DNA from: Dysidea avara
Lineage: Eukaryota; Porifera; Demospongiae; Dictyoceratida; Dysideidae
Length of the DNA stretch: 64,000 nucleotides
Direction: 5' to 3'
NCBI RefSeq assembly: GCF_963678975.1
Contig: NC_089276.1
Coordinates: 2,997,445 to 3,061,444, forward strand
Below, piece by piece: positions 1 to 64,000 of this stretch (positions are counted from its first letter, which is position 1; each line of letters starts with the position of its first letter). The notes under the pieces are model-generated. The model ran no database searches and was not told where the DNA came from. It saw nothing but the letters and a program-made list of their open reading frames with translations. The translations under genes and the position numbers were made by a program.

Positions 1-56
1 CACGTGATAAGGTGGTAGTTTCACACGTGACAGCTTAAGGCTGTGGACACAAAGTA

Positions 57-386
57 ATCTAATCCAAAACAGCCAAGCTGTAAAAAAAACAGTGCAGCCC
101 TCAAAAAGGCTATGGTGAAAAAAGATGTGAAATCCAAGGTGGCGGCCAAGAAAAGGCTGTGATGGTAGGTTAATGGTAAAAATTTTAATAACGACAATTC
201 AGGTGAATTTTTGTGCCGCTTGGTCTTAGCAAAAAAATCACCTAAATTGCCGTTATTAAAATTTTTACCATTAACCTACCATCACAGCCATTTCTTGGCC
301 GCCACCTTGGATTTCACATCTTTTTTCACCATAGCCTTTTTGAGAGCCGGACTGTTTTTTTACAGCTTGGCTGTTTTGGATTAGAT
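57..386. repeat. Long palindrome (about 150-bp arms)
   Basis: The left arm begins ATCTAATCCAAAACAGCCAA and the right arm ends with its reverse complement. Shared arm content includes AAGGTGGCGGCCAAGAAA and TAATGGTAAAAATTTTAATA, around a central loop of about 30 bp. Arms differ at a few sites. The same palindrome is at 60475-60792. Confidence 0.85.
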
Positions 387-559
387 TTCATTTCTTTTTG
401 TATTTGTATACCATAGGCCGGCTTTGGGACTTTTTTAACCTGTCTTTTTTTTCTTTACCACAGGAAGAAGAAAAGATGAAGCAGATGTACTTTAAATATC
501 TGATTTTATCAGTAAATGTACAAATTATATATATAATACATATATTTATTACAGAACTC

Positions 560-1140
560 TCCATGGTGGTTTCTTTGTAACTGAACACTCTACAAGGTGA
601 CTTCTTCTTGCTGCCCTCTCTACAGGGTGAATTGTTAGTAGCTGAACAATCTACAAGGTGACTTCTTCTAGCTGATCTCTCTACAGGGTGATTTGTTTGT
701 AGCTGAACTCTCTACAAGGAAACTACTGGCTGATCTCTCTACAGGGAGATTTGTTTGTAGCTGAACTCTCTGCAGGTGATTTGTTTGCAGCTAAACTCTC
801 TACATGATGGTTTCTTTGTAGCTGAACTCTCTACAAGGTAACTTCTTCTATTGATCTCTCTACAGGGCGGTTTGTTTGTAGTTGAACTCTCTACAGGTGA
901 TTTGTTTGCAGCTAAGCTCTCTACATGGTAGTTTCTTTGTAACTGAACTCTACAAGGTGATTTCTTCTAGCTGATCATGAACTATCCCTTTCCATAGTTG
1001 CATGAACTCCCTACAAGGTAAATTTTTCTAGCTGATCTCTCTACAGGGTGAATTGTTTGTAGCTGATCTCTCTACAGGGTGACTTGTTTCTAGCTGATCT
1101 CTATACAGGTTACTTGTTTCTAGCTGATCTCTTGAATTCT
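560..1140 (+). repeat. Minisatellite, about 31-bp half-units
   Basis: Two alternating half-units recur: TAGCTGAACTCTCTACAAGG followed by TGACTTCTTC, and TAGCTGATCTCTCTACAGGG followed by TGATTTGTTTG. Units are imperfect. The same array in the second composite copy is about twice as long. Confidence 0.85.
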
Positions 1141-1990
1141 CTTCAGGGTGACTGCTCTATTAGGATGACTGCTCTATTAGAGTATCTCGATCTCGCACTT
1201 GCAGCACCAAGTTGGATTTCGTGTTATAACTCCGTGACTTTAAGTCTGATTCTTCTACACCATTGAAGAGCCTTTCTTAGATGATTACTCCATCTATACA
1301 GCGATTTTCAAAGCATTATCCCAAGCGGTTTATCTGGTAGGCATGGCAAGTAGTAGTTTTTTATTAGCTAATCTCGATTGCGTAATTGTTACACACTGTT
1401 GGTTTTTCGTTGTATCTTCCTGGTTTTTAGCTCGATTTCTTTCAAACCACAAAAGGTTTGAGGTTCAATAGTTAACCTATTCACCCACCGATTTTCAGCT
1501 TCTTCCCATACGCGGTTTACCCTGTAGGCGTGACAACATATTGGTGTTATTTTTCGTGAATAATCGATCATAAATCTTTTCCTGTTTATCGTATCCTAGC
1601 CAAAGTTTGTACAGAGATGCGCCTTTATGCCCCCCTTCAGTGTGCCAAATTTCAAGGCAATCGGATATAGCGTTCGCGTTTTATAACAGTTTTTGTAAGT
1701 GTGCGAAAAGAGAAAGAAAAATAAGAAGAAAACAAACGAATAAACTAAGCCAATTTTTGAAGTCGCATATCTCGGGAACACTTGAAGCGATTTCGCTCAA
1801 ATTTGGAATGTGGAGTGCTGAAGGTGGAGGGAGTGTCCACAGCAAAAATCGTCTTGTTTCATCAAGGCAGCACAGAGCTACGGAGGTGTGAAAATTGTGT
1901 TTTCTTTCTTCCTGTCAATATATTCACGGGTGTTACGCGCCGGCTTCTTGGGCCGCACGACACACTACCGTGTGTCTTGATATAACATGT

Positions 1991-2125
1991 AATATTATTA
2001 TAGTTACTTTATTTTGAGGGTAATATGTAACTGTAACTAAATAGTTCAGTTGCAAGTAATATTTAATACGTAACTACCTGTAGTTACTTTTAAAAAGTAA
2101 CTTGCCCAACATTGTACTGGGGACA
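1991..2125. mobile_element. Possible hAT-like terminal remnant
   Basis: The stretch contains TAGTTACTTTTAAAAAGTAA followed by CTTGCCCAACATTG. This resembles the reverse complement of a common hAT-type MITE end (TTGGGCAAGTTACTTTT). No matching opposite end was found, so it is at best a truncated copy. Confidence 0.3.
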
Positions 2126-2340
2126 ACTCATGTTTCCATAACATCATGTCGATTAATGAGAAGTTTAGAATGCATAAATATTTGACAACAATGAATTAAG
2201 AAAAATCAAACTCCTAATCATGAAAAGTGATTGATAGTGTACATGTGGGGTTTACAGTATCCCGTAACCTATATATATATTTTTTAATTCCGTAGCAACT
2301 TGTTGAAAGTTTTTTGGTCAATCTGAAAGCTTGTTTGAGC

Positions 2341-3132
2341 TTAGTTTTACCATAGATAATATACCCACTCTGGATTGGAAACTGCGCCGCGTGCCCATAG
2401 ACTTTGTACAAGAACCAGTGTCCTTAGGCTGGTTTCGCACCTCAACAAATTTAATCCTATTACAGCAGAACGGTGGCATTAACAACTTTACTTTGTTACG
2501 AGAATGACTTGTGGTGTTGTTATGATAATTGTTTGGGTTAGTTTGACCACTTCGCTTCACCTTTGGTCAGAAGGCTTACAATGGCGGACTACATGCTTTT
2601 TTGGAAGCACATTCTTGGCTAAACTAAGTGCTGTAGGTAAAAAAAGAAAGTATCACAAGGTTAACTATGCTATAAAGAATTGCCTCGGCTAAATAATATG
2701 CCTTCCCATAACTTCTTTGGCAGGTTTTTGGGATGGTATTTTTCGGCAAAACTGGAAGCGCATTCTCTCTGTGATTCTAAACAGTATCGCTACACAATTT
2801 ATATTATGAAGTCATTAAATAATGCTCCATGGTATGGTCTGAGTGTGAAGGGCATAGCGTACAGGGTTTTGGTGTTTTCCTTGAATGTGTCCAAACCATC
2901 TAATCTCACGTTCAGTTTTGCTTCTACTGTTCGCACAATAAAGAGCCAATTTGCCTCGAAACTCGCTGTTGGCTTCCAAAACACCTTGAGAAAGAACTAT
3001 TTACCAGTGGTGAGTCTTGTTTTGCCCAGAGAAACTTGTCTTGTTATTGAAGGGGGTGCGAAACCAGCCTGTAACCAATGGCGCTTACTAGTTTCCAATC
3101 CAGGGGGGTATATTATCTATGGTTTTACCTAA
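2341..3132. mobile_element. Non-autonomous inverted-repeat element (about 0.8 kb)
   Basis: The left end (TTAGTTTTACCATAGATAAT, then ATACCC and CTGGATTGGAAACT) is repeated in inverse orientation at 3045-3132. The similarity continues inward through GGCTGGTTTCGCACC. Terminal TTA is present on both sides. A 150-residue open frame at 2680-3132 runs through the right arm and has no recognisable domain. Confidence 0.6.
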
Positions 3133-3241
3133 CCAATACTGCCTCATTGTCGTCAGGGAAAATTGAGGCTGTTTTTTGGGTGATTTTATTTCGTGGGCCA
3201 CATCTACTCCTTTGTGATCCCTACTAACACTACTATCGTAG

Positions 3242-3944
3242 TAGTGATGCATCGATTAATCGGTAAATAATCGGAAATAGGTTTATTGGCCAAATTTCAG
3301 CAATATCAGTATTGGTAATTATAGAGGACTTGCACGCGTGAAGCAACGGTTGCTAGGCGGACATGTATCGGGACAACTTTCTATGGCGCATATTGGGTCA
3401 GAACAAAGGTAACGAGATTTGTTCACTAAGCGCTGGGTATAGTGACACTGGGAGGCAGGGCTGGTTTCGAAATAAAAGATCTCATCATTGGCTTTGTGAA
3501 ATAGGTGGCTAATTAAATTTCAATACATTACTCACCAATTCTAACTTCTTCGCTGTTTTTAACGAGCTGGGTGGTATTTACAACATAACTCAACACTGAT
3601 TCGCTTCATTACAGCCTGTACCAAATCCCGAGAAAGCGCCTTTCAGCCACAACACTGTCCCGAAACAAGGCCGACAGCTGCAGTTGCTTAGCAATTATGA
3701 TAATTTACGTCACGCTGCAAGTCCTCTATTAGCAGATTATTTTGCCGATTAATTGTACTGACCTTGATGGTATTGTTTTCATAAAAATAAGACAAAAATG
3801 AAGTTTAGAAATGGCAATTTTACAAAATATGTGTGAAAGTTTGGTAAACATAAACATCGGATCGGTTATCGGTATCGGCCATTATATGATTTTCAATATC
3901 AGCTAATCAGATAATCGACAAAATCTCTTATCGGTGCATCACTA
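3242..3944. mobile_element. hAT-like MITE with 8-bp target duplication
   Basis: Ends are TAGTGATGCATCGAT and ATCGGTGCATCACTA. The 8-bp direct repeat TATCGTAG flanks them at 3234-3241 and 3945-3952. TIR style and 8-bp duplication fit the hAT superfamily. There is no transposase; a second element is nested inside. Confidence 0.85.
3322..3728. mobile_element. MITE nested in the hAT-like MITE
   Basis: Inverted ends TAGAGGACTTGCA and TGCAAGTCCTCTA flank about 400 bp, with TTA on both sides. A 3-bp TTA duplication would fit a Harbinger-type MITE; the class is inferred from that only. Confidence 0.6.
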
Positions 3945-3952
3945 TATCGTAG

Positions 3953-4349
3953 TGTATGATTATGACGGTTTGATATCCATGTTCTTCTGAGCATGCACAG
4001 AGTAAATAACAGCTTCAGGCGGTAGCCTAAGAAGGATTCAGGTGGTGGATAAGAAACTAATAATTACCAATTAGGGCCTAATAGGGGAAAAATGCATGTA
4101 TTTGTATTGGACAAGGGAATCACAAGGAATGACGAGGTTTTTGAATCAGCTTGACCAACCTGAGATTGTGAAAGGGATAAAAAGCAGATATTACATCACT
4201 TTACTGATTAATTCTTCAGAATTAAGTGTAGACTTTGTATTCTGTGAAATTGACCATTGGTAATGGCTAGATTTGACAAAATGTACAGAGTGAACCACCG
4301 CGCCTCTGACTAAAACTCACCGAACACACCATGCACGCTGGTTCACAAA
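3953..4349. other. Unannotated spacer
   Basis: No gene, repeat or structured element recognised. Confidence 0.5.
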
Positions 4350-4469
4350 CACCTACACGAGGGGTCGGTCACTCGGAAAATTCACGACGATATTTCCAAT
4401 TTGGGCACCAAATTTCATATTTCATACCACATTTCACTTAATTTCAAATTCCACTTCACATTTCACTTA

Positions 4470-4555
4470 AATTTCACATTTCTACGTGCATTTCACATTT
4501 CTGCGTACATTTCATATTTCTGCGTACATTTCATATTTCTGTGTACATTTCTACT
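4470..4555. repeat. Subterminal 19-bp tandem repeat
   Basis: GTACATTTCATATTTCTGC and close variants recur about four times, just inside the left end of the 7.9-kb transposon. ATTTCA-rich sequence also lies inside the right end (12200-12250). Subterminal repeats of this sort often bind transposase; that role is inferred. Confidence 0.7.
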
Positions 4556-5303
4556 GTAACATCAAACTCTTTAGTTTCTTTATAAAGTTAGGCGATCCAC
4601 TCAAAGGCTACAGCATATGTTTCTGTAATACCTGCAGTGCTGGTCACTGTAAAGGTGTGTAATAATGATAATAATAATGGGATGTGTGGGGAATATTTTT
4701 CCCCAGTAGTAGGGCTTGAAATGAGTACAGGCCAAAAGTAGTGACGTCACTGCTAACAGTAGTGAGTATTGTGGCGGATCGAGAGAGCAATTCACTACTA
4801 AATGTTTACAGTGTATACACTGCATGACTTGTGTATCTCTAAATCGCCCATTAATTGTAGTGGGAAAATGGATGTAGAAGTCAGGCTTGTCGAATCATCA
4901 TCATTGTCGAATCCCCCACACATCCCGCAACATTGATGGCCTGGCATGCAAGCATATACTGACCTTGAGGGAAAGCTCCCTTTGTCTGATTGAACTGTTT
5001 ATGTATGCATTTTAATAACAAAAAAAAAGCTTATAGCTACTGACCTTGAGTATAGTCAAGTTCAGTGCTGGTTACTGTGAAGATTAATTAAGCACTGTAC
5101 AGTCAGTATATAGTTTGTTGTTGGGCATGCGTAGCTATATAAATATACTGGTGCATCTCTGTAGATCACACTTATCATAAGAACATCATTTAGTCACATG
5201 ATTACAAATGCCCACTAAAATCTCTACAGCATTATCTTAAACAAAACACTATAAGGTAGCTTGATAAAACATCTTAAAGTTTATGTGGTTTCAGCGTAAC
5301 ATA

Positions 5304-6277
5304 CTAATCTTCTTTACATTTTACACAGATCCATTCATCATCTTCACAGAAACTCGGAACACACTCTTTGTGATACCACCTGCTGCACTGTTCACAAAGT
5401 ACCATCATGGTGCCATTATCTGATAACAGACAAATGGGACAAATTTCAATTACATGAACAGAGCAATCATCACAACTCAATCGACGCTTCTTGGATACAG
5501 GAAAAGTGGAAAAAGATAAGGTTTCCAAACAAGATACAAGATAATCCCTTATTTCAACTTGACGGTAAACAGATAAACAAGGGTTATTTCCAAATACTAG
5601 TGAAGTACAATAAGCCAAAGCGTAGACACCACAGTCTGCAGAGCCAACTTGCTTGATGACATTTTTAACTTTAACTGTGACTGGGCATTTCGGCTTCAGC
5701 AAAGCTACAATAGCTTGCTCAACAGATAGTGGAACATTACTAAAAGAGGAATCATAAAGATTTACTGTATGCTCATCACAACCTATTGTGGAAATAGTAA
5801 CCCAGTGCTTCAAGATGTATGACCTGAATGGCGTGTTTAGGATTTCTGAGCTGAGAATTCAATTTAGAATTTTGCAACAAAGTTGACTGAAAACCTCCGA
5901 AGTGTGGAAATTGCTTCTTGAGTAATCCACATGCAAAGTTAATGATTGTGTCTGTTAATTGCTTTTTCAGTCTCAATAAGATGTTTATCTTTTATAGTTA
6001 ATTTGTGTTTACCATGGGTTACCCAAAATGGTATAACATTTGACATGTTGTCGATCTCATCATCTGATGACAATACTACAATTTCATTATTGTAATTCTG
6101 CTTGGTGATACTTGCTCCAATTGTTGTAATTGTACAGTTGTGAATAAAAGATGCCGTGTCTTCATTTATCGTTAATTCTCTTGCTGTGTATAGATTGGAA
6201 TGTGAATGATAATTAATTATGGTACCCTTCACTTCTGTGCATGTATGTTGCACTTTAGAGAAACATCCTTCTGACAA
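5304..6277 (-). pseudogene. Ulp1-type cysteine protease plus PHD finger (C-terminal part of transposon protein)
   Basis: The last part of the transposon protein carries a C48/Ulp1-like catalytic set: His in KHWVTISTIG, Asp in VNLYDSSF, Gln-Cys in IKQVGSADCGVYALAY. A PHD zinc finger follows with ordered ligands: CPIC, CEQC, WYHKEC, CVKC. The N-terminal helices (LTDTIINFACGLLKKQFP) are in a neighbouring frame at 5776-5976, and the segment before them (KHKLTIKDKHLIETEK) is in a third frame. Two frameshifts are therefore needed, at about 5965 (an A run) and about 5822 (before the HW motif). Known family role: Ulp1 enzymes cleave SUMO-like modifiers, and PHD fingers commonly read histone tails. 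Acting together with transposition is inference. Stop codon at 5304. Confidence 0.8.
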
Positions 6278-7013
6278 TGTGGAAATATATATGCCTTTGA
6301 AATTTGCGTATAGGCAACAGTCCGATCATTTGTATAAGTGAACGTGCGTTGCTCACTGGTACTAGATGTACATATGAACCAAGAACAAAGTGCTCCAATG
6401 TTAGAGTGGATAGAGACTTTACTTTCTTTAACCTGTCTGTCTCTCTTCAACTTCTCTTTGTATTTGGCGAATTGATCTACTCTAACTATGCTGATACCAT
6501 TTACCAACTTATCCCAAAAACCCAGAACTCTCCCAATTTGATATCATTTTTTACTTTTGGGATAGAGCTATCGATATTTGTAGAAGGTAATAGCAATTTT
6601 GTGCTAGTATTATAGGGCTGCTTAGCTCTTACCCTAAACAGACGATCATTTGACACACGTTCCCCTTCTTGTAAAAGCCAAACTAAAGTAGATTTCCTGA
6701 TATATATAGGTTCACCATTGTGAATTACTTCAAGGAACCTTTTGTCCAGTTTCATTTTAGTTGGTTTGTCATTGCTTGTAGTACTTTGTTCAACTGGATT
6801 GTATAGCGGAATAGTACTTTCATCAGATCCGTCGATATCTGCATTGATTATCTTCTTTCGACATACAAAATTAATTTGTTTCTTCAAGGGTTGATCAATT
6901 ATTTCATACCTGTACATTACTTCTAATTCTTCCATTATATCTTTGCATTCTCGTACACTTAGCTCTGACTCTGTTGGTATATCCATTTCTTTCTGTCTGT
7001 CCATTTCTTGCAC
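6229..7013 (-). pseudogene. Linker region of transposon protein with IRKSTLVWLL motif
   Basis: Between transposase and protease the protein has an acidic stretch (MDIPTESELSVRECKDIMEE), then a conserved-looking block PIYIRKSTLVWLLQEGERVS ending in DRLFRV. After a frameshift at about 6520, inside a homopolymer, it resumes as WDKLVNGISIVRVDQFAKYK. Another frame change is needed near 6240-6290 to enter the protease part. The upstream end joins the transposase part through a shift in a G run at about 7065. I do not recognise the KST block as a named domain. Confidence 0.6.
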
Positions 7014-7057
7014 GTCAAGTTTGCTATCATCTTTTACATTGTCATCATTTTCTTCTA

Positions 7058-7720
7058 CTATATCTTCTCCCCATAATTTTCTTCTACATCACCAAATGAC
7101 ACATTGTCCCAGTTATCACTCTGCACTAGTAAATCTTTCATACCCAGATCTTCAATGAAATTCTTGGCTTTTTGCAATGCCGATCTTACAGCCTCTTCTA
7201 TATTTGCATTTGTAATGGTCTTTACAGAGTGTTGGTTTTCTCTATCATTACTCTTAGCAGTGGTGTTTGGGAAAATGATACCAGTGCTACTGCTTTGAGA
7301 CTCTATCTCAATTTGAATTTGCAATTTGTGAATCCTCCTTAGCAAGCCAAGAATATTGAAATTCACCATTGTGGAAAAGGTAGGAGTCATGCTCCTAGCA
7401 GCACGGAAAACTTTTTCGCATGGCTGTGAGCCAAGCAACCACGGGCAAAAGAGATAATCAGCTCCAATTGATTTACTTCTGTCCCTTAATAGCATCAGAA
7501 GCAAGATTAGTGCATGAGCATTCAGCTCAATACAAATGTAACTATTTAACGAAATATAGTTGGTACTGTATTTCTTGCAGCAGACGATCCACTGCCTCCA
7601 GTATCTTGTGAAAAACAGAGCAAACCAGGCTTCTTCTATGCGACGCAAAGGACTCAGCTGCTTATCTAAGTAGCTGTCTAAAATGCTTTTCATCATCTGT
7701 ATGTAACATCTTGTACCCTT
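7058..7720 (-). pseudogene. Transposase C-terminal part (putative catalytic Glu region)
   Basis: This is the same frame as 7721-9262, separated from it only by an in-frame TGA at 7721-7723. It contains RIEEAWFALFFTRYWRQWI and then LGSQPCEKVFRAARSMTPTF followed by STMVNFNILGLLRRIHKLQ. The QPCE Glu lies where RNase H-fold transposases often carry the last catalytic acid after a helical insertion; that placement is inferred. The end runs into an acidic segment and then out of frame. Confidence 0.7.
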
Positions 7721-9262
7721 TCAGTCAGGAAAACTATCTAACAAAGTTAACACATTTGTACTGATTATTCGATTCACAGCTTCACAATTTTGCCTGTCTT
7801 GATGGTCAAAATCTTTAAATCGTAAATTATGCTGCTCTTTGTGATATGTTGCTTGAAGCAAGTGAAGGTGTGAGGCTAATGCTGAATATTTACCCATTGG
7901 TAAAACTTGTGATAAAGTAAGTAACCATGCTTTCAGTTTCACACCCAAATGCACTGTATCTTGAACAAAGCAAACAGCCTCTTCAACTTCGATGAAAAAC
8001 CAAGATTTCCAAGCTTTTGGCACTGAGCCCACCAATGACACACCACTTTCAAGTGAAACGTAGTCACATTTCTTTGAAGTGTAATTGTACAACTTTGACA
8101 TCACACGCATTGATGTTAACAACCTACTATCCCCATCAGCACCGAAACTGATCACCTCAACATTTCTTTTCTTACACTCCTTCACAATGTACTTCCATCG
8201 TAATGCCACCATGTTAGCATCAAAGCAGTTATCAGTACCAATTAAGCACAAACAAAATGGTGGTGTGTTTGGTGAAAGTGACTGTGCCATGTAAACATAA
8301 GCACTGGAAGCTTTTTTATTATTTTCAAACATTGCTTCTATTGTGCATAAAGAGCTTGCCTGAAATGACCCAGGTAACGGTAACAAATCTTTGTCAAGTG
8401 GCAAGACAAAGCCAACTAACTTATCCTTGGCTTGATCGTACTCTACTCTAGATATTACTCTTGTAGCATCCTCTGATATAGACACCACTCTAGATGCACT
8501 GTATGCTTTTAAATGAGCAACAAGCAGATCAAATGAAAATTTGCCTTCAATCAATGGAGTATACCGCTTTGCAGCTTCTCGTTTGACAGTAGATAATGAT
8601 GGAAGAGCCTCTGGCATATTTTTATGAAGTCGTTCATATCCAGAGGATCCTGTCCACAGTAGCACTGAAAGTGAAAATTTCTTTACTATTTCAGTATGTC
8701 TTCTTGCTTGTGGCACACATTTACAATTTTCACAAGCAGTGTACAGCAGCTCACGAAACAATGATGTGGAAAAATGTTCAGGAAGCAATGAGTCAGACTC
8801 CTTATTGGTATGTGGCGGTGGTGTAAAATCTTCCAGAGCCTTTGAGATTTTGTCAACAAAAGGACAGTAATTGGTCAATAAATACTGATTAGGGACAAAT
8901 TTTAAGTACAGCTTGCTTTGCCTAACAGCATAAGACCAATCACTGTAAACCTTAGGCCTGTGTTGTGATGAAATTGACTGCCCCTCTTGATCCACCGCAG
9001 CAAGAGGGGCCTTACAAAAATCCTGAGGCTCAGAGTTGATGTTGGCACTATCACCTACATCTTTATTGTCATCAGCTGTGGATTTGCTGTCACTGTTTGG
9101 TGTGCAGCAAACTTTCTCATGTTCAACTTGAGATTTGTCTTTAGAAATCAAGGAAATCACCACTCCCAACGATGCTGTTGCCTTCTTCACTTGGAGATAC
9201 ATCTTTACTGTGGCTACTGATTGATGGTTGACTCTTTTGTGTTTTAGCTGATCTGTTGACAT
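7721..9262 (-). pseudogene. DDE-type transposase core of the 7.9-kb transposon
   Basis: An open frame of 513 residues. Candidate catalytic acids sit in SISEDATRVISRVEYD (followed by GFVLP), FGADGDSRLLTSMR, and CFVQDTVHLGVKLKAWLL. DRQNCEAVNRIIS follows. Spacing and motif types suit an RNase H-fold cut-and-paste transposase. The first methionine is not the real start: the frame overlaps 9141-9262 of the upstream N-terminal frame, so a frameshift or small intron joins them. The internal TGA at 7721 interrupts the protein before its C-terminal part. I cannot name the superfamily; P-like, hAT and KDZ are the alternatives to test. Confidence 0.75.
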
Positions 9263-10010
9263 ATTTAAACAAAGGTTGCTGCTTTGGCTTTGTTTTCAGT
9301 ACCCCAACACCCTTGTCATATTTAATCGTATGCTTTTCAATGCATGCTTTTATATGGCTCGTCCAATTTGAAAGCATCATTGTAAGTTTGGGTCTTTTAG
9401 ACATCAATTTATATGACTTGTCACACAATTCACAATAAACAGATGCACAAGGGTGTTCTGAGTGATCTAACTTTACAGAAACTCTGTAATCTTTAAATTC
9501 TTTCAGTTCTGACAGATAATTTTCACCAGCCACAGCTTGCTTCCGTAGCCAATCAGTAATTCTTTTTCGGACATCATCAGCTATTTCCTTCAGGTCATAT
9601 GTAGTCTGGGCTCTCTCTTTCGTTGGACTAGTTTCAGATTTTTTTTGTTTCTTTGCAGAAAATGTGCTAGAAGAAGACCGCTTCTTTCCAGCTAAAGCAA
9701 ACTTTGCTTTTACAGAATTAATGAAATCTGTGATTCTGATTCTATGCCCCGGAGGAAATACAAATTTCCTGTGCGTTGATGTGGTTGCAGAAGTATCTCT
9801 CCTAGCTTGCACAGTAGGTGGAAAGCAAGAATCATCATCAGAGTAATGCTTTAAAATAAATGACTCAATTTCATCCAAACTATTGCAATTTCCAACAGTT
9901 TTCATTTGTACCACAACATTTGGCGTGTCATAGCCAGCATTAATAAAACAATTCATAGCATATTCAGAAATGGATTGCTCCATTAATGTTAAAAACTCGC
10001 TGTCCTCCAT
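9141..10010 (-). pseudogene. N-terminal zinc-binding part of the transposon protein
   Basis: I start at the ATG at 10010 (MEDSEFLTLMEQSISEYAMN); an upstream in-frame ATG at 10184 adds a low-complexity leader without obvious homology. A Lys/Ser-rich basic stretch (GKKRSSSSTFSAKKQKKSE) could be a nuclear localisation signal. A BED-like zinc motif follows: CASVYCELCDKSYKL, then LSNWTSHIKAC. BED fingers usually provide DNA binding in transposases. The frame ends at 9141 while the transposase core continues in another frame. Confidence 0.65.
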
Positions 10011-11361
10011 GGTAGAGGATATACTGTGGCTTGCGCAACCTGGACTAGTTTTGTGCTCAGTCGTAGGAATGTAAGAGCGTAGATAATAATGTATGATGTG
10101 ATTAATGTTCTGGAAGAATGAAATCTTGGCTCTGTACCTTGAGCTTGCAGACCAAACAGCTGTTGTAAATAATAAAACATGCATGGATAATTTTCAGGAC
10201 AGCATATAGTATGTCAGTTTACATCATAGTTATACATTTTAATTTCTGGGTATGTAGTGTGATTGATGTATCTGTAATGTAGATGCCATGGAATACATGT
10301 TTCTATAACAGTTTCTTGGCTCCTATTTAACATGAAGTGAAACTCTGTTACATTATGATTTTGGATGTCAGAGTATAATATAAATAGCCACTATGTGACC
10401 TAATTTTGGAAAACCAATTTTTGGGATACCAGTCACTGAAATGAGGCACTAGCTAGGTTTTCAACTGTGCTGTGTTAAAATTTACACACTCCAGAGATAT
10501 GACATGTCTAATGCATTTCAAATTAACTTTTTTTATGGCTGTATTGCACTGAGTGTTGTGAGTGATGATTAAGTGTGACAAATTGTGACAAAATCACTTT
10601 GTTGACAAATAATTTCCTTCTTAAATAAAAATTTGTTTCAGTTTAATTGCTTCAACGAATCACCTAATTTGTAAGTAAATTGGTGTCCCATACTTGTAAA
10701 ATTACTACATGCATGGTCTGTATATCTTTTAGCTAACTTAAAGCTTGATAGTTGTCACGTTTCCCAAAAAAATTAATTGCTGAAATAAGAGTTTTTCTGA
10801 TGTGCCCAAAAGCTGACTATCCATCCAGTCAAATCATGGTTAGGCATATAGACTGAAAACAAATGGGACCATATAGAACAGAATCATGTTTATCACAAGC
10901 TGTCTCTATAGTGATGTGTGGGCTTTGAATTCACTTGCTAATAACAGGTGTCCAGCATGAATAATATTTTTGGTCACATTCCTCTATCACATGTAAATCC
11001 CCTGGAATTAGCTAGCTACCAAAACAGCTTTAATCACTACCTGGTATAATCAGAACTTCATGAGCTCCACATGGCACAAACAGCATAGCACTTACTAGGA
11101 TATATCTGTACTCTAACAAATGTCTTTGAAGAGAAAAGTAATTGGATACCTGCTTACATTAGCACGTGCTAGCAGTATATAGTATTTTGAACTTGTGTGA
11201 GTGTTAATTGCAATGCTATTAATATTCTTCCCCTACAGCAGGAAGTTTACAAAATAATTACTTGTCAGGGTAGTTCATATAGCTACATGCATGCTTGTAT
11301 TTCTGGCAGCTACTGCACAGGTATATAGCTAGCTAATTTCAGACTGTTTACTTCTATTACG
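10011..11361. other. Non-coding 5' region of the 7.9-kb transposon
   Basis: No coding frame or repeat recognised. It probably holds the promoter of the minus-strand transposon gene; no specific element could be identified. Confidence 0.4.
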
Positions 11362-11859
11362 CAAGGGGTGTCATGTCGGCTCACGCTGTAGGTAGATCTG
11401 CGACCGCGGTCAAAGTCTTGACCAGGGAATATTTCACCTTGACCCTTGACTTGCAGCGTTTATCGTCTTTGACCTGTGACTTGAGCATTTCTTGTCAAAC
11501 TTTCGACCTACACTTATTTCTCTATTTTCCTATACGCACCTGCGCTTGTAACCTAGCATAATATTTTCTTAGTGCGTGCTACCAGCAGCTGCGAGAGAAA
11601 AATCATTATATAATTACGGCAAAATGCCTGTTGGAGCTTTAAAACATCTTCTTGGAGATCCTTACTTCTTGTGAGTTACGTATAATCCCATAAACTTAAT
11701 AATAGCTACGTATAGTTTTCGATTGTGGGTTTCGGACCTTCCGTATCGTCTTGACCCTTGACCCACTGTAAGAGTTATTTAGCGGCCTTGACCGTTGACT
11801 TAGAGTTTGACCGCGGTCGCAGATCTACCTACTGCAAGAGCCTGAGTGACACCCCCTTG
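11362..11859. mobile_element. Nested foldback element, about 60-bp inverted ends
   Basis: The left end (CAAGGGGTGTCA, then GTAGGTAGATCTGCGACCGC and GGTCAAA) is repeated inversely at the right end, finishing TGACACCCCCTTG. The interior is full of TTGACC/TGACTT motifs. The flanks share TTAC with a one-base offset, so the target duplication is uncertain. It lies in the non-coding 5' part of the 7.9-kb transposon. Confidence 0.75.
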
Positions 11860-12277
11860 TTACTTGTATGTATTAGATAGCTACGTATAATTAAGTGCTG
11901 ACAAACTCACTGAATGCTAGGATAATCAGTTTTACAACTAATAATAAGATTCAGCTGGCGGATCTCATTCCAAAACTCCGACGGCACTGAACAAAACTCA
12001 GTAGCTACATGTATTGCTGTGCCACTGCAGAATCCAACTCCAGAGAGGATCTCACGCACAATTTCGTTAATAAAAATAGCTTTGCAAAATACAGAACCTG
12101 TAGCGTCTAGTTCCGAGTCTAGTTCGGCCCGAGAATATTATACACGCGCGCCGCATTTAATTAGTAAGTGTTCGGAAATATACGGAATTATCCTGAAATA
12201 TTTTGTCATATATATTTCAAATTTCACATTAAGCTTCAACGATATTTCAGGTAGGTGACCGACCCCTCGCACCTACA

Positions 12278-12968
12278 TAACATTTTCCCTCACAATAACA
12301 ATACAAATAAACCAATACAACACTGCCATTACCTTGTATTCACGGCGTCTTGGTGATCAAGCGTAGACTACGTCTCGCCCATTACTCAACTCGCGATTAA
12401 ATCCTGTCCATAAGAATTTTTTTACTTGCGGTTTATTAGATACCCTGGTATGGTAACTTCTGGCGGGTAAAATTTCTGCTAGCAGGGAAAGGTCCATGTA
12501 CAAGAGTATTGATCCAATCGGCCATGGCCGTTCCTCCTTGGCAGAGAGTCTTCTACGTATCCGAGGCTGCAGTTTGGAAGGAGTTATCATTATTCCGGTT
12601 CTCTACGCCTACAGTAATGTATATCGGTGAAATTCAATAACATTTGTCCCATTTCACTTTAGGATATTTAGCTCAAAGATTTTCGCTTAGGCTCCTAGGC
12701 TATGGGTAAACACCTCGAACAGGCTCTGCCTTCTGTGTACACCCTCCAGTGCCTAACTGGTAAAGTAGATAATAACAATAATAATAATTTTTTTTAAATA
12801 AAAAGAATAAAAAAAATCAAAAAAGAATTTAAAAAAAAACAAAACATCAGGTACAGAATGTACACGTGTACATACAATGTAACATAAACAATGCGTGACG
12901 GGTACCCTTGAGTCTTGAGTAACACGCGTGATCTTAGCTTTGTCGCACACACGCGTGCTCTAAGCCAT
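12278..12968. other. Unannotated spacer
   Basis: No gene recognised. A short open frame on the minus strand (12357-12590) is basic and shows no domain. Poly-A/T rich near 12780-12840. Confidence 0.4.
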
Positions 12969-13107
12969 GTTGTTGTACGCTTTGTCTTGTTGTCTTGTTG
13001 TACGCTTTGTCTTGTTGTACGCTTTGTCTTGTTGTACGCTTTGTCTTGTTGTACGCTTTGTCTTGTTGTACGCTTTGTCTTGTTGTACGCTTTGTCTTGT
13101 TGTACAC
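12969..13107. repeat. 17-bp minisatellite
   Basis: The unit TTGTTGTACGCTTTGTC is repeated about eight times with little divergence, one copy shortened. Because 17 is not a multiple of 3, apparent reading frames through it on both strands are repeat artefacts. Confidence 0.9.
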
Positions 13108-13109
13108 AT

Positions 13110-16100
13110 GCGTAGTCTTGTGTAACGATTTTCTCTAAATCTGATGCTAAGCCACTTCACTAGTTTCAGGGGAGATACACATGGCGCCACGGCTCTGTTC
13201 TTCAGGTCTTTGTTAACAGGTTTAAGAGAGATAGTTTATGATGACTAAATATAGAAGTAAAAGGATCTTTGATTCAGTGGCAGCAATATCAATCTCTTCC
13301 TCTAGAATGATATTTATGGCGAAGGACTGTCAAGAATGGTGTGTGGAGACTTGAACGTTGTATTTGTATAATGTTTTGTTACCCTTGCCATGCCCACTTG
13401 TGGAGCTTATTTTTCCCTATTGTGATAGCATGTGTCCGAGGATATAATTATACTGTTACTGTGTTTTTCATTAATAAAAAACCATCTGTTAGACAATTGT
13501 CTACTAGATTTTAGATTTACTTTTGTATATAATGTTAATGCATACAGGCTTTGCCTTTACCCATATTTAATCATAATCTTATATCTTACAAGCTTTGTGC
13601 TGATCTCCCCAACTAAGCACCATCAGCTGCTAATTGTAACATCAGATGAAATTGCTATAGCTCATTATTACTGGATCTTCAATATTCTGGTCTGTATGCC
13701 CAGCTGCTACAATTGAGATTGATTGCTTAGGGCATTTTACACCTGTGACTGTCCAACGTATCTCATGTATGCAAGTTACCATCCAGCCATTGTTTGATCA
13801 AGCTGCCAGAAATACAGTGTCATGCTCATGTAGAATTTTCACTATCTCCTCAGAACTGTGGGATCTGACAGATCTGTTAATCTAAATTGATGTGTGTGTG
13901 TTTGCCTTGCCAAGGCTCCAGCTGCTTTAAGCTCTTTAGTACCCCTATGTCTAGGCCCCTCATTTGTTTCCTGTGCATTTGTCTTGAACCATAAGACAGA
14001 AAGGTCTAATCTAATATGCTTCACCCAATTGGGCTCCTTACTTACAATCAAATAATTTGTTGTGTAAAAATGAGCCAGTGTGGTGAGTGCTGCTATAGGC
14101 ATGCAATGAACAATACTCAGAGAAGTATTGTTACCGCCATGTTCACACCACTCAACTGGCCCTCTCTAGATTATGAAGTACTGTCTGTAAACTGGTTATA
14201 TAACATTTAATAATTTCTTTTGCACATCTTTAATTACATTGGCTACTCTCTGACTTGCACATTTGGCTATAATTTCACTTTTTTAAATTGTACTTGCTAA
14301 TACTGCTTTTGAATCTAGTGCCATCTTTGCTTTACAATTATGACAGTTTTTTGTATTTCTCACAGTCACCAATTCTCCTGTAATAACTTGGTTCGTTCGG
14401 GCACTTTGTAGTCAATAACTTCACCAATATCTGAAATCTAGAAATCTTTGACGTGATTTTACCTCTGTTGTAAAACCCTTCACTATGATACTTCCCCCCT
14501 AAACTGTCATATGTATATGATAATCACAACTCCCACAGAGTTCAGCAGGCACCAGACAAGGGTCCATGTTGTTCACAGATTGCAGATACCTAGCTCATTA
14601 GTGTTAATCATAAGGGAAATGTTCCTTACATGTGTCACACAATAAATTCTGTAAACAGGATAAGATTCTATTAAAGGTCCTGGATGATCAATTTCAAAGT
14701 GTAAAGGCATTGATTGTGACAAATGGTTGCTAGTCTGTTGTTGGTTGAGATTCTGCATTGTTCTGGCGTAATTGCAGCACGTCTGCCTCTTCTTAATTGA
14801 CTTGTGGCTTCCTATTCTTCGGTGGACAAGTTCCATCGCTAGACTCTGCATCTAGCCAATCTATATACAGCACCATTGTAGAATTAAATGTGAATTGTTT
14901 ATTGTGTACTGCACCTTCTTTGCTCATTAGTTTCTTGGCCTACCATGTTCACTTCTTCTTAATCTCTCCTGCTTTTCCATCGTGATCCGTCCATTTGTTC
15001 CTTACCAGTTTTTAAAAGAAATTTTCTTAAATGCACACCATTTCAACTACCAAGTGTGTATCTTTCCAGCTTCTTCAAAAAATTTTCGTGCATACAATGT
15101 ACATACCATGCTCTACGAATACTGGGGCTCGCTCAGGCTCTCCCCAATATAGAATGCAATGTCATCAGTATCACAGAGGTCATTGTCAGCACATTTGAGA
15201 AATCCACAAGCCAGATATCAACTCTTACCTTACTTTCATCCACAATTCATGCCCTTTAGGGATGCACTTTGTCTATGATTTGGTTGGCAGGTGCCTCAGA
15301 CTTGTGTGCAGCAAATCCTTTCTTTAGAACACTTTCTTGTGGCGGTTCTCCAGTGATTTGTCACAATAAATTATGTAACAGCTGAACTTAATGGTGAGGT
15401 GTACACGTTGAGCCTGCTCTCCAGCTCCTGGATAGTGAGCCTCTTCAGTTTGCCACTGCTAATTGGGAGGATGGTGCACGCTTGTTATGGTAGCCCAGGA
15501 CTTTTGGGGTCCAAATAAACAGTGTGCAATTTTGACATTAGGATTGTTGACCCCTTTTGCAAGCTCCTATTTGTGTTCTCCTTTATCTCGGTGCTATGCA
15601 ACTAATGAGCAAGAAAAGAGGTGAGTTTATGATGTGAGGGTAAGGGAGTGTGTTTCTCTCCTCTGGTTTTTTCTGCTTGTGATGGCATGGGACCATTTGC
15701 TATCAAAATATGCAAAAAGTTGGCTTCCATGTTGGCTGAAAAATGTGATATGAATTATAGTTGCTGTCTGTTTTGGTTGAGATGTAGGCTTTGACTTCTC
15801 TTTTTTATTGCATATGTTTGAGGGGACATCGTCCTTCTGTGCATTGTCCTGTATTTGGCAAGCATTGATCTAGCCTATTTTGGGGGCAGGTGTAATGTTG
15901 ATTCCCTTTTTTATATAGTCATTGATATTATCCAGCTGTCCAGCACTTGACAGTCAGTGCTGGGGGTGGTGGCAAGAGCATTCCATCTAGCTAAAGTAAT
16001 TATGTACAGGATACAGTATCTTCTGTTAAATTGATTTAATGGCGGATTTCTTTTTTTTTCTTAGGGTAGTGTATTCATGAGCTATATATTATCCCCTGTC

Positions 16101-16265
16101 AGAACTGAATCATGGTTACAGGACCATGCAAGCTTATAATGGATGCATGACCACACACTGTATTTTGCAATGTGTAAGAGTATTCAATACTATGCGGTAT
16201 ATGTTAGAAGTCAAGAGTAACTTTTGCATGTTACTCTTTATTGTTGGTCTTGCCATTTTGTCTTG
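13110..16265. other. Intergenic stretch with no recognised gene
   Basis: Only short open frames. Minus-strand frames around 14573-15260 read partly protein-like (for example MPLHFEIDHPGPLIESYPVY) but are broken by many stops and match nothing I know. They could be a decayed mobile element. Confidence 0.4.
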
Positions 16266-16269
16266 TGCC

Positions 16270-18960
16270 GCAGATTAGATTCTTTTGGAAACACTTTTTT
16301 ACTGCAAATATTCACAATAATTCAGGAACTTCCAAAAAGTCAAACATTTTGCTAATACTTTTCTTTGGGTTATGAGGTCAATACCATGTACTTCTAGCAT
16401 GTCAAGCTGATATTTCTGGTTTGAATCTTTGATGGCCTTAAAAACTTTCAGTTACATGATTATCTATTGCATATGAGCTCATTGCATACGTTTTATTACT
16501 CTCTCTGGTCTCCATATTTTTTTAAAGCCTCTACTGAGGTAACCAAGTACTTTGCTAGCGACATTATCATATGGATTACTAAGGAAAACTTTTAAGTCAG
16601 TGACAGTCTTAATTCTGTAAAATTTGTGCAACCGTCTCATCTCCAATAACATCTGTATAATCCTGATAGGTGTTCTAGTACATGTTATCAGCAGTAAGGG
16701 TGTATCCCTTTAAGGATTATACATGTAATATTGTGCCTGTGCGGATATTCTTCCAAATAGTAATTGTGCACTTGAACTTTTTACTGCAAATGTTCAATAA
16801 CTCATCAGAAACAGGAACATCCATAATGTCAAACATTTCACTAATACTTTTCTTTGAGTTTGCTATGAGGTCAATACCATGTACTTCTAGCACATCAAGT
16901 TTGTGTTCTGTTTGGAATTTTTGATGGCCTGGAAGCCTTTGCTATAAATTTGTTACATAACTATGTATGAGCTCACTGCATATGTTTCATTACTCACTCT
17001 ACACTCCATTTTTTATAACCTCTACTGAGTTCACAGAGTATTTTGCTAGCAACATTATCATATGGATTACTAAGGAAAACTTTAAGCCAATGGCAGTCTG
17101 TTATACAAACTTCGATGCTGTCCAGGATTGCTATGTAATATTTGAGCAGTCGTTCATCTCAGAAATCCTGATAGATGTTCTAGTACATGTTATCAGCAGT
17201 AAGGGTGTATCCCTTTAAGGATTGTATGTGTAATATTGTGCCTGTACGAATATTCTTCCAAATAGCAATTGTGCAATTTGCACTGTTTTACTGCTAATAT
17301 ATAACAACTCATCAGAAACAGGAACATCCATAATGTCAAACATTTCTCTAATACTTTTCTTTGAGTTTGCTATGAGGTCAATACCATGTACTTCTAGCAC
17401 ATCAAGTTTGTATTCTGTTTGGAATTTTTGATGGCCTGGAAGCCTTTGCTACAAATTTGTTACATAACTATGTATGAGCTCACTGTATATGTTTCATTAC
17501 TCACTCATTTTTATAACCTCTACTGAAGTCACCAAGTACTTTGCTAGCAACATTATCATATGGATTACTAAGTAAAACTTTTAAGCCGATGGCAGTCCTT
17601 ATTCTGTTATGCAAACTTTGACACTGTCCAGGATTACTATGTAAAATTTGTGCAGTCGTCTCATCTCCAATAACATCTGTATAATCCTGATAGGTGTTCT
17701 AGTACATGTTATCAGCAGTAAGGGTATATTCCTTTAAGGATTATACATGTAATATTGTGCCTGTATGAATATTCTTCCAAATAGTAATTGTGCATTTGAA
17801 CTTTTTTACTGCATATGTTCAATAACTCATCAGAACAGGAAAAGTCATGTTTCACTGCTATGAGGTTGATGATGTCATGTACTTCTAACTTATATTTCTG
17901 TATGGGATCTTTGGTGGCCTTAGAAAGTTTCAAATAATTTGTTACATGATTATCTGTTGCATATGAGCTCACTGCATACGTTTTATTACTCACTCTACGG
18001 TCTCCATATTTTTTAAAAACCTCTACTGAGGTTGCAAAGTACTTTGCTAGCAACATTATCATATCGATTACTAAGGAAAATTTTAAGCCAATGGCAGTCC
18101 TTATTCTGTTATGCAAACTTCGATGCTGTCCAGGATTGCTATGTAAAAATTTGTGCAGTTGTTTCATCTCCGAAATCCTGATAGGTGTTCTAGTACATGT
18201 CATCAGCAGTAAGGATATATCCCTTTAAGGATTGTGCATGTAATATTGTGCCTGTACGAATATTCTTCCAAACAGTAATTGTGCATTTGAACTTTTTTTT
18301 ACCGCAAATGTTCAATAACTCATCAGAAACAGGAAAAGTCATATGTTTCACTACTATGAGGTTGATGATGTCATGTACTTCTAGCTTATATTTCTGTTTT
18401 GAATCTTTGGTGGCCTTAAAAAGTTTCAAATAATTTGTTACATGGTTAGCTATTGCATATGAGCTCACTGCATACGTTTTATTACTCACTCTACGCTCCC
18501 CATATTCTTTTAAAACCTCCACTGAGGTCACAAAGTACTTTGCTCTGGTACATGTTGTCAGTAGTAAGGGTGTATCCCTTTAAGGATTGTACGTGTAATA
18601 TTGTGCCTGTACGAATAGTCTTCCAAATAGCAATTATGCATTTGCACAGTTTTACTGCTAATATTCAATAACTCATCATAAACAGCTGATAACATCCTGA
18701 TAGGTGATCTGGTACATGTTATCAGTAGTAAGGGTGTATCCTTTAAGGATTTTACATGTAATGATGTGCCTGTGCAAGCAGTCTTCCAAATGGCTTTCAT
18801 GCAGTGGTGCCGCTTTTTGTGTCTTGAGTGGTGGTTCCACCTTCTGAGGGAGTAGCTGTGTGTCTTGAGTAAATGTAGACTTTTGTATTTCAGTGACCAA
18901 GGCGGTACGTATGTTCTGTAACAATTTGTTTGCCTTGTCACCTATCTGTGCCCTGAGCAT
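16270..18960 (-). repeat. Tandem array of about 0.5-kb units with antisense reading-frame remnants
   Basis: A landmark (ATCAGCAGTAAGGGTGTATC and variants) occurs at about 16687, 17190, 17711, 18203, 18554 and 18719. Spacing is roughly 500, 520, 490, 350 and 165 bp, so units shorten to the right. On the minus strand each unit encodes related peptides such as LHSNPGQ, RTAIGLK, RRVSNKTYAVSSYA, NHVTNYLKL, KYKLEVHDI and DELLNICSKK. The longest open pieces are 17712-18203 and 18190-18531. Stops and shifts differ between units. It may be an internally duplicated gene or decayed mobile-element coding sequence; I do not recognise the family. Confidence 0.7.
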
Positions 18961-20814
18961 TTGTGGTGATTTGAGACAATGACACCCAAAGCTATGTCAT
19001 GATTTATGTGCATCCTCAAAGCAATGCCAATCAATATCGCCTCAGAGTAAGATTGTGGTAAAATTATTATTCTCTTTGCATTTTTCTTCTTATTCTTCCT
19101 CTTTTTGTAAAATTTAGAAAATTGCTATAACTCATGTGCTTCAGTCGATTTACTTGAAATTTAGAAAGTGGTAGAAGCATCGTACAGCACATTTTCAGTT
19201 CAATTTTCATACAAATCCGACAAAAAACAAGGAAGTGATGTGCACTTTTCAAAACAAAGTGTCTATATCCACTGACACAATGGTGGCTTTAAGTGCCACA
19301 ACATGCTTATTTCCACTGACCCTATTTATAACTATGGGTGGCCTTACATGGGAGAAACAGCATATCAGCTGTGCTGTCTGCTCAGTAACAATAATAATAA
19401 TAACAGCAATGATATGAGCAGCAAGTTCATGAGGTGGAAATGGGTTCATTCACTCCTTTTGTGTTTACTAATTTTGGGGAATTGGCAGTGCTGTTACTGC
19501 TGTTTGCAAAGAAGTCACTTATTTGCTTTCTGTGAAGAAGGAACAGCCTTATAGCTTGGTGATGTCTTGATGTTAGCTTTTCCCTTTTACTATCATTTGC
19601 TTGTGTGGAGCTCAATCCAACCATGGCAGCCCAGTGGCAATTGGGGCACTTGACCTCACAACATCTGAAGTTCAAGTGTGTATTCACATTAGCTTAATCT
19701 TTAGTTTGCATCCAGAACTATACCATCTAGTACAGGGGGGTGGTGGCAAGGAGTGCTGATCACCCCAGGAAAAAAATTATGTGGCATCAGTGAGGCATGG
19801 AAGTGCACACTTGCCATTGGAAATTAGCACCACAATATTCCTGTTGACACTGATCATGGTTTTGCACCAACTGCCCCGGCTAACTACTAATGTCTTGTGA
19901 GTGCATACTCACGTGAATGCACACCACACCACAACACTATGTACATGTTATGGAAATTGGTGCACTTTCAACAGAACCAAGCATGGGTCATGTAAGTGGC
20001 ATTCTGTTTGACTCTATTCAATAGTTTCACACTGCATTGGATGATTTAAGGAGTAGTGGTTGTCATACGTTATAGCCCTAGTGTTGATGTGCTGATTTTA
20101 AAAGGTATTTTCTGGACAACTGGGGCAGTTTTAAAGAGAGATCTGTATTTGCACTTGGATTTCACAATCAAAAGTTTAAAGATGTTACCTGGTGTATCTT
20201 CAGAAATGTTCGATAATTGTCTTGTTTGCTCAAACTTGTGAGTCGGATTACAAATTCTCACTGAAGAATTTAAAGGGGTAAAATCATCTTCCCATCAAAG
20301 TATTGGATTGAAGGCTTTTCAGAAGTCATCAAATCAATATACTTCCTATCTATGGACATTTGATACTGTTTATCCAATGCTGTGGTACCATATTGGGTTG
20401 AAATAGTGGTAAATGCAAAAGACGCCTTGCGGCAACAATGTGACAGCATGGCATGAACATGGTTTTGTACAAGTGCATGTGCTGTCATCACATTGTATAC
20501 TGTTTCATTTGGATTTGTGACTTCTACTATCCCTTCTCTTGGGAAAATAATATGATTGACTGATGCACAAGTTTAATTTGCTCAGAAATTACATTTACGT
20601 CGAAAGGAAAGTAATGGCCAGGTACCTGATGTGCAGATTACCACATTTAAAAGGGAAGTATTTCCTACTTTGTCGTAGTCAGAAGTTAAGATGATGAGTC
20701 TGTGCCAGAAAATGACAACTGCAGCTTCCAATGTGGTATGCCAGAGTATAGACAGAAAAAGAAAGTATTGTACAATGCTGGGAACAAAAAGAAATTTTGT
20801 AATTACCAAGCTAA
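18961..20814. other. Intergenic stretch with no recognised gene
   Basis: Scattered short frames only. A minus-strand frame at 20270-20491 looks protein-like but has no known motif. Confidence 0.4.
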
Positions 20815-21185
20815 CCACAAATGGACTCAGGTATGTTACTGTTAACTGAGAACTCATTAGTTTACATTGTCACCAGTAGGAGTGATCAAGGCTCCCATTC
20901 TGCATGAGGTAAAGATTCGTGCGTAACACTACTCTGAAATGTGTAGGTACACCAAATAGACCCAGGTAAGTTGCTGTACACCACGAACTTGATGATTAGT
21001 TTAAATTGTCACCAATAGAGGTAGTCGAGGCTTTTATTCTGCATGTAGTGAAGACAGCACTACGCTCGACTGTGTAGTTTCACCTGATGGACCCAGGTAT
21101 GTCAGTGCATGTTCACTGAGAACTGAATTATTAGTTTACATTGTCACCAATAGGGCTCTTATCCTGAAGACAGTGCTACATTCAA
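20815..21185. repeat. Tandem repeat, about three 130-bp units
   Basis: Units begin with variants of GGACTCAGGTATGTTACTGT (or GACCCAGGTA) and share TTAGTTTACATTGTCACCAA, at about 20820, 20956 and 21088. They are diverged by substitutions and small indels. Confidence 0.65.
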
Positions 21186-21870
21186 ATGTGTACAGTAGGT
21201 GCCAGGTGTGTTACACGGCGGAGGCCAAAACACCACGGCACTGTTTGGTCTAAGAAATGGAAACTTATGGATTGTGAAAATGAGCCACTTACAAAAAGGT
21301 GAAATCCAGCACAGAAGATGTAAGCATCAAATTTGTTTAACATTTTTACTTAATGCATTTTGTTCACTGATAGTGAGATTAAACACTCACTATTATATTA
21401 AATATTCAGTTAAAGTAGTGTCTAGCAGCAAATACATACCCACTCTTGAATACAGTGGACCTTTTCTAGAACCAAGTTAAAAGAAACATGTAAAAGAGAC
21501 AAAGAATTTTAAACTGGGGACGTGGTCTCAATGAAATGGCTTGATTTTTACTGATCAAGGTGTATTTTAGTTTTATCATCAATCGATGAAAAGTGAACAC
21601 AGTGTTAACAGTGGGTCGACTGAAACTAATTAAGTTGACATGGCCTTGATAAGGTAAGGAAATTATGCCCTAAGATGACCATACTTGACAGGTTTCACTA
21701 TACTACCAATAAATTATATTATCATTGAAAAACTGGTATTAATTATTCTTTTAAATCTAGCACTGTCATGTGATGCTGTACACAGAGATAAAAATTTTAG
21801 TTACTCGCTCCATTATTTTGAGATGAATCAAAATAGGGATTTGTGGTTTACATTACCAACCTTCATGACT
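21186..21870. other. Intergenic stretch
   Basis: No gene or repeat recognised beyond short open frames. Confidence 0.4.
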
Positions 21871-23115
21871 TTAAACCAGGCGCACACCCACAGCCGGTCT
21901 TTTGGCCAGGTATGGGCATGCGCCTGGTTTATTGAAATTGCTTTCCGAAACGTGTGTGTATGTTTGTATGTATATATATATATATATATATTTGTTTGTC
22001 TTTCCGCACTCACGTGAGCAAACTGTGTTCGCTAAAAACAGCCTTTATGTGAGAGATAAAGGCCATATAGAGCATGTACTAAACTTCAGGAAGGTAACCC
22101 TTTGGCCCTAAAGTTAATAAAAATAGTGTTCCATTAAATGCGAACACCACTATAGTGGCTCTTATTACACGCATTCCTGTCACAAAGGAAAGACAGAATA
22201 AATAAGGTTAGTAAGAGCTTCGTGAGTAGTTTAATGCAAACCACAAAGGAATAGGTGGTCCCTACATGGAGTAACAGGAGCCCAAGTTTGTATGTCAAAA
22301 TGCATATTTTTCGTAAAATAAGTTTCGTTTTTAAGAACCAAGGCATAGTCCAGAGACAATTATAATTTTTTTTTCAAATCCCAGTGAAAATGTCAAGCAA
22401 CCTAAAGCATTACCTGACATTGATATGCTACTGTTCTACACAATTCGTCATAATAGGGAAATCCTTACGATACATTGATAGAATAGAGTGATTCAACCTA
22501 TAATAATACAACTTTCTTCTATTTTGATCTGACGGGCAGGTTCCATTATGGTCGGCCATGCATGATATTTGCCTGACAAATGGCCTATGTGAGGCAGTAA
22601 TAATTGACTCTAGTTAATACATGCCGGTTTGAAATACAAGTGAAACGAGTTTATAAGGATGCGGTGAAGGCATTTCCCAATTGGCTATACAGATGTCAAA
22701 CAGCTGAAAAACAACATAGCCAGCCTCCTATATAGGCTACCAGGTACAGTGAACTCCTTTGAGTTGAAAAGGGGGCATGCCTGTGCATACGTGAATGAAA
22801 ATGAAGAGCAGCGTTGAGGCTTTGCCTGGAGAAATGCTATAGACAAACTATGTATAAAACAGTTAAGAAGGTACTTCTGTGTATTATTAGTGGGTTAAAG
22901 CGGTGTGTTCGAGGTACACCTCGTTAACAGTGCTTAGCAATGTAATTACAAAATATTTCATCAATTACAAGACACAAACTACTATGATTCAATTTATGTA
23001 GCAACAAAGCAAACCCAAAATAAATATTAGTTTAGTACACTGTTAATTGATTCCAGTTAGGTTTGTTTGTAACTTGGCACTTGTTTTTTTAAGTAGCACA
23101 ACATCGACTTGTTTC
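21871..23115 (+). mobile_element. Dispersed hairpin-headed repeat, copy 1
   Basis: It starts with an imperfect hairpin (TTTAAACCAGGCGCACACCC to GGGCATGCGCCTGGTTTA). TGAAATTG, a GTGTGTATGT tract, a (TA)n run at 21966-21991 and CACGTGAGCAAA follow. The same order is found at 46843-47620 and, partly, at 51305-51900. Copies 1 and 2 also share AGTAGCACAACATC near the far end. No coding capacity; class unknown. Confidence 0.6.
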
Positions 23116-24503
23116 AGTGATCCCTATTCCCTGTTAAGATTTTCATTTTTTATTCATCTAGTTTGTGCACTTTTTATTGATGGGTTTGTTTTATTGATAA
23201 TGATGATTGTTGTAGATATGTAGTCATTAATAGCTATCAAGTTCAGTGCAAGCTTTGTTGTTATCAGTCACACTTGACTGCATTATTAGAGTACATATGT
23301 GACTGCTTTTGGATGTATACGAGACCATACAATACATATTCCTATTATGTGACTGGGTCTGGGATAACTGGTCTTATTGCCCATGACAGCAAATTTGATT
23401 TTTCACCAAGAACACAAAGCTACATGTATAAACTATCAATTTCATTGTCAAAATCAGCTAGACTTGAGTGGTCTGCTTTTGCTGGCAGCTTTCCCCAAAC
23501 TTAGCGGCGATCCGTATGGGCTCTAATGGAGCCTGGGGGTGGCTGTATGTGACTGTACAGTTCTGTGTTGTTGGAATGAAGACCTGTGCTATAAATGTCC
23601 ATTTTAGCCAGTTTTGAGACCTGAATGGTTCATAACTTGGCCTAATTCATCCCTATGCCTTTCTCTTTAATTTTTTAAACAGCCCCTTGTGCCCCTCTGG
23701 CCCCTGACACCCACCCTTTTGGAGCTCACCTGATATAGTCAACCCCTGTTTATAAACTATCTAAAATGGCTGGAAACTTAGCTGTTGGCTACTTGTACAG
23801 TGGATGCTCTGGAAGGTAAGGAATTGGTGTAAAACGTGTGGAAATTTGGTCACATAACTTCAACCATTGGCAAACTACAACTCACTAATTACCTAAAACC
23901 GGCATTTCTTGATACTTTTAAATAGGTGATAAGACCGGTTTTCCCAGACTGGGTCTCATATTGAGCAACCGTTGTCATATTACATATGTAGTTGTGGTCT
24001 CAGGACTCTTAGTCATTGTCGTCACATTAGCATCCTCATGCAGTTCTCATGAAACATACCAGATGGTATGATACTGAGCTAGCTACCTATCACAAGACAT
24101 AGAACTCTGACAAGTATAGAATTATAAGTTAGACAGTCAGTGGTTGTGCATTTATTACTATAAAAAGAATCACTTGCAGTTTTTTCAGGGGTGCATAGAC
24201 TACAATATTATAGTGGGCATATGATTGGCTCACTGTAGTATAAATGATGTAACGTCAGAAAAGATATATGCAATATAGTTGGTGCAGACTTTGTTCATGT
24301 GAGTAGAATCATGATCCAATGGGTACCGTATAGTTGATTTTTTTTGAGGCACTTAAATTCTGCGAATTCGTAGTTGAGATTTTTCACAATTTTATTTTCA
24401 CGAATGGCTATGTGCAAAAAGTCACGTGATCCTGATCGTGATCTTACAAATCTATTGCATAATTACTGGCACGATATTTGAGCTACAAAGTAGACCGTTT
24501 TCG
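23116..24503. other. Intergenic stretch
   Basis: No gene recognised. An imperfect copy of the TGACTGCTCTATTAGAGTA motif is at about 23274. Confidence 0.4.
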
Positions 24504-25545
24504 ATGTCAGAAAGGATGCATATCCGGCAGTACTTTAAGAAAAATTTCGACTTAGAAGCAAAGCTACCGCCTACTGCATCTGTGTCCAAGGCCACTATCC
24601 GTGCAGTTGAGAAAGAGCTCAAAGAGCGAAGCATCAAAGCAACCAGCAAGAGGGGATCGTACATAAAAGTTACGGACGAGGAGAGGGCTAAAATTGGAGG
24701 CTATGCTGCAAACTTTGGGGCTACTGAAGCTATTCGACACTTCAAACGAGATTACCCAGATTTAAAAGAGAGTACAGTTCGAGGGTGGAAAAATGACTAT
24801 CGTGATCTAGAATCTAAGTCACTGGGAAGCAGAAAAAGAAGTTCTACTGCAATACAGCAGCTGCCAACTAAATGTCGGGGAAGACCTTTGTTGATTGGTG
24901 ACCATTTGGAAACAGAGGTTCGTTTGTTGATTGAAGCACTGCGGAAAGATGGTACTGCAGTAAACACTGAGGTCGTAATTGGCACTGCGATAGGCGTGGT
25001 GACTTCTTATGATGCCAATTTGCTAACAAAGAATGGCGGCCCAATTGACATATCTAAAGAATGGGCGAAAAGGCTATTAAGGAGGATGGGTCTAGTCAAG
25101 AGGCAAGGTACAACTAAAGCCAAGGTGAACCCAACAGATTTTCAAATGCTGAAGAAACAGTACCTGTCTGATATCCGTACCAAAGTCTATATGGAAGACA
25201 TCCCAGTTGACCTAATTATCAATTGGGACCACACTAGCTTGAAATACGTGCCTGTATCCAATTGGACAATGGAACACAAGGGGGCTAAACGAGTAGAAAT
25301 AGCAGGCTGTAATGACAAACAACAAATGACCGCTTTGTTTACTTGCACACTAAATGGTAAATTTCTTCCACCACAAGTCATCTATGCTGGGAAGACACCA
25401 GCCTGTTTGCCTAAAGTAAAATTCCCTGATGGTTGGAATGTCGTATTTACCATGGTCCAATGAAGAGACCATGATGATTTACTTGCATTCAGTTCTCATC
25501 AGTGCTCAAATATTCATCCAATTATGTATTCTTCCATGCTTATAA
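24504..25545 (+). pseudogene. Pogo/Tigger-like DDE transposase, frameshifted and truncated
   Basis: The frame begins at MSERMHIRQYFKKNF; an open extension upstream has no homology I can see. Residues about 55-105 look like a helix-turn-helix of the psq/CENP-B type (KIGGYAANFGATEAIRHF, then LKESTVRGWK). KEWAKRLLRRMGLVKRQGTT precedes a DDE_1-like core start. LIINWDHTSLKYVPVSNWTM carries the first catalytic Asp, and later GKFLPPQVIYAGKT fits the same family. At about 25447-25460 the frame shifts: the expected tryptophan-serine-asparagine block (PWSNEETMMIYLHS) continues in another frame to a stop at 25545. The second and third catalytic acids are missing, so this is a dead 5' fragment. Confidence 0.85.
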
Positions 25546-26369
25546 GCTATTTATATTTCATATTTGCTAGCTTCATAAAGCGTTGACTAATATATCAGTA
25601 AGTACCTGAGTGCTCTATTAGGGTGTTCTATTAGAGTGTTTTGATCTTTTCCATGATTGATTGACACGGGGAAGGATTTACAGGTAAATATTGTACTGGC
25701 ATTATGTCACAGTGCTTGCATGATGCTTAGGCATCTATCATTCCCAAAAACACACCAGCATAACCGGCCAGTGCCTATCACGACTCGGATATATATTTTT
25801 AAAATTAATGCTGAAAAAGTGTCCTCCAGCCCTGGCCTTATATGGGATAACAGCCTAGCTAACTGTGACATAAATACATTTATAAAATGTTGTGCAAAAG
25901 GGGTACACTTCTGAAAACCTAGTGATGATTCTTTCTGCTCCAAGTCTTATCCAGAGTTTTATCAGATAACTGTACTTTTCTATAGCCACATTTATTGTGA
26001 TTGACAAGGGAAATGGGAAAATTGCTCTCCAGAGTAAGAGTAATCCAAGCTACGTAGTTCCTCTGCATCAAGGATGATGAGCTCAGCTTCAGTGGTGTAT
26101 GGGGTAAATACTGCATCTTCACTGTACATGAAATTGGTAAGAGTGCAATAATTATCAGTGTATGTAAATAGTTGTAGGAAATTGGGTTGAGAGGCATAAA
26201 CAATACGCTGCATGTACCACCCACACTGACTCACACCACACACCACATTCGCACATCACACTATACACAATACACACAAAATACAGTTGTACACGCTTCA
26301 GTACGTACTTGCATGTACATACACACTACATACCACACTATACTTGATTATGAGAGAATATGTTTACAG
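25546..26369. other. Intergenic stretch
   Basis: It holds two partial copies of the CTCTATTAGAGTG-type motif (25611-25645) and a CA-rich low-complexity tract (26225-26340). No gene seen. Confidence 0.4.
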
Positions 26370-26476
26370 CAGGTAAAGCTCTAGAGTCATTGGAGTATTA
26401 TGTTGGCGTTTACAAAGATGGCACCCCTAGATCACGCAGTGACACTCATCATGGACGTAATGGTCAAGGATCAGCA
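26370..26476 (+). pseudogene. Possible orphan beta-trefoil exon (third paralogue remnant)
   Basis: A candidate exon lies between TTTACAG and GTAAGT. It starts in phase 1 and ends in phase 0, exactly like the third-repeat exons of genes A and B. The 35 complete codons include GKALESLEYYVGVYKDGTPR, which lines up with GFIALESSKNPGQHVGIRPD in gene A but is 27 nt shorter. Downstream, from 26589, the sequence matches what follows the last exon of gene A. No sister exons were found upstream. Remnant of a lost tandem copy is the best reading; chance resemblance cannot be excluded. Confidence 0.4.
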
Positions 26477-27141
26477 GTAAGTCGCAACGTAATATTCAGT
26501 GATAACAGTGTTGTTAATCATTTAGCCAAAACCTATAACAACTGCAAGAACTATCAAAGGTACTCTTGACACTAAAGGTGTTACCCCCAACAACAAGGGA
26601 GATAGGTCTGTGACCTCCACTAACTACTGGCTCTGGGCATTGATAGTATTGAAGAGAGATTTGCATAAAGACACAGTGTAAAAATTTTGGGGGAACTAGA
26701 TGTTGTGTACATTGTATGAGCTGCTGACCCATCTTTCACAGATGCATATATAACACATCTAGTGATTGCATTTGTATTGGCCTGAGTGATTGATTGCCCG
26801 GCATAGGCTATTAGCCTTCTGCGGATAGTGTTACATATTAGCTGGAACATTGGGCATTCAGGCTTTTGTACGCCCTCAACCCTCGGGTTGTCAGGCATAA
26901 ATATTAAGCAAAGCCCTCGTGCCCATGTTGCTGTATCACTACCTTGTTTATGTACACGTTGGCTTAGTATCATCATACATCCTTATCTGCATAATTGTAG
27001 AATGATTTGGTAAAGAAGGCACCACTGAAGGAGGCATTTCTAGTCTAAAAAATAACAATTGCCATCATGATTACCATAACTGATGCAATTATCTAGGGAC
27101 ATGTCACACTCCTATTCAAGCAGTTATGACTACAGCAATTA

Positions 27142-27535
27142 AGGCCACTCCAAATAAATTCTCTGTTTCCCGTCCACCGCCTGCATCTGGTTACTGTCAG
27201 CTCTAAAACTTCCATTATTCCGTATTCTTCCATTATTTTCCGGTTATTCTTGCATACTGACAGGCTCAGTAAAAGCCATCTCGAAACGGTGTCAGCTCAC
27301 GTGTCAGCAGTGCTATCAAGTTGGCAAACACTTCACATTTGTGTTAGTTTTGCAACTTAAAAAGGATGGAACAAGCTTAAGTATGCTTTTATGCAGCTTT
27401 TTATGGTTTTGCCAGGTAAATAATGGCTTGAAAAGCTGCCAATCGTATAATGAAATAATGGAAATGGACTGCCCGCCCGCATACAAATATGCCTGAGTCC
27501 AGGACGGGAAACAGAGAATTTATTTGGAGTGGCCT
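27142..27535. mobile_element. MITE, AGGCCACTCC family
   Basis: About 34-bp inverted ends start AGGCCACTCCAAATAAATTC and continue through CTCTGTTTCCCGTCC. A second copy in opposite orientation is at 58869-59701, and a related shorter family lies in gene A intron 2. Confidence 0.85.
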
Positions 27536-27732
27536 AAGTGTGTTGAAGAAAGTGTAACAGACAATTGCAACATGCCTAACAAAAATGTTGGAAAATGCAA
27601 TTAAAAAACAAAAAAAACAGTCCAGTAGTTCATTCCAGTGGTCCAGAGCAGTGTTAGTACCTTCCCTTAGCACCTCTCAAAATATTTAATTAGTTAGGTA
27701 TTATATATGTATATATCGCAGTTGATAGAAGG

Positions 27733-28224
27733 TATAGACAGGTTGCCTTTTTAAGGCGTGGTCGTTTCACTGTAAATTTTCCACATACTTTCCGAGTTCG
27801 CTAAGTCAAAAATGTATTACAGCTAATGGAGAAAATGAACGTTTCGGTTAACTTTAGCAAGCAGGAGTTAGCCAGCCTTCAGAACAGAAATTATGTTATA
27901 GAGAAAGGTTCGAGCTATAACATATCCAGCGTGTAAGGTGAAGGCTGAACGAGAAGATGATTTTCTCTCAATCTCGGGTTTTTAGAAAGCGATAAAACTT
28001 GCTGAAAACATTCTTTGTAAGACTTTGCTGCTACTTAGAATGATAGACTGGATGATTTTAACTCACCTTGTACCTTTGAAAAATCAAAAACGTTTGTCAA
28101 ACTATTTTAAAAAATGGTTTTTTTTGTTGACTTCTTGACCAACATTTTAATCATGCATAAAATGGAAAGTCGCGTTTTCTCGCGTTACACAAGGGACACG
28201 CTCTAAATAGGCAACCCGTCTATA
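27733..28224. mobile_element. MITE with TATAGAC-type inverted ends
   Basis: Left end TATAGACAGGTTGCCTTTTT and right end complement TATAGACGGGTTGCCTATTT. The duplicated region near 41225-41240 lacks the element, which supports insertion into the 26.6-29.5 kb copy. Confidence 0.75.
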
Positions 28225-28331
28225 GTTGTATAGCTACAATGCAAAGGTAGAAAGAACAAGGGTATAGCTAGATAAACTTGCAAAATCACATTTGTAAGAG
28301 AACATCCATCACTGTTATTATTGTCATGATA

Positions 28332-28502
28332 TATACAGTGAAACCTCTATAATCCAACGCTTATTAGGACAAGAAAAGTGTATCAGATTAGCAAGGATGT
28401 TGGATTATCAAGGTAGTATTAAAATGTCAGATTATATAAAGCTCTAGGTATTCTGGATTACCAAGGTAAAGGATTAGAGACTTGGAGAGGTTTCAGTGTA
28501 TA
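28332..28502. mobile_element. Tc1/mariner-type MITE
   Basis: Ends TATACAGTGAAACCTCT and AGAGGTTTCAGTGTATA flank 170 bp. The paralogous stretch near 41335-41345 lacks it, consistent with insertion at TA. Confidence 0.75.
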
Positions 28503-28626
28503 CCTTCAAGCACTTGTATACGCTTGCATTGATGACTTTTATAATGATACATGATGTTCAGACAAGCTATATAGCTACTTGACCAACCAATATAATTATG
28601 TTGTGCATATAACATGCATGATAATG

Positions 28627-28890
28627 CAGGGGCAGATTCAGGGGGGCCAGTGCCCCCCCCTTCAGAATTTTTTTTAGAATGTTTATTGAACATAACTAGG
28701 CACTTTAGACATAATTCAAATATTTTTATGCAGTTTTATGTCTATGTGTAATATAATAAATCTGTCTCTAGCAAATTATTACCCATATTGGCGTAGCATA
28801 AGGGGAACTAGGTGGGATAGAGCACCCTCTACGTTTAGAAATCGAGATACTCTAATAGAACAGTCATTTACTCTAATAAAGCAGTCAAGA
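28627..28890 (+). mobile_element. hAT-like end fragment with internal CTAATAGA motif
   Basis: It begins CAGGGGCAGATTCAGG, then a C-rich run, resembling the CAGGGGCGGATCC ends at 63735. The GAGATACTCTAATAGAACAG motif and a second partial copy are at 28851-28890. No clear opposite end, so the right boundary is arbitrary. Confidence 0.4.
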
Positions 28891-29480
28891 GTAACATAAT
28901 TATAAAACACTGTTTATCATATTGAACTACTAAAAACCTGTTCTAAATCGAGTTAATGACTATCCACACCCTAGAGAATGACTATCCACACCCTAGTTAT
29001 TTAGAAATTCTCTGGAGATGCAGCTGCACACCAAATGCCAGGATTATCTGTCCTTAAAGTTTTTATGATGCTTGTGCTGGAGACCTTATGCTAATTCTAA
29101 AATTTTCAAGTGACTTCTACCAGTGTGCCTCCCCCTTAGCAAAATCCTCCCTGTAATGTATACTGATGCCACATGGCAAACTTTAACAGTGGGATCTATA
29201 AATGCCCTTCTTCATGTTACTAGGCAACCAACAGCTATCAAAACATTTCAATGAATTTTACATTACCACAGAACGCAATAACATTGTTATGGTAGTGATG
29301 TGTAATAGTGTGCAGTGTATATAATGTGGATAGCTGTGTTATGCTTGGCTGCAATTGTTCAGTTGCTCTTGTTGCATAACTTGGCTCAGCGTGGCATGCC
29401 AACATAGTGGTCTTAATACGAGGACTTGAGAGAGAGAGAACCATCAATGATGATGAAAGTAATGCATACATATATTATAC

Positions 29481-30861
29481 AGTAACTGAAAGTGTGGTAA
29501 CATATAGATTTTTATTAGCTATACATGATTGTGTAATTGTAAATTTTTGATGGACAAATAAACGAGGGCCCACGCAAACTTCTAAATTGTGCACAAGAGT
29601 CCCAATATTTTTTAAGTATTTCAAAACATATTTCTGTATTATTTTAATAAATATTTATAATTGGATTTCACCAAGACATTAGCTACCCCTCGCAATTAAG
29701 TATGATGCCCATACAGTAGAAGTGCTATACACAGATACCAAGAGATACATAGTACACACGTACTACTCATACAAAGTACAAAACCGATAAACAACTGAAC
29801 ACTTTAGTTCACTAGATCCTCCTACTAAATTGAAGGCAGTAGATCCAGGAATGACATTTGTTGTATTAAAAATCAAACGCCACTGAGGACCACAAGTACA
29901 TTCCACACTAAGGTAAGTAAGGGGGTTTCCGGACAGCTGGGTATTCCGGACACTTCGTTTTTAATCCGCTACTGAAGGATGGAATGGAAACCAATCAGGC
30001 TATGGTTTGAGTGCCTAAGTACCCCACTTGTGTGCTATAAAATACCAAAGTTTTATCTCGATAGCTTCAAGGATTAGTGAGATTCGTCACGATTTGCTTG
30101 CGCATGTAGAATATTTTTGTGTAAAAACTTTCTATACGCGTGTTAACAGTAGATTGAGGGCATCGTTCGTAATTCTGAGCGACCATATGCTGTCGAGAAT
30201 GAAGACTGACTGACTCTTATATAGCAAGTTTATGTTTTATCTTATTGTACTAGGTTAGGCTATAGGTATTTTCAATTGCGGTTGTACACGTGAGCTGTGT
30301 GTGTGCATTATATGGAATCTTTCCCGCCTCGTGGTGCATGGTGATAGAGGTCAAGTGGCTTTCGTCAAACATTCCAGCAAGAGAACCTGGTAGCTGAGAC
30401 GACCGGTATTTGGAGACACTCCCGCATCCGTCTCATGCACCAAAAATTGTCAATCACACTATACACTGAACGGATATATGGTTTAGAGATAGTACAACTG
30501 GATTCCAAGCCCATTACCTGCGTCGTGTCAATTTGAATGCGCAATCAACACAACCAGCAGCCCGGAGAAGCCTGCAGCAAGGATCCGCTGGGCCAGTATG
30601 CTGTTTCTGTGTTCATGTAAGGCTGGTACAGATTTCCAGGCAGTAGATCAAATGTCGCATCTTTGAAAGCGTTGCAAGACAACTGCAAGATCCGAAGCAG
30701 CATAACACAATTCTGCTGCAAAAAAAAATCGCTGCCATAAACAAAGTAACCAGCCAAACAGAACGCTATCAGTCTCTGCTGGGCCATGGCACTCAGTGGA
30801 GTGCAGCAATTCCCATAGCAATGCCAGGTACGCCGAGGTACGCCTACTTTTACTGGTGTCC
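29481..30861. other. Intergenic stretch
   Basis: No gene or repeat recognised. Short frames (for example minus 30545-30787) have no motifs. Confidence 0.4.
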
Positions 30862-30870
30862 GGAAACCCC

Positions 30871-32431
30871 TAGTCTCGCGTGGCCAGACCCTTTCCGCGC
30901 AGCCGCTTATCGATTGGAAATTATAAGCGCCGCGCTACAAGGGTCTGGAATAGTTCACGGACTTAAAAAAATCTACAATCCCCAGTGGTTGGGGAGTGTA
31001 AATTGGCTCACGCGATCCCTTAATCGCCAAAGTGATCTGATTACTGAAGAATGAGCTGAAGAAGGCCTCTGGGGATGACGAGTATCGACCCGTGTAGGTT
31101 TTTCCTTCTACCTACTACTGAATCTTCAACAAGTACGGCTGAATAAAGACAAACAAGCTCAGTTCATCTCGAGTTACAAGGAAAGTAGGCGAAAGGTTTT
31201 CAGCGGATTTGTCGATCAAAACAGACTAAAGGATCACTACTATTTTGGCTAAAATCATTTCTGAGTCACAGATCACAATACGTTATTCTAGATAACCACA
31301 AAAGTGATACCACCCAGGTCCTTTCTGGTGTACCTCAAGGCACGGTTCTTGCCCCTCTATTGTTTTTGATTTATATTAACGACCTACCTTTTTCCATCCA
31401 CAATAAGATCAAACTGTATGCAGATGACGTATTGTTGTATTCTCGAATAACATCAATTGCTGACTGCTTAAGCTTACAACAGGACTTAGATCTACTTGCT
31501 CAATGGGCCAACAGATGGAAGATGACATTCAATATCCTGAAATGTGAGTTCCTGAGAGTAACAAACCAGCGCAATCCTATCTTGCACACATATTATATTG
31601 AAAATTCTCCCATTAAGGAAGTTCCATCTACCAAATATCTAGGGGTCACCATCGACAACAAGCTTACCTTCAATGACCATATCCAAACAATCACCAATAA
31701 AGCTAACCAAATCAATGCCTTTATTTACAGAAACCTGCGCCACTGTCCAAGCACTGTGAAATGTAACTGCTACAGAAGTATGGTCAGGCCAGTGCTTGAA
31801 TATGCATCATCTGTATGGGATCCCCATACCTTAAATAATATTAATAGAATTGAAGCAGTACAGAGAAGAGCGGCCAGATTTTGCCTAAATGAGTTTTCAA
31901 GTTACTCTAGTGTTACTAACATGCTAAGCACACTTAACTTACCCCCTTTACAACAAAGAAGAGAGAGAGCTAAACTTATAATGATGTATAAAATTATTAA
32001 TGATCTTATTGATATCCCCAAAGAGTACTTTACCCCTAATGATTCGCGATTAAGAAAAGGATACTACAGGCAACTGACGACAAACATTGACTCGTATAAA
32101 TTTTCCTTTTTCCCCTCTGCAATTAAACTTTGGAACCCCCTACATAATTAATTCCCCTTCCCTGGATAATTTTTGTAACAACTTAAGTAATTATATCTGT
32201 GCATTATAATCATTTGTGATTTCTGCACAGTAAAAACAAATAATAATAATAAAGATTCAAGGGAACACACGTTGCATTTTGTATCTTAGGCGTTACCCAA
32301 TCATTCAATTGTCACCAATAACGTGTCGAAAAAATTCATGTTCATGAACTATTCCAGACCCTTGTAGCGCGGCGCTTATAATTTCCAATCGATAAGCGGC
32401 TGCGCGGAAAGGGTCTGGCCACGCGAGACTA
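30871..32431. mobile_element. Foldback element with identical 87-bp ends carrying a LINE fragment
   Basis: The arms 30871-30957 and 32345-32431 are exact reverse complements over 87 bp. They start TAGTCTCGCGTGGCCAGACC and end GGTCTGGAATAGTTCA. Direct repeats GGAAACCCC (9 bp) flank the unit at 30862-30870 and 32432-32440. Each arm can also fold on itself (CCAGACCCTT with AAGGGTCTGG). A 9-bp duplication fits Mutator-like elements. Perfect arm identity points to a young insertion. The interior is a 5'-truncated non-LTR retrotransposon fragment. Confidence 0.85.
31216..32151 (+). pseudogene. Non-LTR retrotransposon reverse transcriptase, C-terminal part
   Basis: The frame is open upstream of any ATG and reads LKSFLSHRSQYVILDNHKSD, VLSGVPQGTVLAPLLFLIYI, then KLYADDVLLYSR with the catalytic YADD. 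YLGVTIDNKLTF and VRPVLEYASSVWDPH are typical of the thumb and connection region of CR1/Jockey-type LINEs. The endonuclease and the first half of the polymerase are missing. After the stop comes about 110 bp ending in a TAA-rich tail (AATAATAATAAT). No shifts within the remaining frame. Confidence 0.85.
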
Positions 32432-32739
32432 GGAAACCCCAGCCACATAAATTTTTAGCATTTTCTCCAATTGCAAGTTTAGACCGTTCTTTCTCCTAGT
32501 ACCCTACACTTTACCACTCACAATTTATACCACTGATAGCCTATTTCATTGGCTACAATTCGGCACCAAGCATGTTAGAATCCGTTCTTCCGTTGAGGAG
32601 ACATAAATAATGTTCTAATACATGTACAAACTTTGTCCGGAAACGCCCGCCCTTACCTTAGTCCATGCTGCCAGAGTCCATGGCCAGTGTTTGCACTGAT
32701 GCCAGAAAAAACACTGACCCTGCTAGCTACAACCCTGAC

Positions 32740-32845
32740 CATATCTTCTTGTGGGCGAGATTAATAAATAAATCACGTGAATCACATTAGCTAGTTGTTG
32801 TCTGTGGCTGTTGCGCGATTTCGCCGAGTGTCATTGAGAAGAACC
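32740..32845 (+). promoter_or_regulatory. Gene A upstream region conserved with gene B
   Basis: A block with GGGCGAGATTAAT and AAATCACGTGAAT lies about 75 bp before the ATG. The equivalent in gene B is GGGCAAGATTAAT and AAATCACGTGAAT. The central CACGTG is an E-box core. No TATA box is seen here, unlike gene B. Confidence 0.5.
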
Positions 32846-35800
32846 ATGGATGATCTTGGACCTTATCACTCTGCAGGAGTAAGGATTGAATGTCTGGTAT
32901 TATCGCACTGTAATCGTTTTTTAGAGTTTACTGCGCGATGGAGCCGTAGTCTCGCTGTGGTCGAAGACACGTGGTACACACGTCTTCATCAACGACGAAG
33001 GACATGTTCACGGAGACGGACAGCGTCACAAGTCAGGTTAGCCAACTCTAGCAAGTTGTGTATTGTGGTGACCTCAGGCCACTCCAACTTGATTTCCTGC
33101 TTCCCGTCCACCGAATTCCATTACTCCGTAAACTAACGTATTCTATGTATCATGTGATTGTTTTAGTCCGGATTCTTATCACGATTGACCACGTAGCGAA
33201 GGTATACTGATAAGCTTGTAGGTAACAGCTTTATGAATATTCTACCTTTTAGTCATGTACAAAACATGTACACAGAAGTAGTTAACATAATGGAATAATG
33301 AATTCTCCACCCACTTGCATGGCAAAGTTTGGACTGGAAACAGGAAATCAAGTTGCAGTAGCCTCACCTGATAGGAAACCACATCCTAGAAAAGGTCAAA
33401 GGTGAACAAAATAAAATTTTGCTTGCTGTCCCCAGTGGTTTCTTGTCTTGTGGTTGAAGTGTTCATTACCCACCACACAACTATAGTCTCACGTGCCAGA
33501 CAGTTTGTGTGGGGGCCCAAATAAACTGTCTGGTCACTGTTGCACACATTCCGTGACCACTGCCAGAATGTTGGCAGAGCCAATCAGATCACTTCGTGGA
33601 CTCTGTGACAAAACAAATACTAATAATTCAAATTCTTGGTGGAATAAATAACTGAATCTCAGCTACAGATTATTTTTTCGAAAGTTTAACAATGCCATGG
33701 GCTTACGATCTTTGTTTCCCTAGTACAGGGCTCTTAAAAGCGTTGGTATAAGAACGATTATGGTTCACTATGGATTTGTAAAACAGCAGAATTGTTGAGT
33801 GTTCAGCAATGTTTCGAATACGTCACCAGGACATTACCAGTACAATTATCGTCTTAGTCTGCTCACAGAGGTGATTGAAATGATTATTACATCATCCTTG
33901 GTGCAAAACAATACCGTGATGTAATCTAATTGCATTCCAGTGAGTTCACTGAAAGTGTGCAACAGTGACCAGACGATTTATTTGCCGCCCCCACACAAAC
34001 CGTCTGGCATGCGAGACTACCACACAACTAGTCCAGTCAATTTATGGTTTAACCTTTAACTAATTGCAATGCAAGCTTTTAAAACAGTTTCTGGCTTAGA
34101 AAAATGTGCTCTATAACATATATCAAAAGTCTTACGGAATCCCATTAGGGGAAAGTGACCTTTTGGTGACCTTTTAAAGCCATTTTTTGGTAAAATTTGA
34201 GATTTCTGTCTATATTTCATTCATATATCAACCAAATTAGTCAAACTTGGTATCAAGTGAATGGTCTCAATGAAAGGAACAATGGGACATTTGTTTGAAT
34301 TTAATAGCTCATTTCATTCAGAAGTTATAGCCATTTTCTGGTCAAAATTTCCCCGTCCATGCAAATACTTAATAATTTTTGCTCTGCTGTTATTTTCTAT
34401 GTTATAGCATTGAAAAATAAATGATTTAGCCATAGTAAGAAACATGGTTGATGGCAAAGGGTAACTATGAATCCTCTAGTGTTGGTATGTTGTCATGGAA
34501 ACCAAATCACTGTTGGAATTTGCAATAATATAATATAATTATAAACATGGTAAATAATTTGTAAGAAAGTACAGAAAGTGTACTTCAATTATCGTCATCC
34601 TCGAGAATAAAAGTATCAACATTGGTACAAGCTGTTCCCTTACAATTGCCACATGCAAGAGAACATTTTGCATTATACTTCTTGCATGTACACCTTGTAG
34701 TGCTACGCAATTACACCTTGATTAGACCATCTGGAGCTGGTGCTAAATGGCATTAAAGTCCCGTCAGACTCTTTCCACCCCATTCAAGTGACTGAAATTC
34801 ACTGCTGTGTCCTTTTCACTCCTGTACTTGTAAGTATACACAGAAGCTGTGGGATTTGGCAGCTGCCAAAGTAGGTGATGAAGAAACCTAGTATTTGTAG
34901 CTACTTTCTCACAGAAGCAATTATAATGTAAATAGTCCAATGTTTCTATTGTATAATGTCACCAAGCTTGCTCACCTGTAGTAATCATGTCTTTTGGCAT
35001 AGCTGATGATGCATAAAAGACTTCTGCTTGCTCTCAAAAGTGTTCACTTGACCTGAATTTCTTAAGTGAAGCACCTTTTCCAGTACCATACAGTTGTGAA
35101 GTAGTATCACATCCAAGTATAGCATGACGGAACAGAAGGTTTTTGCATATCTCAGGACCAAGTTTCTGCTTAACAGTGCTATGTTCCACACTCTAGGTTT
35201 CTTAGTGGTTTATTTTGCTCAGGCTTAAAAAATATGGCATGAGAATTTAAGCAGACATGATAGCATAACAATACTAAAAGGTCAGTGTCATCACCTACTA
35301 GTGCAGTGTCTGTTACTATGGCTGATTCTGCAACTTTCTGTACAATCATCACATCAGCATCTCCCAGAGAATAATACATTGCAATTCCTTCTTTCTAAGT
35401 GATTGCCAAGCATATTAATGAAATGCTGCTTGTTGCCTCATGGTACGAACATTGACACTGCACACTCTATGATAGACTGCATCTGCTGCATGAAGATCAT
35501 GAACATGCAATATTCTTGCCTGTACTGCATCTGCCGGCCCAATCATCTCCCTTCTCGTGACACACTGCTAGAATTGTGTCTCGCATCTCATTTCAATTAC
35601 GGCTATAACTTCTGAACATTTTCTCTTCTGTCAACAATAGCTGGTTCATCACAAAAAAAGCAGTCAGTGTCAACATTAAAATCCCTTTGTGTTGACCTAA
35701 GCATACGCTCACCAGTGTTTGTATTTGTTGCTTTGCCTGGTTCTCCTTCTTTCACTCTTATTTGTATTTGTTGCTTTGCCTGGTTCTCCTTCTTTCACTC

Positions 35801-38800
35801 TTAAAGTTTTTGCTATTTGATCTACTTTTCAGTACTGGCGACGACATTCCTGGCACACCAACTGCCCAGGTACACAATGCACAGCATCTCCTCTCTCTTC
35901 ACTAGCTTTGTTGATAATTGCACATACCTTTTCACCTAGGGTAACTTTGGATAATGCTTCAATAGGTTGATTGTAAATGACACACTCTTCTGACACCTCC
36001 ATTTCTTATCCATTGAGATCAGAGGATGACACTTTAGCCACTTCAATTGTCTCACAAACCTTGCCATACAATAAAACAAGAAAGCTGCAAGGATTGTCAT
36101 GCACGTAGCTATAGTACTAATTTGATTTCCCTATGACTGTTCCAAGTGAATTAAAAGGTATTGAAGCAGTCTAAATTATAAATGTCTATGAGCAGGGGCG
36201 TAGCCAGGGGGGGGGGTTCAAAGGGTTCGGACGAACCCCCTTTTCAGAGTTAAGTTTTTTAAATAGTGATACTGGTTAACTAGAACTGAATTAACTTACA
36301 CAAATCCACTGAAATGGGTAGCTACAGGTCTTCAGGCAGAGGAATTCAAGTACCTCTACTCGCTATTGCGAATGAATTTATAAGAATACACATGTTTACA
36401 CGTGTACACGTGTTTACATGTGCACACCTACGAAATAAATGAAGCGTAAAAGTGCTACCTCAGGTGGCATTCTAAAGTTTTTTTCGAAAAGAATCCATGC
36501 AGAATCTAGAAGGCCAGATTCTAGTAAGTTGTAGCACATAGGCATATTTCTTTGCAAGAATTTTGTGGCCCCCCCGCTGTGGAGATTCTATACTTAGGGC
36601 AGAACCCCCCTTTTGGAAATCCTGCCTACGCCCCTGTATGAGTATGTCTAAATTTTTTAATAGTGCATCACAAATCATAGTAACACAAATATAAAAGTTT
36701 AGCAGAAAAACACAGCATTTATTAGACACCTACCGCGTTATTCTTCGATATTCTGTACAGCAACAAAGAAAGACACTGTTTCTCTTCTTTATAATACCAA
36801 GTAAACAACAACATTAGTTATCATGACAACAATTATTGGAACATTATTACCCAGCTATAATCATGATAATAATCTAACTCTATACTACTAGAAAAGTTGC
36901 CAGACATATTGTTCTGCAGTTAGTTGAACAATAAAGCTAAGACCTTTAGAGTTGAGCTTTTTGCTTACAGCTGGATGCCATTTGTTGACATGAATATGAA
37001 TATACTTTATTTGTACTTACCATTACACTAGCTACATTCACATAGCAATAAAAGTATACAGTTTGCGATACAATTAGTGGATCTGTGCAGCCTTCTGTAG
37101 AATGACTGCTCTGCTCCAAACAACTAATGGTACACTCTGGTTTCCATGGCAACATTTAAGTCTGAAAGTACTGCAAACTCCTTTTTCAGTCTTTTTCACA
37201 ACATAAAGTGTGCTTCAGGCAACAAAAGAGCACCACTACATTGAAAACTGTAAAACTAATTATGTGCATGGACAAGCCCAATTTTGACCAGAAAAACTGT
37301 TATAACTTTTGAACGAAATGAGCTATTAGATTCAAACAAATGTCACGTTGTTCCTTTCAGTGAGACCATTCACTTGATACCAAGTTTGACTAATTTGGTT
37401 GATATATGAATGAAATATAGACGGAAATTTCATTTTTGCCAAAAATGGCCAAAAAAGGTCACCAAAAGGTCACTTTCCCTTAATGGGATTCCTTAAGACT
37501 TTTGATATATGTTATAGAGAACATTTATCTGTGCCAGAAACTGTTAAGAAAGCTTGTGTTGCAATTAGTTAAAAGTTGACCACTTTTTTTCCATAAAATG
37601 ACTGGACTAAACCTGGAAGTGGTCTAGAACAAGTCGGTTTTTTGCTGAGACAGTCACAAATAACAGCTGACTTGTCCCCTAGCAACCTCAAGTACCAAGT
37701 AGAGTGTCAGTTTACAACATATTTCTGGCTTCTTTACCTGATAATTACATCACCAATTAGCAGTAGCCCAATTATGGTAAAGTATGAAGTCCATGCCTGC
37801 CCATAAGGTGGCCTGATTTCCAGCTCACCTTTGAGATCTTCAAGTTCAAAACAATCCTTTGCCAATGTGTATGTGTGAGAGTTTCTATTGTTGTAGCTGA
37901 TTGGAAAGTACATGAACGAGGAGATGGGGTAGTGGCCTTCCAGAATGAACAACATCCTGGCAAGTGGCTGCGTATCAAAGATGGTGAGACTAATGTTGGG
38001 GTAAGCAGCAAACTGAGATGTGTGTACAGTCTCTGAGGTAGTCTTGTGTGCCTGTGTGGGAATGGCAAATATATACCATCTGGTCCACACATATCTGGTA
38101 TGCAAGACAACCTATGGTAGCCTTTCTGATTCAATGTAACAGCCATTATATTGACTTCTAAATGAGATACGAATTTAGTATATATGCTGTTTCAATTTCA
38201 AAGTTGAAACCTTTAAAAGGCTGGTTTTTCCCAAAGACAGCCGCATTCAGTCTACTTCTAATAGGGTGATGGTGGCCTCTTTTGCAACTTCATAGTCCAT
38301 GAACTCGGTGAGTGAACTGGTAGTTTATCGTAATTTGACCCTCCATCATACAGAGGGGTTTATTGCACTGGAGTCAAGCAAGAACCCTGGTCAACATGTT
38401 GGTATCCGACCTGATGGTACAGTAAAGCCACCGACAGAGACAGGCAAAGGAGAACATGGCCAGTTTGCAGTGATAATCAAATCAAAGGTAACTACTCAGT
38501 GATAGTTGACACACAACTAGCTCTTCTACTCTAGGGTCCCCATCATAAGCCAATGATGCCATCTGCTCATGTGAGAAATCAAACTGTGATCTATAAAATG
38601 CTCACCATCAGATCCTTTAGCTACTGAAACAAGGAGCACATGTTCACTTGATCAGCAAGAGTTGTGGACGAGGAATTCAGAATGAGATTGTTGATGTGAC
38701 TGGAAATGCACGAAGTGGACAATGGAGTATGTGTGTGTGTGCGTGTGTTTGTTGTAGTGAGCATAAATGACTGGGAACACTACGTGACGTGTGTTATGTT

Positions 38801-40933
38801 TAGTGTTAAAAGGTTGGGTCAATCCAGGTCACATGGGTATATGGTTTAGTGAGTTTTATCAGCATGATAGAATATCCAAGTCAACCCCACTTATGATTTA
38901 CCATATAGCCAGAAATTTTCGGGGGACAAAACTATCGTGAAATCATGATTTTCACGTGCTTTTTTTTTAATTCACAAAGGCCTAAAAAACATTTGCTTAG
39001 GTAGTAGCTACATGTATTTAACCTCAAACATCAAACATTTTACGGCTATATTTTCATGAAGCTGTCAATACTCGTGAAATTGTGAAAATTTGGTCCATCG
39101 AAAATTTCTGGCTATACAGTATTTCACCAAGATGGTGCTTATACGTTATAAGTGAAAGCAAGAGGACAAACTGAAGTCTAAGAGCAGTTTTCAATTACAA
39201 GCAAATGTGACTGTCTACACAAAAAGCCTGGCATGTTCACGTTTCAAATTCCATTTGTTGGCTGTTGTCTATCAGTTGGAGTGGACTGCCAAAGTTTCAC
39301 ATTAAATAGTCTTTCAGTTATATAATGTAGAGGATAGCAAGTAACTGATAATGTATTAAATGTAAGAATGAAAATACAACTGCCTTGTTTTTTTCTTGCT
39401 CCAGAACTTGTTCTAGTTGCACTTTTAAAATGTCCAATTCCTGTTAGCCCTGTGAGCACTTCAAATCAACAATGTAATAATGATAACTAATTAGGGTACT
39501 GAGTTAGTAGCAAATTGGTGACCACTACTTGTCATTTTCGAATGCTGATATCTTTATAATGGTTTGGCTTTTTTTCACGAAAATTTTAATTCATATATAT
39601 CAAACCTCACCGAACGTCATTGATAGTTTGTACAGGCACACATGGAATATTTTTAAGCAGTGCTATTAGTGCATTGCAATGTGAAACCTTTTTGTGCTAT
39701 AAAACTGTTGTGTGTACCAAGTGAATGTTGTTCCGTATAAGCCCTACACACAGCAACAACATGTTTTTTGTCATGTGAACTTAGATGGCAACAACACATT
39801 CAAGCAATTGATACACCAGGACCCATGTAAACTGATACAATTATATTATACTCCAATCAACTAGTTTTCTTCCCCAGGTGCTCGTAATGGATACCTGCTA
39901 TTAACTAGAAGGCAAAAATCATTTCTCCATGTCTCACAAAGGGGTGGAGGTTCAGGTGGGTCCCAGACCTTCGCCTGTGAGACATGGTACAGCCTCCTGT
40001 GGGGGGTTACTAGGACTGCCTCGTAGCACCTGAGTAGTGCACAGTTGGCCCAATCAAGTGTGTAGGTAATCTGGACTGCTAACTGACCTCCTCTTTTCTT
40101 TTTATGACATCATTGGTCAGCAAGATAGAGTCTGGTGAATTACTGTTGGCATAGTTGTGTTCACAGATGAACAGTTACCATAGTTTCTTGCTGTTCAATG
40201 AAATTAAATCCACCATATTTCGGTGGAAATTCACAACTTTGTCAGCACTAATTCGCCAGACCCTATTTCACGACGTCACCAAAAATAGAGGAGACAAGAT
40301 AGCGGTCTGGCCATGTGAGACTACTGTGTAGGTGTGACCTTGTATACAGTAGCAGTAGCCAAAGGCTTTGCATGCGTATGTGTTGTGTGTATGTGGTGTG
40401 TGTTGTAGTAATATGTTGTGTTCTTCAGGTGTGTTTGTTGTTGAGGTGAGGGGATCAGGCATGATAGCCCTCCACAGCATGAAGGAACACAACAAGTACC
40501 TGCGTATTAAGGATGGAGAGTTAAACAATGGTGGCACTGGAGGAAAGTGGTGTGATTTTTATGTGCACGGTGTCGGTATGTGATGAAATGTGAACATGTA
40601 ACTGTAATTACCACTTCTTTATGCACCACAGAAAATGGATATGTAGTGTTTGAGTCTTGTCAACATCCAGGGTCACATGTGGGCATCTTGCCTGATGGTT
40701 CTGCTAAAAATCCCAGTGAGACTGGTGTGGGAGAACATGCACAATTCTGGGTGATCGTCAGTAAATTGGTAAGCGATGTTATTAAAGATGTCTACTGTGG
40801 TGTTTCCTGTCTTGTGTTCCAGCCTGATCCTAATGCTCTGAGTGCTTCTGTACCTGAAAAACAAGCTACACCTGTAAAACAAGCTACACCTGTAAAACAA
40901 GCTGAACCAGTAAGTGTTACTGTAAACATGTAG
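32846..40933 (+). CDS. Gene A: two-domain beta-trefoil-like protein (10 exons)
   Basis: Unnamed family. Exons: 32846-32878, 32925-33036, 37897-38000, 38265-38307, 38354-38487, 38535-38570, 38621-38726, 40429-40575, 40632-40768, 40823-40909 (or read-through to TAG at 40931-40933). All junctions are GT-AG; 313 codons join without a stop. Three repeats per domain: AVVSLWSKTRGTHVFINDEG; VAFQNEQHPGKWLRIKDGET; EGFIALESSKNPGQHVGIRP, then again LLKQGAHVHLISK, GMIALHSMKEHNKYLRIKDG, ENGYVVFESCQHPGSHVGIL. Each repeat ends in a hydrophobic strand (WKVH, FIVH, FAVII), as in beta-trefoils of the fascin/FGF/ricin-B type. No signal peptide or membrane segment, so a cytosolic protein or unconventional secretion is possible. 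The last exon has VKQATP repeats. Intron 2 is 4.9 kb because transposons sit in it. Paralogue B continues into two more domains; A may end here or be truncated. Confidence 0.75.
33076..33363. mobile_element. MITE in gene A intron 2
   Basis: Inverted ends AGGCCACTCCAACTTGATTT (then CCTGCTTCCCGTCCA) and the matching right end at about 33330-33363. Related to the AGGCCACTCC family at 27142. The gene B intron reads straight through at the same point (GTGACCTCG at about 43220), giving an empty site. Confidence 0.75.
33484..34019. mobile_element. TAGTCTC-type foldback element in gene A intron 2
   Basis: Ends TAGTCTCACGTGCCAGACAG and complement TAGTCTCGCATGCCAGACGG, with arms of about 75 bp reaching TGGTCACTGTTGCAC. 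Flanked by the 11-bp direct repeat CCACACAACTA (33473-33483 and 34020-34030). The termini match those of the 30871-32431 element, so it is the same superfamily. Absent from gene B. Confidence 0.8.
34600..36150 (-). pseudogene. XPG-like nuclease protein remnant of the Academ-like element
   Basis: Reading 5' to 3' on the minus strand: zinc-binding pieces (LVCQECRRQY near 35850, DCFFCDEPAI near 35650); a nuclease-like block at 35179-35379 (GDADVMIVQKVAESA and VGDDTDLLVLLCYH with the paired acids of PIN/XPG domains, then KPEQNKPLRNLECG); a degraded block in another frame that still shows LGCDTTSQLYGTGKG; and a Cys-rich tail at about 34600-34720 (CTCKKYNAKCSLACGNCKGT). Several frameshifts and stops separate them. 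A 43-bp direct duplication lies at about 35717-35802. Presumed DNA-cleaving accessory protein of the transposon, now dead. Confidence 0.6.
36193..36636. mobile_element. hAT-type MITE nested in the Academ-like element
   Basis: Ends CAGGGGCGTAGCCAGG and CCTGCCTACGCCCCTG, flanked directly by TATGAG on both sides (6 bp; hAT usually gives 8). Subterminal G/C runs pair as well. No transposase. Confidence 0.75.
38904..39116. mobile_element. Tc1/mariner-type MITE in gene A intron 7
   Basis: Ends TATAGCCAGAAATTTTCG and CGAAAATTTCTGGCTATA. The homologous gene B intron (about 44830-44880) lacks it. Confidence 0.75.
40070..40321. mobile_element. Gene A-specific insertion with TAGTCTC-type right end
   Basis: The intron matches gene B up to GTGTGTAG and again from TGTGTAGGTGTGACC. 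The 250 bp between are absent from B. The right end reads GGTCTGGCCATGTGAGACTA, like the foldback elements at 30871 and 33484; the left end is degenerate. Confidence 0.55.
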
Positions 40934-40962
40934 CCCCTGTTTATTTCCTGAGGTAGATTAAC

Positions 40963-42640
40963 AACAAGGGAGATAGGTCTGTGACCTCTACCAACTACTG
41001 GCTCTGGATGTTGATAGCTATTGTCACCAGTTACTGCTGTTATGTTGTCTACAATAAGATCAGTGACAAGCAATAGTCCAGCCATAGGAAATTCTTTAGT
41101 TCAATTAATTCTTCATGACTATTAAAAGTACAAATTATTGAATTATGTCACAGTGCTATGCCGTAATTGGAAGGTGCATGTTTGGGTACTGAAGCACCCC
41201 TCAAAAAATTTAATTGGCTAGGTATATATCACTGTTAATAGTTGTATCTTAAGCATATACAGTGCAAAGGTAGAAAGAACAAGGGGAAGGGCCAAAATCA
41301 CCTTTGTAAGAGAACATCCGTCACTCTATTGTCATCGAATTATGTAAATTATATACCTCCAAGTGTTCATGTACACTTAATTGCATTGATCATTTCAGTG
41401 ACCTGCTTAAGTTTAGGGCTGAAAACTGAAAAAGATTGATATACTCTTATAGAATGCTCAAATACCCAAATAGAGCAGTCGAAGCGCTTCATAAAAATGT
41501 GTAGCCAAGAGAGAGGAAACCATCAATTATGATAATGATGAAAGTACATATAATTAAAGATAGTACTGAGCGATACTGCCATTTTAGTATCACGATCGAT
41601 ACTAAAGCCACTATTCACGATACTGAATAGTTCACGATACTTACAAATCATAGCTGGTGCCACATAATGTATTGCTCAGCATTCCTGCAAGAAGTACTTA
41701 TAGGTGATAGCAAACTAGCCACTATCATCCTTGTTTACAGTAACAGCTTTGAGGTTGTTATGGTGTTCACACCTCTAACCAGATGGGTGGACTTTATCAT
41801 ATACAAGGATTCTTAGCCAACCACTGCATAACAAATGGATTTTAATGACAGTAATGTACAGGCATGGTATCACGATAGTTAATAACAAAATATCGCAATA
41901 TCGATACTTTCAAAATATCGCGATATATCGCTAAAACGGTAGTATCGCTCAGCCCTAGTACTTGGTCACATGCAACCATATAATATGGTCCTAAGGAAGA
42001 ACCTGCATGGGCATGGCAAGATGCAAAAAAAGTTTTGCCTGCTGTGGGAATCAAACCACCCACTGTATCAAGCAAGTGTTTAAGGCTGTTTTGTACTCGT
42101 TTTAAATGCTGTATGTTCATTATACTATGTTGCTTCAGTGTTAATACCTTTGACTAAAAAGTCGGTGTTGTAGTTGAAATGCCTCAAATTGCACTTAATT
42201 TTGAGACACTGTAGATGCTAAGATGGCTACAGCTTCTGGGGGGCCAGACCCCATGCTACCAGAGATTCTATACTCTGGTCAGTCCCCCCCCCCCTCCCCA
42301 TCAACTACTTCCTCTGCTACTGGCGCAGATCCATTGAATACCTTTTATGATACATGACGTTCAGACAAAGCCACTTGACCAACCATTATATGTTGTGTAG
42401 TAACAAGTATTCTGCAAAGTACACCATACATGTACTGACGTCACATGGCAAACTGTGAATTATCCTAACAGTGAGTAGGTGATCCTTCTTCGTGTAATCA
42501 TGTTACTTGGCAACCAGCACCTAGCAAAACCATTTTCAATGACATTACCTAAATAACATTGTTATGGTTTTGAACACCTGTGATGTGTGCAGTGTGTGTA
42601 ATGTTGTCGTATGACTTGGCTGTGGGATACCAATAATTTT
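40963..42640 (+). repeat. Gene A/B intergenic region, duplicated upstream
   Basis: Matches blocks in 26589-29480 (see that entry), with the 29145-29330-type block present near 42410-42600. A TAATAATAGTGGGG hairpin lies near 42735-42765. No gene inside. Confidence 0.55.
41561..41957. mobile_element. hAT-like MITE between genes A and B
   Basis: Ends TAGTACTGAGCGATACTGCC and complement TAGGGCTGAGCGATACTACC, with ATCGATAC/ATATCG-rich interior. No clean target duplication is visible. Confidence 0.65.
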
Positions 42641-42839
42641 AAACACCAATCCATTCACGCCAGGTCTATATTCCACTCTAGTTAGCCATCTAGGGTGTCA
42701 ATATTATGTAATCCTGTTATCAACAGTACAGTTAATAATAGTGGGGTTCCACTATTATTAATTCTTGCTATATCTGTGATAACAGGCAGCCAACACGAAG
42801 TCCAGTGTTTGCATTAACCCCAGTGTACCCCATGCAAAG

Positions 42840-42984
42840 TTTTAGCTTATTTCTGCGGACGTGGGCAAGATTAATCATTATAAATCACGTGAATGACGTA
42901 ACAGTCAGGTATAAAAAGAACGTTTCCCTTCTCACCTGCCTGTTACTGTTGTGCAGAGTTTGGTGAGTGTTGTTGAGAAGAAGC
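42840..42984 (+). promoter_or_regulatory. Gene B promoter region
   Basis: In order: GGGCAAGATTAATC, TAAATCACGTGAATGACGTA (E-box core next to a CRE-like TGACGTAA), and TATAAAAAG at 42910-42918, 67-75 bp before the ATG. The first two blocks are conserved upstream of gene A. Factor identities are inferred from core motifs only. Confidence 0.55.
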
Positions 42985-45900
42985 ATGGCTGGTTTTGGGC
43001 CTTGTCACTCTGCAGGAGTAAGTATTGATTGTTTGGTATTATCACACTATTTGACCTCAATTGTTTTTTTTTTTAGAGTTTATTGTGCGATGGAGCCGTA
43101 GTCTCGCTGTGGTCGAAGGCACGCGGTACACACGTCTTCATCAACGACGAAGGAAATGTTCACGGAGACGGGCAGCGTCACAAGTCAGGTTAGCGACTCT
43201 AGCAAGTTGTGTGTTGTGGTGACCTCGTACGGAACCGCATCCTAGAAAGGTCAAAGGTGTAGACCCCTGGTTTCCTGCCTGCTGTCACTTACCCACTACG
43301 CAACCTGGTCTTGCTTGTTTCAGCATAAAACTTTTGGGAGTGAACACATGTTCATCTTTTGAGTACCATGTTTGTGTGCCAGAATTTTGTTTGCTAAATC
43401 TATGGGTGTTTTTATCTTATGAAATAACAGCTGACTTGTCCTCTAGCAACCTCAAGTTACAAGAGAAATCTGTTTACAACATAATGTAGGCTTCTTCACC
43501 TGATAATTGTATCACCAATTAGCACTAGCCCAATTATGGTAAAGTATGGAAGTCTATGCCTGCTGGTAAGGTGGCCTGATTTCCAGCTCACCTTTTGATA
43601 TCTTTCAAGTTCAAAACTTTAATGCATTAAGTGTAGAACATTTTAAATCTTTACTATATCTGTATAATATTATAACTATAGTGTGCTTTTTATACTCAAT
43701 TTTGAGGTCTTGCATAGTAATAAATATAATAACCTTTTACCAATATGCATGTGTGAGAGTTTGTTGTTTTAGCTGAATGGAAAGTACATGAACGAGGAGA
43801 TGGGGTAGTGGCCTTCCAGAATGAACAACACCCTGGCAAGTGGCTGCGTATCAAAGATGGTGAGACTAATGTTGGGGTAAGCAGCAAACTGAGATGTGTG
43901 TACAGTCTCTGAGGTAGTCTTGTGTGCCTGTGTGGGAGTGGCAAATATATACCATCTGGTCACTTTCCACACATATCTGGCATGTATGAGAACTCCAGTC
44001 TTAAAGCCTTTTTGATTGATATATCAATGTGACAGCCATAACTTGACTTCTGAATGAGATATACAAATTTAGCATATTATTGTAGAATTGTTCAATTACA
44101 TTTGAGTTAAACTTGAAACTTTTAAAAGTTTTAAAAGGCTAGATAACACTGGTTTTCTCAGAGACAGCCACATACAGTCTACTTCTAATAGGGTGATGGT
44201 GGGCCCTTTTGCAACTTCATAGTCCATGAACTTGGTGAGTGAATTGGTAGTTTTTCTCTCTTGTAATTTAATTCTCAATCATACAGAGGGGTTTATTGCA
44301 CTGGAATCAAGCAAGAACCATGGTCAACATCTTGGTATCCGCCCTGATGGAACCGTCAAGCCACCGACAGAGACAGCCAAAGGGCAACATGGCCAGTTTG
44401 CAGTGATAGTCAAATCAAAGGTAACTACTCACTGATGGTTGACACACAATTAGCCCTTCTACTCTAGGGTCCCCATCATAAGCCAATGATGCCATCTGCT
44501 CATGTGAGTAATCAAACTGTGGTCTATATAATGCTCACCGTCAGATCTTTTAGCTACTGAAACAAGGAGCACGTGTCCACTTGATTAGCAAGGGTTGTGG
44601 ACGAGGAATTCAGAATGAGATTGTTGATGTGACTGGAAATGCACGAAGTGGACAATGGAGTGTGTTACGTGTGTGTGTTGTAGTGAGCTCTGGGTAGGCT
44701 GTATTGAGTTGAGAGTTAAATGACTGGGAACACTACACTTGTAATGCGTGTTATGTTTATGGTTAAAGCCATGTTATCTGGGTTATCTGGGTCACATGGG
44801 TAATATTTTGTCCTGGTTCAGTAAGTCTCATTGGCTTCATAGTCAAAGATTATGTTTTATTTTGCGTATACGTTATAATTGTGGCAGGAAAACTGCTCCT
44901 AGACTTCAGCTTGTCCTCTTGCTTCCACTTTATGATAAGGCACCATGTTCACATTTTAAATGCCATTTTGTTGGCTGTTACCTAGCTAGTTAGCTAGTTA
45001 GCTAGTTACAAAGGAGTGAACTGTTGAAAGTTTCACTTTCAGTTATATAGGGGACAGCATATGGTGTCAAGTAACTGATAATGTATTATATTAAGAATTA
45101 AAATCCTGCCGCCTTGTCTTCCAGCTATGCTTCAGAACTCATTCTTTAATAATGTGTGTCCAATTCCTGTTAGCCATTGTGAACAAGTCAACAGGAAATG
45201 TAATAATGCTAACTAACTAATAGGGCTGTACCAATATTATGAGTATCGGTATTGGTCAATTGCAAGTCTACTACAGATATTTCACTCAAGTTATGCATGA
45301 CGTGCTGAGTGAAAACTGGCCGTTTTCACAAAATTCTATTTTGCCATGGTTTCATATTGAAATATACTGGGTAAAAGTACACGTGCTACATGAAAATTTT
45401 ACGCACACTTTAATCACGTTTGTATGCACTGAAATTAAGCTCAAATCTATACACCAATGGATTCGCCTATTTATGGAGAATAAGAAAATCTTTTGTTTCA
45501 TGTTCGCACAGCAAAGGATATGTGAGCTATGGGTGCTTAATTACAATGCGGTAAAAACAATGTTCACCATCGTCATTTCTTAGTTTGAATGGCCTTCTTT
45601 GTCAACATGGAGGAGTACAGGGAAAGCACTATACCTTAATTGATTTACCAGTTCATGGTGCACAGATTGAGCCAGTCCCATCTTCGTAGCTTGTTTCAAT
45701 CATAAGTTATGATCAATTATCTAAGTGCCTGTAATTTATTTCCCGTATTGTTGCTGTACAAATCACTGTTCCAACTGTCAGGTACTATAACTCCAAGATT
45801 AATCACAAAAGGCTGAAACTTTGGCTGCATGTCCACACTTTTGTTACTATAGATAATTAGTGAGATGCAATAAAATGGAATAGACCAGTTCATTTAATGC

Positions 45901-48900
45901 GAAAGTATTTAATTGCTGTGGTATTTGCTATTGTGCAATACTGGATGCTGTGGTTAGCCATGAAAATGTACAGAAACCATTGGGAAACCACGGGAACTAA
46001 ATCCTTTGTTACACAGAAAGTAAAGAAGATATCCGTGTTTTGAAGACAGCATGGAAAACTACATTAATTTCTACACCTGATGGTGGTTGTCTGCTGCTTC
46101 TAGGTGTAGCGATTGGTTATGAGCAGCGAAAAAGTTGTTTAGTGACAAAGCAGGTGTTTGTTTCTATGTTTATATGGAATACCAACACTAAAACAAGTGT
46201 TAGGATCACCTGGATAGTGTTTGCTGACTCACTAAACATGGTGTTTGCTTGTCGCCCCGTTAAGTCCAATGGTGATCAGTTCTGAATGGTTTTCAAGTAC
46301 AAACTCACTATTACCAGCCATGGAAAGCGTTGTTCAGCAAAATCCTAAACTTTACGGCTCTATAACTCGCTCATCCTTAACCCTATTCACAGCAGACAAC
46401 CACGAAGCGAAAGACAAATTAATGTAGTTTCGCTCTATGTACAGAGAATTGGAACATACCGTATACTTTGTAAGTAATGGAGATTTAACCATCGATTATC
46501 ATAGTTTTCCCAATGGCTTCAATACATTTTTATGGGCATCCACAGCATCCAGTTGTTACGTCATACGCAATTAACACTAATTGCATTTTTAAGGTCCTTA
46601 AATGAACTGGTCTATTCTAGGAATGTGCAAAAACAGCCAATTTTTGCTCAGCCAGTCACATATGCACTATCAAAGTAGTACAAGTACCATGAAAAAACTG
46701 AAAAGCACCTTACTGGCTGAAGTGACTTAGTTGTTAAATAGTTGTTAAATGGTAGAGCGCTTGACTATATAGCCTTGGGTTCAAGCACCAAGCTGTTTTG
46801 TTTTGTTTTTTTCTGAGGGTTTTTGTGCCACTTTTTTTGTTTTTAAACCAGGCGCACGCCCACAGCCAGCCTTCGGTCGGCTGTGGGCGTGCGCCTGGTT
46901 TACTGAAATTGTTTTCGTAAAAGTGTGTGTGTACCTATCTATCTACCTATCTACCTATGTTTGTCCGTACGCACCCACGTGAGCAAAATCGTTTAATAAC
47001 GGCAAAAGCAGCTTTTACGTAAGAAGTAAAAGTGAAATGAAGTCTGTATTAAACTTCTGCACAGGTGAACTTTGCTCTGAGGTGGTTTCTTTTCGGCGGA
47101 CTGAAATACGGGTGTGGTGACTTTCCTCAGACTACCTTCCCATTGAGGTTTTCAGGCATTTAGCAACTGAAAAACAACGGTGCAGGCCTCGTACACTGCC
47201 AGGAATAGCCTATCGCTTCGAGTTGAAAGGGGGCGTATCCCTTACGTACGCGAAAGAAAATGAAGAGCAGCTTTGAGGCTTTGTTGAGAGAATTTGTGGG
47301 AAAAAACACGTTAGTCACACTATAAAACAGTTTAGAAGATAGTTTTGTGCGTAATATGTTGGTAAAAGCGGTTTATTTAACAAACGCTTCCTTAGCAGTG
47401 CATAACAACGTAATTGAACGAATTACGAATATTTCATAATTTACGAAATATGAGAAATAGCTAATTATATTATTGCACAACCCAAACTACCCTATTGTAA
47501 AGTAGTAATACATAGTTGGTTAATTCATAGTAGTATATACTGTCTATAGTTATTCCAGATGAGTTAGCTAGCTGCATGGCGCCTGGATTTTAGAAGTAGC
47601 ACAACATCAACTTGTTTTAATGGCAGATTTTTTTTGTTTTATGATTTGCACAGACCTGTTAGGGTAAAAACCTTTTGTGAACAGTCATAAGTACCAATAA
47701 ATAAAAGGATTACATTGTTGAAAAGCATATGAATTGTAGTAATTAAACACAACCATAGTGATCATGCTACATGCTCTGTTATACTGTAATGCATATCGGT
47801 TCAACTTTGAAGTATCGGCTCTGTATATGATATCGGTTTATTAGAAAACCTATATCGGAAATAGACAATAAATATCAGATATCAGTATTGGATGTAAAAT
47901 GTGGTATCAGTACAGCCCTACTAACTATTTAGACTACTGCATTGGTGGTAAATTGGTGACCACCACTCGTCATTTTTTTCAAATGCTGATATCGTCATAA
48001 TGGTCTGGCTTTTTTTCACGAAATTTATAATTCAATTATATGTATCAAACCTCACCAAACTTCATCGATATTGTGTACAATAAAACATTGGCGCACATGA
48101 AATATTTTTAAGCATTTCTCTTAGTGCATTGCAATGTAAAACCTTTTTGTGCTATAAAACTGTTGTATGTACACTGTACCAAGTGAACGTGGTCCATATA
48201 AGCCTACAGCACGTTTCTCATGTAAACGTAGACGGCAACAATAATACCTTTCTTACCATTCAAGCAGTTGAGTTATACCTACACCAGGGCCCATGTGAAC
48301 TGATCTGTGTTATACTCTAGTTTTCTTCCCCAGATGCTTGTAATGGTACCTGCTATTAACTGGGGGGGCAAAATTCATTTCTCCATGTCTCACAATGTAT
48401 GGAGATTCAGGTGGGGCCCACACCTACATGGTACAGCCTCCTGTGGAGTACTAGTCCTGCCCCAAGAGAATTTGCCAGGACTGCCTAGTAGTACCTGAGT
48501 AGTGCAGATGGCCCAGTAAACTGTGTAGGTGTGACCCTTGTACACAGTAGTAGCCAAAGGTTTTGTATGTGTTTGTGTTTGTTTGTGTGTGTGTGTGTTG
48601 TGGGAGGCAGCATAGCCAAGTGGTTAGGGCATCTGCCTAGTGATCCCCAGGTTCAATTCCCGGTTATGCCACTTTGGTGTTGTTTCGTTGAGCAAGAAAC
48701 TTTACTCACATTGCTCCAGTCTACCCAGCTGTTAAAGGGGGCCTGGTGTCAACTGGGGAAACAGAAGCAGCCCACCCACGGCCAGCTGTAACATCAATGG
48801 GTGCCTGATATTAACTGGGGAAGCAAATGCCGAACTGTCCTTGTCTCACTTAGCAGTGTTGAGGTCATTGTGGAACTTTGGGTTCCGCGACCTCCATGAG

Positions 48901-51900
48901 ACCTAGACAGTCCTCCTGCAGGTTACTAGCCCTGCCCCAGAAGGATTTGCCTGCACAAGGCTCAAGTGCCTGAGTGGTGCACAGGAATCCCAGTGCTGGT
49001 TCACTGGGCGGCAATAGCTGCACTTCGTACGGCTGCCGTAGGCTTTGCTCCTTTGCTTTGCTTTGCTCTGTGTGTGTGTGCAGTGTGTGATGTGTGCTGT
49101 CAAGTACTAATATGCTGTGTTTCTTCAGGTGTTTTTGTTGTTGAGGTGAGGGGACCAGGCAGGATAGCCCTCCACAGCATGACGGAACACAACAAGTACC
49201 TGCGTATTAAGGATGGAGAGTTAAACAATGGTGGACATGGAGGAAAGTGGTGTGATTTTTATGTGCACGACGTCGGTAAGTAATGAAAAGTGATATGTAT
49301 GTAACTGTAATTACCAGTTCTTTATGCAACACAGAAAATGGATATGTAGTGTTTGAGTCTTGTCAAAATCGAGGAACACATGCGGGCATCTTACCTGATG
49401 GTTCTGCTAAGAATCCCAATGAGACTGCTATGGGAGAACATGCACAATTCTGGGTGATTGTCAGTGAAATGGTAAGTGATGTTATTAAAGATGTCTACTG
49501 TGATGTTTCCTGTCTTGTGTTCCAGCCTGATCCTAATGCTCAGAGTGCTTCTGTACCTGTAAAACAAGCTGGACCAGTAAGTGTCACCTTGTGTAGTGTA
49601 CAAGCTGTAATGTAGCCCCTGTTTATTTCATGAGGTCTGAGGTGGTTGTCATAAAGTTAGAACAGGTTTCAGTACACACCATGAGATTCACTATCAGTTT
49701 AGAATTATATCGATCAATGGTGGGGTAGTCTATAGATATGTTAATTGTAAAGTTTCAACATACTGCACTGTATAATAAACACAGTGGTAGGTGGTTTTTG
49801 GTTCTATACTGTTACAAGTTGTCTTGTTATTGTTTCACTATACAGTGTGCTCTATCAGATGGGACTGTAGTACACTTGTTCTCAAGGGACAGTGGTGCTT
49901 ACCTCCATCTTGGTGATGATGGTACCTTGACTGCTAAGCAAGGGACCACAGACAAGAGAAGTGAGTTGTGTATGTCCACGTCAGTGGGTGTGTAACTTAG
50001 GCTAGTCCAGGGTAAGTGTTACAAGAATTAAAACTTGGGAAATAGTATCTAATGCTTACTGTACAGTGCTGTAATCACTGTGTAGAAGCCACCTTTTCAT
50101 GTATTGTACTATATAGTCACAAAGATTATCTAGTTGATGTATTCAAATATATAACCATAGCAACAGTACTGTTGTAAAGAGCATGGCTGAGGTTAACTCC
50201 ATGAGAATTAAGATCCCGTCTTGTGTGTTCAGCAGGATAAGCTTTCTGGCAACTTAAAAAATGAGCATACCATGTGCTACAGGAAAAGGAGCCATTTATC
50301 CTTACACAATCACATTGATCATGTGAACTCTTGATGATGACATGTGATGAGTTAAACTGACACCTCTTGTCTGAATATGATTATGATTATGTTCTTTATG
50401 TTACTCTGATGTCATGACAACCACTTGTTATACTGGTGTATATATATAAGTGACACTGGTCCTGATCTGTTTGGTTCACAAATAGAGGTGGTCTCTTTTC
50501 TGAGGTAACATAGTTTGCAGTTTTTTCAGCTACTGTGAGATTAGTTTAATGTAGGCAGCTCACCTACTTCACTGAACTTTCGTTATCCCAGACTCTATGA
50601 AAAAGAAAAATCAGTTACCATTTGGAGGGAAACTTTGGCACCGTTAGAATTTGGCGAATGACCATGAATTCGCCAAATTTTCCCCATCCAAATATTTTGG
50701 TGGCAAAGAAAATAGCAAACCAAACCTCAAACTAATCAATTTTCACCAAGAGATAGTGGGCTAGTCATTACGCTAGAGCCAAGCCTGCCTCAACTACCCT
50801 AGCTAGTTACTGTACATGTGGTATCCTTAAACTTCATTCGAGGTCGCCTAGTTCGAGGTGCACCTCGAAACGGGTGCGACAAGTAGCGAGTCCTACCATA
50901 TTAGGTACGATATTCACTATTCCAGAGGGTATAGATCTACTGTCTATATAGTGTCACCTTTTAGTTGGTAGCTGACTCCAGGAGCCGAACAGCTGATAGG
51001 CGTGGCACTCCGGTTCTCGCTTCAGGCACAGCGAATAGGGATCTAATTAATTCAATAGGGCGTGCGCTTTGCTAACAATTCGCCAACAGTGATATTTTGC
51101 TTGATTCGCCCGCCAAATTTTCTCCCCTCCAAAGTTTCCCTCCGTACAGTACTAAAGTGTGACCTCACAGTTAAGACTTTCAATTGTTACTACTATAAAG
51201 AGGTACAGGAGTTTTCTTGTCATATGGATCCCGACTGTTGTTGGTACCAGTTTCTATAATATGTGACTATATATATTCTCAGCAAAACCCCAACTTTGCA
51301 ATTTTTTAAAACCAGGTGCACACCTAGTACTGAAATGGTTTGGCTAAAACTGTCTGTCTGCATCTGCGTGTAGGTATGTCTGCCCAACACCCACATGAAC
51401 GAACAGGCTTTGAGCTACAGAAAAAAATCTTCATTGAATGAATAACGGTTGTGTACGCACTGTATAACTTTTATTGTGTGGCCGATAATTGAAACCAGGT
51501 GAAACAGTTTAGTAGGGGCTAACCTATGTGCTGTAACATGCGTATAACAACTCAAAAACAACATAATAGAAATTGTAAACTACCAGGAATGGCATATCTT
51601 CAGTTGAAAGGGGGTTTATGTGAACAGAAATTAAGAGTAGCCATGAGGCTCTGTGTAGAGAATTGGTGAATTGTGAAATACATTTAATTTTAATGTATTA
51701 TTACAAAACAAGACAAGAAATTAATTAATGTGCTGTGTGTATATAATAAAAGGAATGGTATTACTGGGTGCCTGGTAGCACTGCAACTTATTTTAGTTTG
51801 TCAGTATTATCTGCAGAGTTCAAGGAATGTATCACCAAAGTTTCAGCCTTCTGTGGTGAGTAATTTTGGAATTATAGTGCTAGCTAGACATTAGGAAGAG

Positions 51901-54900
51901 CAAGAAATTCAATTTGTAAGGCGATTATGCTGAAAAACAGGCACTTGCATTTGCAGCCATAGTTTCCATTTGCATTAGTCAACAACATTGGAATTCGCTT
52001 AAAATGTTGACCATGGATTAGCAAATCAACCAACGTATAGTGATAGCTATGTAGTCACTTATGCATATGGGTATGAAGGCGCATGTGGTTTAGTTGAAGA
52101 AAGACGATATTGTTTACGTTTACTACATCGTAAACAAACACACATGACACGCATACCGTTGGGGCAACACAAATAGTTTCGAACTGGCGAATGAGATGCT
52201 ATATAGATTTGAGTTTTCTTTCTCTGAGTAATGGCCTTATATAATATTTTTATCTTTGTAGCATGCTATTTTACGATTTTTTAAAAAAAATTGTTTTTCT
52301 CAATATGCATGCTCGTGCAAATAAGTTGTGTTTTTGCTAGAATGTATGGATACATGTATCATAATGGCTGGGTTACATGTGAAGGATTATTGTGTACGTA
52401 TTATAGCAGGGGTAAAGTCGTCAGTGAAATGATATATTATGATGTGTTATAGCTGAATGGAAGGTACATCATCGTGGTGAGAACATCGTAGCATTCCAGA
52501 ATGAGGAACATAAGGGAAAGTGGCTACGTATCAAAGACAACAGCACCAATTGTGGGGTTAGTTATAATCCACTTATTCTACTGATCACATAATCTTGTTT
52601 ACAGGGAGACGGAGGAAATTGGTGTAACATGCATGTGCACACTCATGGTAGGTATGGTAACTGTTGCCATAGTAATGGTTTAGGGACAGTTTTTTTAGTT
52701 GAGATTTTGTATGTTTAATTAGGATTTGGTACTTAAGACTTGTTTTTTGAAAGTTGTTTTTAAGTGCCATATTATAGCTGCCCTTGTTTACAAATGTGTT
52801 CTTTTACAGATAATGGTTTCATCTCATTGGAATCTACCAAGGTCCCTGGTCAACATGTTGGTGCTAATGATGGGAACATAAAGCCACCTAACCACACCCA
52901 CACTGGTCTCCATGGACAATGGCATGTGGTCCTTGATGAAAAAGTATGGTGGTCATTAATCAGAGTTGTTGTTGATTGTCTCTCTTAGGCTGATCATAAA
53001 CAACAACTACCAACAACTCCTGGTACCTCAGTGAGTAATAATTGTTTTGATGTGTCATGTAGACTGTAATTGATATTGGAGGCTGTTAGGCTGATATTGC
53101 TGTTTTGTGAATAGAAAAGTTTCTCACAGCTTGGGTCAGCTTATAAACCACTCAAGCCCTGCATGGCCGAACCCAGCAGTGTTATAAGTGGAGTTGAGTA
53201 CTGTACTAGAATATGTAATAGTTGTATCATGTACCTGAGTAATTTGTCTGATATGTACACCCAAGCTGAGAGCGTGGGTGTACATATCAGGCAAATCACA
53301 AGGGCACGTGATACAACTGATATGTACCATGTAGGCTAATGGCCTACTATGGTGGGCGACTAATCACCCAAGCCAATACGAGGCAACCTGCTGGATTTAT
53401 TATATAGACAGTCTTTTAAAATTCGATTATGGGTCAGCAACAAGTAACACTGCAGTTACGTTTGTTAGCATGAACAGGCAAATCCTATGAATATCACAGA
53501 AACACTCAATTTTGCGATTTAACAAGTGTTTCAAAGTTGCTACATCATTTAACCACTGTTTACAACGTTTTCTAAACGTCCAGAGGGATAAGCTTCGCTG
53601 TAGAGTGGTTACCTCATGATATACAAAAAGTGGGCGTGGTACATAATCAAACACGCTGACACGCGATTGTAAATTAACCATGACACTAGTTCTCACCTTA
53701 AACTTCTGTTTGTCAACTCATAGGGTGGTAAGGGTGGCGAATCGCCTCTGTCTGAGTGCTGTAGAATGCAAAATCGGGTTCATGGTTTTCATCACGTGGG
53801 CAATAAAACTCCCACAATCGAATACTGCCAGGATTCTTATAAAAACAAACAACGTTACCTCATCAGATATCAAGGGGAGCCTGTATTCCGCGGAATAGCA
53901 GAATTATGGAATAAGCGAAAATCACATTCTAAATATTTTTTTACTGTTTATAGCCTCTATAACGTTTTAATATACATTCCTCACCTCGATGGCACCGATC
54001 CTCGGGGCGATCTTTAATAGGATATGTAAAAAGATATTCACTCTAGCACAATCTAACTAAGCTAAACTACCATCAAATACACTTCACTACACAATTGCTA
54101 AAAACTAGAAGTTCTTTGTGCTATACGTACTCATACCAGCTGTCACACACGAGTAACTGCCCAAATTTATTAGAGTTATATACGAAGTGTTAGAGCCGAG
54201 GTTGGAGCTCTGATGTTGGGAGCTGAAAGCAGTATTATCCTCCGAATTTATTTGAAACACTTTAGGAAATGGTAACAGAGTTATAAGAAAGGTCATTATT
54301 CCATGCATGCAGGGTAGCTACCTAGGGGGTGTATTATTTTGTCCTAAACTATTCGGCCAGTTAGCTAGCTAGCTGCTCATGCGTGACAGCTGGTATGAGC
54401 AAGTATAGCACAAAGAACTTTTAGTTTTCTAGCGATTATGTAGTGAAGTGTATTTAACAGTAGTTTAGCTTAGTTAGATTGTTCTAGAGTGAATATCTTT
54501 GTACATATCCTATTTTAAAATTGCCCCGAGGATCGGTGCCTTTGTGATTATGTTCTCTATGAGGTGAGGTATGTATATTAAAATGTTATAGAGGCTATAA
54601 ACAATAACAAAATATTTAGAATGTGATTTTTGCTTATTCCGTAATTCTGCTATTCCGTATTCCGCAGAATACAGGCTCCCAATATCAAGGCCATGGTACC
54701 AGCCATGTTTAACTTAAATGTACCATGGCAAGCCAGAGTTTAAAAGAAATGTACCCTGGAATTTTCCTTTGAAGTTAGGTGGTTTCATGGTACATAATAC
54801 AAATGTACTGGGGAGCTGCAGGTTATGGGTTGCATAGATAATATTCTGATTCGCCAAAGTTGCAGTACCATGTTTTATAGCATAGCTATGCTATCCTATT

Positions 54901-55729
54901 AGCTCAATTATCCGTTGCTATCAGCCACTTTAACTACCTTGTATATGCTGTGGAACAAAGGGGCTAGTCTTATTGAAATTAGGGGGACAAGGAAAATCAA
55001 AATATTTTGTGGTAAAGCATCCTATTAGAAGTTTGTGTAGTAAAATTTGTGGTTAATATACAAACCCACATCCTTCCCTGTTGTGTTAATCACATGTTAA
55101 TTATGTGACATTATTATTGTGTATTAGTTCTTGAGGAATGGTGCCATTATTGTGTTGTGCTCTCGGGCTAATGGTCGCACACTGATGGCTTGTGGTGATG
55201 ATCGCAACTCTGTGAAAGGTAACGGAGGTACAGGACATTGGGGTAAGTGGTATGATACACTACAGCTGTAGTGATGTGTGTTTGTAGCCCAATACAAGGT
55301 GATTGTTAAAGAACCCGGTATGATTGCTCTTCAGTTTGAGAAGAATCATGATAAGTTTCTGCGCATCAAAGACAACCAAACTGACCTTCGTGGACGCTCA
55401 GGTGGTCCATTCACCTACTTCTATGTCTATAACAATGGTGAGTTGTTGTCAGTGTAATAGTGATGGTGATTGAGTTATTGTAATGGGGGTACACACCCAT
55501 ACACCTGACATAGTACCATTTATTATTATCCCACCTCACCAGTGAATGGTACTATCAGTCTGGAGTCGGTAAAACATCGTGCACAACATATTGGGATCAC
55601 TGGTGATGGACAGTTGAAGCCGGCTAATGAAACTGGTACTGGCAAACATGCTCAATTCTATCCCATACTGGTAAGATATGGTGTGCTGTAACTGGAGTGT
55701 AATTATTGTAATGTGTTCAACAGCTGTAA
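42985..55729 (+). CDS. Gene B: four-domain beta-trefoil-like protein (18-19 exons)
   Basis: Exons: 42985-43017, 43077-43188, 43773-43876, 44192-44234, 44287-44420, 44468-44503, 44554-44659, 49129-49275, 49335-49471, 49526-49576, 49846-49960, 52453-52556, 52605-52647, 52810-52943, 52989-53030, 55128-55242, 55288-55437, 55543-55670, and probably 55724-55729 (Leu-stop). All are GT-AG and join as 578 uninterrupted codons. Domains: 1 starts VVSLWSKARGTHVF, 2 LLKQGARVHLIS, 3 CALSDGTVVHLFSRDSG, 4 FLRNGAIIVLCSRANG. Second repeats carry GKWLRIKDGET-type and third repeats LESxKxPGQHVG-type motifs. Linkers GPHHKPMMPSAH, PDPNAQSASVPVKQAGP and ADHKQQLPTTPGTS are each one phase-0 exon. Four trefoils in about 580 residues recalls fascin (four trefoils, about 490 residues), but the sequence is not recognisably fascin; actin binding would be speculation. 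No signal peptide. An alternative end by read-through adds VRYGVL. Confidence 0.8.
45878..46617. mobile_element. MITE nested in the hAT-like element
   Basis: Inverted ends GAATAGACCAGTTCATTTAA, 740 bp apart. No clear duplication or coding sequence. Confidence 0.7.
46843..47620 (+). mobile_element. Dispersed hairpin-headed repeat, copy 2
   Basis: A near-perfect hairpin (TTTAAACCAGGCGCACGCCC with its complement at 46880-46902) is followed by CTATCTACC repeats and CACGTGAGCAAA, as in copy 1 at 21871. It lies inside the 45221-47920 element. Confidence 0.6.
48604..49014 (+). mobile_element. tRNA-derived SINE in gene B intron 7
   Basis: The head has pol III boxes: A box TAGCCAAGTGG (48613-48623) and B box GGTTCAATTCC (48650-48660), about 37 bp apart. 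A conserved SINE body follows (GAGCAAGAAACTTTACTCAC, then CTACCCAGCTGTTAAA). The 3' part resembles 48360-48510 and the gene A intron at 39920-40050, so an older partial copy predates the A/B duplication. It is not a functional tRNA gene: the cloverleaf is poor and the body is long. Confidence 0.75.
50624..51143. mobile_element. MITE in gene B intron 11
   Basis: Ends GGAGGGAAACTTTGG and CCAAAGTTTCCCTCC, with further pairing through TTTGGCGAAT / ATTCGCC. No target duplication is clear. Confidence 0.7.
51305..51900 (+). mobile_element. Dispersed hairpin-headed repeat, partial copy 3
   Basis: AAAACCAGGTGCACACC, then TGAAATGGTTTGGC, CACCCACATGAACGAACAGG and GTTGAAAGGGGGTTTATGTG follow the order in copies 1 and 2, but the hairpin's right arm is lost. 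Confidence 0.45.
53217..53317. repeat. Hairpin (about 45-bp arms) in gene B intron 15
   Basis: AGTTGTATCATGTACC to TGATATGTACACCCA pairs with TGGGTGTACATATCA to GGTACGTGATACAACT-like sequence, with a loop of about 10 bp. Few mismatches. Confidence 0.75.
53875..54681. mobile_element. Foldback element with about 300-bp arms, gene B intron 15
   Basis: Arms 53875-54155 and 54375-54681 are inverted copies, starting GGGAGCCTGTATTCCGCGG. They share ATGGCACCGATCCTCGGGGC-type blocks with small differences. Flanks GATATCAAG and AATATCAAG match at 8 of 9 bases, suggesting a 9-bp duplication. No coding sequence. Confidence 0.8.
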
Positions 55730-55949
55730 ACAAGATTTGAATATGACCAAGTAGAACTGGACTGAATTGAAACTTTATTTGCCTTTTTTCTGTAGTGTAA
55801 AATGTAGTTGTTCTGTATAATTAAAGTAGTAATTTCTGTTCTTTGAGAAATTAGATTTTTGTCCAATGACGTTTTTTGTTTGATGATGTAACTTCAAAGA
55901 TACAGCTACAAGGAGAACGTTAACTTAAGTGTCAGGTGATACAATAATA

Positions 55950-56350
55950 GTTCCATAAATGTTTAGGATTGCCACAGAATTTCTTGCTTTCCTTTTTATG
56001 TATTGGAGAATCAGTTTGATGTCTTAAGGACACCTGGTATGTACTGCATGTCTTGTTCTGAGACACTTGGAATACAGTAGAATGTCTCAAGTGTCCTAGC
56101 TTACAGTTCTGGCTGGCCTTGTAGGTATAATTATAGGATTGTCCCATGACAATATCTTAGAATGTCTCGAGTTTCTTAACTACAACCACCCATCCCTCAA
56201 ATCCCAGTCCTGACTGTCTTTTAAGAGTTAATTCTAACATTGTTCCAAGTGTCTTTACCCCCAAGACACATAGGATATCTTAGAATGTCTCGAGTTTTTT
56301 AGGTTCAATCACCCATCCGTCTTGGCTGGCCTTGAAAGGATAATTCTAGG
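55950..56350. repeat. Imperfect direct repeats
   Basis: TAGAATGTCTCxAGTxTxxTA recurs at about 56080, 56160 and 56283, together with repeated CTGGCCTTG and ATTCTAGGATTGTC phrases. Spacing is irregular. Confidence 0.45.
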
Positions 56351-57667
56351 ATTGTCTGAAGACAACTCTATTGCAATATGTTACACTCATTTACTAGGGG
56401 ATCGCCTGGTTGGGGATGACATCTCATTAGTCTTTCTCTTCACTCCAGCTTTTCTGTATAAATGCATTAACGGCATGAAATCTCAACAAAAAACATACAT
56501 ACTGTACTATACAGCTAGGGAGGTGTACTTAGCATAAATATAAAAAATGATTGCCTTCACTTAAGCCTCACAAAACATCAAAGTTGAATGTTAAGTTTCA
56601 ATAACTCGGTTATTCTTGTTTGTATCAAAAGTGTTGTTTGATAAAATGATTAAATGGGCTATCGATATCCATGTTTTCACAATTATTAAGGGAGGAATGG
56701 AGGACGCAAACAATTAAACCACCGTATTTCCTTGGTTAAATTCCACACCTTCCATAGTAGCCACACTTGAGTGGTGCCACAATCAGTTTTAGGGCTTAAA
56801 CATTGTTTTTAAACTGACTGAGTTTAAATAATCGCTGTACTGATTTTTTGGAACTAGGGTAACAAATGCCATGGTGTTTAACCAAGTAAGTATTTATTAC
56901 GGTATATCCATGTATATGTTAGTATGTACACTATCTAAGTATATACTGTATGTACTTAGGCCAATGAAACTTGATTAGAAGTTTCGCGTCATCGCCTGCA
57001 GCTGCATAGCGTGCATGCTTTTGATACACCTGCATGGAATTTCAGTATTGATATTTCAGATTGAAATTCTCTAATAGAACAGTCACTTTTATTCTAATAG
57101 AGCAATCAGCTATACTCTAATGAAAAAATCACTTGTTTAGAAGTTACAGAAATAGCTGAATATTCTAGTAATGTACCTTACATTGATTGACATAATGTCT
57201 GGTTGGGCATATGCTTACTCATACTGTATTAATAGGGACACTTCATGCACACTCAACTTCTTTGCAATTCTATTTTCGCATCTTTCTCTTGTGGTACAGC
57301 AGCCTTTTCAAATTCATAATGCTATATATGTACAACACAGTACTATAACAATGTTGAACTGTTTAATTAAGACAGCAAAAATCTGCCTTTTCAGGCAGGC
57401 ACATACACATACGTACAATCACACTTCAGGCTTTTAGGTAATGCAGATACTTATGTACAGTATATTATTTTATGGTTACAATGTATTTTCCCACCATTAA
57501 TATACAGTGTACAACGTAGTCTGTAGATGTGGTCACTCAACTATGCATAAGGTGCAAGCAAGTTGATGTGCTACGTACTATGGGTTAGAAATTACGATCT
57601 ATTGGCCAGTGCAGCTATATATGCAAGGAGCTTACCACAACAACACCTTTAGAGTTGGTAATTTCAA
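56351..57667. other. Intergenic stretch
   Basis: No gene recognised. Copies of the CTCTAATAGAACAGTCA motif are at about 57068-57125. Confidence 0.4.
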
Positions 57668-57855
57668 TCACTTTCCTAAACCTTCCTTTTCCAACTGGTA
57701 CACAGCCATCACAGCTCTGGATTTGTTTCCTGCATAGCGAAACCTCTTCATGTTTACCAGTGGCTGCAGATATAGCTTTTTCCCTTCAGCAGTAAGGCAC
57801 ACAGCTGATGCAGATTTTTCTTTCAGTGGAACATCGATGTCACTGTCAATTTCAC
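57668..57855 (-). CDS. Possible single exon of an unknown minus-strand gene
   Basis: A minus-strand frame follows an AATTAG acceptor and reads GEIDSDIDVPLKEKSASAVC, then LTAEGKKLYLQPLVNMKRFR and NKSRAVMAVYQLEKEGLGK. A GTGATT donor lies at the end. Codon content looks protein-like and charged, but no domain is recognised and no neighbouring exon was found. Could also be transposon-derived. Confidence 0.3.
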
Positions 57856-58230
57856 CTAATTGATGTATATGCAGTATTAGAATGCATCTGATCACTAACA
57901 CTCCAGGGTATGAAGTTGTGTGTACCTGTTACTACTACGCAAATGTCTTATGCTCATATTTTACTCTACCCACTGTTACCAACTACTAAATTTTATGCTG
58001 CTGTTCCACATACACTATATCTTGCAGCATATCCTGATAAGTAGCGAACAACATTACTATAATGTAAACACCTTGTTATTATTCCATACACATTGCTTTG
58101 GGAGCCAAGCATATTGAAGTTTCTTTACCTTGCAAAACGTTGCTTAGCATTTCATAGGCATAATTTTATTGCTGTAAAGTGTAAACACATTTCTTGTATT
58201 CCACAATGATTGCTTAACATTGTTGAGCTA

Positions 58231-58395
58231 CCGTAATTTGCTTTATTTCGTGATAAAAATTTTCATTGTAAAAATATTTTCATATGATTTACGAATGACT
58301 GGTAGTTCGATCTTTTATAAAAATTTTCATGTAAGAAATTTTGTACAAGTTTTTGCATACGAAAATTATTTTACAACGAAAAAAGCAAATTACGG
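58231..58395. mobile_element. Short MITE with TA duplication
   Basis: Ends CCGTAATTTGCTTT and AAAGCAAATTACGG, flanked by TA on both sides. The interior is AT-rich with paired ATTTTCAT/ATGAAAAT-like blocks. It sits among loose repeats of the phrases GTAAACACATTGC and TTGCAAAAC (about 57990-58540). Confidence 0.75.
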
Positions 58396-58868
58396 TATAC
58401 TGCTGTAAACACATTGCTGTTATTCACACATCTTGCAAAACACTGCTTAGCATTGAGAACTATATCGTTGTAAACACATTGCTTTTATTCCACACATATA
58501 CATTTCAGAACCATATTGCTTTGAATGCACATTAAGTGAGGTGTTACAGTAATTGTAGCAATTGAACTATTATTCTAATCACCAACACTGTCATCTTTAA
58601 CTAAGCAATGTGTATGTGTCATCTCTTTAAAAAGATCACCTTTTCACAAAGTTCTACTTATATGTAGGAGTGATTATGTCAAAGAAATACACATCCCAAA
58701 AAATGGCTAATTACTTCATGATCAACCAGTTTAAAAGACTACCTTATAATAGTTTTATATAACACTGTTACATTATGAACTCTTATTATAAGGTTATGTC
58801 ACATGTTTTGGTCCACGCTCCATGTTGTACCACATGTTTGTACTATTACATAATTGCGGATAAGGCTT

Positions 58869-59701
58869 AGGCCACTCCAAATAAATTCTCTGTTTCCCAT
58901 CCTGGACTCAAGCATATTTGCATGCAGGCGGGCGGTAAGATTAGCAGCTTTTTAAGCCATTATTTGTCTAGCACAACCATAAAACTGGCTTAAGCTTATT
59001 CCTTCCTTTTTACGCAGCAAAAATAGCACAAACGTGAAGTTTGTGCTGACTTGATAGCACTGCTGACACAGTTTCAAGTGAGCCTGTCAGTATGCAACAA
59101 TAACCGGCCGGAGAATAATGAATAGGCACCAGCCTATTATGCTTTTAATTTTGCCTATTATGCTATGCTGCAGTGCTAAAATTTTTCACCTATTATGCTC
59201 ATAATTATGCTCAAATTTTTTTCCACAGTTCCCATGTTTTGTTACTTTCTAATGGACAATGATAAACTTTGACTTATTTATTTATTTATTTTTGACTTTA
59301 CAGCATACAGAATTACAATGCTACATGCTTATGAACAACTGGTGAAACGTAAAAAGTACTTGTTGTGCATTAAGAATTTGGCTACATTGTAGCTAAACCA
59401 TAATATCAGTCATGTCAGATACCTAACTACTTAACACCATATCAGTAGCATTGACTCTTGTATTATTGTAAGTCAACCTTTTTTCTGTGGCATGCATTTT
59501 TGCATGCAGTATGGCAATTATTCTGCCTATTGTGCTAGCATTATGCTTGATGCTTTCAGGCACCTATTATGCTCGAAATTATGCCAGCGTAATAGGCTGG
59601 TGCCTAATAATGAAAGAATGCGGAATAATGGAATATTTAGAGCTGACAGTAACTAGATGCAGGCGGTGGACGGGAAACAGAGAATTTATTTGAAGTGGCC
59701 T
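58869..59701. mobile_element. MITE, AGGCCACTCC family, interrupted copy
   Basis: Same ends as 27142-27535, in opposite internal orientation, and enlarged by the 59123-59606 insertion. Internal phrases shared with the other copy include CTGTCAGTATGCAA and GCAGGCGGTGGACGGG. Confidence 0.85.
59123..59606. mobile_element. hAT-type MITE inserted in the AGGCCACTCC MITE
   Basis: Ends TAGGCACCAGCCTATTATGC and AATAGGCTGGTGCCTA, with a perfect 8-bp duplication ATAATGAA (59115-59122 and 59607-59614). The 27142 copy shows the intact host sequence. The interior is rich in TATTATGC phrases. Confidence 0.85.
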
Positions 59702-59717
59702 TATTATGAGTCAGGAG

Positions 59718-60041
59718 CAGGGCCGCCCAGAGAAATTAAGGGGCCCAGGGCAAAGAGTTAAAGTGGGGCCCTTGACCCAAGTTGTAAGGTGAAGACCAAA
59801 AAAAAAAAGGTCACAACCTGCTGGCAACATAGATGACAATAACTACCCACCACCAACCATATCTCCTTATCTATAAGCTTGCTACACTGCTCCTCTGAAG
59901 AATACTGTGACTGCTCTATTAGAGTATATCGATCTTTTAAACAGGTATTCAGGGGGCCCTTCGTGGGGCCTCCTGGGGCCCCTTTCAGGTTGGGGCCCGG
60001 GGCAAAATACCCCAGTTGCCCCCCCCCTGTGGGCGGCCCTG
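59718..60041. mobile_element. hAT-type MITE, CAGGGCCGCCC ends
   Basis: Ends CAGGGCCGCCC and GGGCGGCCCTG with a perfect 8-bp duplication GTCAGGAG (59710-59717 and 60042-60049). Subterminal GGGGCCC runs pair. The TGACTGCTCTATTAGAGTAT motif lies inside at about 59908. Confidence 0.9.
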
Positions 60042-60049
60042 GTCAGGAG

Positions 60050-60474
60050 GTACGGGCCACTGGTAGTACTGAGGATTTCCAAATCTTTGTAACACGTATG
60101 AAACGGGCAAAGCAGAAAACGTGATCCAGTACATCACTTCCTGCATTTTACTCATGGGATGGACCAACAGTTGTGATTCAGCCAAGTCCAATGGTGGATC
60201 CGCGGGGGATGGAGGGGGTGGGGGGGGGGGGATCCCATCCCAACCCCCCAAAAATGCAAAATCGAGATCTTCTAATAGAGCAGTCAGTCAAATATTCTAA
60301 TAGAACAGTCACCACAAATTACACTATTGAGAATCCTCCATAGTTGCTGAATATGGAAGCATATGCACATTCGTGCATGGGCACACTTAACCTGCTAAGA
60401 ATATTTCACAAATGAAATGCACATGGTCTTGTGTATGCCAATCTTTATGCTCATAATATATATTATCTAATCCA
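60050..60474. other. Spacer with G-rich run and CTAATAGA motifs
   Basis: A 12-G run at about 60220 and GGATCCGCGGGGG resemble a decayed hAT-like end. Two copies of the TCTAATAGAxCAGTCA motif follow at 60265-60311. No gene. Confidence 0.4.
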
Positions 60475-60929
60475 AAACAGCCAAGCTGTAAAAAAACAGT
60501 GCGGCCCTGAGAAAGGCTATGGTGAAAAAAGATGTGAAATCCAAGGTGGCGGCCAAGAAATGGCTGTGATGGTAGGTTAATGGTAAAAATTTTAATAACA
60601 ACAATTCAGGTGAATTTGGTGCCGCTTGGTCTTGGCACAAAATTCACCTGAATTGTCGTTATTAAAATTTTTACCATTAACCTACCATCACAGCCATTTC
60701 TTGGCCGCCACCTTGGATTTCACATCTTTTTTCACCATAGCCTTTCTCAGGGCCGCACTGTTTTTTTACAGCTTGGCTGTTTTGGATTAGATTTCACTTC
60801 TTTTTGTATTTGTATACCCCAAAGCCGGCCATAAAGCCGGCCTATGGCCGGCTTTAGGGCTTTTTAACCTGTCATTTTTTCTTTACTACGTATACAGGAA
60901 GAAGAAAAGATGAAGCAGGGTGATTTCTT

Positions 60930-62140
60930 TGTAGCTAACCTCTCTGCAAGGTGATCCTACTGACTGATCTCTCTACCGGATGACTTGTTTGTAGCTGAAC
61001 TCTCTACAGGGTGATTTGTTTGTAGCTGAACTGTCTACAATATAACTTCTTCTAGCTGAACTCTCTACGGGTGGCTTGTTTCTAGCTGATCTCTCTACAG
61101 GGTGACTTGTTTCTAGCTGAACTCTCTACAGGGTGATTTGTTTGTAGCTGAACTCTCTACAAGGTAACTTCTTCTAGCTGATCTTTCTACAGGGTGATTT
61201 GTTTGTAGCTGAATTCTCTACAGGGTGATTTGTTTGCAGCTAAACTGCTACAATGTAACTTCTTCTAGCTGAACTCTCTACGGGTGGCTTGTTTCTAGCT
61301 GATCTCTCTACAGGGTGACTGTTTCTAGCTGAACTCTCTACAGGGTGATTTGTTTGTAGCTGAACTCTCTACAATGTAACTTCTTCTAGCTGATCTTTCT
61401 ACAAGGTGATTTGTTTGTAGCTGAATTCTCTACAGGGCAATTTGTTTGCAGCTGAACTCTCTACATGGTAGTTTCTTTGTAGCTGAACTCTCTACAATGT
61501 GACTTCTTCTAGCTGAACTCTCTACAGGGTGACTTGTTTCTAGCTGATCTCTCTACAGGGTGACTTGTTTCTAGCTGAACTCTCTACAGGGTGATTTGTT
61601 TGTAGCTGAACTCTCTACAAGGTAACTTCTTCTAGCTGATCTTTCTACAGGGTGATTTGTTTGTAGCTGAATTCTTTACAGGGCAATTTGTTTGCAGTTG
61701 AACTCTGTACATGGTAGTTCTTTGTAGCTGAACTCTCTACAATGTAACTTCTTCTAGCTGAACTCTCTACAGGGTGACTTGTTTCTAGCTGATCTCTCTA
61801 CAATGTAACTTCTTCTAGCTGAACTCTCTAGAGGGTGACTTGTTTGTAGCTGAACCCTCTACAGGGTGATTTGTTTGCAGCTGAACTCTCTACATGGTAG
61901 TTTCTTTGTAACCGAACTCTCTACAATGTAACTTCTTCTAGCTGAACTCTCTACAGGATGACTTGTTTTTAGCTGATCTCTCTACAGGGTGACTTGTTCC
62001 TAGCTGAACTCTCTACAGGTGATTTATTTGAGCTGAACTCTCTACATGATGGCTTCTTTGTAGCTGAACTCTCTATTAGGTACCTTCTTCTAGCTGATCT
62101 GACTACAGGGTGACTTGTTTGTAGCTGAATTTCCTACAGA
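60930..62140 (+). repeat. Minisatellite, about 31-bp half-units (copy 2)
   Basis: About 39 half-units of the kind described for copy 1. A higher-order pattern of several half-units recurs as blocks (for example CTACGGGTGGCTTGTTTCTA at 61065 and 61265), suggesting block-wise expansion. Confidence 0.85.
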
Positions 62141-62501
62141 ATAACTTGCAATGTAATATAACTGAGTAAATTAAACATGCAGCTGAATGCTTTATTAGGG
62201 TGACTGTTCTATTAGAGTATCTCGATCTCGCATTTGCTGCACATAGTTGCCTTTCGAATCATAACTCAGTGATTTGTAATCCGATTCTTCTGTACTACTG
62301 CAAGAACTTTCTATGATGATTATTCCAGCTACATACTGATTTTCAGCTCGTTGCTCTAAGCGGTTTGCCTGGTAGACACGAAAACTAATAGTTTTTTTAT
62401 TCATAAAAATCGATCGCGTAATTTTGACACAGGTTGGGTTTTGTGTCATATCTCCATGGTCTTTATCCCGATTCCTTTCAAACCACAAAAAGGCACTCCT
62501 A

Positions 62502-62659
62502 CGATGGTTGCTCCATCTACATATCAATTTTCAACTGATTCCTCCAAGGCGTTTACCCTGTAGGCGTGACAGACCTTCGACGATGGTTGCTCCATCTACA
62601 TATCAATTTTCAACTGATTCCTCCAAGGCGTTTACCCTGTAGGCGTGACAGACCTTCGA
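62502..62659 (+). repeat. Direct duplication, two 79-bp units
   Basis: The segment CGATGGTTGCTCCATCTACA to GTGACAGACCTTCGA occurs twice in tandem, nearly identical, inside the tail of composite copy 2. Copy 1 has a single version. Confidence 0.8.
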
Positions 62660-62738
62660 CCTTATTTTACGCAAATAATCGGTCATAACTCCGTGAATGT
62701 TCATCGGATTCCTACCAAAGTTGGTACGGAGATCCGCT

Positions 62739-62885
62739 GTCACAGTGATATATGTTTCCCCGGGTAACGTGTTTCCCGCACACATATCCCTAGGGATCCG
62801 TGTTTCCCCGCACACATATCACTAACTCGCTAGCGACCTACAAGTCACAGTGATATGTGTTTCCCCGGGTAATATGTTTCCCCTT
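62739..62885. repeat. Direct repeats with TTTCCCCGGGTAA
   Basis: TCACAGTGATATxTGTTTCC followed by CCGGGTAA occurs at about 62739 and 62847, with ACACATATC phrases between. It marks the point where composite copy 2 ends. Confidence 0.6.
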
Positions 62886-63224
62886 TATAAAGTCATGTGC
62901 AACGTACGTAGTGTTAGCATAGGCGCGCATGCACTTTTAATAATCATAGCTAGCCATACCTATACAACTAGATAGATATTATAAGTATACATGTTGATGG
63001 AGGAAATCAAGCCATTCACTGGTATTCAACTATAACTGCTAAACTGTGCTGTGATTTGGCTATGTAGCTATAGCATCAGTTTAATAAAACAGTAGCTACA
63101 AATACATGTATACAATAAAATACTATCTCTAGCTATATAGAGTAAATCATGTGGTTGCAGCTATGTATAACTAATCAATGTAGCTACAGCTTTGGCATGC
63201 AGTCAGTCATTATCTACCCCTTTG
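62886..63224. other. Spacer
   Basis: AT-rich; no gene or repeat recognised. Confidence 0.4.
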
Positions 63225-63734
63225 CCGGTTCTATCTGGGGTTCCCCAAGGGAGTATTTTGGGACCCCTATACACTTCATTATTTACATGAATGATTTACC
63301 ATCTTGCGTTACCATCAGTAAAACTTTACTATTCATTGACGACACCAAGATTTATAATACTGTTAGATATTTCACTGTTTCAAAATGATTTAGACTCAGC
63401 AACTTTGTGGAGTACGAGAAATAATATGTTCTTTAATCCATAAAAGAGTGTCCACCTATATTAATGCAAAAGTCATCACTATAATTACAAAATAGCTGAC
63501 ACACAGGTTTTAACAAATAGTTCACATAAAGATCTCGGTATTATAATGTCATCAGACCTATCTTGGGATCAACACTACAAAAACATAATCCCTAAGACCT
63601 ACAGAATGCTAGGACTGCTCCATCGCAGCTTTAGCAAGCATCAAACAGTGACAGCCAAGAGAACTTTGTATATTTCCTTAGTGAGATCGCAAGTTATATG
63701 CTGTTCAGTGATTTGGAAACCTAACCATATCAAG
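63225..63734 (+). pseudogene. Non-LTR retrotransposon reverse transcriptase remnant
   Basis: VLSGVPQGSILGPLY is followed, after a frameshift, by IIYMNDLPSCVTISKTLLFI and DDTKI (catalytic DD), then more shifts, then SSDLSWDQHYKNI and RTLYISLVRSQVICCSVIWK. These are CR1/Jockey-type polymerase motifs in the right order, in at least three frames. It is cut off at 63735 by a hAT-like end. More decayed than the copy at 31216. Confidence 0.8.
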
Positions 63735-64000
63735 CAGGGGCGGATCCGGGGGGGGGGGGCTTTGGGGGCTGAAGCTCCCCTTCATATTTAGGCTTTACTT
63801 GATCAATATGCTGAAAATCATAATGAAATTTTGTCTTAGCATAATTATATGATCACTATAATAATACAAATACTCATAAAACCACCTTATAAACATCTTT
63901 CCAAGGTATTATCAGTGGATTTATGCTAAAGTTTATGCGACAAGAACCTGGATCAGCATTGGAGGTGTACAAGATCGAGATACTCTAATAGAGCAATCAG
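63735..64000 (+). mobile_element. hAT-like element, left end (continues past window)
   Basis: It starts CAGGGGCGGATCCGGGGG inside the reverse-transcriptase relic. The last 25 bp are GATCGAGATACTCTAATAGA and GCAATCAG, the motif also found in similar elements. The right end is not in the window. Confidence 0.6.

What the first reader, a model, noticed from the sequence alone, without database searches (positions are those of the whole stretch)
42985..55729. A host gene encoding four consecutive beta-trefoil-like domains
Eighteen coding exons splice cleanly into 578 codons made of twelve related repeats, three per domain. Four trefoils in tandem is the fascin layout, yet the signature motifs here (GKWLRIKDGE, LESxKxPGQHVGI) are not ones I know from fascin, FGF or ricin-B proteins. 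It may be an uncharacterised family; the fold itself is inferred from repeat number, length and strand-like endings.
Basis: partly seen in the sequence, partly recalled or inferred. Interest (0 to 1): 0.85.

Follow-up and report, generated by a model that had tools for sequence, protein, structure and literature searches.

The report
Sponge protein of four FGF-like domains
A sponge gene encodes a protein built from four copies of the same fold as fibroblast growth factors, laid out in a row as in the actin-bundling protein fascin; its job is unknown, but a distant version sits inside vertebrate proteins, some of them annotated as RP1 or LOXHD1-like.

The parts
42985..43017 (+). exon 1 (MAGFGPCHSAG), start codon
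   Evidence: matches P0001 N-terminus MADFGPYHSAT
43077..43188 (+). exon 2, trefoil D1 repeat 1
43773..43876 (+). exon 3, D1 repeats 1-2 (GKWLRIKDGE)
44192..44234 (+). exon 4, D1 repeat 2 end
44287..44420 (+). exon 5, D1 repeat 3
44468..44503 (+). exon missing from my first 18-exon splice: D1-D2 linker GPHHKPMMPSAH
   Evidence: AG acceptor and GT donor; the linker is present in P0001 and in the upstream paralogue
44554..44659 (+). exon, D2 repeat 1
49129..49275 (+). exon, D2 repeat 2
49335..49471 (+). exon, D2 repeat 3
49526..49576 (+). exon, D2-D3 linker
   Evidence: similar linker in P0001
49846..49960 (+). exon, D3 repeat 1
52453..52556 (+). exon, D3 repeats 1-2
52605..52647 (+). exon, D3 repeat 2 end
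52810..52943 (+). exon, D3 repeat 3 (LESTKVPGQHVG)
52989..53030 (+). exon, D3-D4 linker
   Evidence: similar linker in P0001
55128..55242 (+). exon, D4 repeat 1
55288..55437 (+). exon, D4 repeat 2
55543..55670 (+). exon, D4 repeat 3
55724..55729 (+). last coding exon, Leu-stop
   Evidence: P0001 also ends ...FYPILL
32846..40933 (+). tandem paralogue, two trefoils, 320 aa: exons 32846-32878, 32925-33036, 37897-38000, 38265-38307, 38354-38487, 38535-38570, 38621-38726, 40429-40575, 40632-40768, 40823-40933 (the last read on past a GT donor at 40910 to the first stop)
   Evidence: 93.8% nucleotide identity over 852 shared exon bases, NG86 dN 0.048 / dS 0.126
25982..26467 (+). decayed trefoil fragment in three pieces, frame shift between the first two
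   Evidence: i-E 0.012, 0.00029, 0.023

Best explanation
A gene of a dysideid sponge encodes a soluble protein of four FGF-type beta-trefoil domains joined by short linkers. Shown by computation: the exon structure, four trefoils, FGF as the closest natural solved fold in the structural comparison, sponge and vertebrate relatives, and a tandem duplication that left a two-trefoil paralogue. Inferred: it works in the cytoplasm as a multivalent scaffold in which each trefoil offers one or more loop surfaces to a partner in the cytoskeleton or cell cortex, as the trefoils of fascin do for actin. Which partner is unknown.
Against: FGF1 and FGF2 themselves lack a signal peptide and are exported (general knowledge), so its absence does not prove a cytoplasmic place; the relative P0034 has a more hydrophobic N-terminal region (1.73) and no signal-peptide predictor was run. 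No PLAT, DCX or other targeting domain is in the sponge protein. Single human fascin domains do not score significantly with the family profile (best i-E 7.4). Domain packing is unresolved (pTM 0.36-0.41). No expression, localisation or binding data exist here.
Confidence: 0.45

Rival explanations
1. It is a true fascin-like actin bundler, the sponge's variant of fascin.
For: Four tandem trefoils; Fascin model 31.1 bits against 23.1; fascin is the top Foldseek match of model 2; human fascin-1 holds GTLKAGKATKVG at 238, the same loop pattern.
Against: Fascin is weaker than FGF by sequence: human fascin-1 E 1e-3, FGF1 E 1.3e-6 with the family profile; 3 of 19 domains match Fascin at E<=1; for model 1 fascin ranks fourth, behind three chains of a mosquitocidal toxin; relatives have two or three trefoils as well; full-chain TM about 0.2, orientation unresolved.
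Confidence: 0.2
2. It is a multi-domain FGF-like signal: exported without a signal peptide like FGF1/2, and binding a receptor through several trefoils at once.
For: PF00167 60.5 bits against a cut-off of 24; 16 of 19 domains match FGF at E<=1; FGF1/FGF2 are the best structural matches; loop pattern G..K....T..G shared with FGF1.
Against: Recalled FGF PROSITE signature absent in 48 of 48 family proteins, though it is found in FGF1; heparin-loop net charge -2 to +1 against +6 in FGF1; some vertebrate relatives sit on chains with doublecortin and PLAT domains.
Confidence: 0.15
3. It is a soluble beta-trefoil lectin for defence or symbiont recognition, with several sugar sites per chain.
For: Multi-trefoil lectins are common (general knowledge). 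Foldseek ranks a mosquitocidal holotoxin, which carries ricin-type trefoils (general knowledge), above fascin for model 1 and second for model 2, and other trefoil lectins below fascin. RicinB_lectin_2 scores 25.1 bits, just under its cut-off of 25.6, and matches 4 of 19 single domains (best E 0.00082), one more than Fascin.
Against: One QxW motif in 579 residues, where ricin-B domains are expected to carry it in their repeats (rule recalled); far fewer domains match ricin-B than FGF.
Confidence: 0.15

Closest known systems
Uncharacterized protein isoform X1 of Dysidea avara (P0001, 578 aa)
   Same: Whole length, four trefoils, corresponding linkers; 84% identity
   Different: Nothing of substance; it is the orthologue or a close paralogue, and its source gives it no function
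Trefoil pair in vertebrate proteins, some annotated as oxygen-regulated protein 1 (RP1) or LOXHD1-like
   Same: Two tandem trefoils with LRIKDG and LES.K.PG..VGL..DG..KP motifs; E 4e-16 for P0003, about 30% identity
   Different: Two trefoils, not four; PLAT and sometimes doublecortin domains on the same chain; the second trefoil forms a separate group, 100/100, in the domain tree
Fibroblast growth factors (FGF1, FGF2)
   Different: FGF1 is one domain with a basic heparin loop; here four domains, no basic loop, no PS00247 signature (pattern recalled)
Fascin
   Same: Four trefoils in tandem; PF06268 above cut-off
   Different: Weaker sequence similarity than FGF; spatial arrangement not established; actin binding not testable

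Membership tests
beta-trefoil fold | three repeats per domain closing a trefoil barrel | tested here: met
FGF | match to PF00167 above its curated cut-off | tested here: met
   60.5 bits against 24 on the whole protein; D2 alone 26.1 (above), D1 alone 20.6 (below)
FGF | PROSITE PS00247 signature (pattern recalled) | tested here: not met
   0 of 9 proteins and 0 of 48; the pattern does match FGF1
FGF | basic heparin-binding loop | tested here: not met
   Net charge of the 22-residue loop segment +1, -2, 0, 0 in D1-D4 against +6 in FGF1
FGF | one trefoil per protein | tested here: not met
   Four domains
FGF | activates an FGF receptor or, for the intracellular group, binds sodium channels | not testable with these tools
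   Needs binding assays
Fascin | four tandem trefoils | tested here: met
Fascin | match to PF06268 above its curated cut-off | tested here: met
   31.1 bits against 23.1 on the whole protein; on single domains 3 of 19, best E 0.012
Fascin | compact two-lobe packing of the four trefoils | tested here: inconclusive
   pTM 0.41 and 0.36, full-chain TM about 0.2
Fascin | bundles F-actin | not testable with these tools
   Needs the protein
Ricin-B lectin | QxW motif in the repeats and a Pfam ricin-B match | tested here: not met
   One QxW in 579 aa; PF14200 25.1 bits, just under 25.6; PF00652 not listed
IL-1 / IL-33 | Pfam match above cut-off | tested here: not met
   IL33_bt 16.2 bits against 27
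MIR | PF02815 match | tested here: not met
   Not listed for the window protein; 12.1 bits against 25.6 in the relative P0023
RP1/LOXHD1-like vertebrate proteins | PLAT or doublecortin domains beside the trefoils | tested here: not met
   None listed in the window protein or P0001; the trefoils themselves are similar at E 4e-16

The most novel reading that the evidence does not exclude
Sponges and vertebrates share an old family of intracellular, multi-copy FGF-type trefoils that is older than, or sister to, the secreted FGF ligands. Secreted FGFs, and perhaps fascin, would then descend from such scaffolds, the heparin loop having become basic later. The near-symmetric repeats, which match the symmetrised FGF1 designs (Symfoils) better than natural FGF1, would be close to the ancestral state.
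Probability: 0.15. Interest if true: 0.8.

Novelty: new variant of a known kind. Interest (0 to 1): 0.5.

Why it matters
One paper whose passages I read (PMC7260276) finds the absence of FGFR docking proteins in sponges, ctenophores and placozoans consistent with a eumetazoan origin of FGF receptors. A sponge protein made of four FGF-type trefoils, with vertebrate relatives some of which are annotated as RP1 or LOXHD1-like, would give the FGF fold a history apart from that signalling, and gives an apparently uncharacterised trefoil module in vertebrate proteins a simpler relative to study.

Tried and rejected
Bacterial relatives: genome contigs scanned with P0023 (42 stretches matched a pattern, 0 confirmed) and with A8 (127, 0). 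Viral relatives: A1 in viral contigs (43, 0). These scans use a few peptide patterns, so they do not exclude distant relatives.

A simple duplication of a D1-D2 unit into D3-D4: intron patterns fit (D1 and D3 carry an extra intron after ...G|GDGG, D2 and D4 do not) and D1+D3 group at 98/94, but D2 and D4 are not sisters in the tree (D2 groups with D1+D3 at 89/83, below the tool's star). Left open.

Chance reading of the exons rejected: 84% identity along the whole length to another sponge's protein. Constraint between the two tandem genes is modest: 53 differences in 852 bases, 16/15/22 by codon position, dN/dS 0.38 (NG86) or 0.51 (YN00).

Loop pattern G..[KR]....T..G: chosen after looking at the alignment; in 22 of 34 domains examined. 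The 12 without it are P0034_1-2, P0035_1-2, P0023_1, three vertebrate domains (P0041_2, P0037_2, P0025_2) and all four of P0043. It occurs in 224 of 20000 shuffles of FGF1 and 543 of 20000 of fascin-1. It is a hint, not proof. The high scores of symmetric designed trefoils may be due in part to their repetition.

Rows dropped: domains were kept from 15 of 48 proteins, and only if they covered at least 110 profile positions with i-E below 1e-20 (P0043 excepted), which drops the weaker first vertebrate trefoil. The tree holds 30 of these 34 domains, without P0043. Profile A6 holds 19 chosen domains. A1 held the mammal P0003 cut to its trefoils, A5 no mammal, to avoid PLAT hits. One search scored only the candidates sharing most words. 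The table shows 60 of 129 matches, so fascin may stand lower in it. The VIA tables show 50 entries, all FGFs; fascin and lectins are not excluded by that.

Papers: 10 library searches. None of the titles and abstract beginnings listed is on this family, but several lists were cut (12 of 87 papers, 10 of 90) and most subscription papers are not held. Seen as passages only: PMC7260276, PMC12909245, PMC1550402, PMC9798719, PMC5703972, PMC3820451, PMC9062101.

Full report
Observation. The finding describes a spliced gene at 42985-55729. I rebuilt it by hand: 18 exons with AG/GT internal borders give an open frame of 567 residues. A search of a database of 5.8 billion proteins returned P0001, an uncharacterized protein of the sponge Dysidea avara, 84% identical over the whole query. 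P0001 contains a 12-residue linker that my first model lacked; the matching exon lies at 44468-44503 with proper borders and is also present in a tandem paralogue, giving 19 exons and 579 residues. The 6-base last coding exon looks odd, but P0001 ends in the same way. The window is therefore probably from a dysideid sponge or a close relative; its own genome could not be searched (genome search did not complete).

Neighbours. A second gene of the same family, 32846-40933, lies 2 kb upstream in the same direction with two trefoils (320 aa), 93.8% identical in 852 shared exon bases. A third, decayed copy lies at 25982-26467. The collinear DNA matches between the two genes end at 40954/49636, just after the linker exon that follows trefoil D2, so the duplicated stretch covers the front half of the gene.

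Family. Pfam scores the window protein 60.5 bits with FGF (cut-off 24), 31.1 with Fascin (23.1), 25.1 with RicinB_lectin_2 (25.6, just missed) and 16.2 with IL33_bt (27, missed). Of 19 single domains, 16 match FGF at E<=1 (best 6.7e-10), 4 RicinB_lectin_2 (best 0.00082), 3 IL33_bt (best 0.0041) and 3 Fascin (best 0.012). A profile of the 19 domains finds designed symmetric trefoils at best E 3e-24 and FGF1 chains, engineered ones among them, from 3e-9 in the PDB. Against natural FGF1 it gives E 1.3e-6 and against human fascin-1 1e-3, while the best of 40 shuffled controls reached 180. The family is thus nearest to FGF by sequence and by structure among those compared, and shares with fascin the number of domains. 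It is not a canonical FGF: the loop that binds heparin in FGF1 (turn T11 in PMC9062101, passage read) keeps its length and a G..K....T..G pattern, but its charge falls from +6 to between -2 and +1. The recalled FGF signature is missing from 48 of 48 proteins although it matches FGF1.

Relatives. Three searches returned 46 proteins: 29 bear vertebrate names, 2 sponge names (D. avara P0001; Geodia barretti P0036, partial) and 15 none. Among the unnamed, the profile finds two trefoils in P0023, P0040 and P0042, three in P0002, P0034 and P0035, and four in the divergent P0043. The vertebrate members are mammal, bird, turtle and axolotl proteins named oxygen-regulated protein 1, LOXHD1-like, PLAT-domain-containing or uncharacterized. 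Where complete they show two trefoils, and several carry PLAT and some doublecortin domains. The searches need shared five-residue words and limited length ratios, so the gap between sponges and vertebrates may be one of sensitivity. In the domain tree the Dysidea-type domains group together (91/94, below the tool's star), D1 with D3 (98/94), and the second vertebrate trefoils stand apart (100/100). With that weak support, the array seems to have grown within the sponge lineage.

How it works. Shown: four FGF-type trefoils, no strongly hydrophobic N-terminus, no basic heparin loop, relatives on the same chain as doublecortin and PLAT domains. Inferred: a cytoplasmic protein that uses several similar surfaces to hold partners together. 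A precedent for intracellular FGF folds is the FGF11-14 group, and for trefoil arrays on the cytoskeleton it is fascin (both general knowledge). I put 0.45 on this scaffold reading, 0.2 on a true fascin-like actin bundler, 0.15 on a lectin and 0.15 on an exported FGF-like signal. The fold statement alone I hold at about 0.95.

Verdict.

Noticed in passing
32846-40933: The last exon of the two-trefoil paralogue has a phase-0 donor after 40909, and exon 2 of the downstream gene begins in phase 0; a read-through splice would give a six-trefoil protein.
   Followed up: partly
25982-26467: Third, decayed trefoil fragment in three pieces with a frame shift.
   Followed up: partly
31189-32151: Open frame with a reverse transcriptase domain (RVT_1, 4.9e-18), a retroelement just upstream of the paralogue.
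   Followed up: no
5304-5858 (-): Open frame with a PHD finger (6.1e-7) beside long open frames of a gene or mobile element at 5939-10193 (-).
   Followed up: no
24378-25463: Open frame of 361 aa with a weak Tc5 transposase DNA-binding match (16.8 bits, under the cut-off).
   Followed up: no
P0035 (unnamed source, 648 aa): Acidic N-terminal region starting MRGGEDGAMGNLCDCF, where the internal Met could start an acylated, membrane-anchored form (recalled rule), followed by three trefoils.
   Followed up: no
P0043 (unnamed source, 718 aa): Divergent four-trefoil protein with a glutamine-rich C-terminal tail; a possible link to other trefoil families.
   Followed up: no
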